Below are positions 1-64,000 of a stretch of DNA of 64,000 nt, piece by piece (positions within the stretch are counted from its first letter, which is position 1; the number at the start of each line of letters is the position of its first letter). A model generated the notes under the pieces. The model worked only from the letters and a program-made list of their open reading frames with translations, was not told the DNA's origin and made no database searches. Both the position numbers and the translations under genes were made by a program. The stretch spans positions 9,946,001-10,010,000 of the forward strand of contig OZ038466.1 in the NCBI GenBank assembly GCA_964036295.1. The letters run 5' to 3'. The DNA comes from Plumapathes pennacea. Lineage: Eukaryota > Cnidaria > Anthozoa > Antipatharia > Myriopathidae.

Positions 1-860
1 AGATAAATGCTCTCGCATAAATTTACTAAGTATTGTTAGAGTCCTTTTATCATAAAATATGCAGCTGGTCACATGATAAGAGTATTATTCAAGTAAATAC
101 TCTTGAGTCATCTATATCAGTTAGATGACGATAGCTTAGGAAAATGTTTAGTTTACCTAATTTCAATGCGGTCGAATAGTAATCTCAAACAATATAAACA
201 CCGCAATGAATGAACCGAGCAGCCGCTTTGATGTTTTTGTGTTTAGCAGTAAGTGTCAATTTACTGTTAATATCCACCGACATTATTATTGTCCTCCTCT
301 GTAGATAAAATTGTAGTACACTAAAGTCCTTTTATACCATAAGAATGCCCAGTTGCTCACGTACATGACTGAGTGTTGTTACGATTTGTTGTTAAACTTC
401 CCGTACAGCAGATGTGTCGGTATTACTTGTGTTTTAGAGTTTTCTTCTTCTCATGAGACTGCCGCGTTTGTATAGCTCTCCAATTTGAAAATCGTTCGAC
501 AAAGAAAATTTGCAAAGCGTTGACGTGAGTGGTCGACTGAGGTGCAGCGCGGCGCCAAGTGGTCCCACTGACAAAATGTGAGATAGTGTCGCAATTAGGA
601 TCCTCGCAGTGCTCGAGAAAATAGATTACAATGTGCAATATTCACAAGAAAAACTGTCAAACTCACCGACGACTTCTGCTAATCAGTCGTAGGTTTTTGT
701 TTCAATTAAAATGTCACTTGAACAGCTGCTTTTTGCCATCTTCATTGAATTATCGCCATATCACCTTTAGTCGTGACATCCTAATGCTTAAAAGTCTTCA
801 TTGACTCCTCGGATATTATCGATGTTCGTAGCAAGTTTCCTCTAGAAAACTATTTATATT
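1..860. other. Gene-poor left edge
   Basis: No coding exon is supported here. Two stretches near 40-90 and 320-375 resemble each other (both contain AGTCCTTTTAT followed by a CATAA-type block and a GC(A/C)CAG-like block), suggesting an old short duplication about 280 bp apart. The open frame on the minus strand at 423-638 has no recognisable domain and is not called. Confidence 0.4.
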
Positions 861-885
861 TGAAAGCAATGAACCCAGGTTCTGC

Positions 886-1130
886 TTAAGCCTGGTTTCC
901 ATATGATCGCTTCGATCGCCCCGATCGTCCGCAAAACTAGTGGGACGATCGAAGCGACCATATGGAAACACAGTCCCCAGTTCTATCTCAGGCGATCGGG
1001 GCGATAAAAATGTTTGTAATGGAAACCAACTCGGACAATCGAGACGATCATATGGAAACCTCTGGGCGGTCGCAGCGATTCGGGCGATCGAAATACTCGG
1101 CTTTTCTAAAAAAAAAAACAAACAAACAAA

Positions 1131-1165
<35 letters not shown>
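886..1165. repeat. Palindrome-rich interspersed element with A-rich tail
   Basis: GGTTTCCATATGATCG near 894-909 is matched by its exact reverse complement near 1045-1060, and a third related block (GCGACCATATGGAAAC) lies near 952-967. Multiple GATCG and CGATCG motifs fill the interval. A (CAAA)n/poly-A tract follows at about 1108-1163. This looks like a non-autonomous inverted-repeat element. Clear target-site duplications were not resolved. Lysine-rich frames across the poly-A are artefacts. Confidence 0.6.
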
Positions 1166-1166
<1 letters not shown>

Positions 1167-1587
1167 ATGAAACGTACAGGCAACCTTCTCAAGATCTGTC
1201 AGAAAAGAAGGCATCAAAGCGACGTACCGGCACATCAAAATCATTAAAAGTATGAATAAGATTACAAGCAAAAAAAATGATAGCTTCACTTACAGTTGAG
1301 AGGCAACTGGATGAAAGTTAGCTTTTCCCCACAAGATTTCTAACAAAGTTACAGAAACTGAAGCAATCACGTGTGCTAGACTGAGTACCCACAGTTAACC
1401 AGCAAGAAAATATCCAATTCCAATAAAACCACTCAGCGCTTGTTTTTTAAAATTAAAATTAAAATTTAAATAGGCACAAAAGGCCCAGGTGGTATCAAGC
1501 TCAGCAGTGACGCTTTTTTGCAGCAACGAATAAAAGTTATATCGGCTTGCAACTCCCATTAATAGTGCTGTTGGTTGACATTTTCAG

Positions 1588-2152
1588 ACAACAAGAATGT
1601 GCTGGCGGTAAATGCTCCGTGCAAGCCCAGACTTGACACCAGTAGACCTCAGAGGAAGCCAATCGATCTACAACGTGAAGTATTTACCAGTCTTCGTGGA
1701 ACTGCACCGCTGCGCGGGGAGTGTGCTCGAAGGCTTACAGCAACTTTACCACTGTGTAGTCACGGAGGAGGAAGAGATCAGCGTGACAGTCACAAACATC
1801 TTGTTCAGAACAGGGAAGAACATTAAAGTCAAAATGATGAACCACACCAAATGCGGCGAAGACTGCATCATCAAAAAGAGCGACTGTGACACAACCAAGA
1901 AAATCTACGACAAAGGGAGCTGCTCACGTGTGCGTCGCCAGAGCGGCAACATGCAGCTGTAGCGCGCTTCAAGGGTGGGACAAAGATACGTGCCAGTGCA
2001 AATGTGCCATCCCACAAGACACGTGCGTGGGTAATGCGTTCGTGAAGTGGAACAACGGGACCTGTAAATGCGACTGCCTACAGCCGGACCTCAAAACCAA
2101 ATGCTGGGATGACAGCAAGGAGGTTGATACAGCTTCGTGTTCTTGTATATAG
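1588..2152 (+). pseudogene. VEGF/PDGF-family growth factor, last exon, frame-disrupted
   Basis: A splice acceptor (TTTTCAG) at 1581-1587 opens an exon that, read across frames, encodes a cystine-knot growth-factor domain followed by a cysteine-rich tail. The pieces are CKPR (frame of 1575), then LPVFVELHRCAG and CVVTEEEEISVTVTN (frame of 1612), then CQCKC, CKCDC and a final SCSC (frame of 1886). This order matches the VEGF/PDGF core plus the Cys-rich repeats of VEGF-C/D-like and invertebrate relatives. Secreted ligands of this family activate receptor tyrosine kinases. The domain is split by at least three or four single-base frame changes: near 1632, in the GGGG run near 1717-1720, near 1750, and around 1925-1940. 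Amino acids on either side remain well conserved. It stops at a TAG ending at 2152, with ATTAAA at about 2196. Upstream exons with the signal peptide are not visible. It is either a young pseudogene or a gene carrying uncorrected indel errors. Confidence 0.65.
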
Positions 2153-2159
2153 TTGTGTA

Positions 2160-2890
2160 ACATTCCGTAGCACGTGAGGGTAGTATAGTTTCATGATTAA
2201 ATAGAGCAAAAGAAAGCAATCCATATATCAAGATAAAAAAAAAACAAGTTACAAACCCGAAGTCTTGGTGTTATCGGTACATATTATCGAAAGGAATATA
2301 CAGTATACTCTAGTATTCACGCACAAAATGAACTTGAGAAGCTATGTATACACTGTATACATTGCTAATGACAGCAAAACTTGATTAGAAAACATGTTCA
2401 AGGATGGCACAAAATACTTTAAATCATTTTACTTTTGTACGGACGGATCAATGGACCTACACAGGCAAATAAGGCGACAAATGGTTTGTGTTACACAAAT
2501 GGTATAAACAGAGTTGTACTGTTCGGTGATGTGGTCGGTATGTGGTCGGTAATGTGGTCGTACCACTCTATCTGATGACCTTCTTAATTCCTGCTGAGTT
2601 CAAGACACAAATTCTCCCGATCATTCATACAGGGACCCGTACGAGTGACACGATAAGAGTTAATCTTTCGATCAGCTTTTGACTGAGTAACATACCAAAC
2701 ACCAAGTCCCTCCTGACAGTACTACGAATTTGAGAAAAGTTAACCTCGGTAGTCATCGGAATTTACCGGGTTCAAATGACTACAGACAGCAATGGAAGGA
2801 ATAAATTACGCAAGACATGCACAGAGTGGACATAGAAAACAGAACTTCACAATACAACAAAATATTTGTTGTTCACTAAAAAGGTAAGCA
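2160..2890. other. Intergenic sequence with a repeat relic
   Basis: No gene is seen. The stretch near 2588-2700 (GAGTTCAAGACACAAATTCTCCC and onward) is a diverged relative of the dispersed inverted-repeat family described at 5870-6086. Confidence 0.4.
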
Positions 2891-2904
2891 CTTATCTAAG
2901 ATCT

Positions 2905-3361
2905 TCAACTCTTAATCACTGGCCTGATCTGCTTGATGGAGTTCCGAGGGACTTTGTTGAAAAACAGGAGGCCGGATGACTTCTCAATTGTCTCAACTGG
3001 AACCTGGAATTTGTGCAGTGCTGTCTTCTCGCTGATTGGTTGATTTGGAAGGATATAGGACTGGAGGGATAAAACATGAAGTGTGAGTGGCTGTACAATG
3101 GTGTTTAAACTTGGACATGAAACTGATTAGTCCAAACAAGTTTGGCAGGCATTTTTGGTAAATCAGGAACAAAGCCGATTGCCAACTGCTCAGTAAGTGA
3201 CGATAGCATTTTCCCGCACAGCCAATTTATCTTTTCTGTTAAAGGCAATATTGCAAATTGATTTGGCTTCTGGTTGGTTGAGCTTAGGGGATGGAGGAGA
3301 GATGGAGAAGAATGGAAGAGGAATGTCCGAGAGGAATGGAAGAAGAATGAAGAGGTGTGGA

Positions 3362-3401
<40 letters not shown>

Positions 3402-6400
3402 AGAAGAAGAAGAAGAAGAAGAAGAAGAAGCGAATGATGCAGGGGGCAGAGCGAGGGGAAGCAAAGCTTTAATAAGGAAATACTATCCTGAAACTCACTT
3501 GCATTTCTAATCCATTGGCCTTGGTCTCTCCAAGGATAACTTTGAAAAAATGAGTGGGAACTGCCACCCTGTTCTGACCAATGACCTGAATCACCAGGAC
3601 AAAAAAAGCAGTCATACTCTGTTCAGACGCCAAAATGTTTTGTAAAATAATGAATTGGTGCCAATAGCTAAAAATGTTCAGATATAAGTAAAATGTGTGT
3701 TGCAAGGAGGTCGAAACGAAAGTTGTTGAAAACGATGCGTTTTCGAATAAAAACGTACCTAATGTTAGCGCCTAAAGGCCATGGCACACGAGGCAATTTT
3801 TCTTATAACTTACAAAAAAAAACAGCCGTTGCGAGACAAATTGCGGAAGAAATTGCGCGTGCGACACCCCTCTTGGCAACTTGAAACAACGTTGCGTGGT
3901 CTTATGACATGTACTTTGCAACTTGTCTCGCAATTTCTCGTCATGAAAGAGACAAGTCGCAGGGAAAACTGCCTTGTCCCTGTATCAAGTATTCACTCCT
4001 CCCCACTTTATCCAATGCTTAAAAAAACGTATGAGGAGTGGTAGTCCAACTTCACTGGGTATTTGCGTTTCCATCGCTTTTAGGGGGCTGCATATCCAAA
4101 ATGCAGGGCATGCCATAAGTACCAAGTTCTGTTTTAGCTCAACACTTTCCATTGGAGACCTCGCTGTGTACTGTAGGACGCGGGTCATAAAACGTTCACT
4201 CGGAACACATCTCCTTTGAACCGATACTCACACGATAGCCATAACCAGCTGCCTCTGTTCACTCTCTTAATGACTACTTTGTAGGTGTGTGTTGCTCGTT
4301 TATAAGAATTTTGACATCCACAAAGCCAGTGTAAAGTTCAGATTTGCCGACTTGTAGCCGTTCAGAGTCGTCACACAAATTGGACGAGTGAAGAATACGA
4401 CTAAGACTTAGAAGACCCAACCATCAGGTCCATAATGGAGGGAATGGCACCGACACATTGCTCAGTGTCGCAGCTATCAGTATCTCGCGTTCACAGTTTT
4501 ATTGTGTTATCGTACTGCTGTACTCTGGCTACTGTAGGCAGTTACACCACGATAAAATGTGAGTTTGGCCACACCCCAAAATATTTTTTAGCAGGTCTGC
4601 AATACCGGCTTCAGATCAAACAATTTTGATAGTTAGGGTGAGTTCTTTTTGGACGTTTCCGTCTATTCCTATTACGGAACGTTTTATGGTCGTGTTCTTT
4701 TGGGACCTATTCTGGTTCCGGAATGAACGGAATAGTATTCCGTCCATTCTGCTCCCGATAGAAGAATCAGTGACGGTAGCCTGATAGCAAATTTATGGGG
4801 GACGAGATAGGAGATAATTTCTGGGCCAAGAGAACCGTCGTGCATTAATGATTGGATTGGAATATTACCTAAGAACATTATTTTGTTTTAATTTTATCAA
4901 AGGTATACACCAGTGAACAGCAAGCTTTAATTTATACAAGGAAGTGTGTTACCTTATATTTCACATACAGTTGCTGATCAGCATGGTCCATCCTTTTATT
5001 AGTAGAGAGAAACACACTCATAACTTTTGTTACTGTTCAATAGCAATGTTAGACATCATTCTGTATGCTAAAAATAATAATAAAAACATGTTTCACAACT
5101 TTCTTGGAGGAGGTACATGCACATATGGTACCCAATCCAGGAGCATGAAAAAATAAAGATTGGTAGATTGGAAAGAATGTAAGAAAATATGAAAAAATCA
5201 AATTAATGGCATGGTATATTGAAATTGACTTTAGACATTTATAAAATAGGAAAGGAAGTGAAAGGAAAGAAATGAATGAAAAAGAAACAAAAAGGAACAG
5301 AGAATGAAAATAAATTGAAATCAGGTAGGAGGAAAGAATAATTCCTACAACACAACAACTTACCTGGGTAAAAACAAGGGCCCTGTGATAATGTAAACAT
5401 TCTTGTATATTTTGGTCACTTGACGGCAGTGCTTCTCTAGGTGTTCCCATGAATCCCGGTTGAATCCAGAACCTAAATCACAGTTAGACAGTTTCACTGA
5501 TTCTGTTAGTTGTCATGGAAGGTTTTCTTTTTGCTCTAATAAAGAGCTGACACTTCAGATGTCAGCCAACACATTCTTTACAAACCCCTGTGTTCAGAAT
5601 ACATGTATACCCTTTCATTCCCTAGCTCAAAATGCTGGTTCTCTCAAACCTTAAGAAGAAAATGTATGAGTGATAAATATAGTAAAAATTGTTAGTCCTG
5701 TTTCAAATTTCAGTTGAGTAAGGTACAAAAAGCAAGAAAAAAATGGAGCAGAAAATTGAAGTTGATACATGTAAGGTAAGGTAAGGTAACTTTATTTATA
5801 CAGGGTGGCCCATTCAGCAACGAGGCTCAGGTATCCAGAGGGGCCCTGTGTAACTCTTGAGAGTGAAAGGGTTTAACCCTTTCACTCCTGAGCTCAAAAT
5901 ACAAATTCTCCTAATCATTTAAGAAAAAAGTGTATGAGTGATATAGTGAGAATTGATAAGCGAATCAGCTTTCGTCTGATTGACCTATCAAGCAGCAAAT
6001 TCTCCACACTGTATCACATATCTCTGGTGACAAACTGAAGGAGAAATTTGAAGTTGATCACTTTCAGGAGTGAAAGGGTTTAACCCTCATTCCTGAATTA
6101 CCTACCAACTTGTGGGCTCATGTTGCTGAGAAGGAAGGTCTCACATGCTGATTCCTGGGAAGTTGTGTGATTGGCAGCTGCAGCAAGATGACCTCGATCA
6201 TACCCACTTTTCCTACACATGGAGGTTTTGTTAGTAAATACATGTATGTATTCATGAATCTGGTTTAGTCTGATGCCATCAAAGTTTAGACAAAGAGATC
6301 AATCAATCTTTTTATACAGTATTTGTAATGTCCTACTGGCAAGGTTATGAAAAGTATGTCATAGTGTCATGATATATGTACACTGCATATATATGATCAC

Positions 6401-8821
6401 ACAGTGCTTGGGTTGCATTGGACAACTTCATGATATCAGAACTCACACAGCACAAGATAAACCCAGGGAGGGGGAGGGGGGTGGAATCCTCATAATTTTT
6501 CCATACCTATTTCATACCTGGCATACCAAATTTGCATGCTATTTCAGATGAAATACCAAAACAAATTTAAATATAATATTATTTATAGTACTACCCTATT
6601 CCAAACCAAAAAGTTAAATCTATACCCTATTTCTGGCTAAAATGCTTGACTATGCTCCTTTTTGGGGTAACACCATACCTATCTGGCTAATGTATCGTCC
6701 CCCCCCATCCTTCGGAGTTAAACTACATCCACTTAGTAATTAAACTCAAGACCTGTAGTCTGCATTGCTTGTTTGAAACAAATTGTGAATCATGAAATCC
6801 TTTTTGAAGTCACACTTGCTACGATCTGCATCTCTCCTTTTCATTCTTTCTGCTGTCAGGTGCTGAAGTAAAATAACAAATTTAAAAATAGTCAAGTACT
6901 ATAATTATACATGTTTTGTCTTGATTCACCAAAAAAGATCCTGCAGAGCAAAATTTCACAAACTAATTCTCAATAAAAATTTACTTCCTCCAGTCCAATA
7001 TAACCAGCTCTGCCCGTTTTTATGCAAACTTGCTCATTAGAATGATGTGGTAGAGAGCAGGGTATCCCTTTGGTTTGATTTTTGTTGCTGAGTCAGTCAC
7101 TTTGGGGGAGTATCGTATTGCCTTTGAATATTATAGTACTTAGTTGCGTTGTTGCAGTATTAAGTGAACCAACTCTACGAGCATCAAAAGTTGACAAAAT
7201 CCTCCTTCATCTCTTTTAGTGCTGCTGCTGCTGCTTGAATCAGAAATCACAAAAGTAAGTACAGACAATGTCAGTCAACTTAAATTGCAAAAATTTGTTC
7301 CCACAAATTATGAAAAATTGCTAATCCATGAAATAAAACTCCTGCAAAACCTTCATACTAGTGTATATGGTAATGTACATGTAATGTACTTTCTTTCACA
7401 ATGTTATACTAGTGCAGATGATCCTAGGTTGTTAAGATATAATATAAGATAGCAACGTACAGTACCTCGCACACCCAGTTAGCAAGGCGGAGCCGTCTGT
7501 TGTAAGACAGGACATAGTCCTCCTTGGATTTGATGTTCTCCAGACCTAAAAGAATTCCCAAATGACACAGTAATGTTTTATTTAATATTATTGCAACAAC
7601 TTCTAAATCCTCAAAACTATGTCAGATGTAACTGCTTGAATGTCTAAAGATGGCATAATTAATGCATCCTTACACTAGCATAAAATGTTTTATTTATTGC
7701 TCCTTGGTTCTGTTCTTAACTCATAAGAAGCCAGGCTCAATAAATGTCCAGGCAAGAGAGTCTGGCTGGGGGCCTGGGCTCTACTCAGTCAAGGGGGTAG
7801 ACTGGAATTACCAGAAATTTGAAGTTGAAAAACTGACTTTTGTCAAAAAAAAGTTGAAAATACACATTTTCCATCACTTTCATACCAGGTTAACTGCCAC
7901 TAGCAGCTAATTAGGGTATATATATATATCATGTACATGAGTTCTCTGTCAGCTGAGATGAGGCTTGGAATTGACAAGACCGGTACACATGCAGCAGATG
8001 TCACACAAAACAGGAGAGTTGGCAGGTCTGTGGTGTGCTATCAACTTGTGATAAAATGTCTAAATTGGTTATTATAATATACAAAACACACCAGCTCACC
8101 TGGGAAGCCAAACCTCATGATTTCTGATTGCCTTCTTTCATTATTGACTTCCTTTATGTCTCTGTTGCCAGCTGGAGCTTTGACAACATCTGAGTGCTTT
8201 TGTGCAGATTTTGTTTTGCCATTTGCATGGAGGATGGGTAAGCATTCCAAATATGCAGCCTTTTTCCTAAAAAAAATATGTTTACCAAACAAGAAATTTC
8301 TTTGATACAGACGGAAGGGTTCAAAGTATAACCCCCTCCCCCCCCCCCCCAATCCCACACATACACATACAATAGCATTCTCCACGCCTTTTACGCTGTG
8401 TGTGGTTTGCACCAAGTGTTTGAGTTTTTTTTTTTTATTTAAACATATTTGGGCGTTTACCCCAAGAACTCATGGCTCATCGAGGGGGCTTAGTACGTAG
8501 AAGTTAGTGTTTGAGTTGAGGGGAATCTCATACTAAATGTCGCACGTTTATTGACAGTTTGATTGCAATGCATATTTTAACCTTAAATGGGGACTCAGGA
8601 AACCTTTCCAGGTTTTTACAGGGAGTCCTCCAACTAGAAATAAAATTGTGACTGATTATATATCAAAACGGAAATTGGCATCAAGTATTAAGCAGAATGT
8701 TCACTCATCGACATTAGATAAAGACAAAACCTTTACCGACGTACCTCTCATATAGTACACCCACGCCTCCTCCAATACCGAGAGATAAAAGAGTAGCTAC
8801 AGGAGCTAAAAGGCGCCTCAT
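2905..8821 (-). CDS. ENDOG: Endonuclease G, mitochondrial (nine exons)
   Basis: Minus-strand exons are 8821-8745, 8266-8100, 7545-7466, 6862-6753, 6212-6106, 5472-5364, 4992-4953, 3585-3499 and 3060-2905. They total 933 bp in a continuous frame, giving 310 residues. All borders are GT-AG with matching phases; the exon-4 donor (GTCTTG) is weak. The product is a mitochondrial beta-beta-alpha-metal nuclease that degrades DNA and RNA when released during cell death. The N-terminus MRRLLAPVATLLSLGIGG is a plausible mitochondrial targeting/anchor segment. The catalytic DRGH lies at about 150-153, with the general-base His at 153. The metal-binding Asn sits in NRDSWEHLE near 185. VAVPTHFFKV and VETIEKSSGLLF match the conserved C-terminal part. 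Length is close to the human protein (about 297). The start codon is 140 bp from the BAG1 start on the other strand, so the two probably share a promoter region. All catalytic features appear intact. Confidence 0.93.
3360..3432. repeat. Poly-A / (GAA)n microsatellite in EndoG intron 8
   Basis: A run of about 37 A residues is followed directly by about ten GAA repeats, within the intron between EndoG exons 8 and 9. Lysine/glutamate-rich frames here are artefacts. Confidence 0.9.
3765..3965. repeat. Partial inverted-repeat (MITE-like) element
   Basis: AAAGGCCATGGCACACGAG opens a stretch rich in TTGC/GCAA motifs (GCAACTTGTCTCGCAATTTC) that recur in inverted form inside the element. It looks like a non-autonomous DNA transposon truncated at its right end, lying in an EndoG intron. 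Confidence 0.45.
4636..4775. repeat. Dispersed repeat, copy 1 (TTTTGGGACCTATTCTG family)
   Basis: The block with TTCTTTTGGGACCTATTCTG, GGAATGAACGGAATAG and CCATTCTGCTCC recurs in inverted orientation at about 51430-51575. Two copies 47 kb apart in one window suggest an abundant interspersed family. It lies in an EndoG intron. Confidence 0.7.
5870..6087. repeat. MITE-like element with CCCTTTCACTCCTGA ends, copy 1
   Basis: The left end GTTTAACCCTTTCACTCCTG and the right end CAGGAGTGAAAGGGTTTAAC are exact reverse complements about 215 bp apart. The interior has a recurring pattern (CAAATTCTCC, TGTATGAGTGATATAGTGAGAATTGA). Related copies lie at about 17727-17927 and, inverted, at 63256-63452. 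Partial copies lie at about 5600-5700, 2588-2700 and 22440-22560. It sits in an EndoG intron. Confidence 0.8.
6440..6720. repeat. AT-rich interspersed sequence in EndoG intron 4
   Basis: A stretch with recurrent CATACC/ATACC(T/C)AT motifs, flanked by a G-run (GGGAGGGGGAGGGGGGTGG) at about 6467 and a C-run (CCCCCCCC) at about 6700. No coding content is seen. It is probably repeat-derived, but the family was not identified. Confidence 0.35.
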
Positions 8822-8961
8822 TGAAGTATAAACCGTAGAAGTTGTAGAACGGCTAAAAGTCCTGTTCAGTCAATTTGTACTTCATGTAGGAAAACATATT
8901 GATTACTTTCGGTCAGTGGTTATCTTTGAAACGCAAGCGCACAAGAACTCCTAAATTCAAT
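8822..8961. promoter_or_regulatory. Divergent EndoG/BAG1 intergenic promoter region
   Basis: Only 140 bp separate the EndoG start codon (minus, 8821-8819) and the BAG1 start codon (plus, 8962). Both 5' UTRs and core promoters must lie in or overlap this interval unless unseen upstream non-coding exons exist. No TATA box is obvious. ATGGCGGAC-type context surrounds the BAG1 start. Confidence 0.7.
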
Positions 8962-11432
8962 ATGGCGGACGGCGGAGAGGATGTGTTGAAGCTAACACTT
9001 GTTCACGGTAATATCTTCACTGTCTTTATACTAGTACCTCTAATGCAATCCCAATTTGCCGGTAACGCCGATCACCGCTGATGGAATCTGTCACATCATG
9101 TAAGATTTCTTGATCTCGTGGCTGGCGGGAAAGTAAAACGGAAGCCGCTCGTGGATCTGCTGTCAGGAGGCAAGGCTGCGACTACCCATGTGTGAAAGTG
9201 TAACGAACAAAAACAACCTGGGCGAAATACTGTATTCTGATAAGAATACCCAGGGGACTGGTTAGATTACACAATTTCCTTCAGCGCTCGACATTAACGG
9301 TTGCCCGCTTGCCCGCTTGCCCGGGGCAACCAAAACTTTTGGTCGGGCAGGTAAATTCTGGGCCGGGCAACTAGAAATTATGAAACTTTCTATTGCTTGA
9401 AGTCAATCTACAGTCTGAAGGGCAACCAACCTAAAACCTTAATGTCGAGCACTGTCCTTCCTGTTTGAGATCAAGTACATTTACTGTACTATACCTACTT
9501 AATACCTTATGTTTGCTAATTCCTGTTTTTAGGTTCAACAAAGCACAAAGTAGAACTTGCATGTAGCTCAGGAGATGGTGGACCAACAGTTGGTGAGCTG
9601 ACCAAAGTTGCTGCAGAGTTGACACAAGTGCCAGAAAAGGCCCAGAAGTTGATATATAAAGGTTGGTATAGAAAATAGTTTGGTCTGCTTTCAGTGGGAG
9701 TGAACATAAAGAAGAAAGGAACACCAGATTTGCCTTAGGGATATTGCAATCCCATGATTTGTGTGGTATCTTGAGTTCTGCACAGAGGCGGCTTATGCAG
9801 AAAACCTGCATATTTTGAACAGAAAAGCTCTTTGATGTGTGACTATAAATAGTTAATTTGAGAAGTGACATGAGTTTGCTTTGCAATGTGTATTTTCAAA
9901 ATGTCAGGGTGATCTCTGTCACACTGTTAGCCTATTCTTAATTTTCAATTTACTTGAAACATTACCGATCTACACTTGATCTCGATTGATACTTGATTAG
10001 AGTTGGTAAATTAACTTAGGTAGATAAAATTAGAATGGAGGACTACTTGTAAAAACCTGAAAAGGTTTCCTTAGTCCCCATCTACAGGAAAATGTATTAA
10101 TTAAAATGACAATCAATGAAACATTCACCATCACTGTACAAGAATCAAAGGCAGGAATCAGGAATTATCATAACTTGTGTCAATCATCATATAATAATAA
10201 TTACTATTTTCCAGGACAATCCCTAAAAGACATGGCTGTATCATTAGGATCACTGGGTATGAAGCAAGGAGCTAAAGTGATGCTAATAGGCAAAAAGGTT
10301 TGTGCAACTCCTTGATTTCTAGGAAATGGTTTATACTAAAACTCGCATATGCTGTAATATTAATATATAATATTCTGTATGAGTGTTGGGTTCTTGTCAA
10401 ACCTTTTTTTTTTTTTTTTTTTTTTGTAGTATGATCCAGAAGAGGAGGAAAGCATGAAAGCCATCAGAGCAGTAGAGAAGAAAACTGATGACCTGGAGAA
10501 CAGACTGAAGGACCTCTTGACAGAACTTGATGGCATTCAAAAGGTGAGAACTACACATATATATAATTATATATATATATATGTGTGTGCACATTAATAT
10601 TTATTCAGGGTCAGGCAACCAGAAATTATAAAACTTTCTATTACTTGAAGTCATTCTACAGCCCGAAGGACAGCCAACCTAAAACCTTAATGTCGAGCGC
10701 TGTTGTCTTCCTTAATTTATATGTTTAGAAAGGAAATACATTGTTATATTTATAAGAATGATACTCTTTTCTCACAGGGATTTTTGGAGGAAAAATTAAT
10801 TGAGCAGTCCTTGGAAAAAATGTCAAAAAAAGTCAAATCCACTGCAGAAGGTTTCATGAAGATGTTGGAAAGCTTAGATGCATTGGTCAGTTGAGGTACA
10901 TTATTTTTATTTATTTGTTGTACATAGTTACTGTTAATTTGTTGTACATGCATGTTGTTGTACTTTTCTCTTTCTTTCAGAGGAACAGTAAGTTGTAAGT
11001 TGTAAGTTCTTCCATGTTGTTTATATTTTACAGCTTGTGGATTCAGCTCTTCACCAAGTCAAAGGGAAGCGAAAAAGTTTGGTCCAGAGAATACAGGCAA
11101 TACTCTAATTCTTCCTTTTCTCTGCTGTGCATTTCCTGCCAAAATGTTAGAACTGGTAATTTCCCTCTCTTTTGATTTCTGTCCAGTAGTCTGGTAGTCC
11201 TCCTTCCCAATCTATTATTTCTTTGGTCCAGTAAAACTATTTTTTTTTTTGATAGTACTTTATGGGCTCCATCATTACAGAGAGCTTATATGAGATACAT
11301 GTATTTCCCTGATTGCCTTCTAGTGTAACCATTAATAAAATAGAAAATACTGTGATACTGATTTAACTAATGTTTCTTTTCCTTTTATTACAGGCTCTGC
11401 TTGACAAGATAGATACACAACAGCACAAATAA
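8962..11432 (+). CDS. BAG1: BAG family molecular chaperone regulator 1 (seven exons)
   Basis: Exons are 8962-9007, 9533-9661, 10215-10297, 10430-10543, 10778-10885, 11034-11096 and 11394-11432. They total 582 bp in one continuous frame, giving 193 residues. Residues 1 to about 85 form a ubiquitin-like domain (VELACSSGDGGPTVGEL, then KAQKLIYKGQSLKDM with the typical late ubiquitin-fold turn). Residues from about 87 onward form a BAG three-helix bundle (GIQKGFLEEKL, KSTAEGFMKMLESLDAL, VKGKRKSLVQRIQ). BAG1 proteins bind the Hsp70/Hsc70 ATPase domain as nucleotide-exchange factors and can link chaperone clients to the proteasome. The length matches short BAG1 isoforms. The start was chosen at MADGGEDVLKL, the only ATG matching the exon. 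Six introns are present; the one after exon 6 appears to use a GC donor (ACAG|GCAAT). The exon-5 donor is GTCAGT. It is divergent from EndoG. Confidence 0.93.
9282..9454. repeat. Small inverted-repeat element in BAG1 intron 1
   Basis: The left end CAGCGCTCGACATTAA and the right end TTAATGTCGAGCACTG are near-perfect reverse complements about 170 bp apart. The interior is rich in TTGCCCG repeats. A partial second copy of the right half lies at about 10605-10703 in BAG1 intron 4. Confidence 0.75.
10605..10703. repeat. Partial copy of the CTCGACATTAA inverted-repeat element
   Basis: GGCAACCAGAAATTATAAAA through AATGTCGAGCGCTG matches the right half of the element at 9282-9454, including its terminal repeat. 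The left half is missing. Confidence 0.7.
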
Positions 11433-11837
11433 ATGAACTACTGGACAAAGTCTAATATTCAGTACACCTCTGAATTACTGCAGAAGTACTGAAGTACTAG
11501 AACAGAAGAAACTACTGTACACTAGCAAGCCTTTTAGGAGTGATGGACACTCAAAACTGTTATTTGAGGCAAATTTGTAGCTCTCAAAAATGAGAACATC
11601 TACTGCTCACAAGAGTTTATGAAGGCAATCATATCTAGATAAGTACATCATTTAGAATGCCCTGACTGACACATCACACAAGTGTGATCTGGACTGGATA
11701 TTTCAGAGTTGTACTTAAATCTGGGTGAAATTTACTTGTACTGTACACTTGCAGCAGCTATAGTTAGGATTCAATTTATATCCTTGAAATGTCTGGAAGT
11801 TGGAAACATCCAACATAAAAGTTCTTTGTGGTTATTG
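11433..11837. other. Convergent 3' region between BAG1 and the unknown minus-strand gene
   Basis: AT-rich sequence without an exon. It probably holds the BAG1 3' UTR and the 3' UTR of the gene ending at 11838. An AATAAA overlaps the BAG1 stop codon (11428-11433), but a distal poly(A) site is more likely. Confidence 0.5.
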
Positions 11838-12747
11838 TTATGAAGGCTTGGTGGCTTCCTTCTGTCTTAGATTTGACTCAAACTTGTCCAGTTCATCCAT
11901 TGTCCTCCGTGCTTCATCATTGTCATCATCTTCATTGTCACTGGGATCACTGTTGTTGAATTGAAGATTATATGAGCATATTTACAGTTTGTTCGCTCAT
12001 AAAGCTCTGAATTTATTCCCCAGTGAATTTGTCTGCTATTTGTGGTTGGGAACATACATGTGCCTGTAAGTTTGGCATTCCTCACTTGATAGGTAGTGGT
12101 TTCTATTTTAAAGTACTGTAAGTCATCAAATTGTTTAAGCTATAATATACTTACAATAATTCCTCAAATGGGTCAGTCCTGACAGTGTACTGTGAAATTT
12201 CTTCTTTCTGTTTAAAGACGACATTTATTTTAAAAGTGGTGTGGTGTTACAGCATGCATGGAAAAACTGTAATCAAAGCAGACAAACTATTCTGATAAAG
12301 TGTGGGCTGGTTTAATATTGTTACAGAAGGAAATTGTGAAGGGTCTGGTCCTATATCACTGCTAGAAACATTGTGCCAAGTAAGGGACATAGCATCCAAA
12401 CCAAATGTTTTCTGATCTGCTTATGGATGAACTGGTCATAAGTTTTAGTCTTGTGGTTCTTTATAGATACTGTAGTTTTAAGGCAGACAAAGAAAGACTG
12501 AATTGAAATACTCAGTTGCACACTCTGAATAGTGTCATGACATATACAATATTTGTGCAGAACACATAACTTGTCAGTACTGAACATGTTATTTTGCTCT
12601 CGGCCATTGTAAAAATGTTTTTGAAGTAAGGTACATTTTGCAAATCCACATAATTTGAGCATTGCTGAAATTTTGAACCTACAGTACCTTGGTTCTCTCT
12701 TGTTTCCTTTGTCTAAGTAACTGCTGAGCATCCTCTCTGAAAGATAT

Positions 12748-12803
<56 letters not shown>

Positions 12804-13506
12804 AACAACAACAAAAAAAAAAACAGGAGGACTAAAAAGTAAGACTATAATTTGTGTTAAAAAGTCAGGGTTTGTTCCAAATCTCAACTGTCACCTATCC
12901 GTTTAAACAAAGCGTTTGCTTAGACTTACTATTTTGTTGACATAAGCTGCATCCTGTGTTTCTTTCAACCTCTGTGCCGTTTCTTGATGTTGCAAAAGGG
13001 CTGAGAGTCCAAAACGAAATATTACATTTTATTACATTTTAAATACTCATATGCATGACAGCATATTATTTATTATTATCGACGGTTTCGGTATAAGATA
13101 GATTTGTTTCATGCTGTGCAACAACATTTTTTTATTTTAGTCAAACTGACGTACATGTACAGTGTAACATCGCGTGCCTTTTGTTTTTGTATGATCACCA
13201 AATTACCTGGATCGTCCTCTTTGCCGCTTTGCTGCTGTAGGACTGAGTAGGCATGCTGAGTTGCTGAGGAAAAATAAGACCAAATTTGACGAACACCTGT
13301 GTTGTATTTTAGTCGACTTCACAACTACAGTACGTGATAGCAAGCTCACCATTTCTTGGAGGGTCGGGGACTTTAGGGAGCCTGTGATCGACTCCACTAA
13401 CAGTCAGCGTAGATAGTTGTTTGGGTGGTGGATCGATACCTCTCCAAAAGGCCTTAGCATTTTCGATATCTTCGCTGGAACTTCCAGAAAAACAGACAGT
13501 CGCCAT
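11838..13506 (-). CDS. Unrecognised 169-residue acidic helical protein (six exons)
   Basis: Minus-strand exons are 13506-13350, 13263-13207, 13000-12930, 12747-12688, 12207-12155 and 11949-11838. They sum to 510 bp with perfectly matching phases and GT-AG borders, giving 169 residues. The N-terminal third (MATVCFSGSSSEDIENAKAF, then a PPPKQLSTL segment and PKVPDPPRN) is proline-rich and probably extended. The middle (TQHAYSVLQQQSGKEDD, LLQHQETAQRLKETQDA, FREDAQQLLRQRKQERTK) is predicted helical. The C-terminus has an acidic block (DPSDNEDDDNDEARR) followed by a helix (TMDELDKFESNL). No signal peptide or membrane segment is seen. An in-frame ATG 63 bp upstream (13569) could extend it by 21 residues; the 13506 start was preferred because MATV has a good context and the extension would reach into the ZBBX promoter. 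I do not recognise the family. The phase-perfect six-exon structure argues that it is a real gene. Confidence 0.8.
12750..12801. repeat. (AAT)n microsatellite
   Basis: About 17 AAT units directly upstream of exon 4 of the unknown minus-strand gene. On the transcribed strand this is an ATT-rich tract beside the splice acceptor. Confidence 0.95.
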
Positions 13507-13604
13507 CTTGTTCACGCGTTGTGTTGTCGCCCCCAGGACCACTCGGTTTATTGAGGGAATGTCATTCATTTGTCACTCAGAGCTTAGAACATTTAGGTGA
13601 CGGG
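13507..13604. promoter_or_regulatory. Divergent promoter region, unknown gene / ZBBX
   Basis: The minus-strand start at 13506 lies within about 100 bp of the first candidate plus-strand exon (ATG at 13605). Alternatively it is 340 bp from the safer ZBBX start at 13846. The spacing implies a shared promoter region. Confidence 0.5.
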
Positions 13605-13845
13605 ATGTCATTTTGGAAGATCGATTCTTTTCACGTTCCCTGGTAAAGCAAGTTCGTATATCATTTATTATTTTGTTCGTAAGACTCCAAACAGCATAAT
13701 TTGCACTCGTTGCCATGGCACATCAACAGTGGTCACGTGGTCATGTGTTTTCCGGTGGCCATGACAGAGTTTTGAGGAGAGTTGAAGGATCACCTGTGTT
13801 TTGCGTTCTGTCTTCAATTTAATAGATCTGAGAGGTACTTCTGGC

Positions 13846-16800
13846 ATGGTCTCAAGCTCAGCAATGTCTTTTGATTCAAGTGTAACCCGCTCTCGCATGA
13901 AGTAAGTGTTTTAGGCAGAAATACTCAATCACATCACTTTTGACTTGCAAATCACTGTATTTTATTTCTAACTCGTATTTACTTGATTTGAAAGCATCAT
14001 TTCTTAAGACACTGTCTACATTTTGAGTTTCTGTTAAAAAAAATATTTGGAAATGTTGCTGCAGAAACAAACACGGCAGTTGGGTTCCAATTTTTAAAAT
14101 TATTTTAACGATCGCCTAAATGACAGGCACGTATATTTAATGGTTGCACTCTAAACATACTGATTTCTAGTTCCCTGCAGCTGGACGGGACAGAGTATTC
14201 AGGGCTCTATCACAGTTAGTGTATTAAAAATTACATTTATAAATTATGTATATTTGTGTCACATAAAAATAGATTCTAACATACATTATACTGTACTTGG
14301 ACCCCATTATATTCAGACAATTACACACTGTATAGAACCTGATTATATCTTATGGCTTTTTATATCCTATATTTCTTCTATGGGGTAAATATTGAACCAG
14401 CATTAATGATTACAGCTTAGATTTATAGTCATGCAGTGAAATATTGGTAAATTGTCCTCAAGATATTTAGACAGACAGACAGACAGACAGACGGACAGTT
14501 TTATTAGTTTCCTTGAGTTTAAAATAAAGATGCTGAAGTCAGGCATTAACATAAAGGTACTGGTTATCTGGAATAGTCATCAGGCTTAATCGAACCAGAT
14601 CTATAGCCAGAAATAAGTCAAGGCAATATCAGGGGTGGCATGGCACCTGGAATTTTGTGAGTCTCGGAAACTTTTGATACGATCTCGAAATCTTGGAAGC
14701 CTTTGTGATGAGTCACAAAGTCTTGTTTTTGTTTTTTTTGGATGTTCTAAAATTGCTAAAGACTTGGTCTCGGATTTTCAAACAAGGGTCTTGGCGTCTT
14801 GGCGCGTCTCGGATTTTACCATTCACCATCCCTAATATATAGTGAGTTAATCCATTGGCATTCAAGATCCCCCACTGTTATGTTATGTTTGAGTACTCCA
14901 AGAAGGGTCTAAGTCTAAGACTGCATTCAACTGGGTCTATTTCAGATAATGAAAAAGCTAAAACAACCCAAACTGTGGCTTGTTTCTGGAGACATTTTGC
15001 TCTCAGTTGTTTTTGAAAGCCTTCACTCTTGTGCGTATTTCGAACAGCTCCACCCAATTCAGATCCAAACCAAAGAATTTTACTTACAGTTAGTATCAAC
15101 ATTTTTATTCCTATTCCGGAATAATGACCCAATCGAACATACCCTAAAAAGTGATCTGCAGGGGAATTACAATGATCAAATGAATCAAAATAAATAATTA
15201 TGTTCAACAAGACTGCCTTCACTCTTGGCTTCAAATGATGCATTAACCACACTTGCATAACAATGGAAAAATAATTATTACTTCAACTGTATAGAACTTT
15301 TAATGCTACATCAGCTTCTTCATGAAGCTCTTCTGACTATGTGGCATAACATTGTTAAGTTGACTGCTGGATTGCATTTTGTAATGTTTGTGCGCATGTG
15401 CCATGTGCACAACACCTCATGTTTTCAATTTAATTAAAGTAGTTGATTTTGTGTTGAACTGAAGATGCGCCCTGTTTAACTGCAAGCAGCAAGCTTAAAT
15501 ATTGCAAGAGACTAAGTTTTTATTCCTTTCTGCCAACAGAGCAGTGAAGCAGCTCAGACAAACAAATGCTCAACAACTGGAAGCAGAAACCAAAAAGATG
15601 GAAGAGAGGATTCGATCTTTGAAAGAACAGATGGTCAGAGAAAAGGAGGAGAGAGAGTGAGTAATCACTATTTGAACTTTGACCGTTCTTGTTGTAAAAT
15701 TATATTGTTTGGAAATATATTTCAAATATGTTTATTGTTTCACAAAATTCATAAATTGTGTAACTAAATGTGAACATTTTTTGTGGATTCCTATCAGAGA
15801 TTGCTCTAGTTGTCAATGAACTGGTGCAACTTACAATGTCAATACAAAAATTGAATTATTGTTTTTCTAAATTTGCGGGGAACAGAATGAACATTTCTTG
15901 CTAGCCCCATGTGTGAGATGAGCAGATTTTATTAGCCCTGAAATAGAAGGTAATCTCTTTGTTATGTTCAAGTTGATAACACTAATAATATTATTGATTA
16001 TTATAATTTATGACCCATTAAATATTTCCTACCATGCGTGATTGGTGGAATCGTGACACGTGACCGAATAACCCCTGCCTGGCGAACAAACGCTGTTTAT
16101 TGACAATATCCGAACACAATTTTATATATTAATCACAAAAACCCTTTACGAGATGACTACCGAGGAGGACATCAATTTATTGGTCGAAAAAGCAGTTCCA
16201 GAAAGCACCAAAAAGCTTCACAGTCCCTGCGCCATTATTTGCGCTGCGAGAGGAAATATTTGAAGGATAATAAAGACAATAAACTACTTTGGGCTTCGGA
16301 AATATGCACGGATAATTGTCCTTGGACATTATCTGTTCCTCGAAGCTCACAGTTGCCCTTGAGCTTCGCTCTCGGGCAACTGTTCGCTTCTCGGAACAGA
16401 TAATATCCTCGGACAATTATCCGTGCATATTTCCTCGCCAAAAGTAGTTTATTGTTTATATAACATTTCCCATAATTACTCCTCACCCACACTGTACATT
16501 TTGTTCTGGGCAGGGTAAGAGAATAAGGCCCTTGGCCCAGTTGTCCATGGATCTAAAAGGTTAATGAATATTACTGTATGTGTCTCACCAGGAAGAGCGG
16601 TGGTAACAGATGGACGTCTGGTCGCAGTGGACCTCTCAACAAACATTCTCAGCAAGTAACAAAAAAGAAGATAAAGTCAGACAAGGTAAAACTCTTCAGT
16701 GTGGAGGAACAGCCGTCTCTAGATTACTTGATATATTGTAACTTTTTTCTGTTTTTGTTTGTTTCCCTCACACTGTGATTGAATTTATTTTAATAATATT

Positions 16801-19800
16801 ATTTGTAGCTTGCGTGTAAGGATAATAGATATTATGCATTTCATACTAATAAAAGACCTCTTTTATTCTTTTCTTTTTCAATAGCAAAATCCAAGAAAAA
16901 TCAAGCTATTGACAGATGAACCTTTGAGTAAGTTAGATTCACTACCAAATTCTGTGTGTGATGACTATAGGTTGATTTTAGAAGATGTGATGTAAGTTAC
17001 ATGTTTGGCCACCCCAGTTTTGAATATTACCAGGTGAGTATTGCTGATAAGTTTTGCTGTTGTTAAAGGTTTGTATGCAAAGAAAGCAACCCCACGAGAT
17101 GCAATGAGAGAAGGTGGAGGAGGCCATGGAGCAGTGCAGGCTGTGTGTGGGCAGTGCGACAAGTCTAAAGCAACACTGGTAAAGATTTTATATGCTTTTC
17201 TGAGCTCATAATATACAAATTCTCACAGAACAAAAAGTCTGAGCAATGCTGGATCATACATTGACTGCATTTTTCATAGTGTGCACTGCAGTTTAAGTTT
17301 GTTACAGTATCTCAATTCCCATGACCTGCATTCTCTTCCAGGGCTGTGTAGAGTGTGGAGAGAATTATTGTGTGAGCTGTTTCACCAATTTCCATCAGAA
17401 AGGAGCTCTAAAGAAGCATTCCACCAGACCAGTGGATCAGGTAAGACAAGCTGTAGCAATGTTTATACTAACTGTAGTTTACTGTTATTATTAAGAAGAG
17501 AGTATACATTATTTTTTTTATGACAAAATATTTCACAGATGATACAGGGTATATGGGATTTTCAAAATTGTATGAAAGGGTCTGTAGTTAGGTTAAAGCC
17601 CAACAAAGAAGTCACTGCTTGGGAAAGGCAATGATTCTTTGAATACAGTTTTATTGGAGTACTGTTGTCTCGCCAGCCAGCACATGTTCTTTTCCATATT
17701 CAGTACTATATTCACATCATTCAACCCCTTTGCTCCTGAACTCACACTGTAATTAGAAATTCTCCCAACCATTCAGGTAGAAACTGGATGAATGGTGTAG
17801 TGAGAATTGATACCATAATCAGCCTGTTCAACTCAGTAAACTATTGAGTAGCAAATTCTTCATCTATGGTGAGAGACTAAAGGAGAAGATTGAAATAGAA
17901 TTGATCACTGTCAGCAGTGAAAGAGTGTTGCCTGTAGTTTTATCAAGGTGTAGGTCATTTCAACAAAACTGAAACCAATTTGCTTTGATGTGTTCAGGAT
18001 AGAACAGAAAATCTGGAGGAGAAGAAGCAACCTGTACCTCCCAGTGTGCCAAGGTAAATATCTTTGTCAGGATGAGTTAGGGTATCAATCTTGGCTCCGC
18101 CATCCTCCATTCTATGAGTGTGTATTTACAAGCTGGATCAATTTTCTCACACATTAAAACATACTTTAATCCAATAACACAGCCAAATAATGTTCCAGTC
18201 ATGTAGTATTTGAGACCTGTATCAGTTCTGTAACCTTTTGCGGACTTTTGTCAAATCAGAGACCATTTAGTGGTGTTTGAGTAATGGTGCAGCTCATAAA
18301 ATAATTACATTTGGTATTTTTCTTATTTTTTTTTTCTCAGAGTGAACAAGTCACCATTTGAAAGAGCATCTCGGGTAGGTACAGCCTTGATACAAGACAT
18401 ATCTGGCTGAAGTACAGTTGATCAGCGCAGAACATAAGTCTACCTTCTTCTCTTCAAGTTTATAATATAGACACTAATGGAAAATAGACCACTCATAGAA
18501 TTCAATCAAACAAAACTACATCCGGGCCCCGAGTGGCTCATTTTCCACATCCTAACCAGCGAGGATATTGATGACCTCATTTCCTGCTTTTGTGCGCCTG
18601 CCGTGTTACGCTCTTTCATATCTTCGCACCGCTGTGTAATATCCTCTCTTTATTGTGTGTTTGCGATCTTGGGGACAACAAGAGTGGCTGTAAAAAGAGT
18701 GACACCACGCACCAAACTTTGCATTACTTTATTTACATGTATTCACATGTGATGTCTTTTTGTCCAGAATGGTGCGTCGACGCAGAAGGAAGGTGGAGTT
18801 CTCTTGCATGGCACTTTTGATGAAGACGAGAGTGCTGCATCTTTTGCAGAGGCTTTGAAGGAGTGGAGAAGTGGCAAACAGAAAAAGGATGACCAGGTTT
18901 GGGTTAATCCCACTGACACAAGCAAAGGTAAGGAACCAATAGTGCTTTTACAGTTAAGGGGAGGAGGCAGCTAACATTTCAGACTAATAGAACGTAACAT
19001 TCAAAATCACCTAATTGCCAGTCGAAAGATGAAGCAAGATGCATCTTCATTCTTTCTCAATTACTGCTCATGCAGATTACTGTAGTTGACCCTTAGTCAG
19101 CCCAAGTTATACGTAGTTCTTACAGAGACTGGCATTACATTGTCCCTTCATTAATTCAGTCAGTGATTTTAGTCAGTCAGTCAGTCAGTCATTCTATTTT
19201 TAGCCACATTAGTCCGTCTGAGTCATTCCCACTTTTCCCAGTTTGATCCACAAATTTGCCACCTGTGATACGATTTACTGCAAAATAATAAGTAAACTAA
19301 GCATACAGTTGTATAACGTTACTGCATGATCTGCTTGGTTTCCAGGTACATCTTGTGGGACAAGCACTGCACCAGAAGGCCCCAAGACTGTGGAGATTAA
19401 ACTAAACTTTGGACCCAACAAGTCGTTGAATTACCTTGACCGCTTGTTACTAAAGAAACACCGTGAAAACCCTGCAAAATCCTGTGCCAAGCGCGAGCCT
19501 GCAACAAAGATAACATCAAAGAAGAGAGAGAACAGTGAAAGCAAAGTTAAGGCAATCACACCTCAGGATGACTACAGTCTAAATTACAGAGAGATTTTCC
19601 AGAGTCTTGGAAACCAAAGCGAGAATTCAAAGGTGACGAGGCAGAGCAGCAGCCAAGATGAGACGCAAACTATTATTGAGGAGTTGAATGATGACTGTGT
19701 GGACATTGAGGAGACTACAGCATGTGTTGTGCAGGAGATGGATAGTGCCACTCTTCCTGGAAGGACAGAGTCTCTGCAGGTCGATGGGCCGGTCTCTCGT

Positions 19801-20841
19801 TCTGGACGTGTAAGCATAATGAGTTTGACTTCGAAAGGGAACTTCGAAGAGGAGGCAAATGCCTTGATCCTGGAAGATCTCTCAGGTTCGTCAGGTAGTC
19901 CCGTGGTGGAATCAAGAGCGCAGACAAAGGTGAATAGAGCTGACCACAGTCAGAAACCAGGCAGAGAAATCCAAGCCAAACCAGAAACTCGTCGAGTTTG
20001 GAGCCCTCATACTGCCTATACGGGGCTCTCAGACTTTTTTCTTGCTGGGGTAAAGACCGTTTCATTGCCAAATGAAATTCCCGGGACGAAAAGCTTGGAA
20101 GCGAGGGTGCATAGCAGTCCATTACTTTGCAGAGATGTGTGGAAACCTCAGGAGAGTATCTGCGTCATAGAGGTTGGGTCACATGATGAGGATGAGAGCA
20201 ACAGCTCCCACATGGGTGGTGGGCAGGGTGCAGTTGTTCCTCTTGTTGAAGAGCCTATCACGGAGAATGAACCAACTCCAAATGTTAGTATCTCTTATAG
20301 CTCCAATCACGTGTTAGATGACAGTTTACAAAACAGCCTGGAGCTGAGCGATCAAGTGAACAGCCCTCGAATTCATGACTTTGGAATTGTAGACTTTTTG
20401 AAAACTATGCCTGAACCTTCTAAACAAGACTTTGATGCCATTCATCGCGTCTCCACCGTCACTCCTTTTTCACTCAGCCCCAATCCTCCTCAACTTTGGT
20501 CAGATGACGAGAGTGACGATGATGTCAAAGTGCTGCTTAGTGCGCATACTCCTGAGGAATTTGACAAGGCAGATCAAGATGCAGCTGACCGAGCCACTTT
20601 GGACGAATTGGCTTGGGAGCTAGCTAGCACCACTGGGCGACTGACGGAGTGTGCAGTAAATGAGATGGAGAGTTGTGGAGAGGAAGACAGCTATGACGAG
20701 GACAGCATTGAGGAAAATGACCGTGGCTCTGGTCTCAGTTCACCCGATGAACTGAACGCCGACTGTGACGACAAGGCTGCCTTTGAGTTCAGCGAACTGG
20801 ATGATAAAAGGCTACAAAGTGAAGTACAAGCGCTCAGGTAG
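13846..20841 (+). CDS. ZBBX: Zinc finger B-box domain-containing protein 1 (ZBBX-like)
   Basis: Exons are (13846)-13901, 15540-15656, 16592-16685, 16885-16927, 17069-17178, 17342-17440, 17998-18053, 18341-18374, 18768-18927 and 19346-20841. Phases match throughout; starting at the ATG at 13846 gives 754 residues. An N-terminal coiled coil ([28 protein letters not shown]) is followed by a basic segment, then a single B-box zinc finger across exons 6-7 at about residues 131-168. Its ligands are CGQC, CVEC, CVSC and two His ([10 protein letters not shown]). The order MxREKEERE, GxxxxHSQQ, CGQC, CxECGExYC, HQKGALKxH matches vertebrate ZBBX closely. The last exon is 1.5 kb, Ser/Asp/Glu-rich and probably disordered, ending at TAG 20839-20841, with AATAAA at 21344. 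ZBBX is associated with ciliated cells in vertebrates; its molecular role is not established. A small upstream exon 13605-13642 (MSFWKIDSFHVP) resembles the human N-terminus and may be the true first exon; its acceptor is uncertain. Confidence 0.88.
14468..14500. repeat. (ACAG)n microsatellite
   Basis: About seven ACAG units in the first long ZBBX intron. The rest of that intron (13902-15539) contains AT-rich sequence without recognisable exons. Confidence 0.9.
16154..16260 (+). pseudogene. Possible first-exon relic of a Crypton/DUF3504-type gene
   Basis: An ATG at 16154 opens a short frame reading [20 protein letters not shown] then KLHSPCAI, ending at TGA near 16262. The (N/L)LVEKAVPxSTKK pattern resembles the N-terminus of Crypton-derived tyrosine-recombinase-like (DUF3504) genes of marine invertebrates. 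It sits in a ZBBX intron directly next to a foldback element (16277-16454), so it may be cargo of that element. The match rests on about 25 residues from memory of the family. Confidence 0.3.
16277..16454. repeat. Foldback element (long inverted repeat)
   Basis: CAATAAACTACTTT at 16277 and AAAGTAGTTTATTG ending at 16454 are reverse complements. The inverted match continues inward through GAAATATGCACGGATAATTG / CAATTATCCGTGCATATTTC, then TTATCTGTTCC / GGAACAGATAA and AGTTGCCC / GGGCAACT, almost to the centre near 16365. Each arm is about 85 nt. It lies in a ZBBX intron. Confidence 0.85.
17727..17927. repeat. MITE-like element with CCCTTTCACTCCTGA ends, copy 2 (diverged)
   Basis: It begins CAACCCCTTTGCTCCTGAAC and ends GTCAGCAGTGAAAGAGTG, with interior GTGTAGTGAGAATTGATA as in the copy at 5870. 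It lies in a ZBBX intron. Confidence 0.7.
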
Positions 20842-21369
20842 TTGTATAAAATTTAGACTTCAGGTGACTAAATACAGGGATTACTGAACTTGCACTGCAG
20901 TACATGTAAGTTGCTTGAACTGGACAATCAAATATTACAGAGCAAAGATTGAGCACTCAGGGTTGTCATAACTGAGTTCAGAACTTCAATGTTCAACCCG
21001 AGTGACTGTATGTGAGTTAATCAAGCAATTTAGAGAGATAGAGTGATCTCCTTATGTGCTGAAAAGAGGTCTGAGCCTTGTTCTTTGGAAGTTACAGTGG
21101 ACTTGTGCACTTTGTAGGAGAAGTGGAGAAGTGCATGTTCTAGGGGTGAGCACTAACGGTCGTCCATCGCAACAACAACAACAAGATTGCATACAAAGAC
21201 AGTATTTAGAATGCCTTAATGCCTTTGTGAATATTATTTGAAATGTTTGTCCTGTAAGTTGCTCTTTGTTATTACTGCACTTTGTGTACCTTCTCCTCAT
21301 GCAGAAGATGTATGCTGAATGAAAAGTCTTGTTCTGGTTGAGTAATAAAAACTAGACTTTTCAACACTA
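20842..21369. other. ZBBX 3' UTR region
   Basis: No coding frame is seen. A canonical AATAAA at 21344-21349 is the probable ZBBX polyadenylation signal, giving a 3' UTR of about 500 nt. Confidence 0.6.
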
Positions 21370-21684
21370 AAGTCCTGGCCAAACAAACTCCCAAGTCGAC
21401 CCATGTTTGTTTAAAATCAGAACTTGCATAGTGACTTGCGATGGGTCGCTAAACAGACTCGCAAGTCAATCCAAGCTGCAAGAAAATCATTCAGTTTTCC
21501 AACCTAACAAAAGCTGACGTAATTAGCTTGCATTGCCTTGGCTGGACTCGGGTTGGGTGCCAAATGGTGAAATGGGTCGACCTGGTGAAATCTTACCTTG
21601 ACCAAGGTCGAACCAAGTGGCTGGGCCCAAGTTGAAAACTTGGGTTGACTTGGGTTGACTTGGGAGACCATTTGGTCAGGGCTT
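21370..21684. repeat. MITE, possibly hAT-type
   Basis: The left end AAGTCCTGGCCAAAC and the right end TTTGGTCAGGGCTT are inverted repeats. The similarity extends inward to CTCCCAAGTCGACCCA / TGGGTTGACTTGGGAG. Flanking 8-mers CAACACTA (21362-21369) and CAACTTTA (21685-21692) match at six of eight positions, consistent with a decayed 8-bp target-site duplication. Confidence 0.65.
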
Positions 21685-21899
21685 CAACTTTAGCATTGTT
21701 CATCGAAGGATTTATGAGCTTTACTGAAGTGTACAGTACTAGCTTTCGCATTATAACTTTGGGAAACTTGAACTCTTTCTTTATGTTGATGGAAATCAGC
21801 TTAAGAAACATTGTTGGGATACAAGTGGGAATAAAGTTGATGTTTGAGATTGCTTTTAGTATGTTTTTGGTTCAAAGCACATAATTGGGCTTCCCCGTC

Positions 21900-22830
21900 A
21901 GTTCAACTGAACAATATTTATTTCTAACACACCTTCACAGCTCACAAGGGCTTCTGGTGTATATAAGAAAATATATGATAAATATACCAAACATGGGCCA
22001 AGAATAAAACACTGATTTGTACCAATCTGATAGTGCCTAATATTGATCTCTGTTGTCAATAATTCCACCTAAGCTGTAAAGTGAACACTAGAATGTACTG
22101 GTTTAGAGCTTCCGTTTAAGTGGTCACACTATCAGATTTCAGTTGAAGTTTTCTGGGTTGAGTCTGGGTTGGCCTGAATTAGTGAGCACATTTTTTAGAT
22201 TTTTTGGGATCTGTAAGGGGTGAAAATTTTGCTGTGGAATACAGGGTCTGAAATAAGGAAAATATGGGTATATTTTGGTTTTTCATTTCATTTCATTTCA
22301 TTTTTATTTGATTTAAAATAAGATAAGGGTTTTCAGAACCAGATGGCACACTCCACCCAAATTTATGAGGGGCATTTCACCACAAAATATATTTATTTAC
22401 AAATGATATTTGAATCTCTCATGTCTAGTTGATCAATACATGTCCTTTTGACCTTTAACTCATGAGCTTACAATACAAATTCCCCCAACCTTTTAAGAAG
22501 AAACTGTGAATGTATGAGTTGTGAAAATTTAGAGTTTAACCAGCTTTGCAAGCCATAAAATGCCAATACTTCTCCTTACAGGATGGACACAGCTTGAGGA
22601 AGGCTTTCAAATACTAGTTTGAAATGACAGCTGTGCTGGCAACAGATCTGTGCCACAGTTGCAATAGGACATGAGCAATTTAATTAACAGTTTTTCTCTG
22701 CAAATAAAGAAAAAATTTTAATCCCTCCCTATGATGGTTTGGTCTTTCCCATGTGTCCACGAAAATGTGTTTCTCTCGATTCTTGCAGACCTGATTGATC
22801 TTCGTTTTCTCCCTACAGTCTAGAATGACG
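21900..22830. other. Intergenic repeats
   Basis: No gene is seen. Contains a (CATTT)n microsatellite at about 22278-22302. A block at 22330-22375 (CAGAACCAGATGGCACACTC) recurs in diverged form at about 51590-51640. A partial copy of the CCCTTTCACTCCTGA family lies at about 22440-22560. Confidence 0.5.
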
Positions 22831-22901
22831 TAGTTTACCTTTTTCCCGCTTCGCGCTGAGTCATGTAACTTTCAAACAGCAAAAGCGCGAAATTTCCGCC
22901 A

Positions 22902-24309
22902 ATGAACAAACTTGGTCGTGGCCGCGGCGCGAAGGAATGTGTGCGCATTTGCGCTAATTCAGTCACTCGAAGATTAGCTGTTGTGGAGGTAGGATGTAAG
23001 GAGCTTTTCGCCGTACATTTACAACACTTTTCGTCTGAAAATCCAGAAATTTTATCATTCAGTTCTCACTCAAGGTTATAAATGTGCGTTTAAAATTTCT
23101 AGTACTCGCAGGAAAAGTTACAAGTTAATTTGGCGACATGCACGTGTTCTGAACGGCAAAACATTGAAACAAGGCGATTTACTTTTGTTTGCTCTTTTCT
23201 TCAGTTTGTCGCGAGAAAAAGGCTAAAACTTGATACAGGTGTCTCGGCCATCGACGAATCAGGAAGAGAATTAGTTCAAACTGGTTTTGTAGTTAAATTT
23301 CCTTTCAGGTCGCGAGTCTCTGTGTCGACGTGTTCAGTGTTCGAACCCTGACTCATAATAGTATCCTGGTCTTATTCTTTGCAGGGCACAGAAGAATATA
23401 GAGGTTCAGAAGTATTGTTTCTGCTGCCAAAGTCGTTCCTCCTGAAGATTGGCTTGGTGAGAACATTTCCTCTCGAACCTGAACTTTCTCGACGAGCAGT
23501 GCAAAGCTGCATAATACGCGCGGTTTTCGATCTTTCATTCAGTTTTCTTTGTTTCATAGCACACGGGAGGATATATTGAAGCCGAATGCCAGCAGATTAT
23601 TACGAAGACTTTGCCTTCAGACTGTCCACTGGTAAGAATTCACCCTAATTTCCAAATCATGACGCGTACAAATCATTTCGTATATTTTTATATTCGCGCC
23701 ATTTCTATATTTCATTGCTGTTTTTGTTCCTTCCAGAGATGCGGAAAGAAGTGAAGCAGTAAGTTTATCGAGAGTTTTCCCAAAAACCGGATCTGCTGGT
23801 GAGAAACTTTCTTTAAATATTAAAATTCTTCACTGGCGCCAATCTATAATTTTTCGCGCCATATTCGGTACTGTTTCATTCTGATTTTCTTCCTTTCAGA
23901 ACACAAAAGGAGATTAATATTGGAGCGAGATGGAAGCAGATGCAAGAGTTTTTCTGCAAAAGATCCGCCGGGTAAGAATTGTTTCCTAAAATTTCCGGAG
24001 AATTTTACCGATCCTGAAGTGAAACTTTATTCGCCCAATATTCAACAATTAATTCTAGCTTTTCTTCTTTTCAGAGCAAAAGCGCGGATAAAAGGCTGAT
24101 GCAGAGTTACTGGCAGCTTTTCTTCTAAAGGTCTGTTGGTGAGAAATTTAATAGCCCCAATTTTAAGTTTTTTCGTGTCCTACTGTAAGTAGCTTTTTGT
24201 ATGCGACATATTTGACGTTTTGCTTTTATTCTTGTCCAGGAAAACAAATGAAGCCAAATGAGCAGGAGCTGGGCGCAAGCTTCATGGAGCAAGAGTTTTC
24301 CTTATACTG
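22902..24309 (+). other. Tandem array of exon-like modules (about 72-nt exon plus 103-nt intron)
   Basis: After a candidate first exon (22902-22988, donor GTAGGA) and a small exon (23205-23238), six modules follow. Each has an acceptor (pyrimidines-CAG/TAG), a short exon and a donor (GTGAGA or GTAAGA). They are 23385-23456 (72 nt), 23560-23631 (72), 23737-23798 (62), 23900-23971 (72), 24075-24138 (64) and 24240-24309 (70). The intervening introns are 103, 105, 101, 103 and 101 nt. Exons share a degenerate core around AGAGTTTTTCT…CTG|GT(A/G)AGAA, and introns often share TTCGCGCCAT-like motifs. The first two modules are open in the same phase for 24 codons each; later ones lose a shared frame. 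This is a tandemly amplified exon-intron unit, probably non-coding now. The upstream GC-richer region (22800-22960) may be its promoter. Confidence 0.6.
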
Positions 24310-24329
24310 GTAAGATTGTTTACCCAACT

Positions 24330-27300
24330 TTACTTTATCCCCATATCCCTCTCCTCACACCCCCCCCCCCCCCCTCCCCCTCCCTCCTCCCCACATTTTT
24401 TCATAAATTCCTTTCTTTTCTTCTCTTCATTCTTCGGGCCTCATCCCCTCCCCCACCCCTGCCTCCTCCATGGACTCTCAATTTCTTTCCTTTTTCAGAA
24501 TTCCTTTCTGTCACTTCCTGTTCCATCCTTTTCTGTCTGTCTGTCTGTCTTTTCTTTCTTATTTCTATTCCATCTACTTTTGTCTGTCTGCTTTGTGTCT
24601 TTCAGTTCCTTATTCATCTTGTTCTGTCTGTCTGTCTTTGGCCTATTTCTGTATGTCTGCTTCTTTGCCTTTCCTGTCACTTCTTGTTACATCTATTTCT
24701 GTCTGTCTTCTTTTTTCTTTATTCTTACTTCCTTTTCCACCCATTTCTAGCTCTGTTCATTTCCTACTTCTTCATTCTTATTACCTGTTCCATCTATTTC
24801 CATTCTTCTGTCTTACATCTTTCTTTATTCCTATTTCCTGTTGCATCTACTTCTGTCTGAATTCTTCTTCATTCTTACTTCCTGCTGCATTTATTTCTGT
24901 CTTCTTTCTTCATTCTTACTTCCTGTTCATGTTTTTTTTTATTCTTCTTTCTTCATTCTTACTTCCTGTTGCATCTAATTTAGTTTTACTTCTTTCTTCA
25001 TTCTTTCTTCCTGTTCATTTATTTCTGCCTGAATTATTTCTTCATTCTTACTTCCTGTTGCATCTACTTCTGTCTGATTTCTTTCTTCATTCTTACTTCC
25101 TGTTCATCTATTTCTGTCTCCTTTCTTCATTCTTACTTCCTGCTGCATCTATTTCCGTCTTACTTCTTTCTTCATTCTTACTTCCTGTTCATGTATTCTG
25201 TCTGTCTTCTTTCTTCATTCTTACTTCCTGTTGCATCTACTTTAGTTTTACTTCTTTCTTCATTCTTACTTCCTGTTCATCTATTTCTGTCTGAATTCTT
25301 TCTTCATTCTTACTTCCTGTTCATCTATTTCTGTCTGTCTGCTTTCTTCATTCTTCCTGTTCATCTATTTCTGTCTGTCTTCTTTCTTCATTCTTACTTC
25401 CTGCTGCATCTATTTCTGTCTTACTTCTTTCTTCATTCTTACTTCCTGTTCATGTATTTTTCTCTGAATTCTTCTTTATTCTTACTTCCTGTTCATGTAT
25501 TCTGTCTGTTTTCTTTCTTCATTCTTACTTCCTGTTACATCCACTTTAGTTTTACTTCTTTCTTCATTCTTACTTCCTGTTCATGTATTTCTGTCTGAAT
25601 TCTTTCTTCATTCTTCCTGTTGCATCTATTTTTGTCTGACTTCTTTCTCCATTCTTACTTCCTGTTCATCTATTTCTGTCTGTCTTCTTTCTTCATTCTT
25701 ACTTCCTGCTGCATCTATTTCTGTCTTACTTCTTTCTTTATTCTTACTTCCTGTTCATGTATTCTGTGTTTTCTTTCTTCATCCTTACTTCCTGTTGCAT
25801 CTACTTTAGTTTTGCTTCTTTCTTCATTCTTACTTCCTGTTCATCTATTTCTGTCTGAATTCTTTCTTCATTCTTACTTCCTGTTCATCTATTTCTGTCT
25901 GTCTTCTTTCTTTATTCTTACTTCCTGTTCATCTATTTCTGTCTGAATTCTTTCTTCATTCTTACTTCCTGTTCATCTATTTCTGTCTGTCTTCTTTCTT
26001 TATTCTTACTTCCTGTTCATCTATTTCTGTCTGTCTTCTTTCTTTATTCTTACTTCCTGTTCATCTATTTCTGTCTGTCTTCTTTCTTTATTTATCCTGT
26101 TCATCTATTTCTGTCTGTCTTCTTTCTTCATTCTTACTTCCTGTTCATGTATTTTTCTCTGAATTCTTCTTTATTCTTACTTCCTGTTCATGTATTCTGT
26201 CTGTTTTCTTTCTTCATTCTTACTTCCTGTTGCATCTACTTTAGTTTTACTTCTTTCTTCATTCTTCCTGTTCATGTATTTCTGTCTGAATTCTTTCTTC
26301 ATTCTTACTTCCCGTTCATCTATTTCTGTCTGTCTTCTTTCTTTATTCTTACTTCCTGTTCATCTATTTCTGTCTGTCTTCTTTCTTCATTCTTCCTGTT
26401 CATCTATTTCTGTCTGTTTTCTTTCTTCATTCTTACTTCCTGTTCATGTATTTTTCTCTGAGTTCTTCTTTATTCTTACTTCCTGTTCATGTATTCTGTC
26501 TGTTTTCTTTCTTCATTCTTACTTCCTGTTGCATCTACTTTAGTTTTACTTCTTTCTTCATTCTTACTTACTGTTCATGTATTTCTGTCTGAATTCTTTC
26601 TTCATTCTTACTTCCCGTTCATCTATTTCTGTCTGTCTTCTTTCTTTATTCTTACTTCCTGTTCATCTATTTCTGTCTGTCTTCTTTCTTCATTCTTCCT
26701 GTTCATCTATTTCTGTCTGTCTTCTTTCTTCATTCTTACTTCCTGTTCATGTATTTTTCTCTGAGTTCTTCTTTATTCTTACTTCCTGTTCATGTATTCT
26801 GTCTGTTTTCTTTCTTCATTCTTACTTCCTGTTGCATCCACTTTAGTTTTACTTCTTTCTTCATTCTTACTTCCTGTTCATGTATTTCTGTCTGAATTCT
26901 TTCTCCATTCTTACTTCCTGTTCATCTATTTCTGTCTTTCTTCTTTCTTCATTCTTACTTCCTGCTGTATCTATTTCCGTCTTACTTCTTTCTTCATTTT
27001 TACTTCCTGGTCATGTATTTTTCTCTGAATTCTTCTTTATTCTTACTTCCTGTTCATGTATTCTGTCTGTTTTTCTTCATTCTTACTTCTTGTTGAATCT
27101 ACTTTAGTTTTACTTCTTTCTTCATTCTTACTTCCTGTTCATGTATTTCTGTCTGAATTCTTTCTTCATTCTTACTTCCTGTTGCATCTACTTTAGTTTT
27201 GCTTCTTTCTTCATTCTTACTTCCTGTTCATCTATTTCTGTCTGAATTCTTTCTTCATTCTTACTTCCTGTTCATCTATTTCTGTCTGTCTTCTTTCTTT

Positions 27301-30170
27301 ATTCTTACTTCCTGTTCATGTATTCTGTCTGAATTCTTTCTTCATTCTTACTTCCTGTTGCATCTACTTTAGTTTTGCTTCTTTCTTCATTCTTACTTCC
27401 TGTTCATCTATTTCTGTCTGAATTCTTTCTTCATTCTTACTTCCTGTTCATCTATTTCTGTCTGTCTTCTTTCTTTATTCTTACTTCCTGTTCATCTATT
27501 TCTGTCTGTCTTCTTTCTTTATTCTTACTTCCTGTTCATCTATTTCTGTCTGTCTTCTTTCTTCATTCTTCCTGTTCATCTATTTCTGTCTGTCTTCTTT
27601 CTTTATTCTTACTTCCTGTTCATGTATTTTTCTCTGAATTCTTCTTCATTCTTACTTCCTGTTCATCTATTTCTGTCTGTCTTCTTTCTTCATTCTTACT
27701 TCCTGTTCATGTATTCTGTCTGTTTTCTTTCTTCATTCTTACTTCCTGTTGCATCTACTTTAGTTTTACTTCTTTCTTCATTCTTACTTCCTGTTCATGT
27801 ATTTCTGTCTGAATTCTTTCTCCATTCTTACTTCCTGTTCATCTATTTCTGTCTGTCTTCTTTCTTTATTCTTACTTCCTGTTCATCTATTTCTGTCTGT
27901 CTTCTTTCTTCATTCTTACTTCCTGTTCATGTATTTTTCTCTGAATTCTTCTTTATTCTTACTTCCTGTTCATGTATTCTGTCTGTTTTCTTTCTTCATT
28001 CTTACTTCCTGTTGCATCTACTTCTGTCTGTCTTCTTTCTTCATTCTTACTTCCTGTTCATCTATTTCTGTCTGTCTTCTTTCTTCATTCTTACTTCCTG
28101 CTGCATCTATTTCTGTCTTACTTCTTTCTTCATTCTTACTTCCTGTTCATGTATTTTTCTCTGAAATTCTTCTTTATTCTTACTTCCTGTTCATGTATTC
28201 TGTGTTTTCTTTCTTCATCCTTACTTCCTGTTGCATCTACTTTAGTTTTACTTCTTTCTTCATTCTTACTTCCTGTTCATGTATTTCTGTCTGAATTCTT
28301 TCTTCATTCTTCCTGTTGCATCTATTTCTGTCTGTCTTCTTTCTCCATTCTTACTTCCTCTTCATCTATTTCTGTCTGTCTTCTTTCTTCATTCTTACTT
28401 CCTGTTCATCTATTTCTGTCTGTCTTCTTTCTTCATTCTTACTTCCTGTTCATCTATTTCTGCCTGTTATCTTTCTTCATTCTTACTTCCTGTTCATCTA
28501 TTTCTGTCTGACTTATTTCTTCATTCTTACTTCCTGTTGCATCTATTTCTGTCTTACTTCTTTATTTATTCTTACTTCCTGTTGCATCTATTTTTGTCTA
28601 AAATCTTTCTTCATTCACTTCCTGTTCCATCTATTTTTGTCTAAAATCTTTCTTCATTCACTTCCTGTTCCATCTATTTTTGTCTGAATTCTCTCTATTC
28701 CTAATTCCTCCTGCATTTATATTTTTGTCTGAACATTTCTTCATTCTTCCTGTTGCATCTTTTTCTGTCTGACTTCTTTTTTCATTCTTACTCCCTGTTC
28801 ATCTTTTTCTGTCTTAGTTTTTTCTTTATTCTTACTTCCTGTTGCATCTGTTTCTGTCTGACTTTATTTTTTATTCTTACATCCTGTTCATCTGTTTTTG
28901 TCTGACTTATTTCTTCATTCTTACTTCCTGTTGCACCTATTTCTTTCTTCTTTCTTTATTCTCACATCCTGTTGTATTTATTTTTGTCTGAATTCTTATT
29001 TTTACTTCCTGTTGCACTTATTTTTGTCTGAATTCTTCTACATTCTTACTTCCTGTTCATCTATTTCTGTCTGAATTCTTTCTTGATTCTTACTTCCTGT
29101 TTCATCTAATTCTGTTTGCCTTTCTAAATTTTTACTTCCTGTTTCATCTATTTCTGTCTGAGTTCTTTCTTTATTCTTAACTTTTTGCTCCATCTTTTTG
29201 TGTTTGAATTCTTTCTGTATTCCTACTTCCTTTTGAATCTATTTTTGTCTGACTTCTTTCTTCATTTTTACTTCCTGTTCATCTATTTCTGTTTGACTTC
29301 TTTCTTTATTCTTACTTTCTGTTGCATGTATTGTCTTCTTTCTTCATTTTTACTTCCTGTTCATCTATTTCTGTCTGACTTTTTTCTTCATTCTTACTTC
29401 CTGTTAATTTATTTCTTTTTTCATTACTACTTCCTGTTGCATGTATTTCCGTCTGAATTTTTCTTCATTCTTGCTTCCTGTTTATCTAGTTTTGTCTGAA
29501 TTGTTATTCATTCTTACTCCAGTTTGCATCTATTTTTGTCTGAATTATTCTTTATTCTTACTTCCTTTTCATCTAATTCTGTCTGACTTCTTTCTTCATT
29601 CTTACTTCCTGTTGCATTTATTTCTGTCTTCTTTCTTCATTCTTCCTGTTGTATCTATTTCTGTCTGTTTTCTTTCTTCATTTTTACTTCCCGTTGCATC
29701 TATTTTTGTCTGAATTCTTCTTCATTCTTACTTCCTGTTCATCTATTTTTGTCTGAAATCTTTCTGCTTTCTTACTTCCTGTTGCATCTATTTCTGTCTG
29801 AATTCTTTTTTCATTCTTACTTCCAGTTCATCTATTTTTGTCTTCTTTTTCTTCATTTCCTACCTCTTGTTCTACCTATTTCTGTTTGTCTGTTTTCTTT
29901 CTTCATTCTTACTTCCTATTGCATCTTCCTGTTTTGTCTCCTTGTTTCTTTATCACTTCCCGTTTTGTCTGCTCCCTTCTTGGCTCTCACATCTTGTTTT
30001 GTCTGCTTTTTTTCTACTTTTTCAAACCTTTTTTGTCTGCTTCTGTCTACTTTCTGACTTCCTGTTTTGTCTGCTTCTTTTTTTCTCTTGCCTTTTTAGT
30101 CTGCTTCTTTCTTCTCTCACTTCCTGTTCCATCTGTTTCTGTCCGTCTTTTTCTTTGCATTTTCACCACT
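24330..30170. repeat. 5.8-kb pyrimidine-rich minisatellite with higher-order structure
   Basis: The region is built from a unit of roughly 40 nt of the type TTCTTTCTTCATTCTTACTT CCTGTTCATCTATTTCTGTC TGTC (spaces mark breaks). Homogeneity is best from about 25,000 to 28,600 and decays toward both ends. A variant unit (ATGTATTCTGTCTG) recurs near 25195, 25495, 26190, 26489, 26792, 27057, 27711 and 27972, revealing a higher-order period of about 300 bp in places. The plus strand is almost purine-free and stop-poor, so long hydrophobic frames appear in all phases. They are compositional, not genes. A C-run at 24359-24374 marks the left edge. Confidence 0.92.
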
Positions 30171-30199
30171 AAATTCAGCCTTAAACCAAGGCATTGCCG

Positions 30200-31400
30200 G
30201 GTGGGGGATATGCGAGTTTCAAACTGATTGGTAGAGAATCCGTTTGCATACAATGTCGCGCATGACCTTTCACTGCGCAATCCATTTCGTGTTAGCACTA
30301 AGGACTTTCCTGCCATTAATACACCTTCATTTCCCATAGTTCCCGAACAAATAATCCCGAAATATATATATGCCGCAAGTTCAGTTATTCATATTCAATT
30401 CTTGGTTTATTCTGTTAGTGCCCGAGGGAAGGATGTTTTCAGCGACCTGGATCCATATTGCGTACTCATATGTGTACCACTGCGAGCCAAAGCAGCTCCT
30501 ATAATCGGCCAAGACCCCATTCAAGCCGTAAGGATCTCTCTGGGTATTTAGAGATATGTATGATATAAGAAGCGGTGTAGGACTTTTAATTGGCTTCTGT
30601 GATCATGAGATTGACAGTAGACGTTTGTCACGGTGTGCTTGGCCTGCTAAACACAATAAAACAAAAACAAAAACAAAAACAAGGAAATTCAGCAAAGAGA
30701 GTCACATCTAGTGAACAATGCCAATTCAGAATTTATGAAACTTTCTTCCTCTAATCTCGCAAAAACTTGATTGCACGGAATACTTGAAGATGATCAAATG
30801 GAAGCCGGGTTAAAAATTACATCAGTTACTCAAACGATCAGTGAAACGAAAAATATCAGGATCATTTTGTGGTTGAAAGATTGGTGTTAGTCCAAGCACA
30901 CCCATAGACGTCTATACTCTGGCTTGTAGCGCACTTCGAGCGACGTTGTATCAGCAGCGTTTTATAATGCTAATGAGAATATTGTATAGCTTGGGGGGAA
31001 GATGTGTTCTGTTGCTTTGCAGTGAGATGAAAAGAACGATTTTGCAACACAGGTACGTGTCCAGCCTTCGTCCTGGCAAATCGGACTCTTAAGGCGAGAA
31101 GCTTGCCGAAGGCTTCGAGCGGTCCGATTTGCCTGCTGGTATAGACCAGAGGTCCAGGGTGGATGGTGTGTAGCTTTCGCTTTTTCCCCGGGTTGGGACG
31201 CGGTCTAGGGACCTGACGGGGTTGCGACCTACTAACCATTTGCAGCCTTACGTCACTGGATGGAGTTCCCAAGAACGGGTATAAGGTATTGTTTTGTTTA
31301 TTTGATGTGTTGTATGTTTAGCGGGTTCGGCTGCCAGAGAGCATTTCATGATCACTAAAGAATGCAAAGTTGTTAGCTATTATTTTGTTAGCTATCTAGT
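30200..31400. repeat. Segmental duplication, copy A
   Basis: This segment is repeated directly at about 33060-34185 with an offset near 2.78 kb. The core 30895-31265 is nearly identical to 33670-34040, with about a handful of differences. The outer parts (30235-30550 versus 33065-33360) are clearly more diverged, with indels. No gene is recognised in it. An (AAAAC)n run lies near 30655-30682. Confidence 0.85.
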
Positions 31401-31719
31401 ATTAGTTGTAGTAGTAGTGACCCACAGCGACACCAAGACGTCACAGCAGCTTCCAATCCAGAGCCATAACTACAAGCATCAGCAACACCAGTTACAGAGA
31501 AGAACAGGAAGTGTTATCAAAGTCCATTCCAAACACCAAGTACAACACCGTCCAGTATCAGTACAAGTACCAGTCACCAACACAAGCAATACCAGGAGTT
31601 ATAATTATCATTACCAATTACGGCACAAATATCGACGGCATTTGCGGTGAGGAATAGAGACATAAAAGGGAACTACCATCGGCAAGCAGAGAGACAGCAA
31701 CACATAAAATATACAACAA

Positions 31720-32400
31720 AAAGAGCAAGAGCAACACGTACGATGAAAAGAAGAGAAGGGAGGCAGTGAAGGCGCCAGTAGTAGCGGGAGATCGGGCAGG
31801 TGAACAAGTGTAAGAAAGAAAGAAGAGTCCAACAGCAAAAAGAACAACAACAAAAACAGGAAGAAAAACAGCAACACATGCAATGGAAAGGAGAGAAGAA
31901 AACAGTGCTGAGCGGCCAAACAGCCAGGGTTAAAGCCAGGATACACGAATATTGACAAAAACAACAACAACAACAATAACCACGAGAAAATTAGGAACCA
32001 ATGCGGCGGAAAGAACATATGATAACAATGGAGGTGCCAATAATGGCGGGAATGCAGGCGTGTAAACAAGATCATGCAAGAAAGAAGATGCAACATTTAA
32101 TACACACACGATTGATGCCAAGATACAACAACAAAAACAGCAACACATGGATTGGAAAGGAGAGAAGAAAACAGCGACGAGCGACCAGACGACGAGGTTA
32201 AAACCAGGATACACGAATACTGACAAGAAACAACAACAACAACAACAACGAGAAAATAAGCAACCCATGTGATGGAAAAAAGAGATGACGACAGTGGAGG
32301 TGCCGATAATGACGAGAATGCAGGCGTGTAAACAAGACCATGCAAGAAAGAAGGGTCGAATAATTAAAGGACACAAGACTACAACGCATGCTTCCAGACT
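31720..32400. repeat. Tandem repeat of about 265 bp, 2.5 to 3 units
   Basis: Blocks with CAACACATG, GGAAAGGAGAGAAGAAAACA, AGGATACACGAATA(T/C)TGAC, (CAA)n, CGAGAAAAT and GGCGTGTAAACAAGA(T/C)CATG recur with a spacing of about 260-270 bp. The AACAAGA(T/C)CATGCAAG landmark falls near 32065 and 32333. A related single block (GGAGGCAGTGGAGGTGCCAC) lies at 34528-34580, immediately before the 432-bp satellite. Confidence 0.75.
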
Positions 32401-33060
32401 AAAGAATTTGTCCGACGGATGACGAAGATAAACATGTTTGAACATTTTGAGAACCAAAACGAAAAGAGCTGAACGCCACAGTTACACTAGCAGTCAATGC
32501 TAATACAGCCAGGAATACAACTGAAAGGAGAAAAGCCCGTGAACCAAGAACAAGGCAGGACAAATAATCATGACAACACTGGAAATAGCCAAGAACATCC
32601 CTGCGACGAAGAACACAACTCCCACAGAACGAAGCTGTCTTAACACAGGACTTTGATATTTTTTTCTGATTTGATTTGATTTTTTCAATGCATGTACTAA
32701 CATTTTGACGATAGTTTACGCTTCAGATCTGTTCCTGGGTTCGTTGGCTTTCAACTTTCATCTATAAAGCTGGTTAGTTAAATGTTGTTTACTAATCAAT
32801 TAATAGGAATAAAGTCTGTGCTTCTGCGAAACGCATATTATCTGCACATGTTCACGCTATCTTTTTTGTCCGCAGCTGCGCACCAGTGCTTTAAACAAAT
32901 TACGTTCTTTTTTACTTCAGGTGTTTCCCGGTGATCCCATGAGTCATTTGGTTATCCATCAACAGGCCAGGAATTCCACCCTAATCAAGAGTTTGTCAAG
33001 CAATAACATTTAGGGTAGGTTTGTTGATGGCTTCTAGATTTTCGGTACATTTCCATATGT
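32400..33060. other. Spacer between duplication copies
   Basis: No recognisable gene or repeat family is seen between the 265-bp tandem repeat and the second duplication copy. Confidence 0.4.
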
Positions 33061-34190
33061 AACCCGTTTGCAATATATTGCGCATGACCCTCTAGTGCTT
33101 ATTACGTCTTAATAACCGGTGTTCGCACTAAGGACCTTCCTACCGTTAGTATACCATAATAAGTCGGACAAATATTCCCAAAAATCATATATACCGCTAA
33201 TGCAGTCATTCATTTCCCATTCTTGGTCTATCCCCAAGGGAAGGATGTTTCCAGCGACTTGGTTCCACGTAACGTTACCATATGTGTACCACTGCGAGCC
33301 AAAGCAACTCCTATCGGCCAAGACGCCATACAAGCCGGAAGGATCTCTCTGGGTATGTTAATATATAGTGTATGCAGTACTATTGGAGTTTTGATTGGCT
33401 TCTGTGATCATGAAATTGACAGTAGACGTTTGTCATGGTGTGCTTGGCCTGCTAAACGCGATAAACAAACCAAGGAAAATCCAGCAAAGAGCATCACCTC
33501 TGGTGAACAATGTCAGTTTAGAAATTTATCAAAGTTTTTTCCTCCAATTCTTTCAATAACCACATAGAACGCTTGAAGATAACTAAATGAAACCCGGGTT
33601 AAAAATCAAATCAGTTACTGAAGCGATTGGTGAAAAAAAAAAATCATCAGAAACATTTTGTGGTTGAAAGTCCAAGCACACCCATAGACGTCTATACTCT
33701 GGCTTGTAGCGCACTTCGAGCGACGTTGTATCAGCAGCGTTTTATAATGCTAATGAGAATATTGTATAGCTTGGGGGGAAGATGTGTTCTGTTGCTTTGC
33801 AGTGAGATGAAAAGAACGATTTTGCAACACAGGTACGTGTCCAGCCTTCGTCCTGGCAAATCGGACTCTTAAGGCGAGAAGCTTGCCAAAGGCTTCGAGC
33901 GGTCCGATTTGCCTGCTGGTATAGACCAGAGGTCCAGGGTGGATGGTGTGTAGCTTTCGCTTTTTCCCCGGGTTGGGACGCGGTTTAGGGACCTGACGGG
34001 GTTGCGACCTACTAACCATTTGCAGCCTTACGTCACTGAATGGAGTTCCACAAGAAAGGGGTGAGGCATTGTTTGGTCTTTTTGATGTGTTGTATGTTTA
34101 GCGGGTTCGGTTGCCAGAGAGCATTTCATGATCACTAAAGAATGCAAAATTGTTAGCTATACTTTGTTAGCTATCTAGTATTAGTTGTAG
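33060..34190. repeat. Segmental duplication, copy B
   Basis: Direct partner of 30200-31400 (see that entry). It keeps the GATGTGTTCTGTTGCTTTGC core almost unchanged and continues through GCATTTCATGATCACTAAAG into the stretch before the satellite. Confidence 0.85.
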
Positions 34191-35356
34191 TAGTAGTGAC
34201 CCACAGCGATATCAAGACGTCACAGCAGCATTCAATCCAGAGCCCTAACTACAAGCATCAGCAACTGACCAATTACCGAGAAAAACAGAAAGTGATATTC
34301 AAGTCCACGACCCCAAACGTCAAGTACAACACCAGTATCAGTACAAGTAAAACACAACCAATACCAGGAGATCTCATCGTGAAATACAGACGAAATAACG
34401 ACGGTCGTCACGATGACGTCCAAGAACCAAAAACTGGGCGACTACCATCGGCAAGGAGAAACAGCAGAGCAAAACTAATCAAAAGCAAACACCAACACCA
34501 ACACCAAATACCATAAAAAAAACTAAACGGAGGCAGTGGAGGTGCCACTAGTGGTGGAAAATCGGGCAGGTAAACAAATTTAAAAAAAGAATGTCGTCCT
34601 TAGATGGAGAACACCACCAGAGCAAGAAGAGCGAGCATTGCAGCCCCGCACTCAAGCTCAGAGGTCGGAACGGACATAAGGTTGGTATCCATTAAGAATT
34701 CTCTTGTATAACTGCTTTTGTAGCCCTTAGATTTGGGAGAAACTCTAGGTACTGTAGTTAGATAATAGTTACCCGTCGGGTGCTCTGCCGCCGTGTAAAT
34801 CGGGCCTCCCACTATGGGAATTTTTTGTTGCTTTTGTATAGGATCCTCGTTAAGCAAGGACAGTTTGTGCAATAAGTTGTAAATTGCTTGATTTAATCCA
34901 TATCTCTATATTTCCAGGTATTAGAAGCTGAACCCACGCCGCTAATCAAGAGAGCTTCTTATTTCACAGATACGTAAAATTAATTTTAACGAACGTATAA
35001 GGAGGGGGGAAGGGTGTGCGGAGTAACTAATAGGGTCGTGCTGAGATGGAGAACACCACCAGAGCCAGAAGAGCGAACTATGCAGCCCCGCTTGAAGCTC
35101 AGGGCTCGGAACGGACATAAGGTGGGTAGCCATTAACAATACTTTTGTATAACTGTTTTTGTATAGCCCTTAGATTTGGGAGAAACTCTAGGTAGTTAGA
35201 TAATAGTTACCCGTCGGGTGCTCTGCCGCCGTGTAAATCGGGCCTCCCACTATGGGAATTTTTTTATTGCTTTTGTATAGGATCCTCGTTAAGCAAGGAC
35301 TGTTTGTGCAATAAGTTGTAAATTGCTTGATTTAATCCATATCTCTATATTTCCAG

Positions 35357-35554
35357 GTATTAGAAGCTGAACCCACGCTGCTAATCAAGAGAGCTTCTTA
35401 TTTCACAGATACGTAGAATTAATTTTAACGAACATATAAGGGAGGGTGTGGGGGAGTAACTAATAGGGTCGTGCTGAGATGGAGAACACCACCAGAGCCA
35501 AAAGAGCGAACTATGCAGCCCCGCTTGAAGCTCAGGGGTCGGAACGGACATAAG
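35357..35554 (+). other. Representative cassette exon inside the 432-bp unit
   Basis: One unit is described as an example. The acceptor TTTCCAG ends at 35356, preceded by TTGATTTAAT (branch-point-like) and a TCTCTATAT tract. The donor is at 35555 (TAAG|GTGGGT). The 198-nt segment has stops in all frames when entered from the acceptor, so it is not an internal coding exon. It does contain a 24-codon ATG frame starting MENTTRAR and ending at TAA just before the donor. The same signals recur in nearly every unit, spaced 432 bp apart, as expected for a transcript with serially repeated cassettes. Confidence 0.5.
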
Positions 35555-35577
35555 GTGGGTAGCCATTAACAATACTT

Positions 35578-35730
35578 TTGTATAGCTGCTTTTGTAGCCC
35601 TTAGATTTGGGAGAAACTCTAGGTAGTTAGATAATAGTTACCCGTCGGGTGATCTGCCGCCGTGTAAATCGGGCCTCCCACTATGGGAATTTTTTGTTGC
35701 TTTTGTATAGGATCCTCGTTAAGCAAGGAC
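35578..35730 (+). ncRNA. snRNA-like structural module (one example of the repeated unit)
   Basis: Downstream of the donor each unit carries, in order, an ATAC-TTTT-GTAT hairpin (in units reading AATACTTTTGTAT), CCCTTAGATTTGGG, CCCGTCGGG and TCCCACTATGGGA. These are followed by AATTTTTTG, close to the Sm-site consensus A-U(4-6)-G. Last comes a closing stem TTGCTT…AAGCAA whose loop has an inner palindrome (AGGATCCT or TAGGACCCTA, depending on the unit). Hairpins, an Sm-like site and a 3' terminal hairpin are the order found in Sm-class snRNAs and spliced-leader RNAs. Sequence does not match U1, U2, U4, U5, U7 or U11/U12 as I know them. Hypothesis only; no promoter element was identified. Confidence 0.25.
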
Positions 35731-35869
35731 TGTTTGTGCAATAAGTTGTAAATTGCTTGATTTAATCCATATCTCTATATTTCCAGGTATTAGAAGCTGA
35801 ACCCACGCCGCTAATCAAGAGAGCTTCTTATTTCACAGATACGTAGAATTAATTTTAACGAACGTATAA

Positions 35870-35900
<31 letters not shown>
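35870..35900. repeat. G-runs in a subset of satellite units
   Basis: About 31 consecutive G replace the usual GGAGGGTGTGGG block in this unit. Similar runs lie at 38496-38519 (24 G), 39386-39407 (interrupted), 39844-39869 (26 G) and 41170-41194 (25 G). These units also share GTTGTGGGGGTTGTGGGGGA after the run, so they form a subfamily. Confidence 0.9.
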
Positions 35901-35902
<2 letters not shown>

Positions 35903-38900
35903 GTGGGGGTTGTGGGGGAGTAACTAATAGGGTCGTGCTGAGATGGAGAACACCACCAGAGCCAGAAGAGCGAACTATGCAGCCCCGCTTGAAGCTCAGG
36001 GGTCGGAACGGACATAAGGTGGGTAGCCATTAACAATACTTTTGTATAAGTGCTTTTTTATAGCCCTTAGATTTGGGAGAAACTCTAGGTAGTTAGATAA
36101 TAGTTACCCGTCGGGTGCTCTGCCGCCGTGTAAATCGGGCCTCCCACTATGGGAATTTTTTGTTGCTTTTGTATAGGACCCTAGTTAAGCAAGGACTGTT
36201 TGTGCAATAAGTTGTAAATTGCTTGATTTAATCCATATCTCTATATTTCCAGGTATTAGAAGCTGAACCCACGCTGCTAATCAAGAGAGCTTCTTATTTC
36301 ACAGATACGTAGAATTAATTTTAACGAACATATAAGGGAGGGTGTGGGGGAGTAACTAATAGGGTCGTGCTGAGATGGAGAACACCACCAGAGCCAGAAG
36401 AGCGAACTATGCAGCCCCGCTTGAAGCTCAGGGGTCGGAATGGATATAAGGTGGGTAGCCATTAACAATACTTTTGTATAACTGCTTTTTTATAGCCCTT
36501 AGATTTGGGAGAAACTCTAGGTAGTTAGATAATAGTTACCCGTCGGGTGCTCTGCCGCCGTGTAAATCGGGCCTCCCACTATGGGAATTTTTTGTTGCTT
36601 TTGTATAGGACCCTAGTTAAGCAAGGACTGTTTGTGCAATAAGTTGTAAATTGCTTGATTTAATCCATATCTCTATATTTCCAGGTATTAGAAGCTGAAC
36701 TCACGCTGCTAATCAAGAGAGCTTCTTATTTCACAGATACGTACAATTAATTTTAACGAACATATAAGGGAGGGTGTGGGGGAGTAACTAATAGGGTCGT
36801 GCTGAGATGGAGAACACCACAAGAGCCAGAAGAGCGAACTATGCAGCCCCGCTTGAAGCTCAGGGGTCGGAACGGACATAAGGTGGGTAGCCATTAACAA
36901 TACTTTTGTATAACTGCTTTTTTATAGCCCTTAGATTTGGGAGAAACTCTAGGTAGTTAGATAATAGTTACCCGTCGGGTGCTCTGCCGCCGTGTAAATC
37001 GGGCCTCCCACTATGGGAATTTTTTGTTGCTTTTGTATAGGACCCTAGTTAAGCAAGGACTGTTTGTGCAATAAGTTGTAAATTGCTTGATTTAATCCAT
37101 ATCTCTATATTTCCAGGTATTAGAAGCTGAACCCACGCCGCTAATCAAGAGAGCTTCTTTTTCCACAGATACGTAGAATTAATTTTAACGAACATATAAA
37201 GGAGGGTGTGGGGGAGTAACTAATAGGGTCGTGCTGAGATGGAGAACACCACCAGAGCCAGAAGAGCGAACTATGCAGCCCCACCTGAAGGTCAGGGGTC
37301 GGAACGGACATATGGTGGGTAGCCATTAACAATACTTTTGTATAACTGCTTTTTTATAGCCCTTAGATTTGGGAGAAACTCTAGGTAGTTAGATAATAGT
37401 TACCCGTCGGGTGCTCTGCCGCCGTGTAAATCGGGCTTCCCACTATGGGAATTTTTTGTTGCTTTTGTATAGGACCCTAGTTAAGCAAGGACTGTTTGTG
37501 CAATAAGTTGTAAATTGCTTGATTTAATCCATATCTCTATATTTCCAGGTATTAGAAGCTGAACTCACGCTGCTAATCAAGAGAGCTTCTTATTTCACAG
37601 ATACGTACAATTCATTTTAACGAACATATAAGGGAGGGTGTGGGGGAGTAACTAATAGGGTCGTGCTGAGATGGAGAACACCACCAGAGCCAGAAGAGCG
37701 AACTATGCAGCCCCGCTTGAAGCTCAGGGGTCGGAACGGACATAAGGTGGGTAGCCATTAACAATACTTTTGTATAAGTGCTTTTTTATAGCCCTTAGAT
37801 TTGGGAGAAACTCTAGGTAGTTAGATAATAGTTACCCGTCGGGTGCTCTGCCGCCGTGTAAATCGGGCCTCCCACTATGGGAATTTTTTGTTGCTTTTGT
37901 ATAGGACCCTAGTTAAGCAAGGACTGTTTGTGCAATAAGTTGTAAATTGCTTGATTTAATCCATATCTCTATATTTCCAGGTATTAGAAGCAGAACCCAC
38001 GCCGCTAATCAAGAGAGCTTCTTTTTCCACAGATACGTAGAATTAATTTTAACGAACATATAAGGGAGGGTGTGGGGGAGTAACTAATAGGGTCGTGCTG
38101 AGATGGAGAACACCACCAGAGCCAGAAGAGCGAACTATGCAGCCCCACCTGAAGCTCAGGGGTCGGAACGGACATAAGGTGGGTAGCCATTAACAATACT
38201 TTTTTATAACTGCTTTTTTATAGCCCTTAGATTTGGGAGAAACTCTAGGTAGTTAGATAATAGTTACCCGTCGGGTGCTCTGCCGCCGTGTAAATCGGGC
38301 TTCTCACTATGGGAATTTTTTGTTGCTTTTGTATAGGACCCTAGTTAAGCAAGGACTGTTTGTGCAATAAGTTGTAAATTGCTTGATTTAATCCATATCT
38401 CTATATTTCCAGGTATTAAAAGCTGAACCCACGCCGCTAATCAAGAGAGCTTCTTATTTCACAGATACGTAGAATTAATTTTAACGAACGTATAAGGGGG
38501 GGGGGGGGGGGGGGGGGGGTTGTGGGGGTTGTGGGGGAGTAACTAATAGGGTCGTGCTGAGGTGGAGAACACCACCAGAGCCAGAAGAGCGAACTATGCA
38601 GCCCCGCTTGAAGCTCAGGGGTCGGAACGGACATAAGGTGGGTAGCCATTAACAATACTTTTGTATAACTGCTTTTTTATAGCCCTTAGATTTGGGAGAA
38701 ACTCTAGGTAGTTAGATAATAGTTACCCGTCGGGTGCTCTGCCGCCGTGTAAATCGGGCTTCCCACTATGGGAATTTTTTGTTGCTTTTGTATAGGACCC
38801 TAGTTAAGCAAGGACTGTTTGTGCAATAAGTTGTAAATTGCTTGATTTAATCCATATTTCTATATTTCCAGGTATTAGAAGCTGAACTCACGCTGCTAAT

Positions 38901-41900
38901 CAAGAGAGCTTCTTATTTCACAGATACGTACAATTCATTTTAACGAACATATAAGGGAGGGTGTGGGGGAGTAACTAATAGGGTCGTGCTGAGATGGAGA
39001 ACACCACCAGAGCCAGAAGAGCGAACTGTGCAGTCCCGCTTGAAGCTCAGGGGTCGGAACGGACATAAGGTGGGTAGCCATTAACAATACTTTTGTATAA
39101 CTGCTTTTTTATAGCCCTTAGATTTGGGAGAAACTCTAGGTAGTTAGATAATAGTTACCCGTCGGGTGCTCTGCCACCGTGTAAATCGGGCCTCCCACTA
39201 TGGGAATTTTTTTGTTGCTTTTGTATAGGATCCTCGTTAAGCAAGGACTGTTTGTGCAATAAGTTGTAAATTGCTTGATTTAATCCATATCTCTATATTT
39301 CCAGGTATTAGAAGGAGAACCCACGCCGCTAATCAAGAGAGCTTCTTTTTCCACAGATACGTAGAATTAATTTTAACGAACGTATAGGGGGGGGGGGGGG
39401 AGGGGGGGTTGTGGGGGTTGTGGGGGAGTAACTAATAGGGTCGTGCTGAGATGGAGAACACCACCAGAGCCAGAAGAGCGAACTATGCAGCCCCGCTTGA
39501 AGCTCAGGGGTCGGAACGGACATAAGGTGGGTAGCCATTAACAATACTTTTGTATAACTGCTTTTTTATAGCCCTTAGATTTGGGAGAAACTCTAGGTAG
39601 TTAGATAATAGTTACCCGTCGGGTGCTCTGCCGCCGTGTAAATCGGGCCTCCCACTATGGGAATTTTTTGTTGCTTTTGTATAGGACCCTAGTTAAGCAA
39701 GGACTGTTTGTGCAATAAGTTGTAAATTGCTTGATTTAATCCATATCTCTATATTTCCAGGTATTAGAAGCTGAATCCACGCCGCTAATCAAGAGAGCTT
39801 CTTATTTCACAGATACGTAGAATTAATTTTAACGAACGTATAAGGGGGGGGGGGGGGGGGGGGGGGGGGATTGTGGGGATTGTGGGGGAGTAACTAATAG
39901 GGTTGTGCTGAGATGGAGAACACCACCAGAGCCAGAAGAGCGAACTATGCAGCCCCGCTTGAAGCTCAGGGGTCGGAACGGACATAAGGTGGGTAGCCAT
40001 TAACAATACTTTTGTATAACTGCTTTTTTATAGCCCTTAGATTTGGGAGAAACTCTAGGTAGTTAGATAATAGTTACCCGTCGGGTGCTCTGCCACCGTG
40101 TAAATCGGGCCTCCCACTATGGGAATTTTTTTGTTGCTTTTGTATAGGATCCTCGTTAAGCAAGGACTGTTTGTGCAATAAGTTGTAAATTGCTTGATTT
40201 AATCCATATCTCTATATTTCCAGGTATTAGAAGCAGAACCCACGCCGCTAATCAAGAGATCTTCTTTTTCCACAGATACGTAGATTTAATTTTAACGAAC
40301 ATATAAGGGAGGGTGTGGGGGAGTAACTAATAGGGTCGTGCTGAGATGGAGAACACCACCAGAGCCAGAAGAGCGAACTATGCAGCCCCACCTGAAGCTC
40401 AGGGGTCGGAACGGACATAAGGTGGGTAGCCATTAACAATACTTTTGTATAACTGCTTTTTTATAGCCCTTAGATTTGGGAGAAACTCTAGGTAGTTAGA
40501 TAATAGTTACCCGTCGGGTGCTCTGCCGCCGTGTAAATCGGGCTTCCCACTATGGGAATTTTTTGTTGCTTTTGTATAGGACCCTAGTTAAGCAAGGACT
40601 GTTTGTGCAATAATTTGTAAATTGCTTGATTTAATCCATATCTCTATATTTCCAGGTATTAGAATCTGAACTCACGCTGCTAATCAAGAGAGCTTCTTAT
40701 TTCACAGATAGGTAGAATTAATTTTAACGAACATATAAGGGAGGGTGTGGGGGAGTAACTAATAGGGTCGTGCTGAGATGGAGAACACCACCAGAGCCAG
40801 AAGAGCGAACTATGCAGCCCCGCTTGAAGCTCAGGGGTCGGAACGGACATAAGGTGGGTAGCCATTAACAATACTTTTGTATAAGTGCTTTTTTATAGCC
40901 CTTAGATTTGGGAGAAACTCTAGGTAGTTAGATAATAGTTACCCGTCGGGTGCTCTGCCACCGTGTAAATCGGGCCTCCCACTATGGGAATTTTTTTGTT
41001 GCTTTTGTATAGGATCCTCGTTAAGCAAGGACTGTTTGTGCAATAAGTTGTAAATTGCTTGATTTAATCCATATCTATATTTCCAGGTATTAGAAGCAGA
41101 ACCCACGCCGCTAATCAAGAGAGCTTCTTTTTCCACAGATAGGTAGAATTAATTTTAACGAACGTATAAGGGGGGGGGGGGGGGGGGGGGGGGGTTTGTG
41201 GGGGTTGTGGGGGAGTAACTAATAGGGTCGTGCTGAGATGGAGAACACCACCAGAGCCAGAAGAGCGAACTATGCAGCCCCGCTTGAAGCTCAGGGGTCG
41301 GAACGGACATAAGGTGGGTAGCCATTAACAATACTTTTGTATAACTGCTTTTTTATAGCCCTTAGATTTGGGAGAAACTCTAGGTAGTTAGATAATAGTT
41401 ACCCGTCGGGTGCTCTGCCGCCGTGTAAATCGGGCCTCCCACTATGGGAATTTTTTGTTGCTTTTGTATAGGACCCTAGTTAAGCAAGGACTGTTTGTGC
41501 AATAATTTGTAAATTGCTTGATTTAATCCATATCTCTATATTTCCAGGTATTAGAAGCTGAACCCACGCTGCTAATCAAGAGAGCTTCTTATTTCACAGA
41601 TACGTAGAATTAATTTTAACGAACATATAAGGAAGGGTGTGGGGGAGTAACTAATAGGGTCGTGCTGAGATGGAGAACACCACCAGAGCCAGAAGAGCGA
41701 ACTATGCAGCCCCACCTGAAGGTCAGGGGTCGGAACGGACATAAGGTGGGTAGCCATTAACAATACTTTTGTATAACTGCTTTTTTATAGCCCTTAGATT
41801 TGGGAGAAACTCTAGGTAGTTAGATAATAGTTACCCGTCGGGTGCTCTGCCGCCGTGTAAATCGGGCCTCCCACTATGGGAATTTTTTGTTGCTTTTGTA

Positions 41901-44900
41901 TAGGACCCTAGTTAAGCAAGGACTGTTTGTGCAATAATTTGTAAATTGCTTGATTTAATCCATATCTCTATATTTCCAGGTATTAGAAGCTGAACCCACG
42001 CTGCTAATCAAGAGAGCTTCTTATTTCACAGATACGTAGAATTAATTTTAACGAACATATAAGGGAGGGTGTGGGGGAGTAACTAATAGGGTCGTGCTGA
42101 GATGGAGAACACCACCAGAGCCAGAAGAGCGAATTATGCAGCCCCACCTGAAGGTCAGGGGTCGGAACGGACATAAGGTGGGTAGCCATTAACAATACTT
42201 TTGTATAACTGCTTTTTTATAGCCCTTAGATTTGGGAGAAACTCTAGGTAGTTAGATAATAGTTACCCGTCGGGTGCTCTGCCGCCGTGTAAATCGGGCC
42301 TCCCACTATGGGAATTTTTTGTTGCTTTTGTATAGGACCCTAGTTAAGGAAGGACTGTTTGTGCAATAAGTTGTAATTTGCTTGATTTAATCCATATCTC
42401 TATATTTCCAGGTATTAGAAGCTGAACCCACGCTGCTAATCAAGAGAGCTTCTTATTTCACAGATACGTAGAATTAATTTTAACGAACATAAAAGGGAGG
42501 GTGTGGGGTTGTAACTAATAGGGTCGTGCTGAGATGGAGAACACCACCAGAGCCAGAAGAGCGAACTATGCAGCCCCGCTTGAAGCTCAGGGGTCGGAAC
42601 GGACATAAGGTGGGTAGCCATTAACAATACTTTTGTATAACTGCTTTTTTATAGCCCTTAGATTTGGGAGAAACTCTAGGTAGTTAGATAATAGTTACCC
42701 GTCGGGTGCTCTGCCGCCGTGTAAATCGGGCCTCCCACTATGGGAATTTTTTGTTGCTTTTGTATAGGACCCTAGTTAAGCAAGGACTGTTTGTGCAATT
42801 AGTTGTAAATTGCTTGATTTAATCCATATCTCTATATTTCCAGGTATTAGAAGCTGAACCCACGCTGCTAATCAAGAGAGCTTCTTATTTCACAGATACG
42901 TAGAATTAATTTTAACGAATATATAAGGGAGGGTGTGGGGGAGTAACTAATAGGGTCGTGCTGAGATGGAGAACACCACCAGAGCCAGAAGAGCGAACTA
43001 TGCAGCCCCGCTTGAAGCTCAGGGGTCGGAACGGACATAAGGTGGGTAGCCATTAACAATACTTTTGTATAAGTGCTTTTTTATAGCCCTTAGATTTGGG
43101 AGAAACTCTAGGTAGTTAGATAATAGTTACCCGTCGGGTGCTCTGCCGCCGTGTAAATCGGGACTTCCACTATGGGAATTTTTTGTTGCTTTTGTATAGG
43201 ACCCTAGTTAAGCAAGGACTGTTTGTGCAATAATTTGTAAATTGCTTGATTTAATCCATATCTCTATATTTCCAGGTATTAGAAGCTGAACCCACGCTGC
43301 TAATCAAGAGAGCTTCTTATTTCACAGATACGTAGAATTAATTTTAACGAACATATAAGGGAGGGTGTGGGGGAGTAACTAATAGGGTCGTGCTGAGATG
43401 GAGAACACCACCAGAGCCAGAAGAGCGAACTATGCAGCCCCACCTGAAGGTCAGGGGTCGGAACGGACATAAGGTGGGTAGCCATTAACAATACTTTTGT
43501 ATAACTGCTTTTTTATAGCCCTTAGATTTGGGAGAAACTCTAGGTAGTTAGATAATAGTTACCCGTCGGGTGCTCTGCCGCCGTGTAAATCGGGCCTCCC
43601 ACTATGGGAATTTTTTGTTGCTTTTGTATAGGACCCTAGTTAAGCAAGGACTGTTTGTGCAATAAGTTGTAAATTGCTTGATTTAATCCATATCTCTATA
43701 TTTCCAGGTATTAGAAGCTGAACCCACGCTGCTAATCAAGAGAGCTTCTTATTTCACAGATACGTAGAATTAATTTTAACGAACATAAAAGGGAGGGTGT
43801 GGGGTTGTAACCAATAGGGTCGTGCTGAGATGGAGAACACCACCAGAGCCAGAAGAGCGAACTATGCAGCCCCGCTTGAAGCTCAGGGGTCGGAACGGAC
43901 ATAAGGTGGGTAGCCATTAACAATACTTTTGTATAACTGTTTTTTTATAGCCCTTAGATTTGGGAGAAACTCTAGGTAGTTAGATAATAGTTACCCGTCG
44001 GGTGCTCTGCCGCCGTGTAAATCGGGCCTCCCACTATGGGAATTTTTTGTTGCTTTTGTATAGGACCCTAGTTAAGCAAGGACTGTTTGTGCAATTAGTT
44101 GTAAATTGCTTGATTTAATCCATATCTCTATATTTCCAGGTATTAGAAGCTGAACCCACGCTGCTAATCAAGAGAGCTTCTTATTTCACAGATACGTAGA
44201 ATTAATTTTAACGAATATATAAGGGAGGGTGTGGGGGAGTAACTAATAGGGTCGTGCTGAGATGGAGAACACCACCAGAGCCAGAAGAGCGAACTATGCA
44301 GCCCCGCTTGAAGCTCAGGGGTCGGAACGGACATAAGGTGGGTAGCCATTAACAATACTTTTGTATAACTGCTTTTTTATAGCCCTTAGATTTGGGAGAA
44401 ACTCTAGGTAGTTAGATAATAGTTACCCGTCGGGTGCTCTGCCGCCGTGTAAATTGGGACTCCCACTATGGGAATTTTTTGTTGCTTTTGTATAGGACCC
44501 TAGTTAAGCAAGGACTGTTTGTGCAATAATTTGTAAATTGCTTGATTTAATCCATATCTCTATATTTCCAGGTATTAGAAGCTGAGCCCACGCTGCTAAT
44601 CAAGAGAGCTTCTTATTTCACAGATACGTAGAATTAATTTTAACGAACATATAAGGGAGGGTGTGGGGGAGTAACTAATAGGGTCGTGCTGAGATGGAGA
44701 ACACCACCAGAGCCAGAAGAGCGAACTATGCAGCCCCACCTGAAGCTCAGGGGTCGGAACGGACATGAGGTGGGTAGCCATTAACAATACTTTTGTATAA
44801 CTGCTTTTTTATAGCCCTTAGATTTGGGAGAAACTCTAGGTAGTTAGATAATAGTTACCCGTCGGGTGCTCTGCCGCCGTGTAAATCGGGCCTCCCACTA

Positions 44901-45879
44901 TGGGAATTTTTTGTTGCTTTTGTATATGACCCTAGTTAAGCAAGGACTGTTTGTGCAATAACTTGTAAATTGCTTGATTTAATCCATATCTCTATATTTC
45001 CACGTATTAGAAGCTGAACCCACGCTGCTAATCAAGAGAGCTTTTTATTTCACAGATACGTAGAATTAATTTTAACGAACATATAAGGGAGGGTGTGGGG
45101 GAGTAACTAATAGGGTCGTGCTGAGATGGAGAACACCACCAGAGCCAGAAGAGCGAACTATGCAGCCCCACCTGAAGGTCAGGGGTCGGAACGGACATAA
45201 GGTGGGTAGCCATTAACAATACTTTTGTATAACTGCTTTTTTATAGCCCTTAGATTTGGGAGAAACTCTAGGTAGTTAGATAATAGTTACCCGTCGGGTG
45301 CTCTGCTGCCGTGTAAATCGGGCCTCCCACTATGGGAATTTTTTGTTGCTTTTGTATATGACCCTAGTTAAGCAAGGACTGTTTGTGCAATAACTTGTAA
45401 ATTGCTTGATTTAATCCATATCTCTATATTTCCAGGTATTAGAAGCTGAACCCACGCTGCTAATCAAGAGAGCTTTTTATTTCACAGATACGTAGAATTA
45501 ATTTTAACGAACATATAAGGGAGGGTGTGGGGGAGTAACTAATAGGGTCGTGCTGAGATGGAGAACACCACCAGAGCCAGAAGAGCGAACTATGCAGCCC
45601 CACCTGAAGCTCAGGGGTCGGGACGGACATAAGGTGGGCAGCCATTAACAATACTTTTGTATAACTGCTTTTTTATAGCCCTTAGATTTGGGAGAAACTC
45701 TAGGTAGTTAGATAATAGTTACCCGTCGGGTGCTCTGCCGCCGTGTAAATCGGGCCTCCCACTATGGGAATTTTTTGTTGCTTTTGTATAGGACCCTCGT
45801 TAAGCAAGGACTGTTTGCAACGAGTTGTAAAGTGCTTGGTTTAATCTATACCTCTGTATTTCCAGGTATTATAATCCGC

Positions 45880-47100
45880 GCTGTTTTTCAACAGATGTTT
45901 TTTTTTGGGGGTTGCGCCCAATTAATTTTGCTAACTAACTGATGGGGGAGGGGGTGGGGAAGATGTTTTGTGGGTGTATTTTAATGAAGTTGTACCGTTC
46001 ACATCCGTGCAGATACTTGCAATTGATCATGGCAGCGAACTGTTTGTCCGATTAATGTGTTACGATCTTATTAGCAAAGTTTGTGTATCGAGAATTGTTC
46101 GGATTCCATTACTTTGTCTTCAAAGGTAAGGTTTTTCCGCAATTTTTGCATGTGCGATTATTTCCATTCCGATTTTAGCACCCGCTTTATTTTGTAGTTC
46201 GGACCGTGGTATTGTCTTGAGAACGGAGTATGGCTGCTTTCTGTGGTATTTCAATTTTCGCCATTATTGAATGCTGTTTCTGTTGTACTATTTCTGTGGT
46301 AAACCTTTGGTTTGGTTTGGTGAAAGTTGCTCGGCTTTGGTTTTGACCTTGTGCCTCGCGAACACAGTTTGTCAGCTCTCGGCTGTTGTCTTCTTATTCT
46401 ACCATTATTGGGTGCCAAATCATTTTCTTTCTCTTTGGAAACCTTCTTTAGGTTTGCTTGGTATTTTCCTAATACTTTCCATTCGCTTGGTTGTTGGTCT
46501 CTTTGTGATGATCCGGCTCTTCGTGTTCCAAAGCCAGCGACAATGAGTGGGTGGCACCCCATGATACCCCTGCCTTTGAGCAGCTAATACGAGCAAGAGC
46601 TCGGGGGACTGGTAGCCATGAACTAATACTATTTCATTCACAGGGTATTTTTGGGTAGTTGGATCGCACTAAGGCACTGTTTCCGAATTTGAATTGAAGG
46701 TAGTCTAACGCCGAAACCTTGTACATTCATGAGCCACTGTCAGCGAGGCGGGTTTTTCTAAGTATCTAAACTTTTGAATGTTATTTTACTACATGAATAC
46801 ACTAAAATACTCTCGACGATTTTTTAACGGAATATGGAAGCTACATTTACTGTGCTGTCTTCTGATTTCTCTTCTGCTTCTCAGGTCGTTGTTTTGGGCT
46901 GAAAAAATAAACGATCTACTCAATTACACTCAGACTTCGTGAGTGTACTGAAAAAGGTTATCACAGGTATATCCTGTCTTTGGATATCGATCGGAATGAT
47001 TTTAGCGCAAAACATTTCTCGTTTCCCCATGGGGTCTTATTGGTGGTTTTTACTGCAATTAGGCGCACCTTGGGCCCGGTTCAGTCAACGCTCGGTTGGG
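45880..47100. other. Right flank of the satellite, diverged relatives
   Basis: No gene is seen. A block at 46590-46635 (GAGCTCGGGGGACTGGTAGCC, then ATGAACTAATAC) resembles the donor-side region of the 432-bp unit, suggesting an old, decayed unit. Hydrophobic frames near 46270-46590 have no recognisable domain. Confidence 0.4.
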
Positions 47101-47104
47101 CTAA

Positions 47105-47490
47105 GGCCCCGTCCACACTACGCCGGATAAATTTGAAAACGCAACTTTATTCTTACGGTTAGGCCTACCGTCCACACTAATCCGGATAAATTGTCCACAA
47201 AAACGGAACTTTTCGAAAACGCTCTTCAAAGTGGATAAATTTTAAAACGCCGGCTTTTCCGTTTTGGTGTGGACGAAAAACATTTTGAAAACGGAACTTT
47301 TCGAAAACTCTGACTCACGTGGTCACGTCAAGTGGTTTCAAAGATTGTCAGGGACGTTTGTAGAGCAATAACAATACATTTGGGCCCGGAAACATTTTAT
47401 CCGTTTTCCAGTGTGGACGGAAAACATTTCTTGCGTTTTCAGAGTGAAAGTTGCGTTTTCAAATTTATCCGGCGTAGTGTGGACGGGGCC
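47105..47490. mobile_element. MITE with 44-bp perfect terminal inverted repeats and TAA duplication
   Basis: The left end (GGCCCCGTCCACACTACGCC…, 47105-47148) and the right end (47447-47490) are perfect inverted repeats of 44 bp. Both are flanked by TAA (47102-47104 and 47491-47493). A 3-bp TWA duplication and GG-initial termini point to the PIF/Harbinger superfamily. The interior carries further nested copies of CGTCCACACTAATCCGGAT and GTTTTCGAAAA-type motifs. No transposase is present. Confidence 0.85.
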
Positions 47491-47639
47491 TAAGCCACGG
47501 TTAACTAAATGTTGTACTCATAATACTGCAAAGTTTTGATTTTCCCGAAGACTAACCAAACAAGTTTGTTCCAACTCAATGTATAGCGAGGAAGTCGTTT
47601 TGTTAGCGAAAAGTTTTCAACCTCCAGCTCAAAAGTTTA

Positions 47640-47780
47640 AGTCGGCCGATGGTCGGTCGACCGATCGTGGGCCGATTGTTGACCGACAGTCATTGTTCGA
47701 CCGAGCGTCGACCGACGCTCAGCAGGAGAATCAAACAGATTTTGTTCATCGACGGTTGACCGACCGTCGGCCGACAATCC
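47640..47780. repeat. GGTCG/CGACC-rich inverted-repeat element
   Basis: GTCGGCCGATGGTCGGTCGA at about 47641 and TTGACCGACCGTCGGCCGAC ending near 47776 are near-perfect inverted repeats. The interior is packed with GACCGA and TCGGTC motifs. MITE-like; no clear target duplication was resolved. Confidence 0.7.
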
Positions 47781-47819
47781 ACCGATGTCACCTATATGAT
47801 ACATGATCCAAAGTTTTAT

Positions 47820-49100
47820 TAGCCCTGGTTAGCCCGGCAAGCGTGCTTTTAACAACCGGGCCCTGGACGTTTTCAAGAAATTGGCAAACCATCGAAACTT
47901 AGATCATGATTGGCAGCACAAAGGCCAGGAATTTGAGGATGGGGTGGTGCGCGCGATCAGGCCAGCAGAGTGACTCTACTTGGCAAGCGCGGGCTTGTTC
48001 TGTTGAAAGGCCGCTGGTCAGTTGTTTTGTGGGGATAGTTAGCGTCACGTTTTGCGTTTATACACGTTTTCAAAACAAATCACGCTTTGATCAATAGATC
48101 GGGTAGAATTGATCTCCCTTCATGATGTCTAGATTCCTTCAAGAAAACTTGTCACAGTAAATACATTCGGAAGGAGTTCAAGAGAAGGATGGATCAGGAA
48201 GGTAGGGATTTATATTGTAATTAACCAATTATCCGTAAAACTATCATGGTCGCACAACAAAAGAGGGCTCAACAACAAAGCAATTGGCAATTAATACACT
48301 TATAGTTGACCAAGTGTGCGAAGGATAAATTAATTAAAAAAAAATGAAACTGTGCATTTAGGCCTAAAAACTTCTTGACCTTCAACATCATAATTTATTG
48401 TCAGTCGTGAATCCCATGCTGTGAAGTTTTTATTATTTGTTTTGTATCAAATGCGCTGGCTTTGTAGTTTTTATCGATAGCTGTTTAAATTGGACTAAAT
48501 ATACCGGAAGTCGGCAGCGGAGCATGCAATTGATTTCTTTGTTGGACGTATGTTTCTTGTTGTCGCGCGCGGTTCCGTCTGTCACGCAGTAACAGACTGA
48601 GCTTTCTGGGGGACACGTTCAAGGCCATGATTATCGCAGCAAGGCAGCATGTAAGCTCGCGAATTTTTAAGAGTACTTTTGTGGGAGTGGGTATTTAATA
48701 GAACTGGCTCAAGGCCACATGATAAAAATTGCTCAATTTTAGGTATGTGGAACTTTGCATCCGTTTCTGCGGGCCTCCACTTTCGCTGAACCACATATTC
48801 GATTTAGTCTCAGTTTTGAAAACCCTCATTTACAAGGCGGCAGAAGGTGACAATATTGTAAAACTTAGGCGCTCAAAATGTATGGGAGAATTTAAAATTC
48901 TTCACTGAGTGCCAAATCTTTGAACCAGAGGAGACCATCCGAGTCGCAAAGAAAAACGTCTATCCATGATTTCATTACTCATGTCATGCACAGCTTATCT
49001 TCAACCTCTACATATTCATCAGAGGCCATGATACTCCAGCCCGGGCTGCATCCAAACTAAATACATGCTTAAAGAAAACACGCCTTTCTTCTTTTGGCTG
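47820..49100. other. No supported gene
   Basis: AT-rich sequence with short frames only and no domain or clear repeat family. Confidence 0.4.
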
Positions 49101-49955
49101 AGTTTCAAGTTATTAATAAGTAGTGAAATCTGATACACTTGTTGACATTACTTGCGGTTTTGGTCAAATTCATTTTTAAGCTCGCCTCACGAAGTGAAGG
49201 CGAGCTTGAAGTTGTCACGGTGTCCTTCCAGGCTTCTGTGTCAACAATGGACTTCCAAATAAGGAATTTCCAAAGAAGGAACTTGTCAGTTTCCAAATTT
49301 GGGCATGGTCGTGTTACGCAGTTCGTTCAAACAGAAGACGTCGAAGCTTCATGTGGAATTTCTTGTTTGTCGTTCGAAGTTTGTTTGGCCATTAGGCCTG
49401 GGTGTTTCTACGAATGTAGGGAATGTGCTGTGATTACGAAAATATACCGCGATTGAGCGACACTGAAATTAATGAAATGCTGTGATCATGAAACGCAGAC
49501 ATTGTGCTTTTTTGTAAACAAAGACCAGGCGTTAAACGAGGGTGCTTCTACAGCTGTGATTGACACAAGCTATCACGTCGCCAGATCGAATGGCAAGGAT
49601 TGTGTTGCGGTAGAAACATCTGAACGTGAAATGCTTGACGGACGGTCGCGTTAACATTTTACGTGGAAGGGTAAAACTAATCGGAAGCGAGAGAAAAGAA
49701 CCTTCGCGTATTCCATTACGCAAAGTTCGAAGGTTTTTGCGAAAGAGCAAACACGTGCGGCGTAAGGTACGTCGCTACATAAGTAAATTTGTTCCCAAGT
49801 CGTCTGCTCTTGCCGAATGTTGTAAAAGGCATGAAACCCGTGCCAATCACTGTCTAACGAGGCACGTAAAGCTTGTAAATAAGAGCAAGATTAAGGTTTG
49901 CAAATATGTTTATCTGTGTAAGCAGCGGCCAAATACGAAACATAAAAATTAAGGC
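49100..49955. other. Open but unrecognised stretch next to the Helitron fragment
   Basis: Plus-strand frames at 49139-49456 and 49626-49952 (the latter rich in Arg/Lys, with RRKVRRYISK) show no domain I recognise. The palindrome-like CTCGCCTCACGAAGTGAAGG CGAG at about 49181-49204 (space marks a break) suggests repeat origin. No gene is called. Confidence 0.3.
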
Positions 49956-50600
49956 TTTATGTGGCTTATGTGGGAATGTCATTTTATTGGCCTTTGCACA
50001 ACTTGGCATCTTACCAGCTTTGATGTTTTGATGACGAGTTCTACAAATCCATTCAGAATTGTTCACACTTTCTTCCCCAGTGATACAAAGTTTGACTGAT
50101 GCATTAAGATCTGAGTCGAATGAATGTTCATGACATCTAATCACACCAGCTTTGTACCAAAGTTGATCACAGCAAGTACACATAACTCAGGTCCACATTT
50201 AATATTTTCATGAAGTTGCTTAATAAGACCCTCAATGGTTTTTAATTTGTTTACTCTTTGTTTTTGCTTCGTCTGTTTTTCTTTTAGTCTCACTAATTGT
50301 GGATTTGTTTGCCTTTGTATTTTTTTGGCTTGTCTCTTTTTCTTTAACAAAATCTGGGTCCTTTTCCCTTTTTCTTTTTTTGGCCTGTCTCTCTTTTTCT
50401 TTCACATAATCTGGGTTTGCTTCTCTGTATATTTTCTTAGCTTTATCTTCTTTTTGTTTTACTTTGGGATTACTTTTTCTGTTTCATGTGCATTCTCATT
50501 AGCTTATCTTTAGCAAGATATTGTTGATCCATTCTTTGCTTTCTTTTATAATCTCTCAAATAAGCTTTTCATTCCTCAACAGCTGAAGAATCACAATCTT
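49955..50600 (-). mobile_element. Helitron N-terminal fragment, decayed
   Basis: The minus strand encodes, in broken frames from 50600 to 49955, a lysine-rich repeat segment (KAKKIYREANPDYVKEKERQ, then KRKREKDPDFVKEKE). After it comes CTCCDQLWYKAGVIRC and EWICRTRHQNIKAGKMPSCA then KANKMTFP. This order (repeated Y-R-E-x-NP-x-x-VKE units, CxCC-x-LWY, then EWICRTCHxNxKxGKMPxxA) is typical of the N-terminus of animal Helitron-type rolling-circle transposon proteins. Here a zinc-ligand Cys has become Arg (CRTRH), frames shift and no Rep or helicase part follows, so it is an inactive fragment. Confidence 0.65.
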
Positions 50601-51420
50601 TCTTGTTTGAGCAACTAACTGCACAAACAGTATTATCATTTTGATTTATATTATTTTGTACTGCACTATTTACAGCATCATGACTGCAATCCTGGCTTTG
50701 AACACAATTATTTGTCACCAATGGAACAGTTGAAACATAGTGAACCTAATCTAGGTGTCCAATGTACAAAAAGATTCTTCTTTGGAAGTTTCTGGGTTCA
50801 ACTAAAGAGCTTTCTGCACAATTTTGAGCAGATTCTGTTAATATGAATAATGTCTCACTAACTATAAAAGCAAAATAAAATTTTAAACAAAAACCATGTG
50901 AACCCTATCGACCAACAAGAATGGGCGAGCTTTGAGCGGCACCGCTGCTTTGATTGAATTCTTCTTATGCGAAGCAAAGCAAATATAATCAAACAATAGA
51001 AATATTTTGACAAGCTGAAGTCGCTCCAGGCTGGTAAGACAGGATTCATTTGCAAGTTGCCCCATAAAATCTAAAATCCCCCCAAATTCTGTGTGGTCTC
51101 CCAGTGACCATTCAAACCATATTTTTCTTCTTCCACAGATGTTTCATTACCTCAAGACATCTATGTCTACTGGATTATGTCGGTGGTCGCTTACGGGAGG
51201 TTCCACTTTAATTCATGGACTCAGTAAACTAAGGTAATTTGCATGTGCTTCTTGGAAAAATGTCATTGTCGCATTACTTTTAGGTTACCTACACAGTCAT
51301 ATATTGTAAAGGTTTAGTGCAGAGTATAGATCTGGGGCTGACTTTGCACTATTTTGAAAACAGAATAGCTGACGTGACAGAGTATGGCAACAAATATCAA
51401 AAGAATAATTATAATTACTT
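50600..51420. other. No supported gene
   Basis: AT-rich sequence beyond the Helitron fragment; may include further decayed Helitron sequence at its left edge. No domain is seen. Confidence 0.35.
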
Positions 51421-51429
51421 GCTTTTCTG

Positions 51430-51650
51430 TCCATTCCGAATAAACCGCTCCACTAGCAGGAGCAGAATGGACTATTCTGTTCATTCCAGAATCAGAATAG
51501 GTCCCAAAAGAACATGATTACCGTTTATAAATTGTGGAATTAGGAACAGGCAGAATAGTCCCAAAAGATTGCCCCCTAGATAAGGGTGTTCAGACCCAGG
51601 TGGTGCACTCCCATCCAAAATAATTATGAGAAGTAACCTCCATGCTCGGG
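51430..51650. repeat. Dispersed repeat, copy 2 (inverted) and adjoining repeat
   Basis: GGAGCAGAATGGACTATTCT through ATAGGTCCCAAAAGAAC is the reverse complement of the family at 4636-4775. The following block (CAGACCCAGGTGGTGCACTC) resembles 22330-22375. Confidence 0.65.
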
Positions 51651-52187
51651 AGTAAGAGTACCTGCATATACCATACTAGTAGGGCTTACCAATACTGAAA
51701 CATTGGCCAACACATTCTTTATTACAATGACATTCTGAGTTTATCAACATAACATTTTTAGTACATAGCTTTCTGCACTTATATAACCAGATGCTAGATG
51801 AGAGAAAGACTAGACTGTTTAACATGAAAATGTTAACCCTGTACTTGCCCTGGACTCAGAATACTGATAGGAATTTTGTGATGGAATATTCTGCTGCCAA
51901 GAAATATTATATCACAAACATGTACAAAAATGTAAAGTATTGATTGAAGTAACCTATGAAGGCAGCGATCCCATAACTGGCTATACCCTCTATAGTGCCT
52001 TACATCTGGTTGAACACATGTAGCATTATACCTCACAAAAACAGAATCAGTTGTTAAATAAGATACATCATACAACAGTTACTGTATATAAATACAACAA
52101 CTAACTGTTATACACAAGAGCTATCACCTGTATACACAATAAAATACCACCTGTAAACATGCAATCTCTTAAGGGACATTATGGTAA

Positions 52188-53725
52188 TTAAATAAGACAT
52201 GTTACCAATGATGCTAGTAACATGCACAAAGCAACCTGGATACCAGCTCTTGCTGCCACATTTGGTTGGCCCCTTGGGACTGCAGCACACCCATACACAG
52301 GGTTGTTGTTGACAACTGCGAGTTCACTAGGATTGTCAGACACTTCTGGGCAGCCTGTGTAGCATCCAATTGTCCAGGGATAAGTGTTGTTGGGCAGATG
52401 GTAGTGGTATATTTCTGTGCCGTTGAGGATGTGTTTGTGACCTTGACAGGCGTCCAAGTCAGTTGGTGGGACACCGCCTAGAGAATTGATCCCATAGAGC
52501 CCAAACCCATCAAACATCCAGCCCAGCAATTTGGAGTGGCTCCCTGCCTCATCCTCTGGTAAATCACACAATAGTCTCTGGGGGTTATTTGCAAACCCAT
52601 TTCCTGCAATGGTTAATTAATCTGTCAGTCTTTAAATTCAAATATGACATAATTATTTTCTGATCAAATTTTCCTCCTCCATACCAGTGTACAAGATCAT
52701 TATACCTGGCTTGATTGGAAAACTATATGACCTTTACATGTGAACTTATGATTAAAAGAAATTATCATGGCCTTCATGTGTATATTCAGATGTATCTTAT
52801 TTGACTTGCTTACATGGACTGTTTGCAGCTAAACTAAACTAGCACCATACAGCCCATAAACAAAATGTGTTTAATATAATTGTATATGGAGGCAACAACA
52901 AATTGAAAACAAAGGCAAAATTAAAGTATAAGAGCATGCAATAAAAAACAGGAAAGAAGAAGGGAAGCCAAAAAGAAAGAGTGAAAAAAAAAAACAGAAC
53001 ATGGCTGCTATTTTCCCATATTGCAAGTACCATGTTTTTGTAAAGTTTAGTTTGACTGCATTTCAAGCATTTCATTCGCCTACAACGTAAAGACTGCAGG
53101 CTTAGGCTGTTGTCCGCTCAAAAAATTACAACAAAATCATGTCAACACTGACATGGCTCTTGATTTAGGGGATGGGTGGATTATTACTTTTTATGTGTTT
53201 AAGGGGTTATAGCAAGTAAGTTAAGCCTGCAACGCCTCTGTGAATGCAATCTGTAAACTAGTGGAAATGATTGAAAGGAAAGCTTCAAATAATGAAGTTT
53301 ATACCTGAATGAACATGATAATATCCATCTGGAGAAGAATGGCCTCCACAGGAATCAAATGTAGAACCTTCAGATTCGACAGCATCCAAAATGTCGGATG
53401 GGCCACCTTGATCCTTGCAGAGGGTTTTATTACTATCGCAAGGTGCACCCGCACCATACAGCAGAACACCACTCAACAGAAGGCCTATCCCTCCCATAAT
53501 TGGATGTGGGTCAGAGTCCTTGAGATATAGAGTTCCATTGATTCTTGTGAGGTTTTCTGTGATGGGAATGGGCATATGGGCTGTCTTCGGATGTAGAGGG
53601 AACTTGTAGGTTTTTTCATTGAGACAGGCTTGGTCTGGGTTAGTCCAGTTTGGGTTCTTGTATGGTGGACAGGTCGATGTCGTTATGTAGCGATAGGTTG
53701 AGTCAGTTGTGGTCTTTCAGTCCTC
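52188..53725 (-). CDS. YHYH-domain protein, distal tandem copy, 5' incomplete
   Basis: Two minus-strand exons are clear: about 53725-53305 (TTDSTYRYITTSTCPPYKN … YHVHSG) and 52603-52188 (GNGFANNPQRLLCDLPEDEA … EIYHYHLPNN … ALCMLLASLVTCLI). The splice phase matches that of the proximal copy at 54480-56102. The protein has the paired HVHS and YHYH histidine motifs of YHYH-domain proteins and a hydrophobic C-terminal tail like a GPI signal. The 5' side is the oddity: in frame, a TGA lies just upstream of TTDSTYRY. No signal-peptide exon is visible between here and the proximal gene. Either a small upstream exon splices at CTGAAAG|ACC (about 53726), or the copy is truncated. Biochemical function of the family is unknown to me. 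Confidence 0.7.
52604..53304. other. Intron of the distal YHYH gene
   Basis: AT-rich intron without recognisable exons; borders are GTATAAAC (donor side) and CCATTGCAG (acceptor side) on the minus strand. Confidence 0.7.
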
Positions 53726-54479
53726 CCATCTACACGAAAGTAAGACTACAAAATGCATCGATTTGAAAACACTACCAAACTCTGCTTTCTGTTTCCGTGT
53801 AATGTGGAAATGGAGGTGAAAATGCATCATTTTGAAATGAAAATGCATCAGTATAAATGCAGCCTCCATTGTATGTACCACACAGTCCTTGCATCCCCGA
53901 CTCTTTCAGTAACAGACAATAATAATAAAAAGAATGGGAACTATGGAACCTTTAAGGTTCTTACATGTAATATGATATTTATTCCAAACTAAACTAAGTA
54001 TCAAGACTACTGTAAATGTAGTGATGCAGGCTAGCCTAACTGATGAAATGATGAAAGGCTATTAGATGTTAGCTAATAGTAACTTTACACCAAGTCTTGA
54101 TTCAGGCGGCATGTCTAACCTATAAAATGCTAAACTTTGATCTAAAAACTCTAGTAAGAATAATAATCAGAATTCTCTAATAAGAATTTCGTCTCATTCT
54201 CTGCCAGAATCTCAAAAAAATAATTAATTACATGTAAAGCATGTAAAATTTTGAAATAATTTGTGACGGCAGTGATTCCCATAACTGGCCACAGCTAGTC
54301 TGCTTTGAAAGCTGAAGGGGAGAGGGTGGGTGTATATTTGCCCTCTGTCCTGTATTTGAACATAGTATGCAACACCAGTCTGTTTCAATTTTAAAACAAG
54401 CTAACAGTTGGTGTTGTATAAGCATGTAAACCTATAGTATTTTATACTAAAAACCAATGTCACCCTATTTTATGGGGTA
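53726..54479. other. Spacer between the tandem YHYH genes
   Basis: This interval should hold the promoter and first exon of the distal copy, but no signal-peptide frame was recognised on the minus strand. Confidence 0.5.
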
Positions 54480-56102
54480 CTAAATATTAAGGCATGCTGC
54501 CAGCAATGCTAGCAATATGCACAAAGCAACCTGGATATCAGCTCTTGCCACTGCATTTGGTTGGCTCCCTGGACACCCATAGTTGGTGGCCACTTTGAGT
54601 TCTTTTTCGTTGTTGGACACTTCTGGGCAGCCCTTGTAGCATCCAATTGTCCAGGGAAAGTTGTTGTTGGGCAGGTGGTAGTGGTATGTTTCTGTTCTGC
54701 TGATGTTGTGGCTGTGACCTTGACAGGGGTCCAAGTCATTTGGTGGGACACCGCCTAGAGAATTGATCCCATAGAGCCCAAACCCATCAAACATCCAGCC
54801 CAGCAATTTGGAGTGGCTCCCTGCCTCATCCTCTGGCAAATTGCACAATGTCCTCTGGGAGTTATTTGCAAACCCATTTCCTGCAATGGTAATATGATAT
54901 GTCCATCTCAGTGACATAATTTACCATCCCATTCCAAGTGTAGAAGATCATGATGATTGTTTCTTGGGAAATAATTATGTATAACATCTGTATATTAATT
55001 TATTGAAAAACTCACTTTAGCTTCGTTTATAGACTTTATATATGCAGATGCACATGTTATTTGATCTGCTTGACTGCCAAACGTAATTATGTAAATATTA
55101 ACGACATGCAATAATATTGTAAATGCTTCGAATATTTTATATCTCACCACTTGATCAGTCAATGTAATTAATTTATGCTTTCTCAGTTGAGTTTGTTTAG
55201 CTGTTGCAACATTTTGATTCAGCTCGATAGCACTTTAAGCATTTCACTCGACTGCCAAGAGCGTGAGATTCACTCGAAACATTATACGACAAAATCACTT
55301 GATGTGCGTGACAATTAAGTTAATTGTGGACACGAAGATCAACATGGATGCCGCTTCTCAGTTCTTTGATGTTTTGTTTGTCTAATCCACTGTTGATTTA
55401 GAGGTTCTATATTACTCTATGTTTCAATGCTCTTCAAATAATTTACTCAAATAATGTTCTCAAAAAAGTAAGCTCGAGTAGCGCCGCCTCTGCGAGCGCC
55501 CCCTACTTCAGATTCAAATTGTAAACGGAAGTTTTGATTGAAAGGAAAAATTGAATAAAGTCTATACCTGAGTGAACGTGATATTCTCCGCCAGGAGAGG
55601 CATGGCCTGCACAGAAATCAACTGTATGACCTTCAGCGTCGACAGCATCCACCATGTCGGACGGTGCACCGTCTTTCTCGCAAGGGGCAGTAACACAAGG
55701 CGAACCCACACCAAACACGAGTACGCCATTCACCAGAACGCCCATGGCTCCCAGAATCGGGGCTGGGTCAGAATCCTCGAGATAGAGCATTTCCTTGTAT
55801 CTTGTAAGGGCTTTCGCGGCTGGTATGGGCTTAGTGGCCAGCTTGGGTTGTAGAGGGACCTTGTAAGTATTTGTAGTGAGGCATGCATCGTTTGGGTTAG
55901 ACCACTTTGGGTTGCTGTATGGTGGACAGGTCGATGTTTTTATGTAGCGATAGCTTGAGTCGGTTGTGATCGAGACGGATTTCCAGGGTTTACTTGAAGG
56001 GCACTTTGTCGAACACTTTTTCGCCCCTGGTCCTTGACAACTCACCAGCCCAATATCGATGAATATGAATACCAACCACAAAATTGCCCCCGGCCCTTTC
56101 AT
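54480..56102 (-). CDS. YHYH-domain secreted or GPI-anchored protein, complete copy
   Basis: Two minus-strand exons, 56102-55568 (535 bp) and 54880-54480 (401 bp), join in phase 1 at GTATAGA…CATTGCAG to give 311 residues. The N-terminus MKGPGAILWLVFIFIDIGLV then SCQ is a signal peptide. The body holds TCPPYSNPKWSNPNDAC, LYLEDSDPAPILGAMG, HASPGGEYHVHSG, LLGWMFDGFGLYG and the YHYH motif at about 244-247, followed by PWTIGCYKGCP. These are hallmarks of the YHYH protein domain (Pfam YHYH). The tail ALCILLALLAACLNI is hydrophobic and ends at the stop, consistent with GPI anchoring. Cysteine pairs suggest an extracellular fold. The His clusters may bind metal, which is inference. It is the upstream member of a head-to-tail pair. 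Confidence 0.88.
54881..55567. other. Intron of the proximal YHYH gene
   Basis: AT-rich intron with no internal exon seen. Confidence 0.8.
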
Positions 56103-56351
56103 AATCGAAGATGTCTTCCTTGACGACCCGCGCTGGATTTTCTGTTTGCTATCCGTTATTATTGTAACCCATCAGCGTTGCTGTGTATCATGGAATAGTC
56201 CTGGGAACGAGGGATGGCGGACCTAATTTCTGCGCAGCAAGCGAAGCAGCAGTTTATAAATTTCGATTCACTTGACTGCAAACTGGTGTATCAACTGTGT
56301 GTTGATGAGGGTAATGGAACGCCGTGAAAGAGACAGAAGAGACAATAGCTG

Positions 56352-56355
<4 letters not shown>

Positions 56356-56440
<85 letters not shown>

Positions 56441-56441
56441 T
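56356..56441. repeat. (AAT)n microsatellite, about 28 units
   Basis: An uninterrupted AAT tract between the YHYH gene and the sulfotransferase. Poly-Asn and poly-Leu frames across it are artefacts. Confidence 0.97.
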
Positions 56442-56603
56442 TTTCAAGATTTTGGGTTTGCTCTTTAAATTTATTTTTGCCAACTTTATACAAAGTAAGT
56501 TTTATGTACTGCGTGGTAATTGAAAAACCATTCAACTACTGCTTCATAGAATGGTTTTTACTACATATAAAGTCATTGAGACAGTATACGTAAGGGAATC
56601 TTT

Positions 56604-57445
56604 TTATTTTCTGACTTCTACTGCCCGAGTTCTGAAAAGGTCTGCAAGAGGACCTGGAAATCGATAGCCAAACATATCAAGATCTGCCTGATAAATTCTC
56701 CTGAGCTGTAACAGCGCATTGCTCGGTAGCTGTGAGTAATAGGACAATAGCTTGCCTGCCGTATCAGTCCGTCGAAATGGCGGGAAAGACACCAAGTGTT
56801 TAACTCCGGTTCGCTTGAGAATATACATTGCATCCTCTGCCATCGTCTCGTAATGACCAATGAAATCATACTTTATATCACAAGGACGACATAAAGACTC
56901 GTAACTTCTCCAGTGTTCGTTAAACCGGCCGCGATGCGTCGCCAGAAAAATGATGTAATTGATGAAATCAACGAAAGTGACGTCAGCACCGCGTGTCGGC
57001 GCATCTTTTGTGTTTGTCCGCAGACTGATTATCTTGGGGCCGTACTTGTTCACTATATATTTATCTCCCATCACGAATTTGTTCTTGTACGCAGACAGCA
57101 AACGCTCAAACGGTTCCCTCACAAACATGAACTTGACGTAGGACTTCAAAATGAATTTTATCCTGTCTCGTGGATAATCTACCAGAAACTTGAGCACCCT
57201 GTTGCCGTTCTTTTTATGAAGAGCGGCACCGGTTTGGTTCGGGTAGCCGTTCAGGGCTGCCATGACTTTTTTCCACGAGGTGCAGGCTACTTTAGGGACG
57301 TAGCAATACACGAGCCGATGAGTGTCATCGACGATAAGCTGTGACAGGTGTGATCTACGAAGTGATGTTTTTAGTGTGCGGTTAGTCTTACAGCCATCCT
57401 TCAAATCTTGCATCCTTTTCCATTGTCGTTCTTCCAACACTCCGT
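56604..57445 (-). CDS. Carbohydrate sulfotransferase (HNK-1/CHST8-14 type), catalytic exon
   Basis: A minus-strand exon from an acceptor (TTGCCCCAG) at about 57446 to TAA at 56604 encodes about 280 residues of a Golgi sulfotransferase (Sulfotransfer_2 family). The 5'-phosphosulfate-binding motif is PKVACTSWK near residue 50 of the visible part. The 3'-phosphate-binding motif is FVREPFERLLSAYKNK near residue 106. FNEHWRSYESLCRPCDIKYD and FIGHYETMAEDAMYIL complete the signature shared by CHST8-14. These type II membrane enzymes move sulfate from PAPS to glycan GalNAc or GlcA. The N-terminal cytosolic tail and membrane anchor must come from an upstream exon (higher coordinates) that I could not identify. 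AATAAA overlaps the stop on this strand. The subtype is not resolved. Confidence 0.88.
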
Positions 57446-57589
57446 CTGGGGCAATCTATATATTTTATCCAACAAAGAATGGTTATCATCCATAAGTGAT
57501 ACGTGTAGTATAATTTATATATCTACATATATATGTTTCCGGCCTTTCTTTCTTTTTTGCACATGTCGTAACATTAGCAACTTCTGTAA

Positions 57590-57809
57590 AGCTGGTGTTA
57601 CACTGGTCGATTTGCAACGACGATTTGCAACGCCGATTCGCTTCAAATTCACGCAGCGGTGTTGCAAGTTTTTGAATCGCTTTCAAAAACTTACAACGCG
57701 TTGCAGCACTGCAAACATCGCGAAAAAATTGTTCGCAATGGGGTGTTACACCTGAACGATTTTTAGTTCAACATCGTATCGTTGCAAATCGACCAGTGTA
57801 ACACCACCT
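57590..57809. mobile_element. MITE with 28-bp perfect inverted repeats and TAA duplication
   Basis: TGGTGTTACACTGGTCGATT and onward (57593-57620) is perfectly complementary to 57779-57806. TAA flanks both sides (57587-57589 and 57810-57812). The interior is rich in TTGCAAC/GTTGCAA motifs. The PIF/Harbinger-like duplication length matches the element at 47105, but the termini differ, so it is a separate family. Confidence 0.8.
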
Positions 57810-57812
57810 TAA

Positions 57813-58500
57813 TACTCTCAGAAGCATACGCACGACGTTTACCACTTCACCCGGACAGTACTGGGAAATCTACACTTATAATGAGCTTCATCAAGCTGAA
57901 CGTACCATGGTTTGCCTGCTGTATGGTCTATCTTTGGCACTCCAGAGAGGAACTGAAAAAAGGGAATGCGGATTTAGTTGTGTTTGCTAGAAGGTTGGAT
58001 CATGACGGGTACCGGGCCATAGGAAAACTAGAGGTCGCATTCTTTATCATAAGCGATTTCTTGAATTTTGTGCCAAGTTAGCTTCGCTTTGAATCCAAGA
58101 TGGCCGCACCGTGCAATAAGCGAATTCCCTGAGGAACTTCTCTCAAGTGGAAAACGTGCAGGAAGTAAAAAGTGGCGTCATGTCTTGGTTTGGAGAACGA
58201 CAGGCATTAATGCCCATAGGCATCTTGACGGCTACGTTGATAAATTTAATTGGAGACGGTCCATCTCTTGTAAAAATAAGTTTGAAAACTTTGTATCTGC
58301 TGTAAAGTTATGCTACCCTCAATGAGGCCTACCAATGTTTTTCCCCGGGTAAGTCTACAAGAATTAGTTTCATTGTAAATTTGTGAGATCCTTTTTATGA
58401 TTTGTCCTTCGGGCCGTCACATGTATACTGACAGACTGACACGTCTATCAGCAGTTTGTCGTTTCATGGTATAATTGTTTCTTTGCTGCAGCCTGTGTGA
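57813..58500. other. No supported gene
   Basis: Short frames only. This interval or beyond should contain the missing sulfotransferase first exon, but no signal-anchor exon was recognised. Confidence 0.4.
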
Positions 58501-58559
58501 GACCATAGGACGTAAACCTAAGAGGAAGCTTTCACGTCCACCGTTCTAAAAATCATCTC

Positions 58560-58840
58560 TTTTTTATTCGGTCGTGCATGCTAAAGTTTATTATTTTAAG
58601 AATATCAGCGGTCGTATATTTTAAAAATGATTAACTTTTTAAACTTTTAAAAGATTACCAGTCGTGTCCAATGATCTACTTTTCTGGTTTAAGTTTACTA
58701 CCGGTCGTAAACTTAAACTAAGAAAATAGATTAACACAACCAGTCGTGTTCCTAAAATGATCATAATCCTATTTTTCTGACCCTTTGAGATCGGTTCAAT
58801 TATTTCAAGAATGCGACCCGGTCGTATTTTTAACAAGAAC
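58560..58840. repeat. Cluster of short hairpins sharing a GTCGT core
   Basis: GTCGT, usually within (T/A)ACC(G/A)GTCGT, occurs at 58571, 58611, 58661, 58704, 58743 and 58821. At 58687-58718 it forms a perfect 12-bp stem (GTTTAAGTTTAC / GTAAACTTAAAC) with an 8-nt loop TACCGGTC. At about 58730-58747 it forms AACAC / GTGTT with the loop AACCAGTC, and at about 58810-58827 AATGC / GTATT with GACCCGGTC. The loop sequence is conserved while stems differ. Confidence 0.6.
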
Positions 58841-59403
58841 AAATCGCTCATGTTAATAATGCGACCTCTGGTTTGCCTGTGGCCCGGTACCCCTTATTAG
58901 CATTTTAGTTGTCAATGGAGCCTAGTAACATTGTTTTCTCTTGAAGAGGGCCTAATGCCTTATTAGTTGGTCTCGGTTTCTGTCTATGTTTCATGTCTAC
59001 TAATGTCCTCTCGCTTGTTTCTGTTTGGACCCCTTACTTTTTTGTTTTTCTAATGTCTAACTTGTATATGGACCCACCTTGTCCTCTTGCCTGTGTCACA
59101 TAAAACGAAACATACGTGAGCAATGACAGCAAACTGGAGACCACAACAAACACGGCCGCAGCTCGCTTTAGGCGCATCAATCCAGACAATCCGGGCATGG
59201 CCTCGCGGCGTTGCTTCAGTATGGTGCAGTGGCCCAGCAGTAAAATGGAAACTCTTAAAATAGATTAAACAGAGCGTTAGTCCCTGTAAGAACTGCAATC
59301 CTAAAAAAAATGTCGGGACAGCATCAGGTGTCGGAGGTTTAAGCAAATGTATATCGATCGTGCGCGAGAGTAGTATAATGAGTGAGGTTGCGTGAGTAAG
59401 TGG

Positions 59404-59443
59404 TACCCTGCGAGCAGAACCACGTGGTTCTGCTCGCAGGGTA
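59404..59443. repeat. Perfect 40-bp palindrome
   Basis: TACCCTGCGAGCAGAACCAC followed immediately by its exact reverse complement GTGGTTCTGCTCGCAGGGTA, with no spacer. The symmetry ends sharply on both sides. Confidence 0.95.
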
Positions 59444-59558
59444 ACAGAGTGTGCGCCGGTTATAGCCACAGATGGACTTTAGAGCAAGTTTTTGCATTTC
59501 TACATATTTTTTTCATGCTTGTCCCCACACAAAATTTGTGCTCTTTTCCGGCAGAATT

Positions 59559-59592
59559 TCCGAGCCGAGCCGAGCCGAGCCGAGCCGAGCCG
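59559..59592. repeat. (GAGCC)n microsatellite
   Basis: About six perfect GAGCC/CCGAG pentamer units. Confidence 0.95.
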
Positions 59593-59599
59593 GTATTTC

Positions 59600-61826
59600 C
59601 TGCTTATTATAGTTGAAATGTTTTCATTGCTTGCATGACTATAATCCAAAGCGGCTCCGCCCGAAAGGGTTCCCGTTTCATTTCAGGTATACTGACATCA
59701 TTGCAACCAGTATGGAGCTTAAAACAACAAATTTTTAGTCGTTCAGATATAAAGTAATAGCGTGAAAAGGGTCTATAGAAGGGTCGTTATATTTCGATCT
59801 TGATGGCATGAACCTCTCCATACAACTGCTGCGGCCTTTTCCCAACAAGAACAATACCCTTTGCCGAACTGTGTGAACAATACCCTTTTTGCCGAACTGT
59901 GAACAATGCCTGTGAAGTAGCCTTCATTGTTGCTTTCCCGCGTGTACTCTAGTTTATATGCAAATTATTCATGTAACTGGTCAGTTCAGTGTTTCTCTCG
60001 CATCGTAAGTCAAGTTAAGTTCAGTCGTCTTCGTTCATTGTAATTTTTAGTTCTTCCGCATATTAGAAATCCGTTCAAATTTGTTGTGAAGAGTCAGTCA
60101 GGGAGACAAGAAGTACCCTACAGATCCACTTCACCCCACCCATGCCCACTCATTTCTCCCCTACACAACGAATGTGTTTGGCAAGTTTGTGTTACTGATT
60201 TGGAGATGGTTCATATTAATTGTTTTGAGCTATTTTTTGTTTTTGTTTTTAACCAGTGTAAGCTAAATAGACTCTCAGGTAACAGTTATGCTTTGGTTTT
60301 CAAAATGTGCTCACACGCTGGGGTCTATAGTTTCAGACCTTCAACCCAAACAAAAGGTAGAAATTGAACGAAAGAAGAAAAGGGAAGCGCAAATACGTTC
60401 CATCTTAGTTATAGCGTGAGCTCCAGCCGCTCTCCTGTTTCAATTTCCGGTCCGTGTGTTGTCAGTGTGCTCAAGCATAACCCATTGAACATGACTGAGC
60501 CTCAACGATATCAAACCTTGAAATGTCGCGTAAGAAGACATTGAGATCCGTGCGATAAATCTTCTATGGACTCTGGTACGTCGGCAAACCTATCTTCACT
60601 TCAGCATTCGTGCCGAGCTAAACGCTTGAACGAAAAATGCCAAAGGCGTCGAGGAGCTCTCAGAGGTCAGCTGCACCAAGCTAGTCTCGTCTGACTGCGA
60701 AATATACCAAGTCAAGCCGGAGACCGCCCCGCAAAAGTTTAACACAGTATGAGGGATTACTATCCAGCCGACTTGTGGGCACAAATCGCTGTGCTCGCGG
60801 GTTCTTGTTCAGCGGGGTGCTTCCGCTATGAAGTACTGTTAGTTTTAGAATCCAAGCGGCGTTAACAATAAAGCTCACATACCTCACAATCACACGAAGC
60901 AGCTATGGTTAGGCCGAAGGAAGAGTCACTATATACTCAATACGGTGCGATTCTATTTGTTATGATAGACATTTGTCACGAATCACTCATCCCATATTGC
61001 ATATCTTTATGGAACTCATTATAACCACCTGCGTAAACTGCGGTGACATAGAATCGAGGTTCAATTGTTTTAGATTTTTTGCTTGATTTATGTGCAGTTG
61101 TATTTGACTTTGCGAGCTACTGATACTATCAGGCAAAAATTTCCGCAGGTTTTGTGCTTTATATTGAAGTGAAGACAATTGGCGCAGGCTTCGCGGAGGC
61201 GATGAGTTTACAAAATTATAAATATTCCTTACGTGATAAAACCTCCTTATAAAAACAACAGGGAATTTATTGTTGTAACAACAGGTAATTTATTGTTGAT
61301 TGCGCTAAATGTTAATAATTTTTAATTTCAAAATTACTGTTAGATAGTCCTTGGGCCAGTTCAATTCACAAGTGTATTTTGCAATTTTGCCGTACTTTTA
61401 AGGACGTAACGTTCGCGCGAAATGTTTCTCAGAATTTCTACAACAGTTAGATTATGGGATCTTTATACCGACTCCTATACAAACTTTTATAAAATCTGGA
61501 CCGTCCTGAATGTTGCGTAGAGCAGCGCAGCGGGATTACGTGATGCGCGCAACTTGAGCTTGGGCTACTTGTGCAGAAATGACAAAAATGCGGTCTCCAG
61601 TGTGGTAATTACCAAATTTCTCGGTATCACTGGTTTTCGCGTGTTTTGCGTTTTGTGCTTGGGCCCTGGACCGAGTGCGGCATGAAGAAACCAAAAAATC
61701 CCATAATTCCTATCGGTGACAACTCTGTGCCGGAAGCGGGTATTTCCCGCGAAACTTTTTTTTAACTTGCTTTCGAACTCGTAAAGTGGACTCTGCTTAG
61801 CATTTAAATCTGTTTTATCATTCAAT
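59600..61826. other. Gene-free stretch
   Basis: No exon or recognisable element is supported. A short direct repeat near 59850-59900 (CAATACCCTTT…GCCGAACTGTG, twice) stands out. The end nearest 61827 presumably contains the promoter of the coiled-coil gene. Confidence 0.4.
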
Positions 61827-62317
61827 ATGAGTTACTCACATCCTCAGAGACCAAGAAGGGTGGCTTACGCTGGAGCCAGGCGTGACGTTCAGGGTCAAGG
61901 ACAGGACGAAACCAGCAGAAGCGCTGAGGATCCATCGAATGTGCCCGAGGAACCGACTCAAAGGTTAACAATATTGACGTATGAGCATTTTCCCTCTTCC
62001 TTCTTTACAATTTATGAAAACAGTTGGTTTCCTGCAGGAGATGTGGATACACGATGATTTCGCCGAAGGAAGAGAAACGAACTCATCTGCTCGAAGGTAT
62101 AACAAACGCGACAAAACTCCACCATCAATCAGCTTAGTTAATTTTTCAGACCTGCTGTTAGTGCTGAAACTAGTGCGTACTGCATACTTTGTTAATTGCG
62201 TATTTACAACGATTAAGACGCTTTAGACGAGTACCTGCTTCTCGTTTTATCCAACAGAACAGTACTGCCATTCTGAGAAATGATTCATGTGGTATTTCCG
62301 AGAAACAAGATACTATA

Positions 62318-62348
<31 letters not shown>

Positions 62349-63953
62349 TTGCTCCTTCGCATTCGTTTTATGCTTTGCAAAAATCACGTAATAAAGATCA
62401 AGTTAACCTGTAATTTTTTCGGCAAGGTGAGTTTAGTTTTTGTCAGGAGCCATCCCCTGCTACTCTAGACCGGAAGTAAAAATAAATAATTCAGAGCTTG
62501 CATTTTAGATATCATTATAGTTAAATATCATTTCATAGTCAATTATGCGTTTCAATCCTACAAAAGGTTGTAGTGAATTGAGTAATAACGTTAGAAAGTA
62601 AGGAATATTGTATACAAAAAGCCGGCAGTGGATGGTAAGTCTTTTCCCTTCCCCAGCTCTGCTGTTTTTTGGGCCCTGCTCCACGACCCGCTTTTGGGTA
62701 TCCAAGGATGCCCCTTCCCACACAGGGATACTTTACAAACCAAGAAAAATCATTTTTAGTTCCCCGTGCCAGGTTGATGGAGAGGAGGGGAAGGGGAAGA
62801 GGTAAATAAGTTGGATCCAAGAGCAAGACTAAAGCGAGTACTATACTCTCCTCAGTCTTACTCTCGGATCTCCCCAATAATTGGCTTTAAAACAAATGGT
62901 ACTTTGTAGCCACACTGAAAAAGAAAATACAGCAAATTGATTGATGCATCATAATCAATACAGTTGCTAGGAGAGAGGCAGAGAATGCAGAGGCAAGAAA
63001 GCAGCAGAGGAGATCTATTCCAGTGAGGGAAAGACCTCAAGCAGCAGGGGGAGTGAGGTCATACCAAGATGTTGTAAGGCAGAGACAAAGAGCAACAAAT
63101 ATATCACCAGCTACACAGGCCTTACAAAAGAAGGTACACAAATGGAGTATTGTTTTCTGCCCATTATGGCAGTCTACCATAAGCAGGGGTGGCCATAACA
63201 TCTTGAAATCTGAATATTACTGTCTCAGTGCAGCTTTGCTGAGGTGAAAGCTGACTATTTAACTCTTTCACTCTTAAATGTGATCAAATTCAATTTTCTT
63301 CCTCAGTCTCTGACCAGAAGGATATCATACAGTGTGAAGAATTTGCCTTCAGATGAAAATTGGCCTATCAATAATTCTCACTATATAACTCATATAGTTT
63401 TTGAATGGCTAGGGAAATTTGTATTCTGAGCTCAGGAATGAAATGGTTAAACTAATGTATTATTTACAGTCAATCTCTCAAATATGTATATGTTTTTTCT
63501 TCATTTGGAAGTTTGTGACTGGTGTCAGGGGTAGTGGATGTGCCTCACTCAAGACAACGAGAAAATTTCTTTAAAAAAAAAGGTATACAGTAGTTCTAAC
63601 AGACTGGCAGTTTTATTGCCTTTTAATGTAACTTCTCCTTCAGGCAAAAAGAGAACAGTGGACCAAGGAGAAGAAAGACAAGGAAGAAAGACAAATTCAA
63701 GAAAAGAAAGACAAAGCCAGAGCTCAGGTACAAAGCCATGACACTCCTTTCTTAATATGCCTCTTTGAACTGGGTTCAGCTTTATATACCAGTACAGAGA
63801 CCTTGATTTGTTTGTTGCATTTGATTGAAGTCCTGTAGAGATGTTTGTTGATCCTCCTTCATGAAATAGGCTGTCTTTTACTTGTTATCAGGCAGAGAAG
63901 AATGAAAGAAAAGATAGAGAAAGGGCAGCAAGAGTAAGAGAGGAGACAAGGAT
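61827..63953 (+). CDS. Charged coiled-coil protein, 5' part (EPSTI1-like, tentative)
   Basis: Phase-matched exons are 61827-61963, 62971-63133, 63644-63727 and 63892-63953, and the gene continues past the window. The protein starts MSYSHPQRPRRVAYAGARRD, continues through a polar segment (GQDETSRSAEDPSNVPEEPT), then REAENAEARKQQRRS and GGVRSYQDVVRQRQ. It then becomes a Lys/Glu-rich helix (AKREQWTKEKKDKEERQ and onward). The GGxR…VRQ(R/K)Q segment followed by a KREE-type coiled coil is loosely like EPSTI1, but the evidence is weak and the composition is low-complexity. No signal peptide or membrane segment is seen. Exon-like pieces at 62038-62096 and 62773-62801 have good splice borders but break the frame and were left out. 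Confidence 0.65.
62312..62351. repeat. (TA)n microsatellite followed by a T-run
   Basis: About 14 TA units then ten or more T, in the first intron of the coiled-coil gene. Confidence 0.95.
63256..63452. repeat. MITE-like element with CCCTTTCACTCCTGA ends, copy 3 (inverted)
   Basis: It begins TTTAACTCTTTCACTCTTAA and ends GAGCTCAGGAATGAAATGGT. The interior CAATAATTCTCACTATATAA is the reverse complement of the pattern in the copy at 5870. It lies in an intron of the coiled-coil gene. Confidence 0.7.
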
Positions 63954-64000
63954 GTAAGTTGAAGTTGATTGACTTTCATAGATCATGCAGACTCTCCCTA

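Follow-up and report, generated by a model that had tools for sequence, protein, structure and literature searches.

Probable tandem duplication of noncoding exons in a 432-bp satellite-like array of Plumapathes pennacea

Background

Can a stretch of DNA that would be annotated as a satellite be a series of exons? The question is raised by a 64,000-nucleotide region of the anthozoan Plumapathes pennacea (GenBank assembly GCA_964036295.1, contig OZ038466.1, here C5, positions 9946001-10010000; hereafter the window), in which the units of a 432-bp tandem repeat carry splice-like signals. To our knowledge, repeat-built lncRNAs, of which Firre and Xist are examples, have been described chiefly in mammals, and the origin of their repeats is unclear. 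We analyzed the window together with the 290 Mb genome (24 contigs) to which it belongs. The array is probably a set of tandemly duplicated noncoding exons within one spliced Pol II gene, predicted to span about 22.96-46.93 kb of the window on the plus strand. Transcription would start at a CpG-rich promoter and proceed through seven small exons and an intron rich in pyrimidines, then through two copies of a module termed K and 26 copies of a 432-bp exon-intron unit, to end at an AATAAA signal, and the mature RNA would contain about 25 serial copies of a module of about 200 nt. Tandem duplication would have multiplied exon-intron units at three scales, with unequal exchange homogenizing each array.

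Structure of the array

TRF delineates a repeat of period 432 at 34593-45871, with 25.8 copies and 93% matches, in agreement with the initial annotation, which had placed about 26 head-to-tail units at the right coordinates. Read on the plus strand, the 26 units resolve into 26 putative introns of 232-237 nt, the first at 34681-34917 and the last at 45634-45865, with 25 internal exons between them that measure 198-232 nt. A GT is found at the 5' end of all 26 introns, and the donor takes the form TAAG/GTGGGT in 22; the acceptor is TTTCCAG in 25 and TTTCCAC in the remaining one, while the branch-point-like word TTGATTTAAT occurs exactly, approximately 20 nt 5' of the acceptor, in 25 of the 26. 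The constant spacing of a branch-point-like word, an acceptor and a donor from unit to unit, as originally described, is thus borne out. Since a competing acceptor-like word, TGTATAG, sits within most introns (24/26, 63/67 and 54/58 in the window array and the two paralogous arrays described below), the start of the array exon is uncertain. Of the 25 exons, 19 are 198 nt long and the remaining six measure 204-232 nt. Three G-runs of 25-31 reported by TRF, at 35870-35900, 39844-39869 and 41170-41194, fall in units longer than 432 bp, each within one of the six longer exons.

To gauge how far such motifs exceed chance we used a hand-made scoring of splice-site strength. By this measure a donor and an acceptor at least equally strong on one strand arose in 16/500 dinucleotide-shuffled units of the window array, and in 31/500 and 253/500 for the units of the two paralogous arrays; the motifs of a single unit are by themselves only moderately improbable. 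The window array alone displays no excess conservation of the splice motifs (14 deviations versus 14.1 expected). When the three arrays are pooled (149 full units, with 34 signal columns in each array), 32 unit-columns deviate versus 78.2 expected, with a column permutation P of 0.009 and 68/431 circular shifts as good, and the four GT/AG columns give one deviation versus 9.3 expected (P 0.11). Across the three array consensuses, 37/42 ungapped signal columns are identical as against 292/386 of the others, a level equaled by 24/427 circular shifts. Given these shift, permutation and single-array figures, the conservation of splice motifs inside the array is suggestive rather than decisive. The check proposed in the initial annotation, an excess of motif conservation over the rest of the unit, fails in the window array taken alone and succeeds only modestly in the three arrays taken together.

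Paralogous arrays

Genome-wide searches with three unit words recovered two further arrays: one on contig C10 at 5.954-5.980 Mb, with 58 introns and a period of about 440, and one on the minus strand of the window's own contig (C5:19.861-19.890 Mb, hereafter C5b), with 68 introns, one of them partial, and a period of about 443. The number of introns therefore differs between the arrays (26 in the window, 58 and 68). With up to 3 mismatches allowed, one unit word totals 84 forward and 68 reverse matches in the genome, which equals the prediction from the arrays (26+58 and 68), and another totals 85 forward and 67 reverse, with one forward match beyond what the arrays hold. As these totals fit the three arrays to within one match, nothing points to numerous dispersed copies; among the matches listed every place falls in the three arrays, so that the repeat is limited to its own loci, and on both counts a dispersed transposable element was rejected as a candidate.

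Gaps aside, the consensus of the window array is 87% identical to that of C5b and 82% to that of C10, and mean intron identity within arrays is 0.979-0.989 at the lags tested, with edge units left out. Both paralogous arrays retain the same splice layout, with a weak donor in the C10 array (GTTGGT, score 5.9 versus 9.7). Edge units are closest to their own array, except for the first partial unit of C5b, which is closest to the last unit of the window array, so that the common ancestor may or may not have possessed an array. The arrays thus consist of tandem, homogenized noncoding units in the manner of satellites, and at the same time each of the three is tied to a gene-like setting, being flanked by a shared promoter block on one side and a shared 94-nt 3' element on the other. 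Outside the arrays, window positions 21959-51340 align piecewise with the C5b locus, with no match at 30.2-34.6 kb.

Conserved context of the array

The repeats, their paralogs and the conservation of promoter and splice sites are directly visible in the genome sequence. The promoter region (22788-22958, plus strand) contains TGACGTAG, a CCAAT word, and E2F-like TTTCCCGC / GCGCGAAA words; the promoter-motif scan recovered no E2F-like words at C10. The block is identical at 154/171 positions with C5b, 122/158 with C10 and 141/171 with C4a, a promoter locus that lacks an array. Its CpG observed/expected ratio is 1.44 in the window, 1.68 at C5b and 1.85 at C10, as compared to a median of 0.60 and a 95th percentile of 1.32 across 336 bins of the window.

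Immediately downstream, on the plus strand, lies putative exon 1 (22959-22988, start uncertain), with the donor GAG/GTAGGA, whose GT is kept at C5b, C10 and C4a. Putative exon 2 (23385-23456) has its acceptor and donor kept at C5b, with the acceptor AG shifted by one base at C4a; putative exon 3 (23560-23631), whose acceptor was picked by eye and falls below the scan threshold, has its GT/AG kept at C5b and lacks the acceptor AG at C4a. Splice-like sites together with the alignments to C5b and C4a delimit putative exons 4 (23737-23798), 5 (23900-23971) and 6 (24075-24138), and putative exon 7 (24240-24309) is delimited by splice-like sites and the C5b alignment, being absent from that of C4a. 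A scan of these 1.4 kb, with thresholds fixed after a first look at the sites, found 5 exon-like acceptor-donor pairs on the plus strand and 0 on the minus strand, and 0/500 shuffles reached 5. The upstream region of C5b likewise gave 5 and 0 pairs (0/500 shuffles), and that of C10 a single pair, reached by 24/500 shuffles. C5b retains every one of the 26 GT/AG bases that flank the seven exons, and C10 retains 10/14 of those flanking the first four. Conservation between the window and C5b is no higher in the upstream exons than in the introns (374/436 versus 785/885 identical), which suggests that the RNA sequence itself is under little constraint.

The predicted intron that precedes the later modules includes a 44-bp pyrimidine-rich tandem array on the plus strand (24806-29926, by TRF), 5 kb in which T makes up 56% and C 24%. 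A resembling tract is present at C5b and C4a, and C10 carries a different, TACAG-rich array. The dinucleotide AG is counted 23 times versus 52.3 expected, or 19 versus 46.3, in the window tract and 24 times versus 50.9 in that of C5b, and the C10 array shows an excess, 250 versus 131.2, on which account AG exclusion was rejected as a feature of the family. PTB-like words in the window tract are at the level set by composition (248, shuffle mean 236). Two K modules follow on the plus strand, at 30289-31817, with an intron-like stretch GTACGT...TACTAAC...TTTGCAG at 31053-31245, and at 33119-34587, with its intron-like stretch at 33833-34025; this stretch is conserved from GTACGT through TACTAAC to TTTGCAG.

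On the far side of the array, again on the plus strand, a putative exon at 45866-46125 ends in the donor CAAAG/GTAAGG (at 46126), which is conserved at C5b, where 171/260 positions of the exon body are identical; no GTAAG-type donor was recognized after the array at C10. Within the predicted last intron lies a strongly conserved 94-nt element (46534-46627), identical at 91/94 positions to C5b and at 91/94 to C10, far above its surroundings, and a 44-mer from it occurs 3 times in the genome, once at each array locus. The element matches neither Rfam, at gathering score, nor Pfam; a weak Rfam match to TP73-AS1 covers it on the minus strand (18.9 bits versus a threshold of 75, E 0.13). The putative last exon (46644-46930) has the acceptor TTCACAG, ending at 46643, and an AATAAA at 46906, both common to the window and C5b. 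Accordingly, the initial proposal of one long RNA with serial noncoding exons gains indirect support from the promoter and exons in the same orientation upstream and from the conserved 3' signals downstream, though none from splice-motif excess in the window array alone.

A family of promoters and K modules

Two promoter words, searched with up to 3 mismatches, mark 17 places in all (15 in one search and 17 in the other): 12 on contig C4 (16.97-17.82 Mb), two on C5 and a single one on each of C6, C11 and C10. Three of these loci carry a 43x-bp array and the other 14 lead into a K module. With 3 mismatches or fewer, a 43-mer of the K module is found 36 times in the genome, both window copies included; 34 of these follow a promoter copy on the same strand at a distance within 25 kb, and the remaining two are on C4 with no promoter match nearby. 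At 14/14 non-array loci the first K copy is found about 3.3-3.4 kb past the promoter, in distances that mix positions from two promoter words about 90 bases apart. In the C4 cluster (L043, L044, L054), 12 copies of the promoter and 31 of the K-module 43-mer are spread over both strands, and along its plus strand the numbers of K copies per locus run 4, 1, 4, 1, 4, 1, 3, 1, as if segments had been duplicated.

C4a (L054 joined to L043) is the one non-array promoter locus whose upstream part was compared; there the promoter is followed by upstream exons, then by a pyrimidine tract and then by a K module. With gaps counted as differences, splice-site positions are kept there at 118/139 as against 1001/1422 positions overall, and 0/149 shifted sets are as good; GT/AG dinucleotides are intact in 9/11 cases, which taken alone gives a binomial P of 0.053. 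Tentatively, and with less than even confidence, we suggest that about 17 lncRNA genes might share one promoter type and evolve by inserting and multiplying exon-bearing modules (small exons about 170 bp apart, K modules of 2.8-4 kb and exon units of 43x bp), with the number of repeats setting a valency that could change between alleles. The literature matches listed, in which subscription journals are thinly covered, include no description of such a promoter, K-module and array family.

Alternative explanations

The most serious alternative accepts the gene and departs from our preferred explanation on function: in a real noncoding gene, unequal crossing-over could have amplified one exon-intron passively, leaving a copy number without function. 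We consider this quite plausible, if short of probable. Exons that are no more conserved than introns, copy numbers as different as 26, 58 and 68, the unrelated intermediate array at C10 and the absence of a folding signal in three intron stretches from a single unit all agree with it, against which stand the persistence of arrays of the same exon at three loci and the conservation of their splice sites. That the array is an untranscribed satellite, its splice-like words being chance features copied with the unit, is unlikely; although equally strong pairs arise in shuffled units at the above rates and the window array shows no excess motif conservation, conserved and co-oriented promoter, exons and 3' signals surround the array, and the unit words fit three such loci to within one match. 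Protein-coding repeated exons are the least probable of the readings considered: a 37-codon open stretch crosses the 94-nt element, but it has no Pfam match, stop codons interrupt all three frames both in the joined upstream exons and in the first six exons of the array, and indels in the upstream exons, among them those of exon 4 relative to C5b and C4a, are not in threes, which argues against coding. Coding exons were rejected on these grounds.

Tandem arrays are usual for genes of short RNAs, spliced leaders and snRNA-like RNAs, and each unit might be a small transcription unit of this kind; a T-run follows a small hairpin in the intron (in a consensus fold computed without a control). This we regard as very unlikely, given the acceptor-like site and donor in every unit, the conserved promoter-like block at the head of the locus and the absence of an Rfam match in the window, even though species-specific leaders may be absent from Rfam. 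There is also no fold signal: compared to shuffles, three intron stretches from a single unit and two stretches taken from the 94-nt element gave z of -1.35 to 0.53. With neither a threshold Rfam match nor a fold signal, spliced-leader, snRNA and known structured RNA were set aside as candidates, and the initial suggestion of many short RNAs finds no support, no Rfam family reaching threshold in the window. Still less probable is that the introns host snoRNAs or microRNAs and the exons are a by-product, as in Snord115/116. The layout recalls the Snord116 host as reported (PMC2248623), conserved blocks lie in the intron interior, and the minus strand of 151/151 array introns shows a loose H-box/ACA pattern. 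In our judgement the last is a chance feature of homogenized sequence, as it would be antisense to the gene proposed here and lacks Rfam or fold support; on the plus strand such spacing is found in 2/151 introns. A C box (no more than 1 mismatch) followed by CTGA is present in 0/151 introns on the transcript strand, and an exact one in 0/151 on the minus strand, so that a C/D snoRNA host was rejected. As to Rfam, the window has no match at gathering threshold, and 1 kb of the array returns sub-threshold matches to mir-268 (E 1.1 and 3.3), on which the microRNA candidate was dropped, and Six3os1_2 (3.6) and nothing more. The three intron stretches of one unit, moreover, fold no better than shuffles.

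Comparable systems and possible function

A lncRNA with a local repeat across many exons has a precedent in Firre, whose repeat is reported to overlap 7/13 exons in human and 11/23 in mouse and to act as a nuclear retention signal (PMC4820808). The likeness is one of layout: the reported Firre repeat is discontinuous within its locus, unlike the head-to-tail exon-intron satellite seen here at three loci, and the exons here are predictions from sequence. The Snord116 host, according to the same report as above (PMC2248623), likewise places serial exons, noncoding in human, in one long transcript, with a C/D snoRNA in its introns (27 copies in human, over 40 in mouse), whereas C/D boxes are absent from the array introns. 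That such arrays can be serially spliced is suggested by the W exons of the EBV IR1 repeat, for which serial splicing with rare exon skipping is described (PMC12451641); there too every tandem unit has exons, but the repeats are viral, with 3-kb units that are partly protein-coding and have a promoter in each unit. The repeats of the noncoding transcript PNCTR, reported as a sink for PTBP1 (PMC6224606), resemble the tract at 24806-29926 in being pyrimidine-rich and tandem; unlike what is described for PNCTR, the PTB-like words of the window tract are at composition level and the C10 tract is different.

From the features described above we infer that the locus is transcribed and spliced, that the whole RNA is noncoding and that it may have a function. 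As to the latter we favor, with considerable doubt and by analogy with the Firre retention signal and PNCTR-PTBP1, a multivalent RNA whose repeated exon would bind one partner many times. It is no less likely that a real gene has undergone neutral amplification, since the exons show no extra constraint. A G-quadruplex was rejected as a shared exon element: a strict motif is present in 5/25, 66/67 and 0/57 exons of the three arrays, and one with loops up to 12 in 22/25, 67/67 and 0/57, so that one array lacks it in all 57 exons. If the proposed gene is real, a satellite-annotated stretch can conceal exons; a single genome then combines young arrays with exon repeats that are older and diverged, and with paralogs of 26, 58 and 68 units, so that one could test directly how exon copy number is linked to RNA function.

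Neighboring sequences

Shortly past the predicted gene, 47099-47496 contains MITE-like inverted repeats of 50 nt, 98% complementary and 298 nt apart, with no C5b match there. ORFs on the minus strand at 52188-57455 are convergent with the predicted array gene. One of them matches Sulfotransfer_2 (PF03567, E 3.2e-56), and three minus-strand ORFs match YHYH (PF14240) with E of 0.00056, 0.0004 and 1.4e-06, the last alone passing the cut-off. Near the other end of the window, 1612-1962 on the plus strand matches a PDGF/VEGF domain (PF00341, E 2.3e-06).
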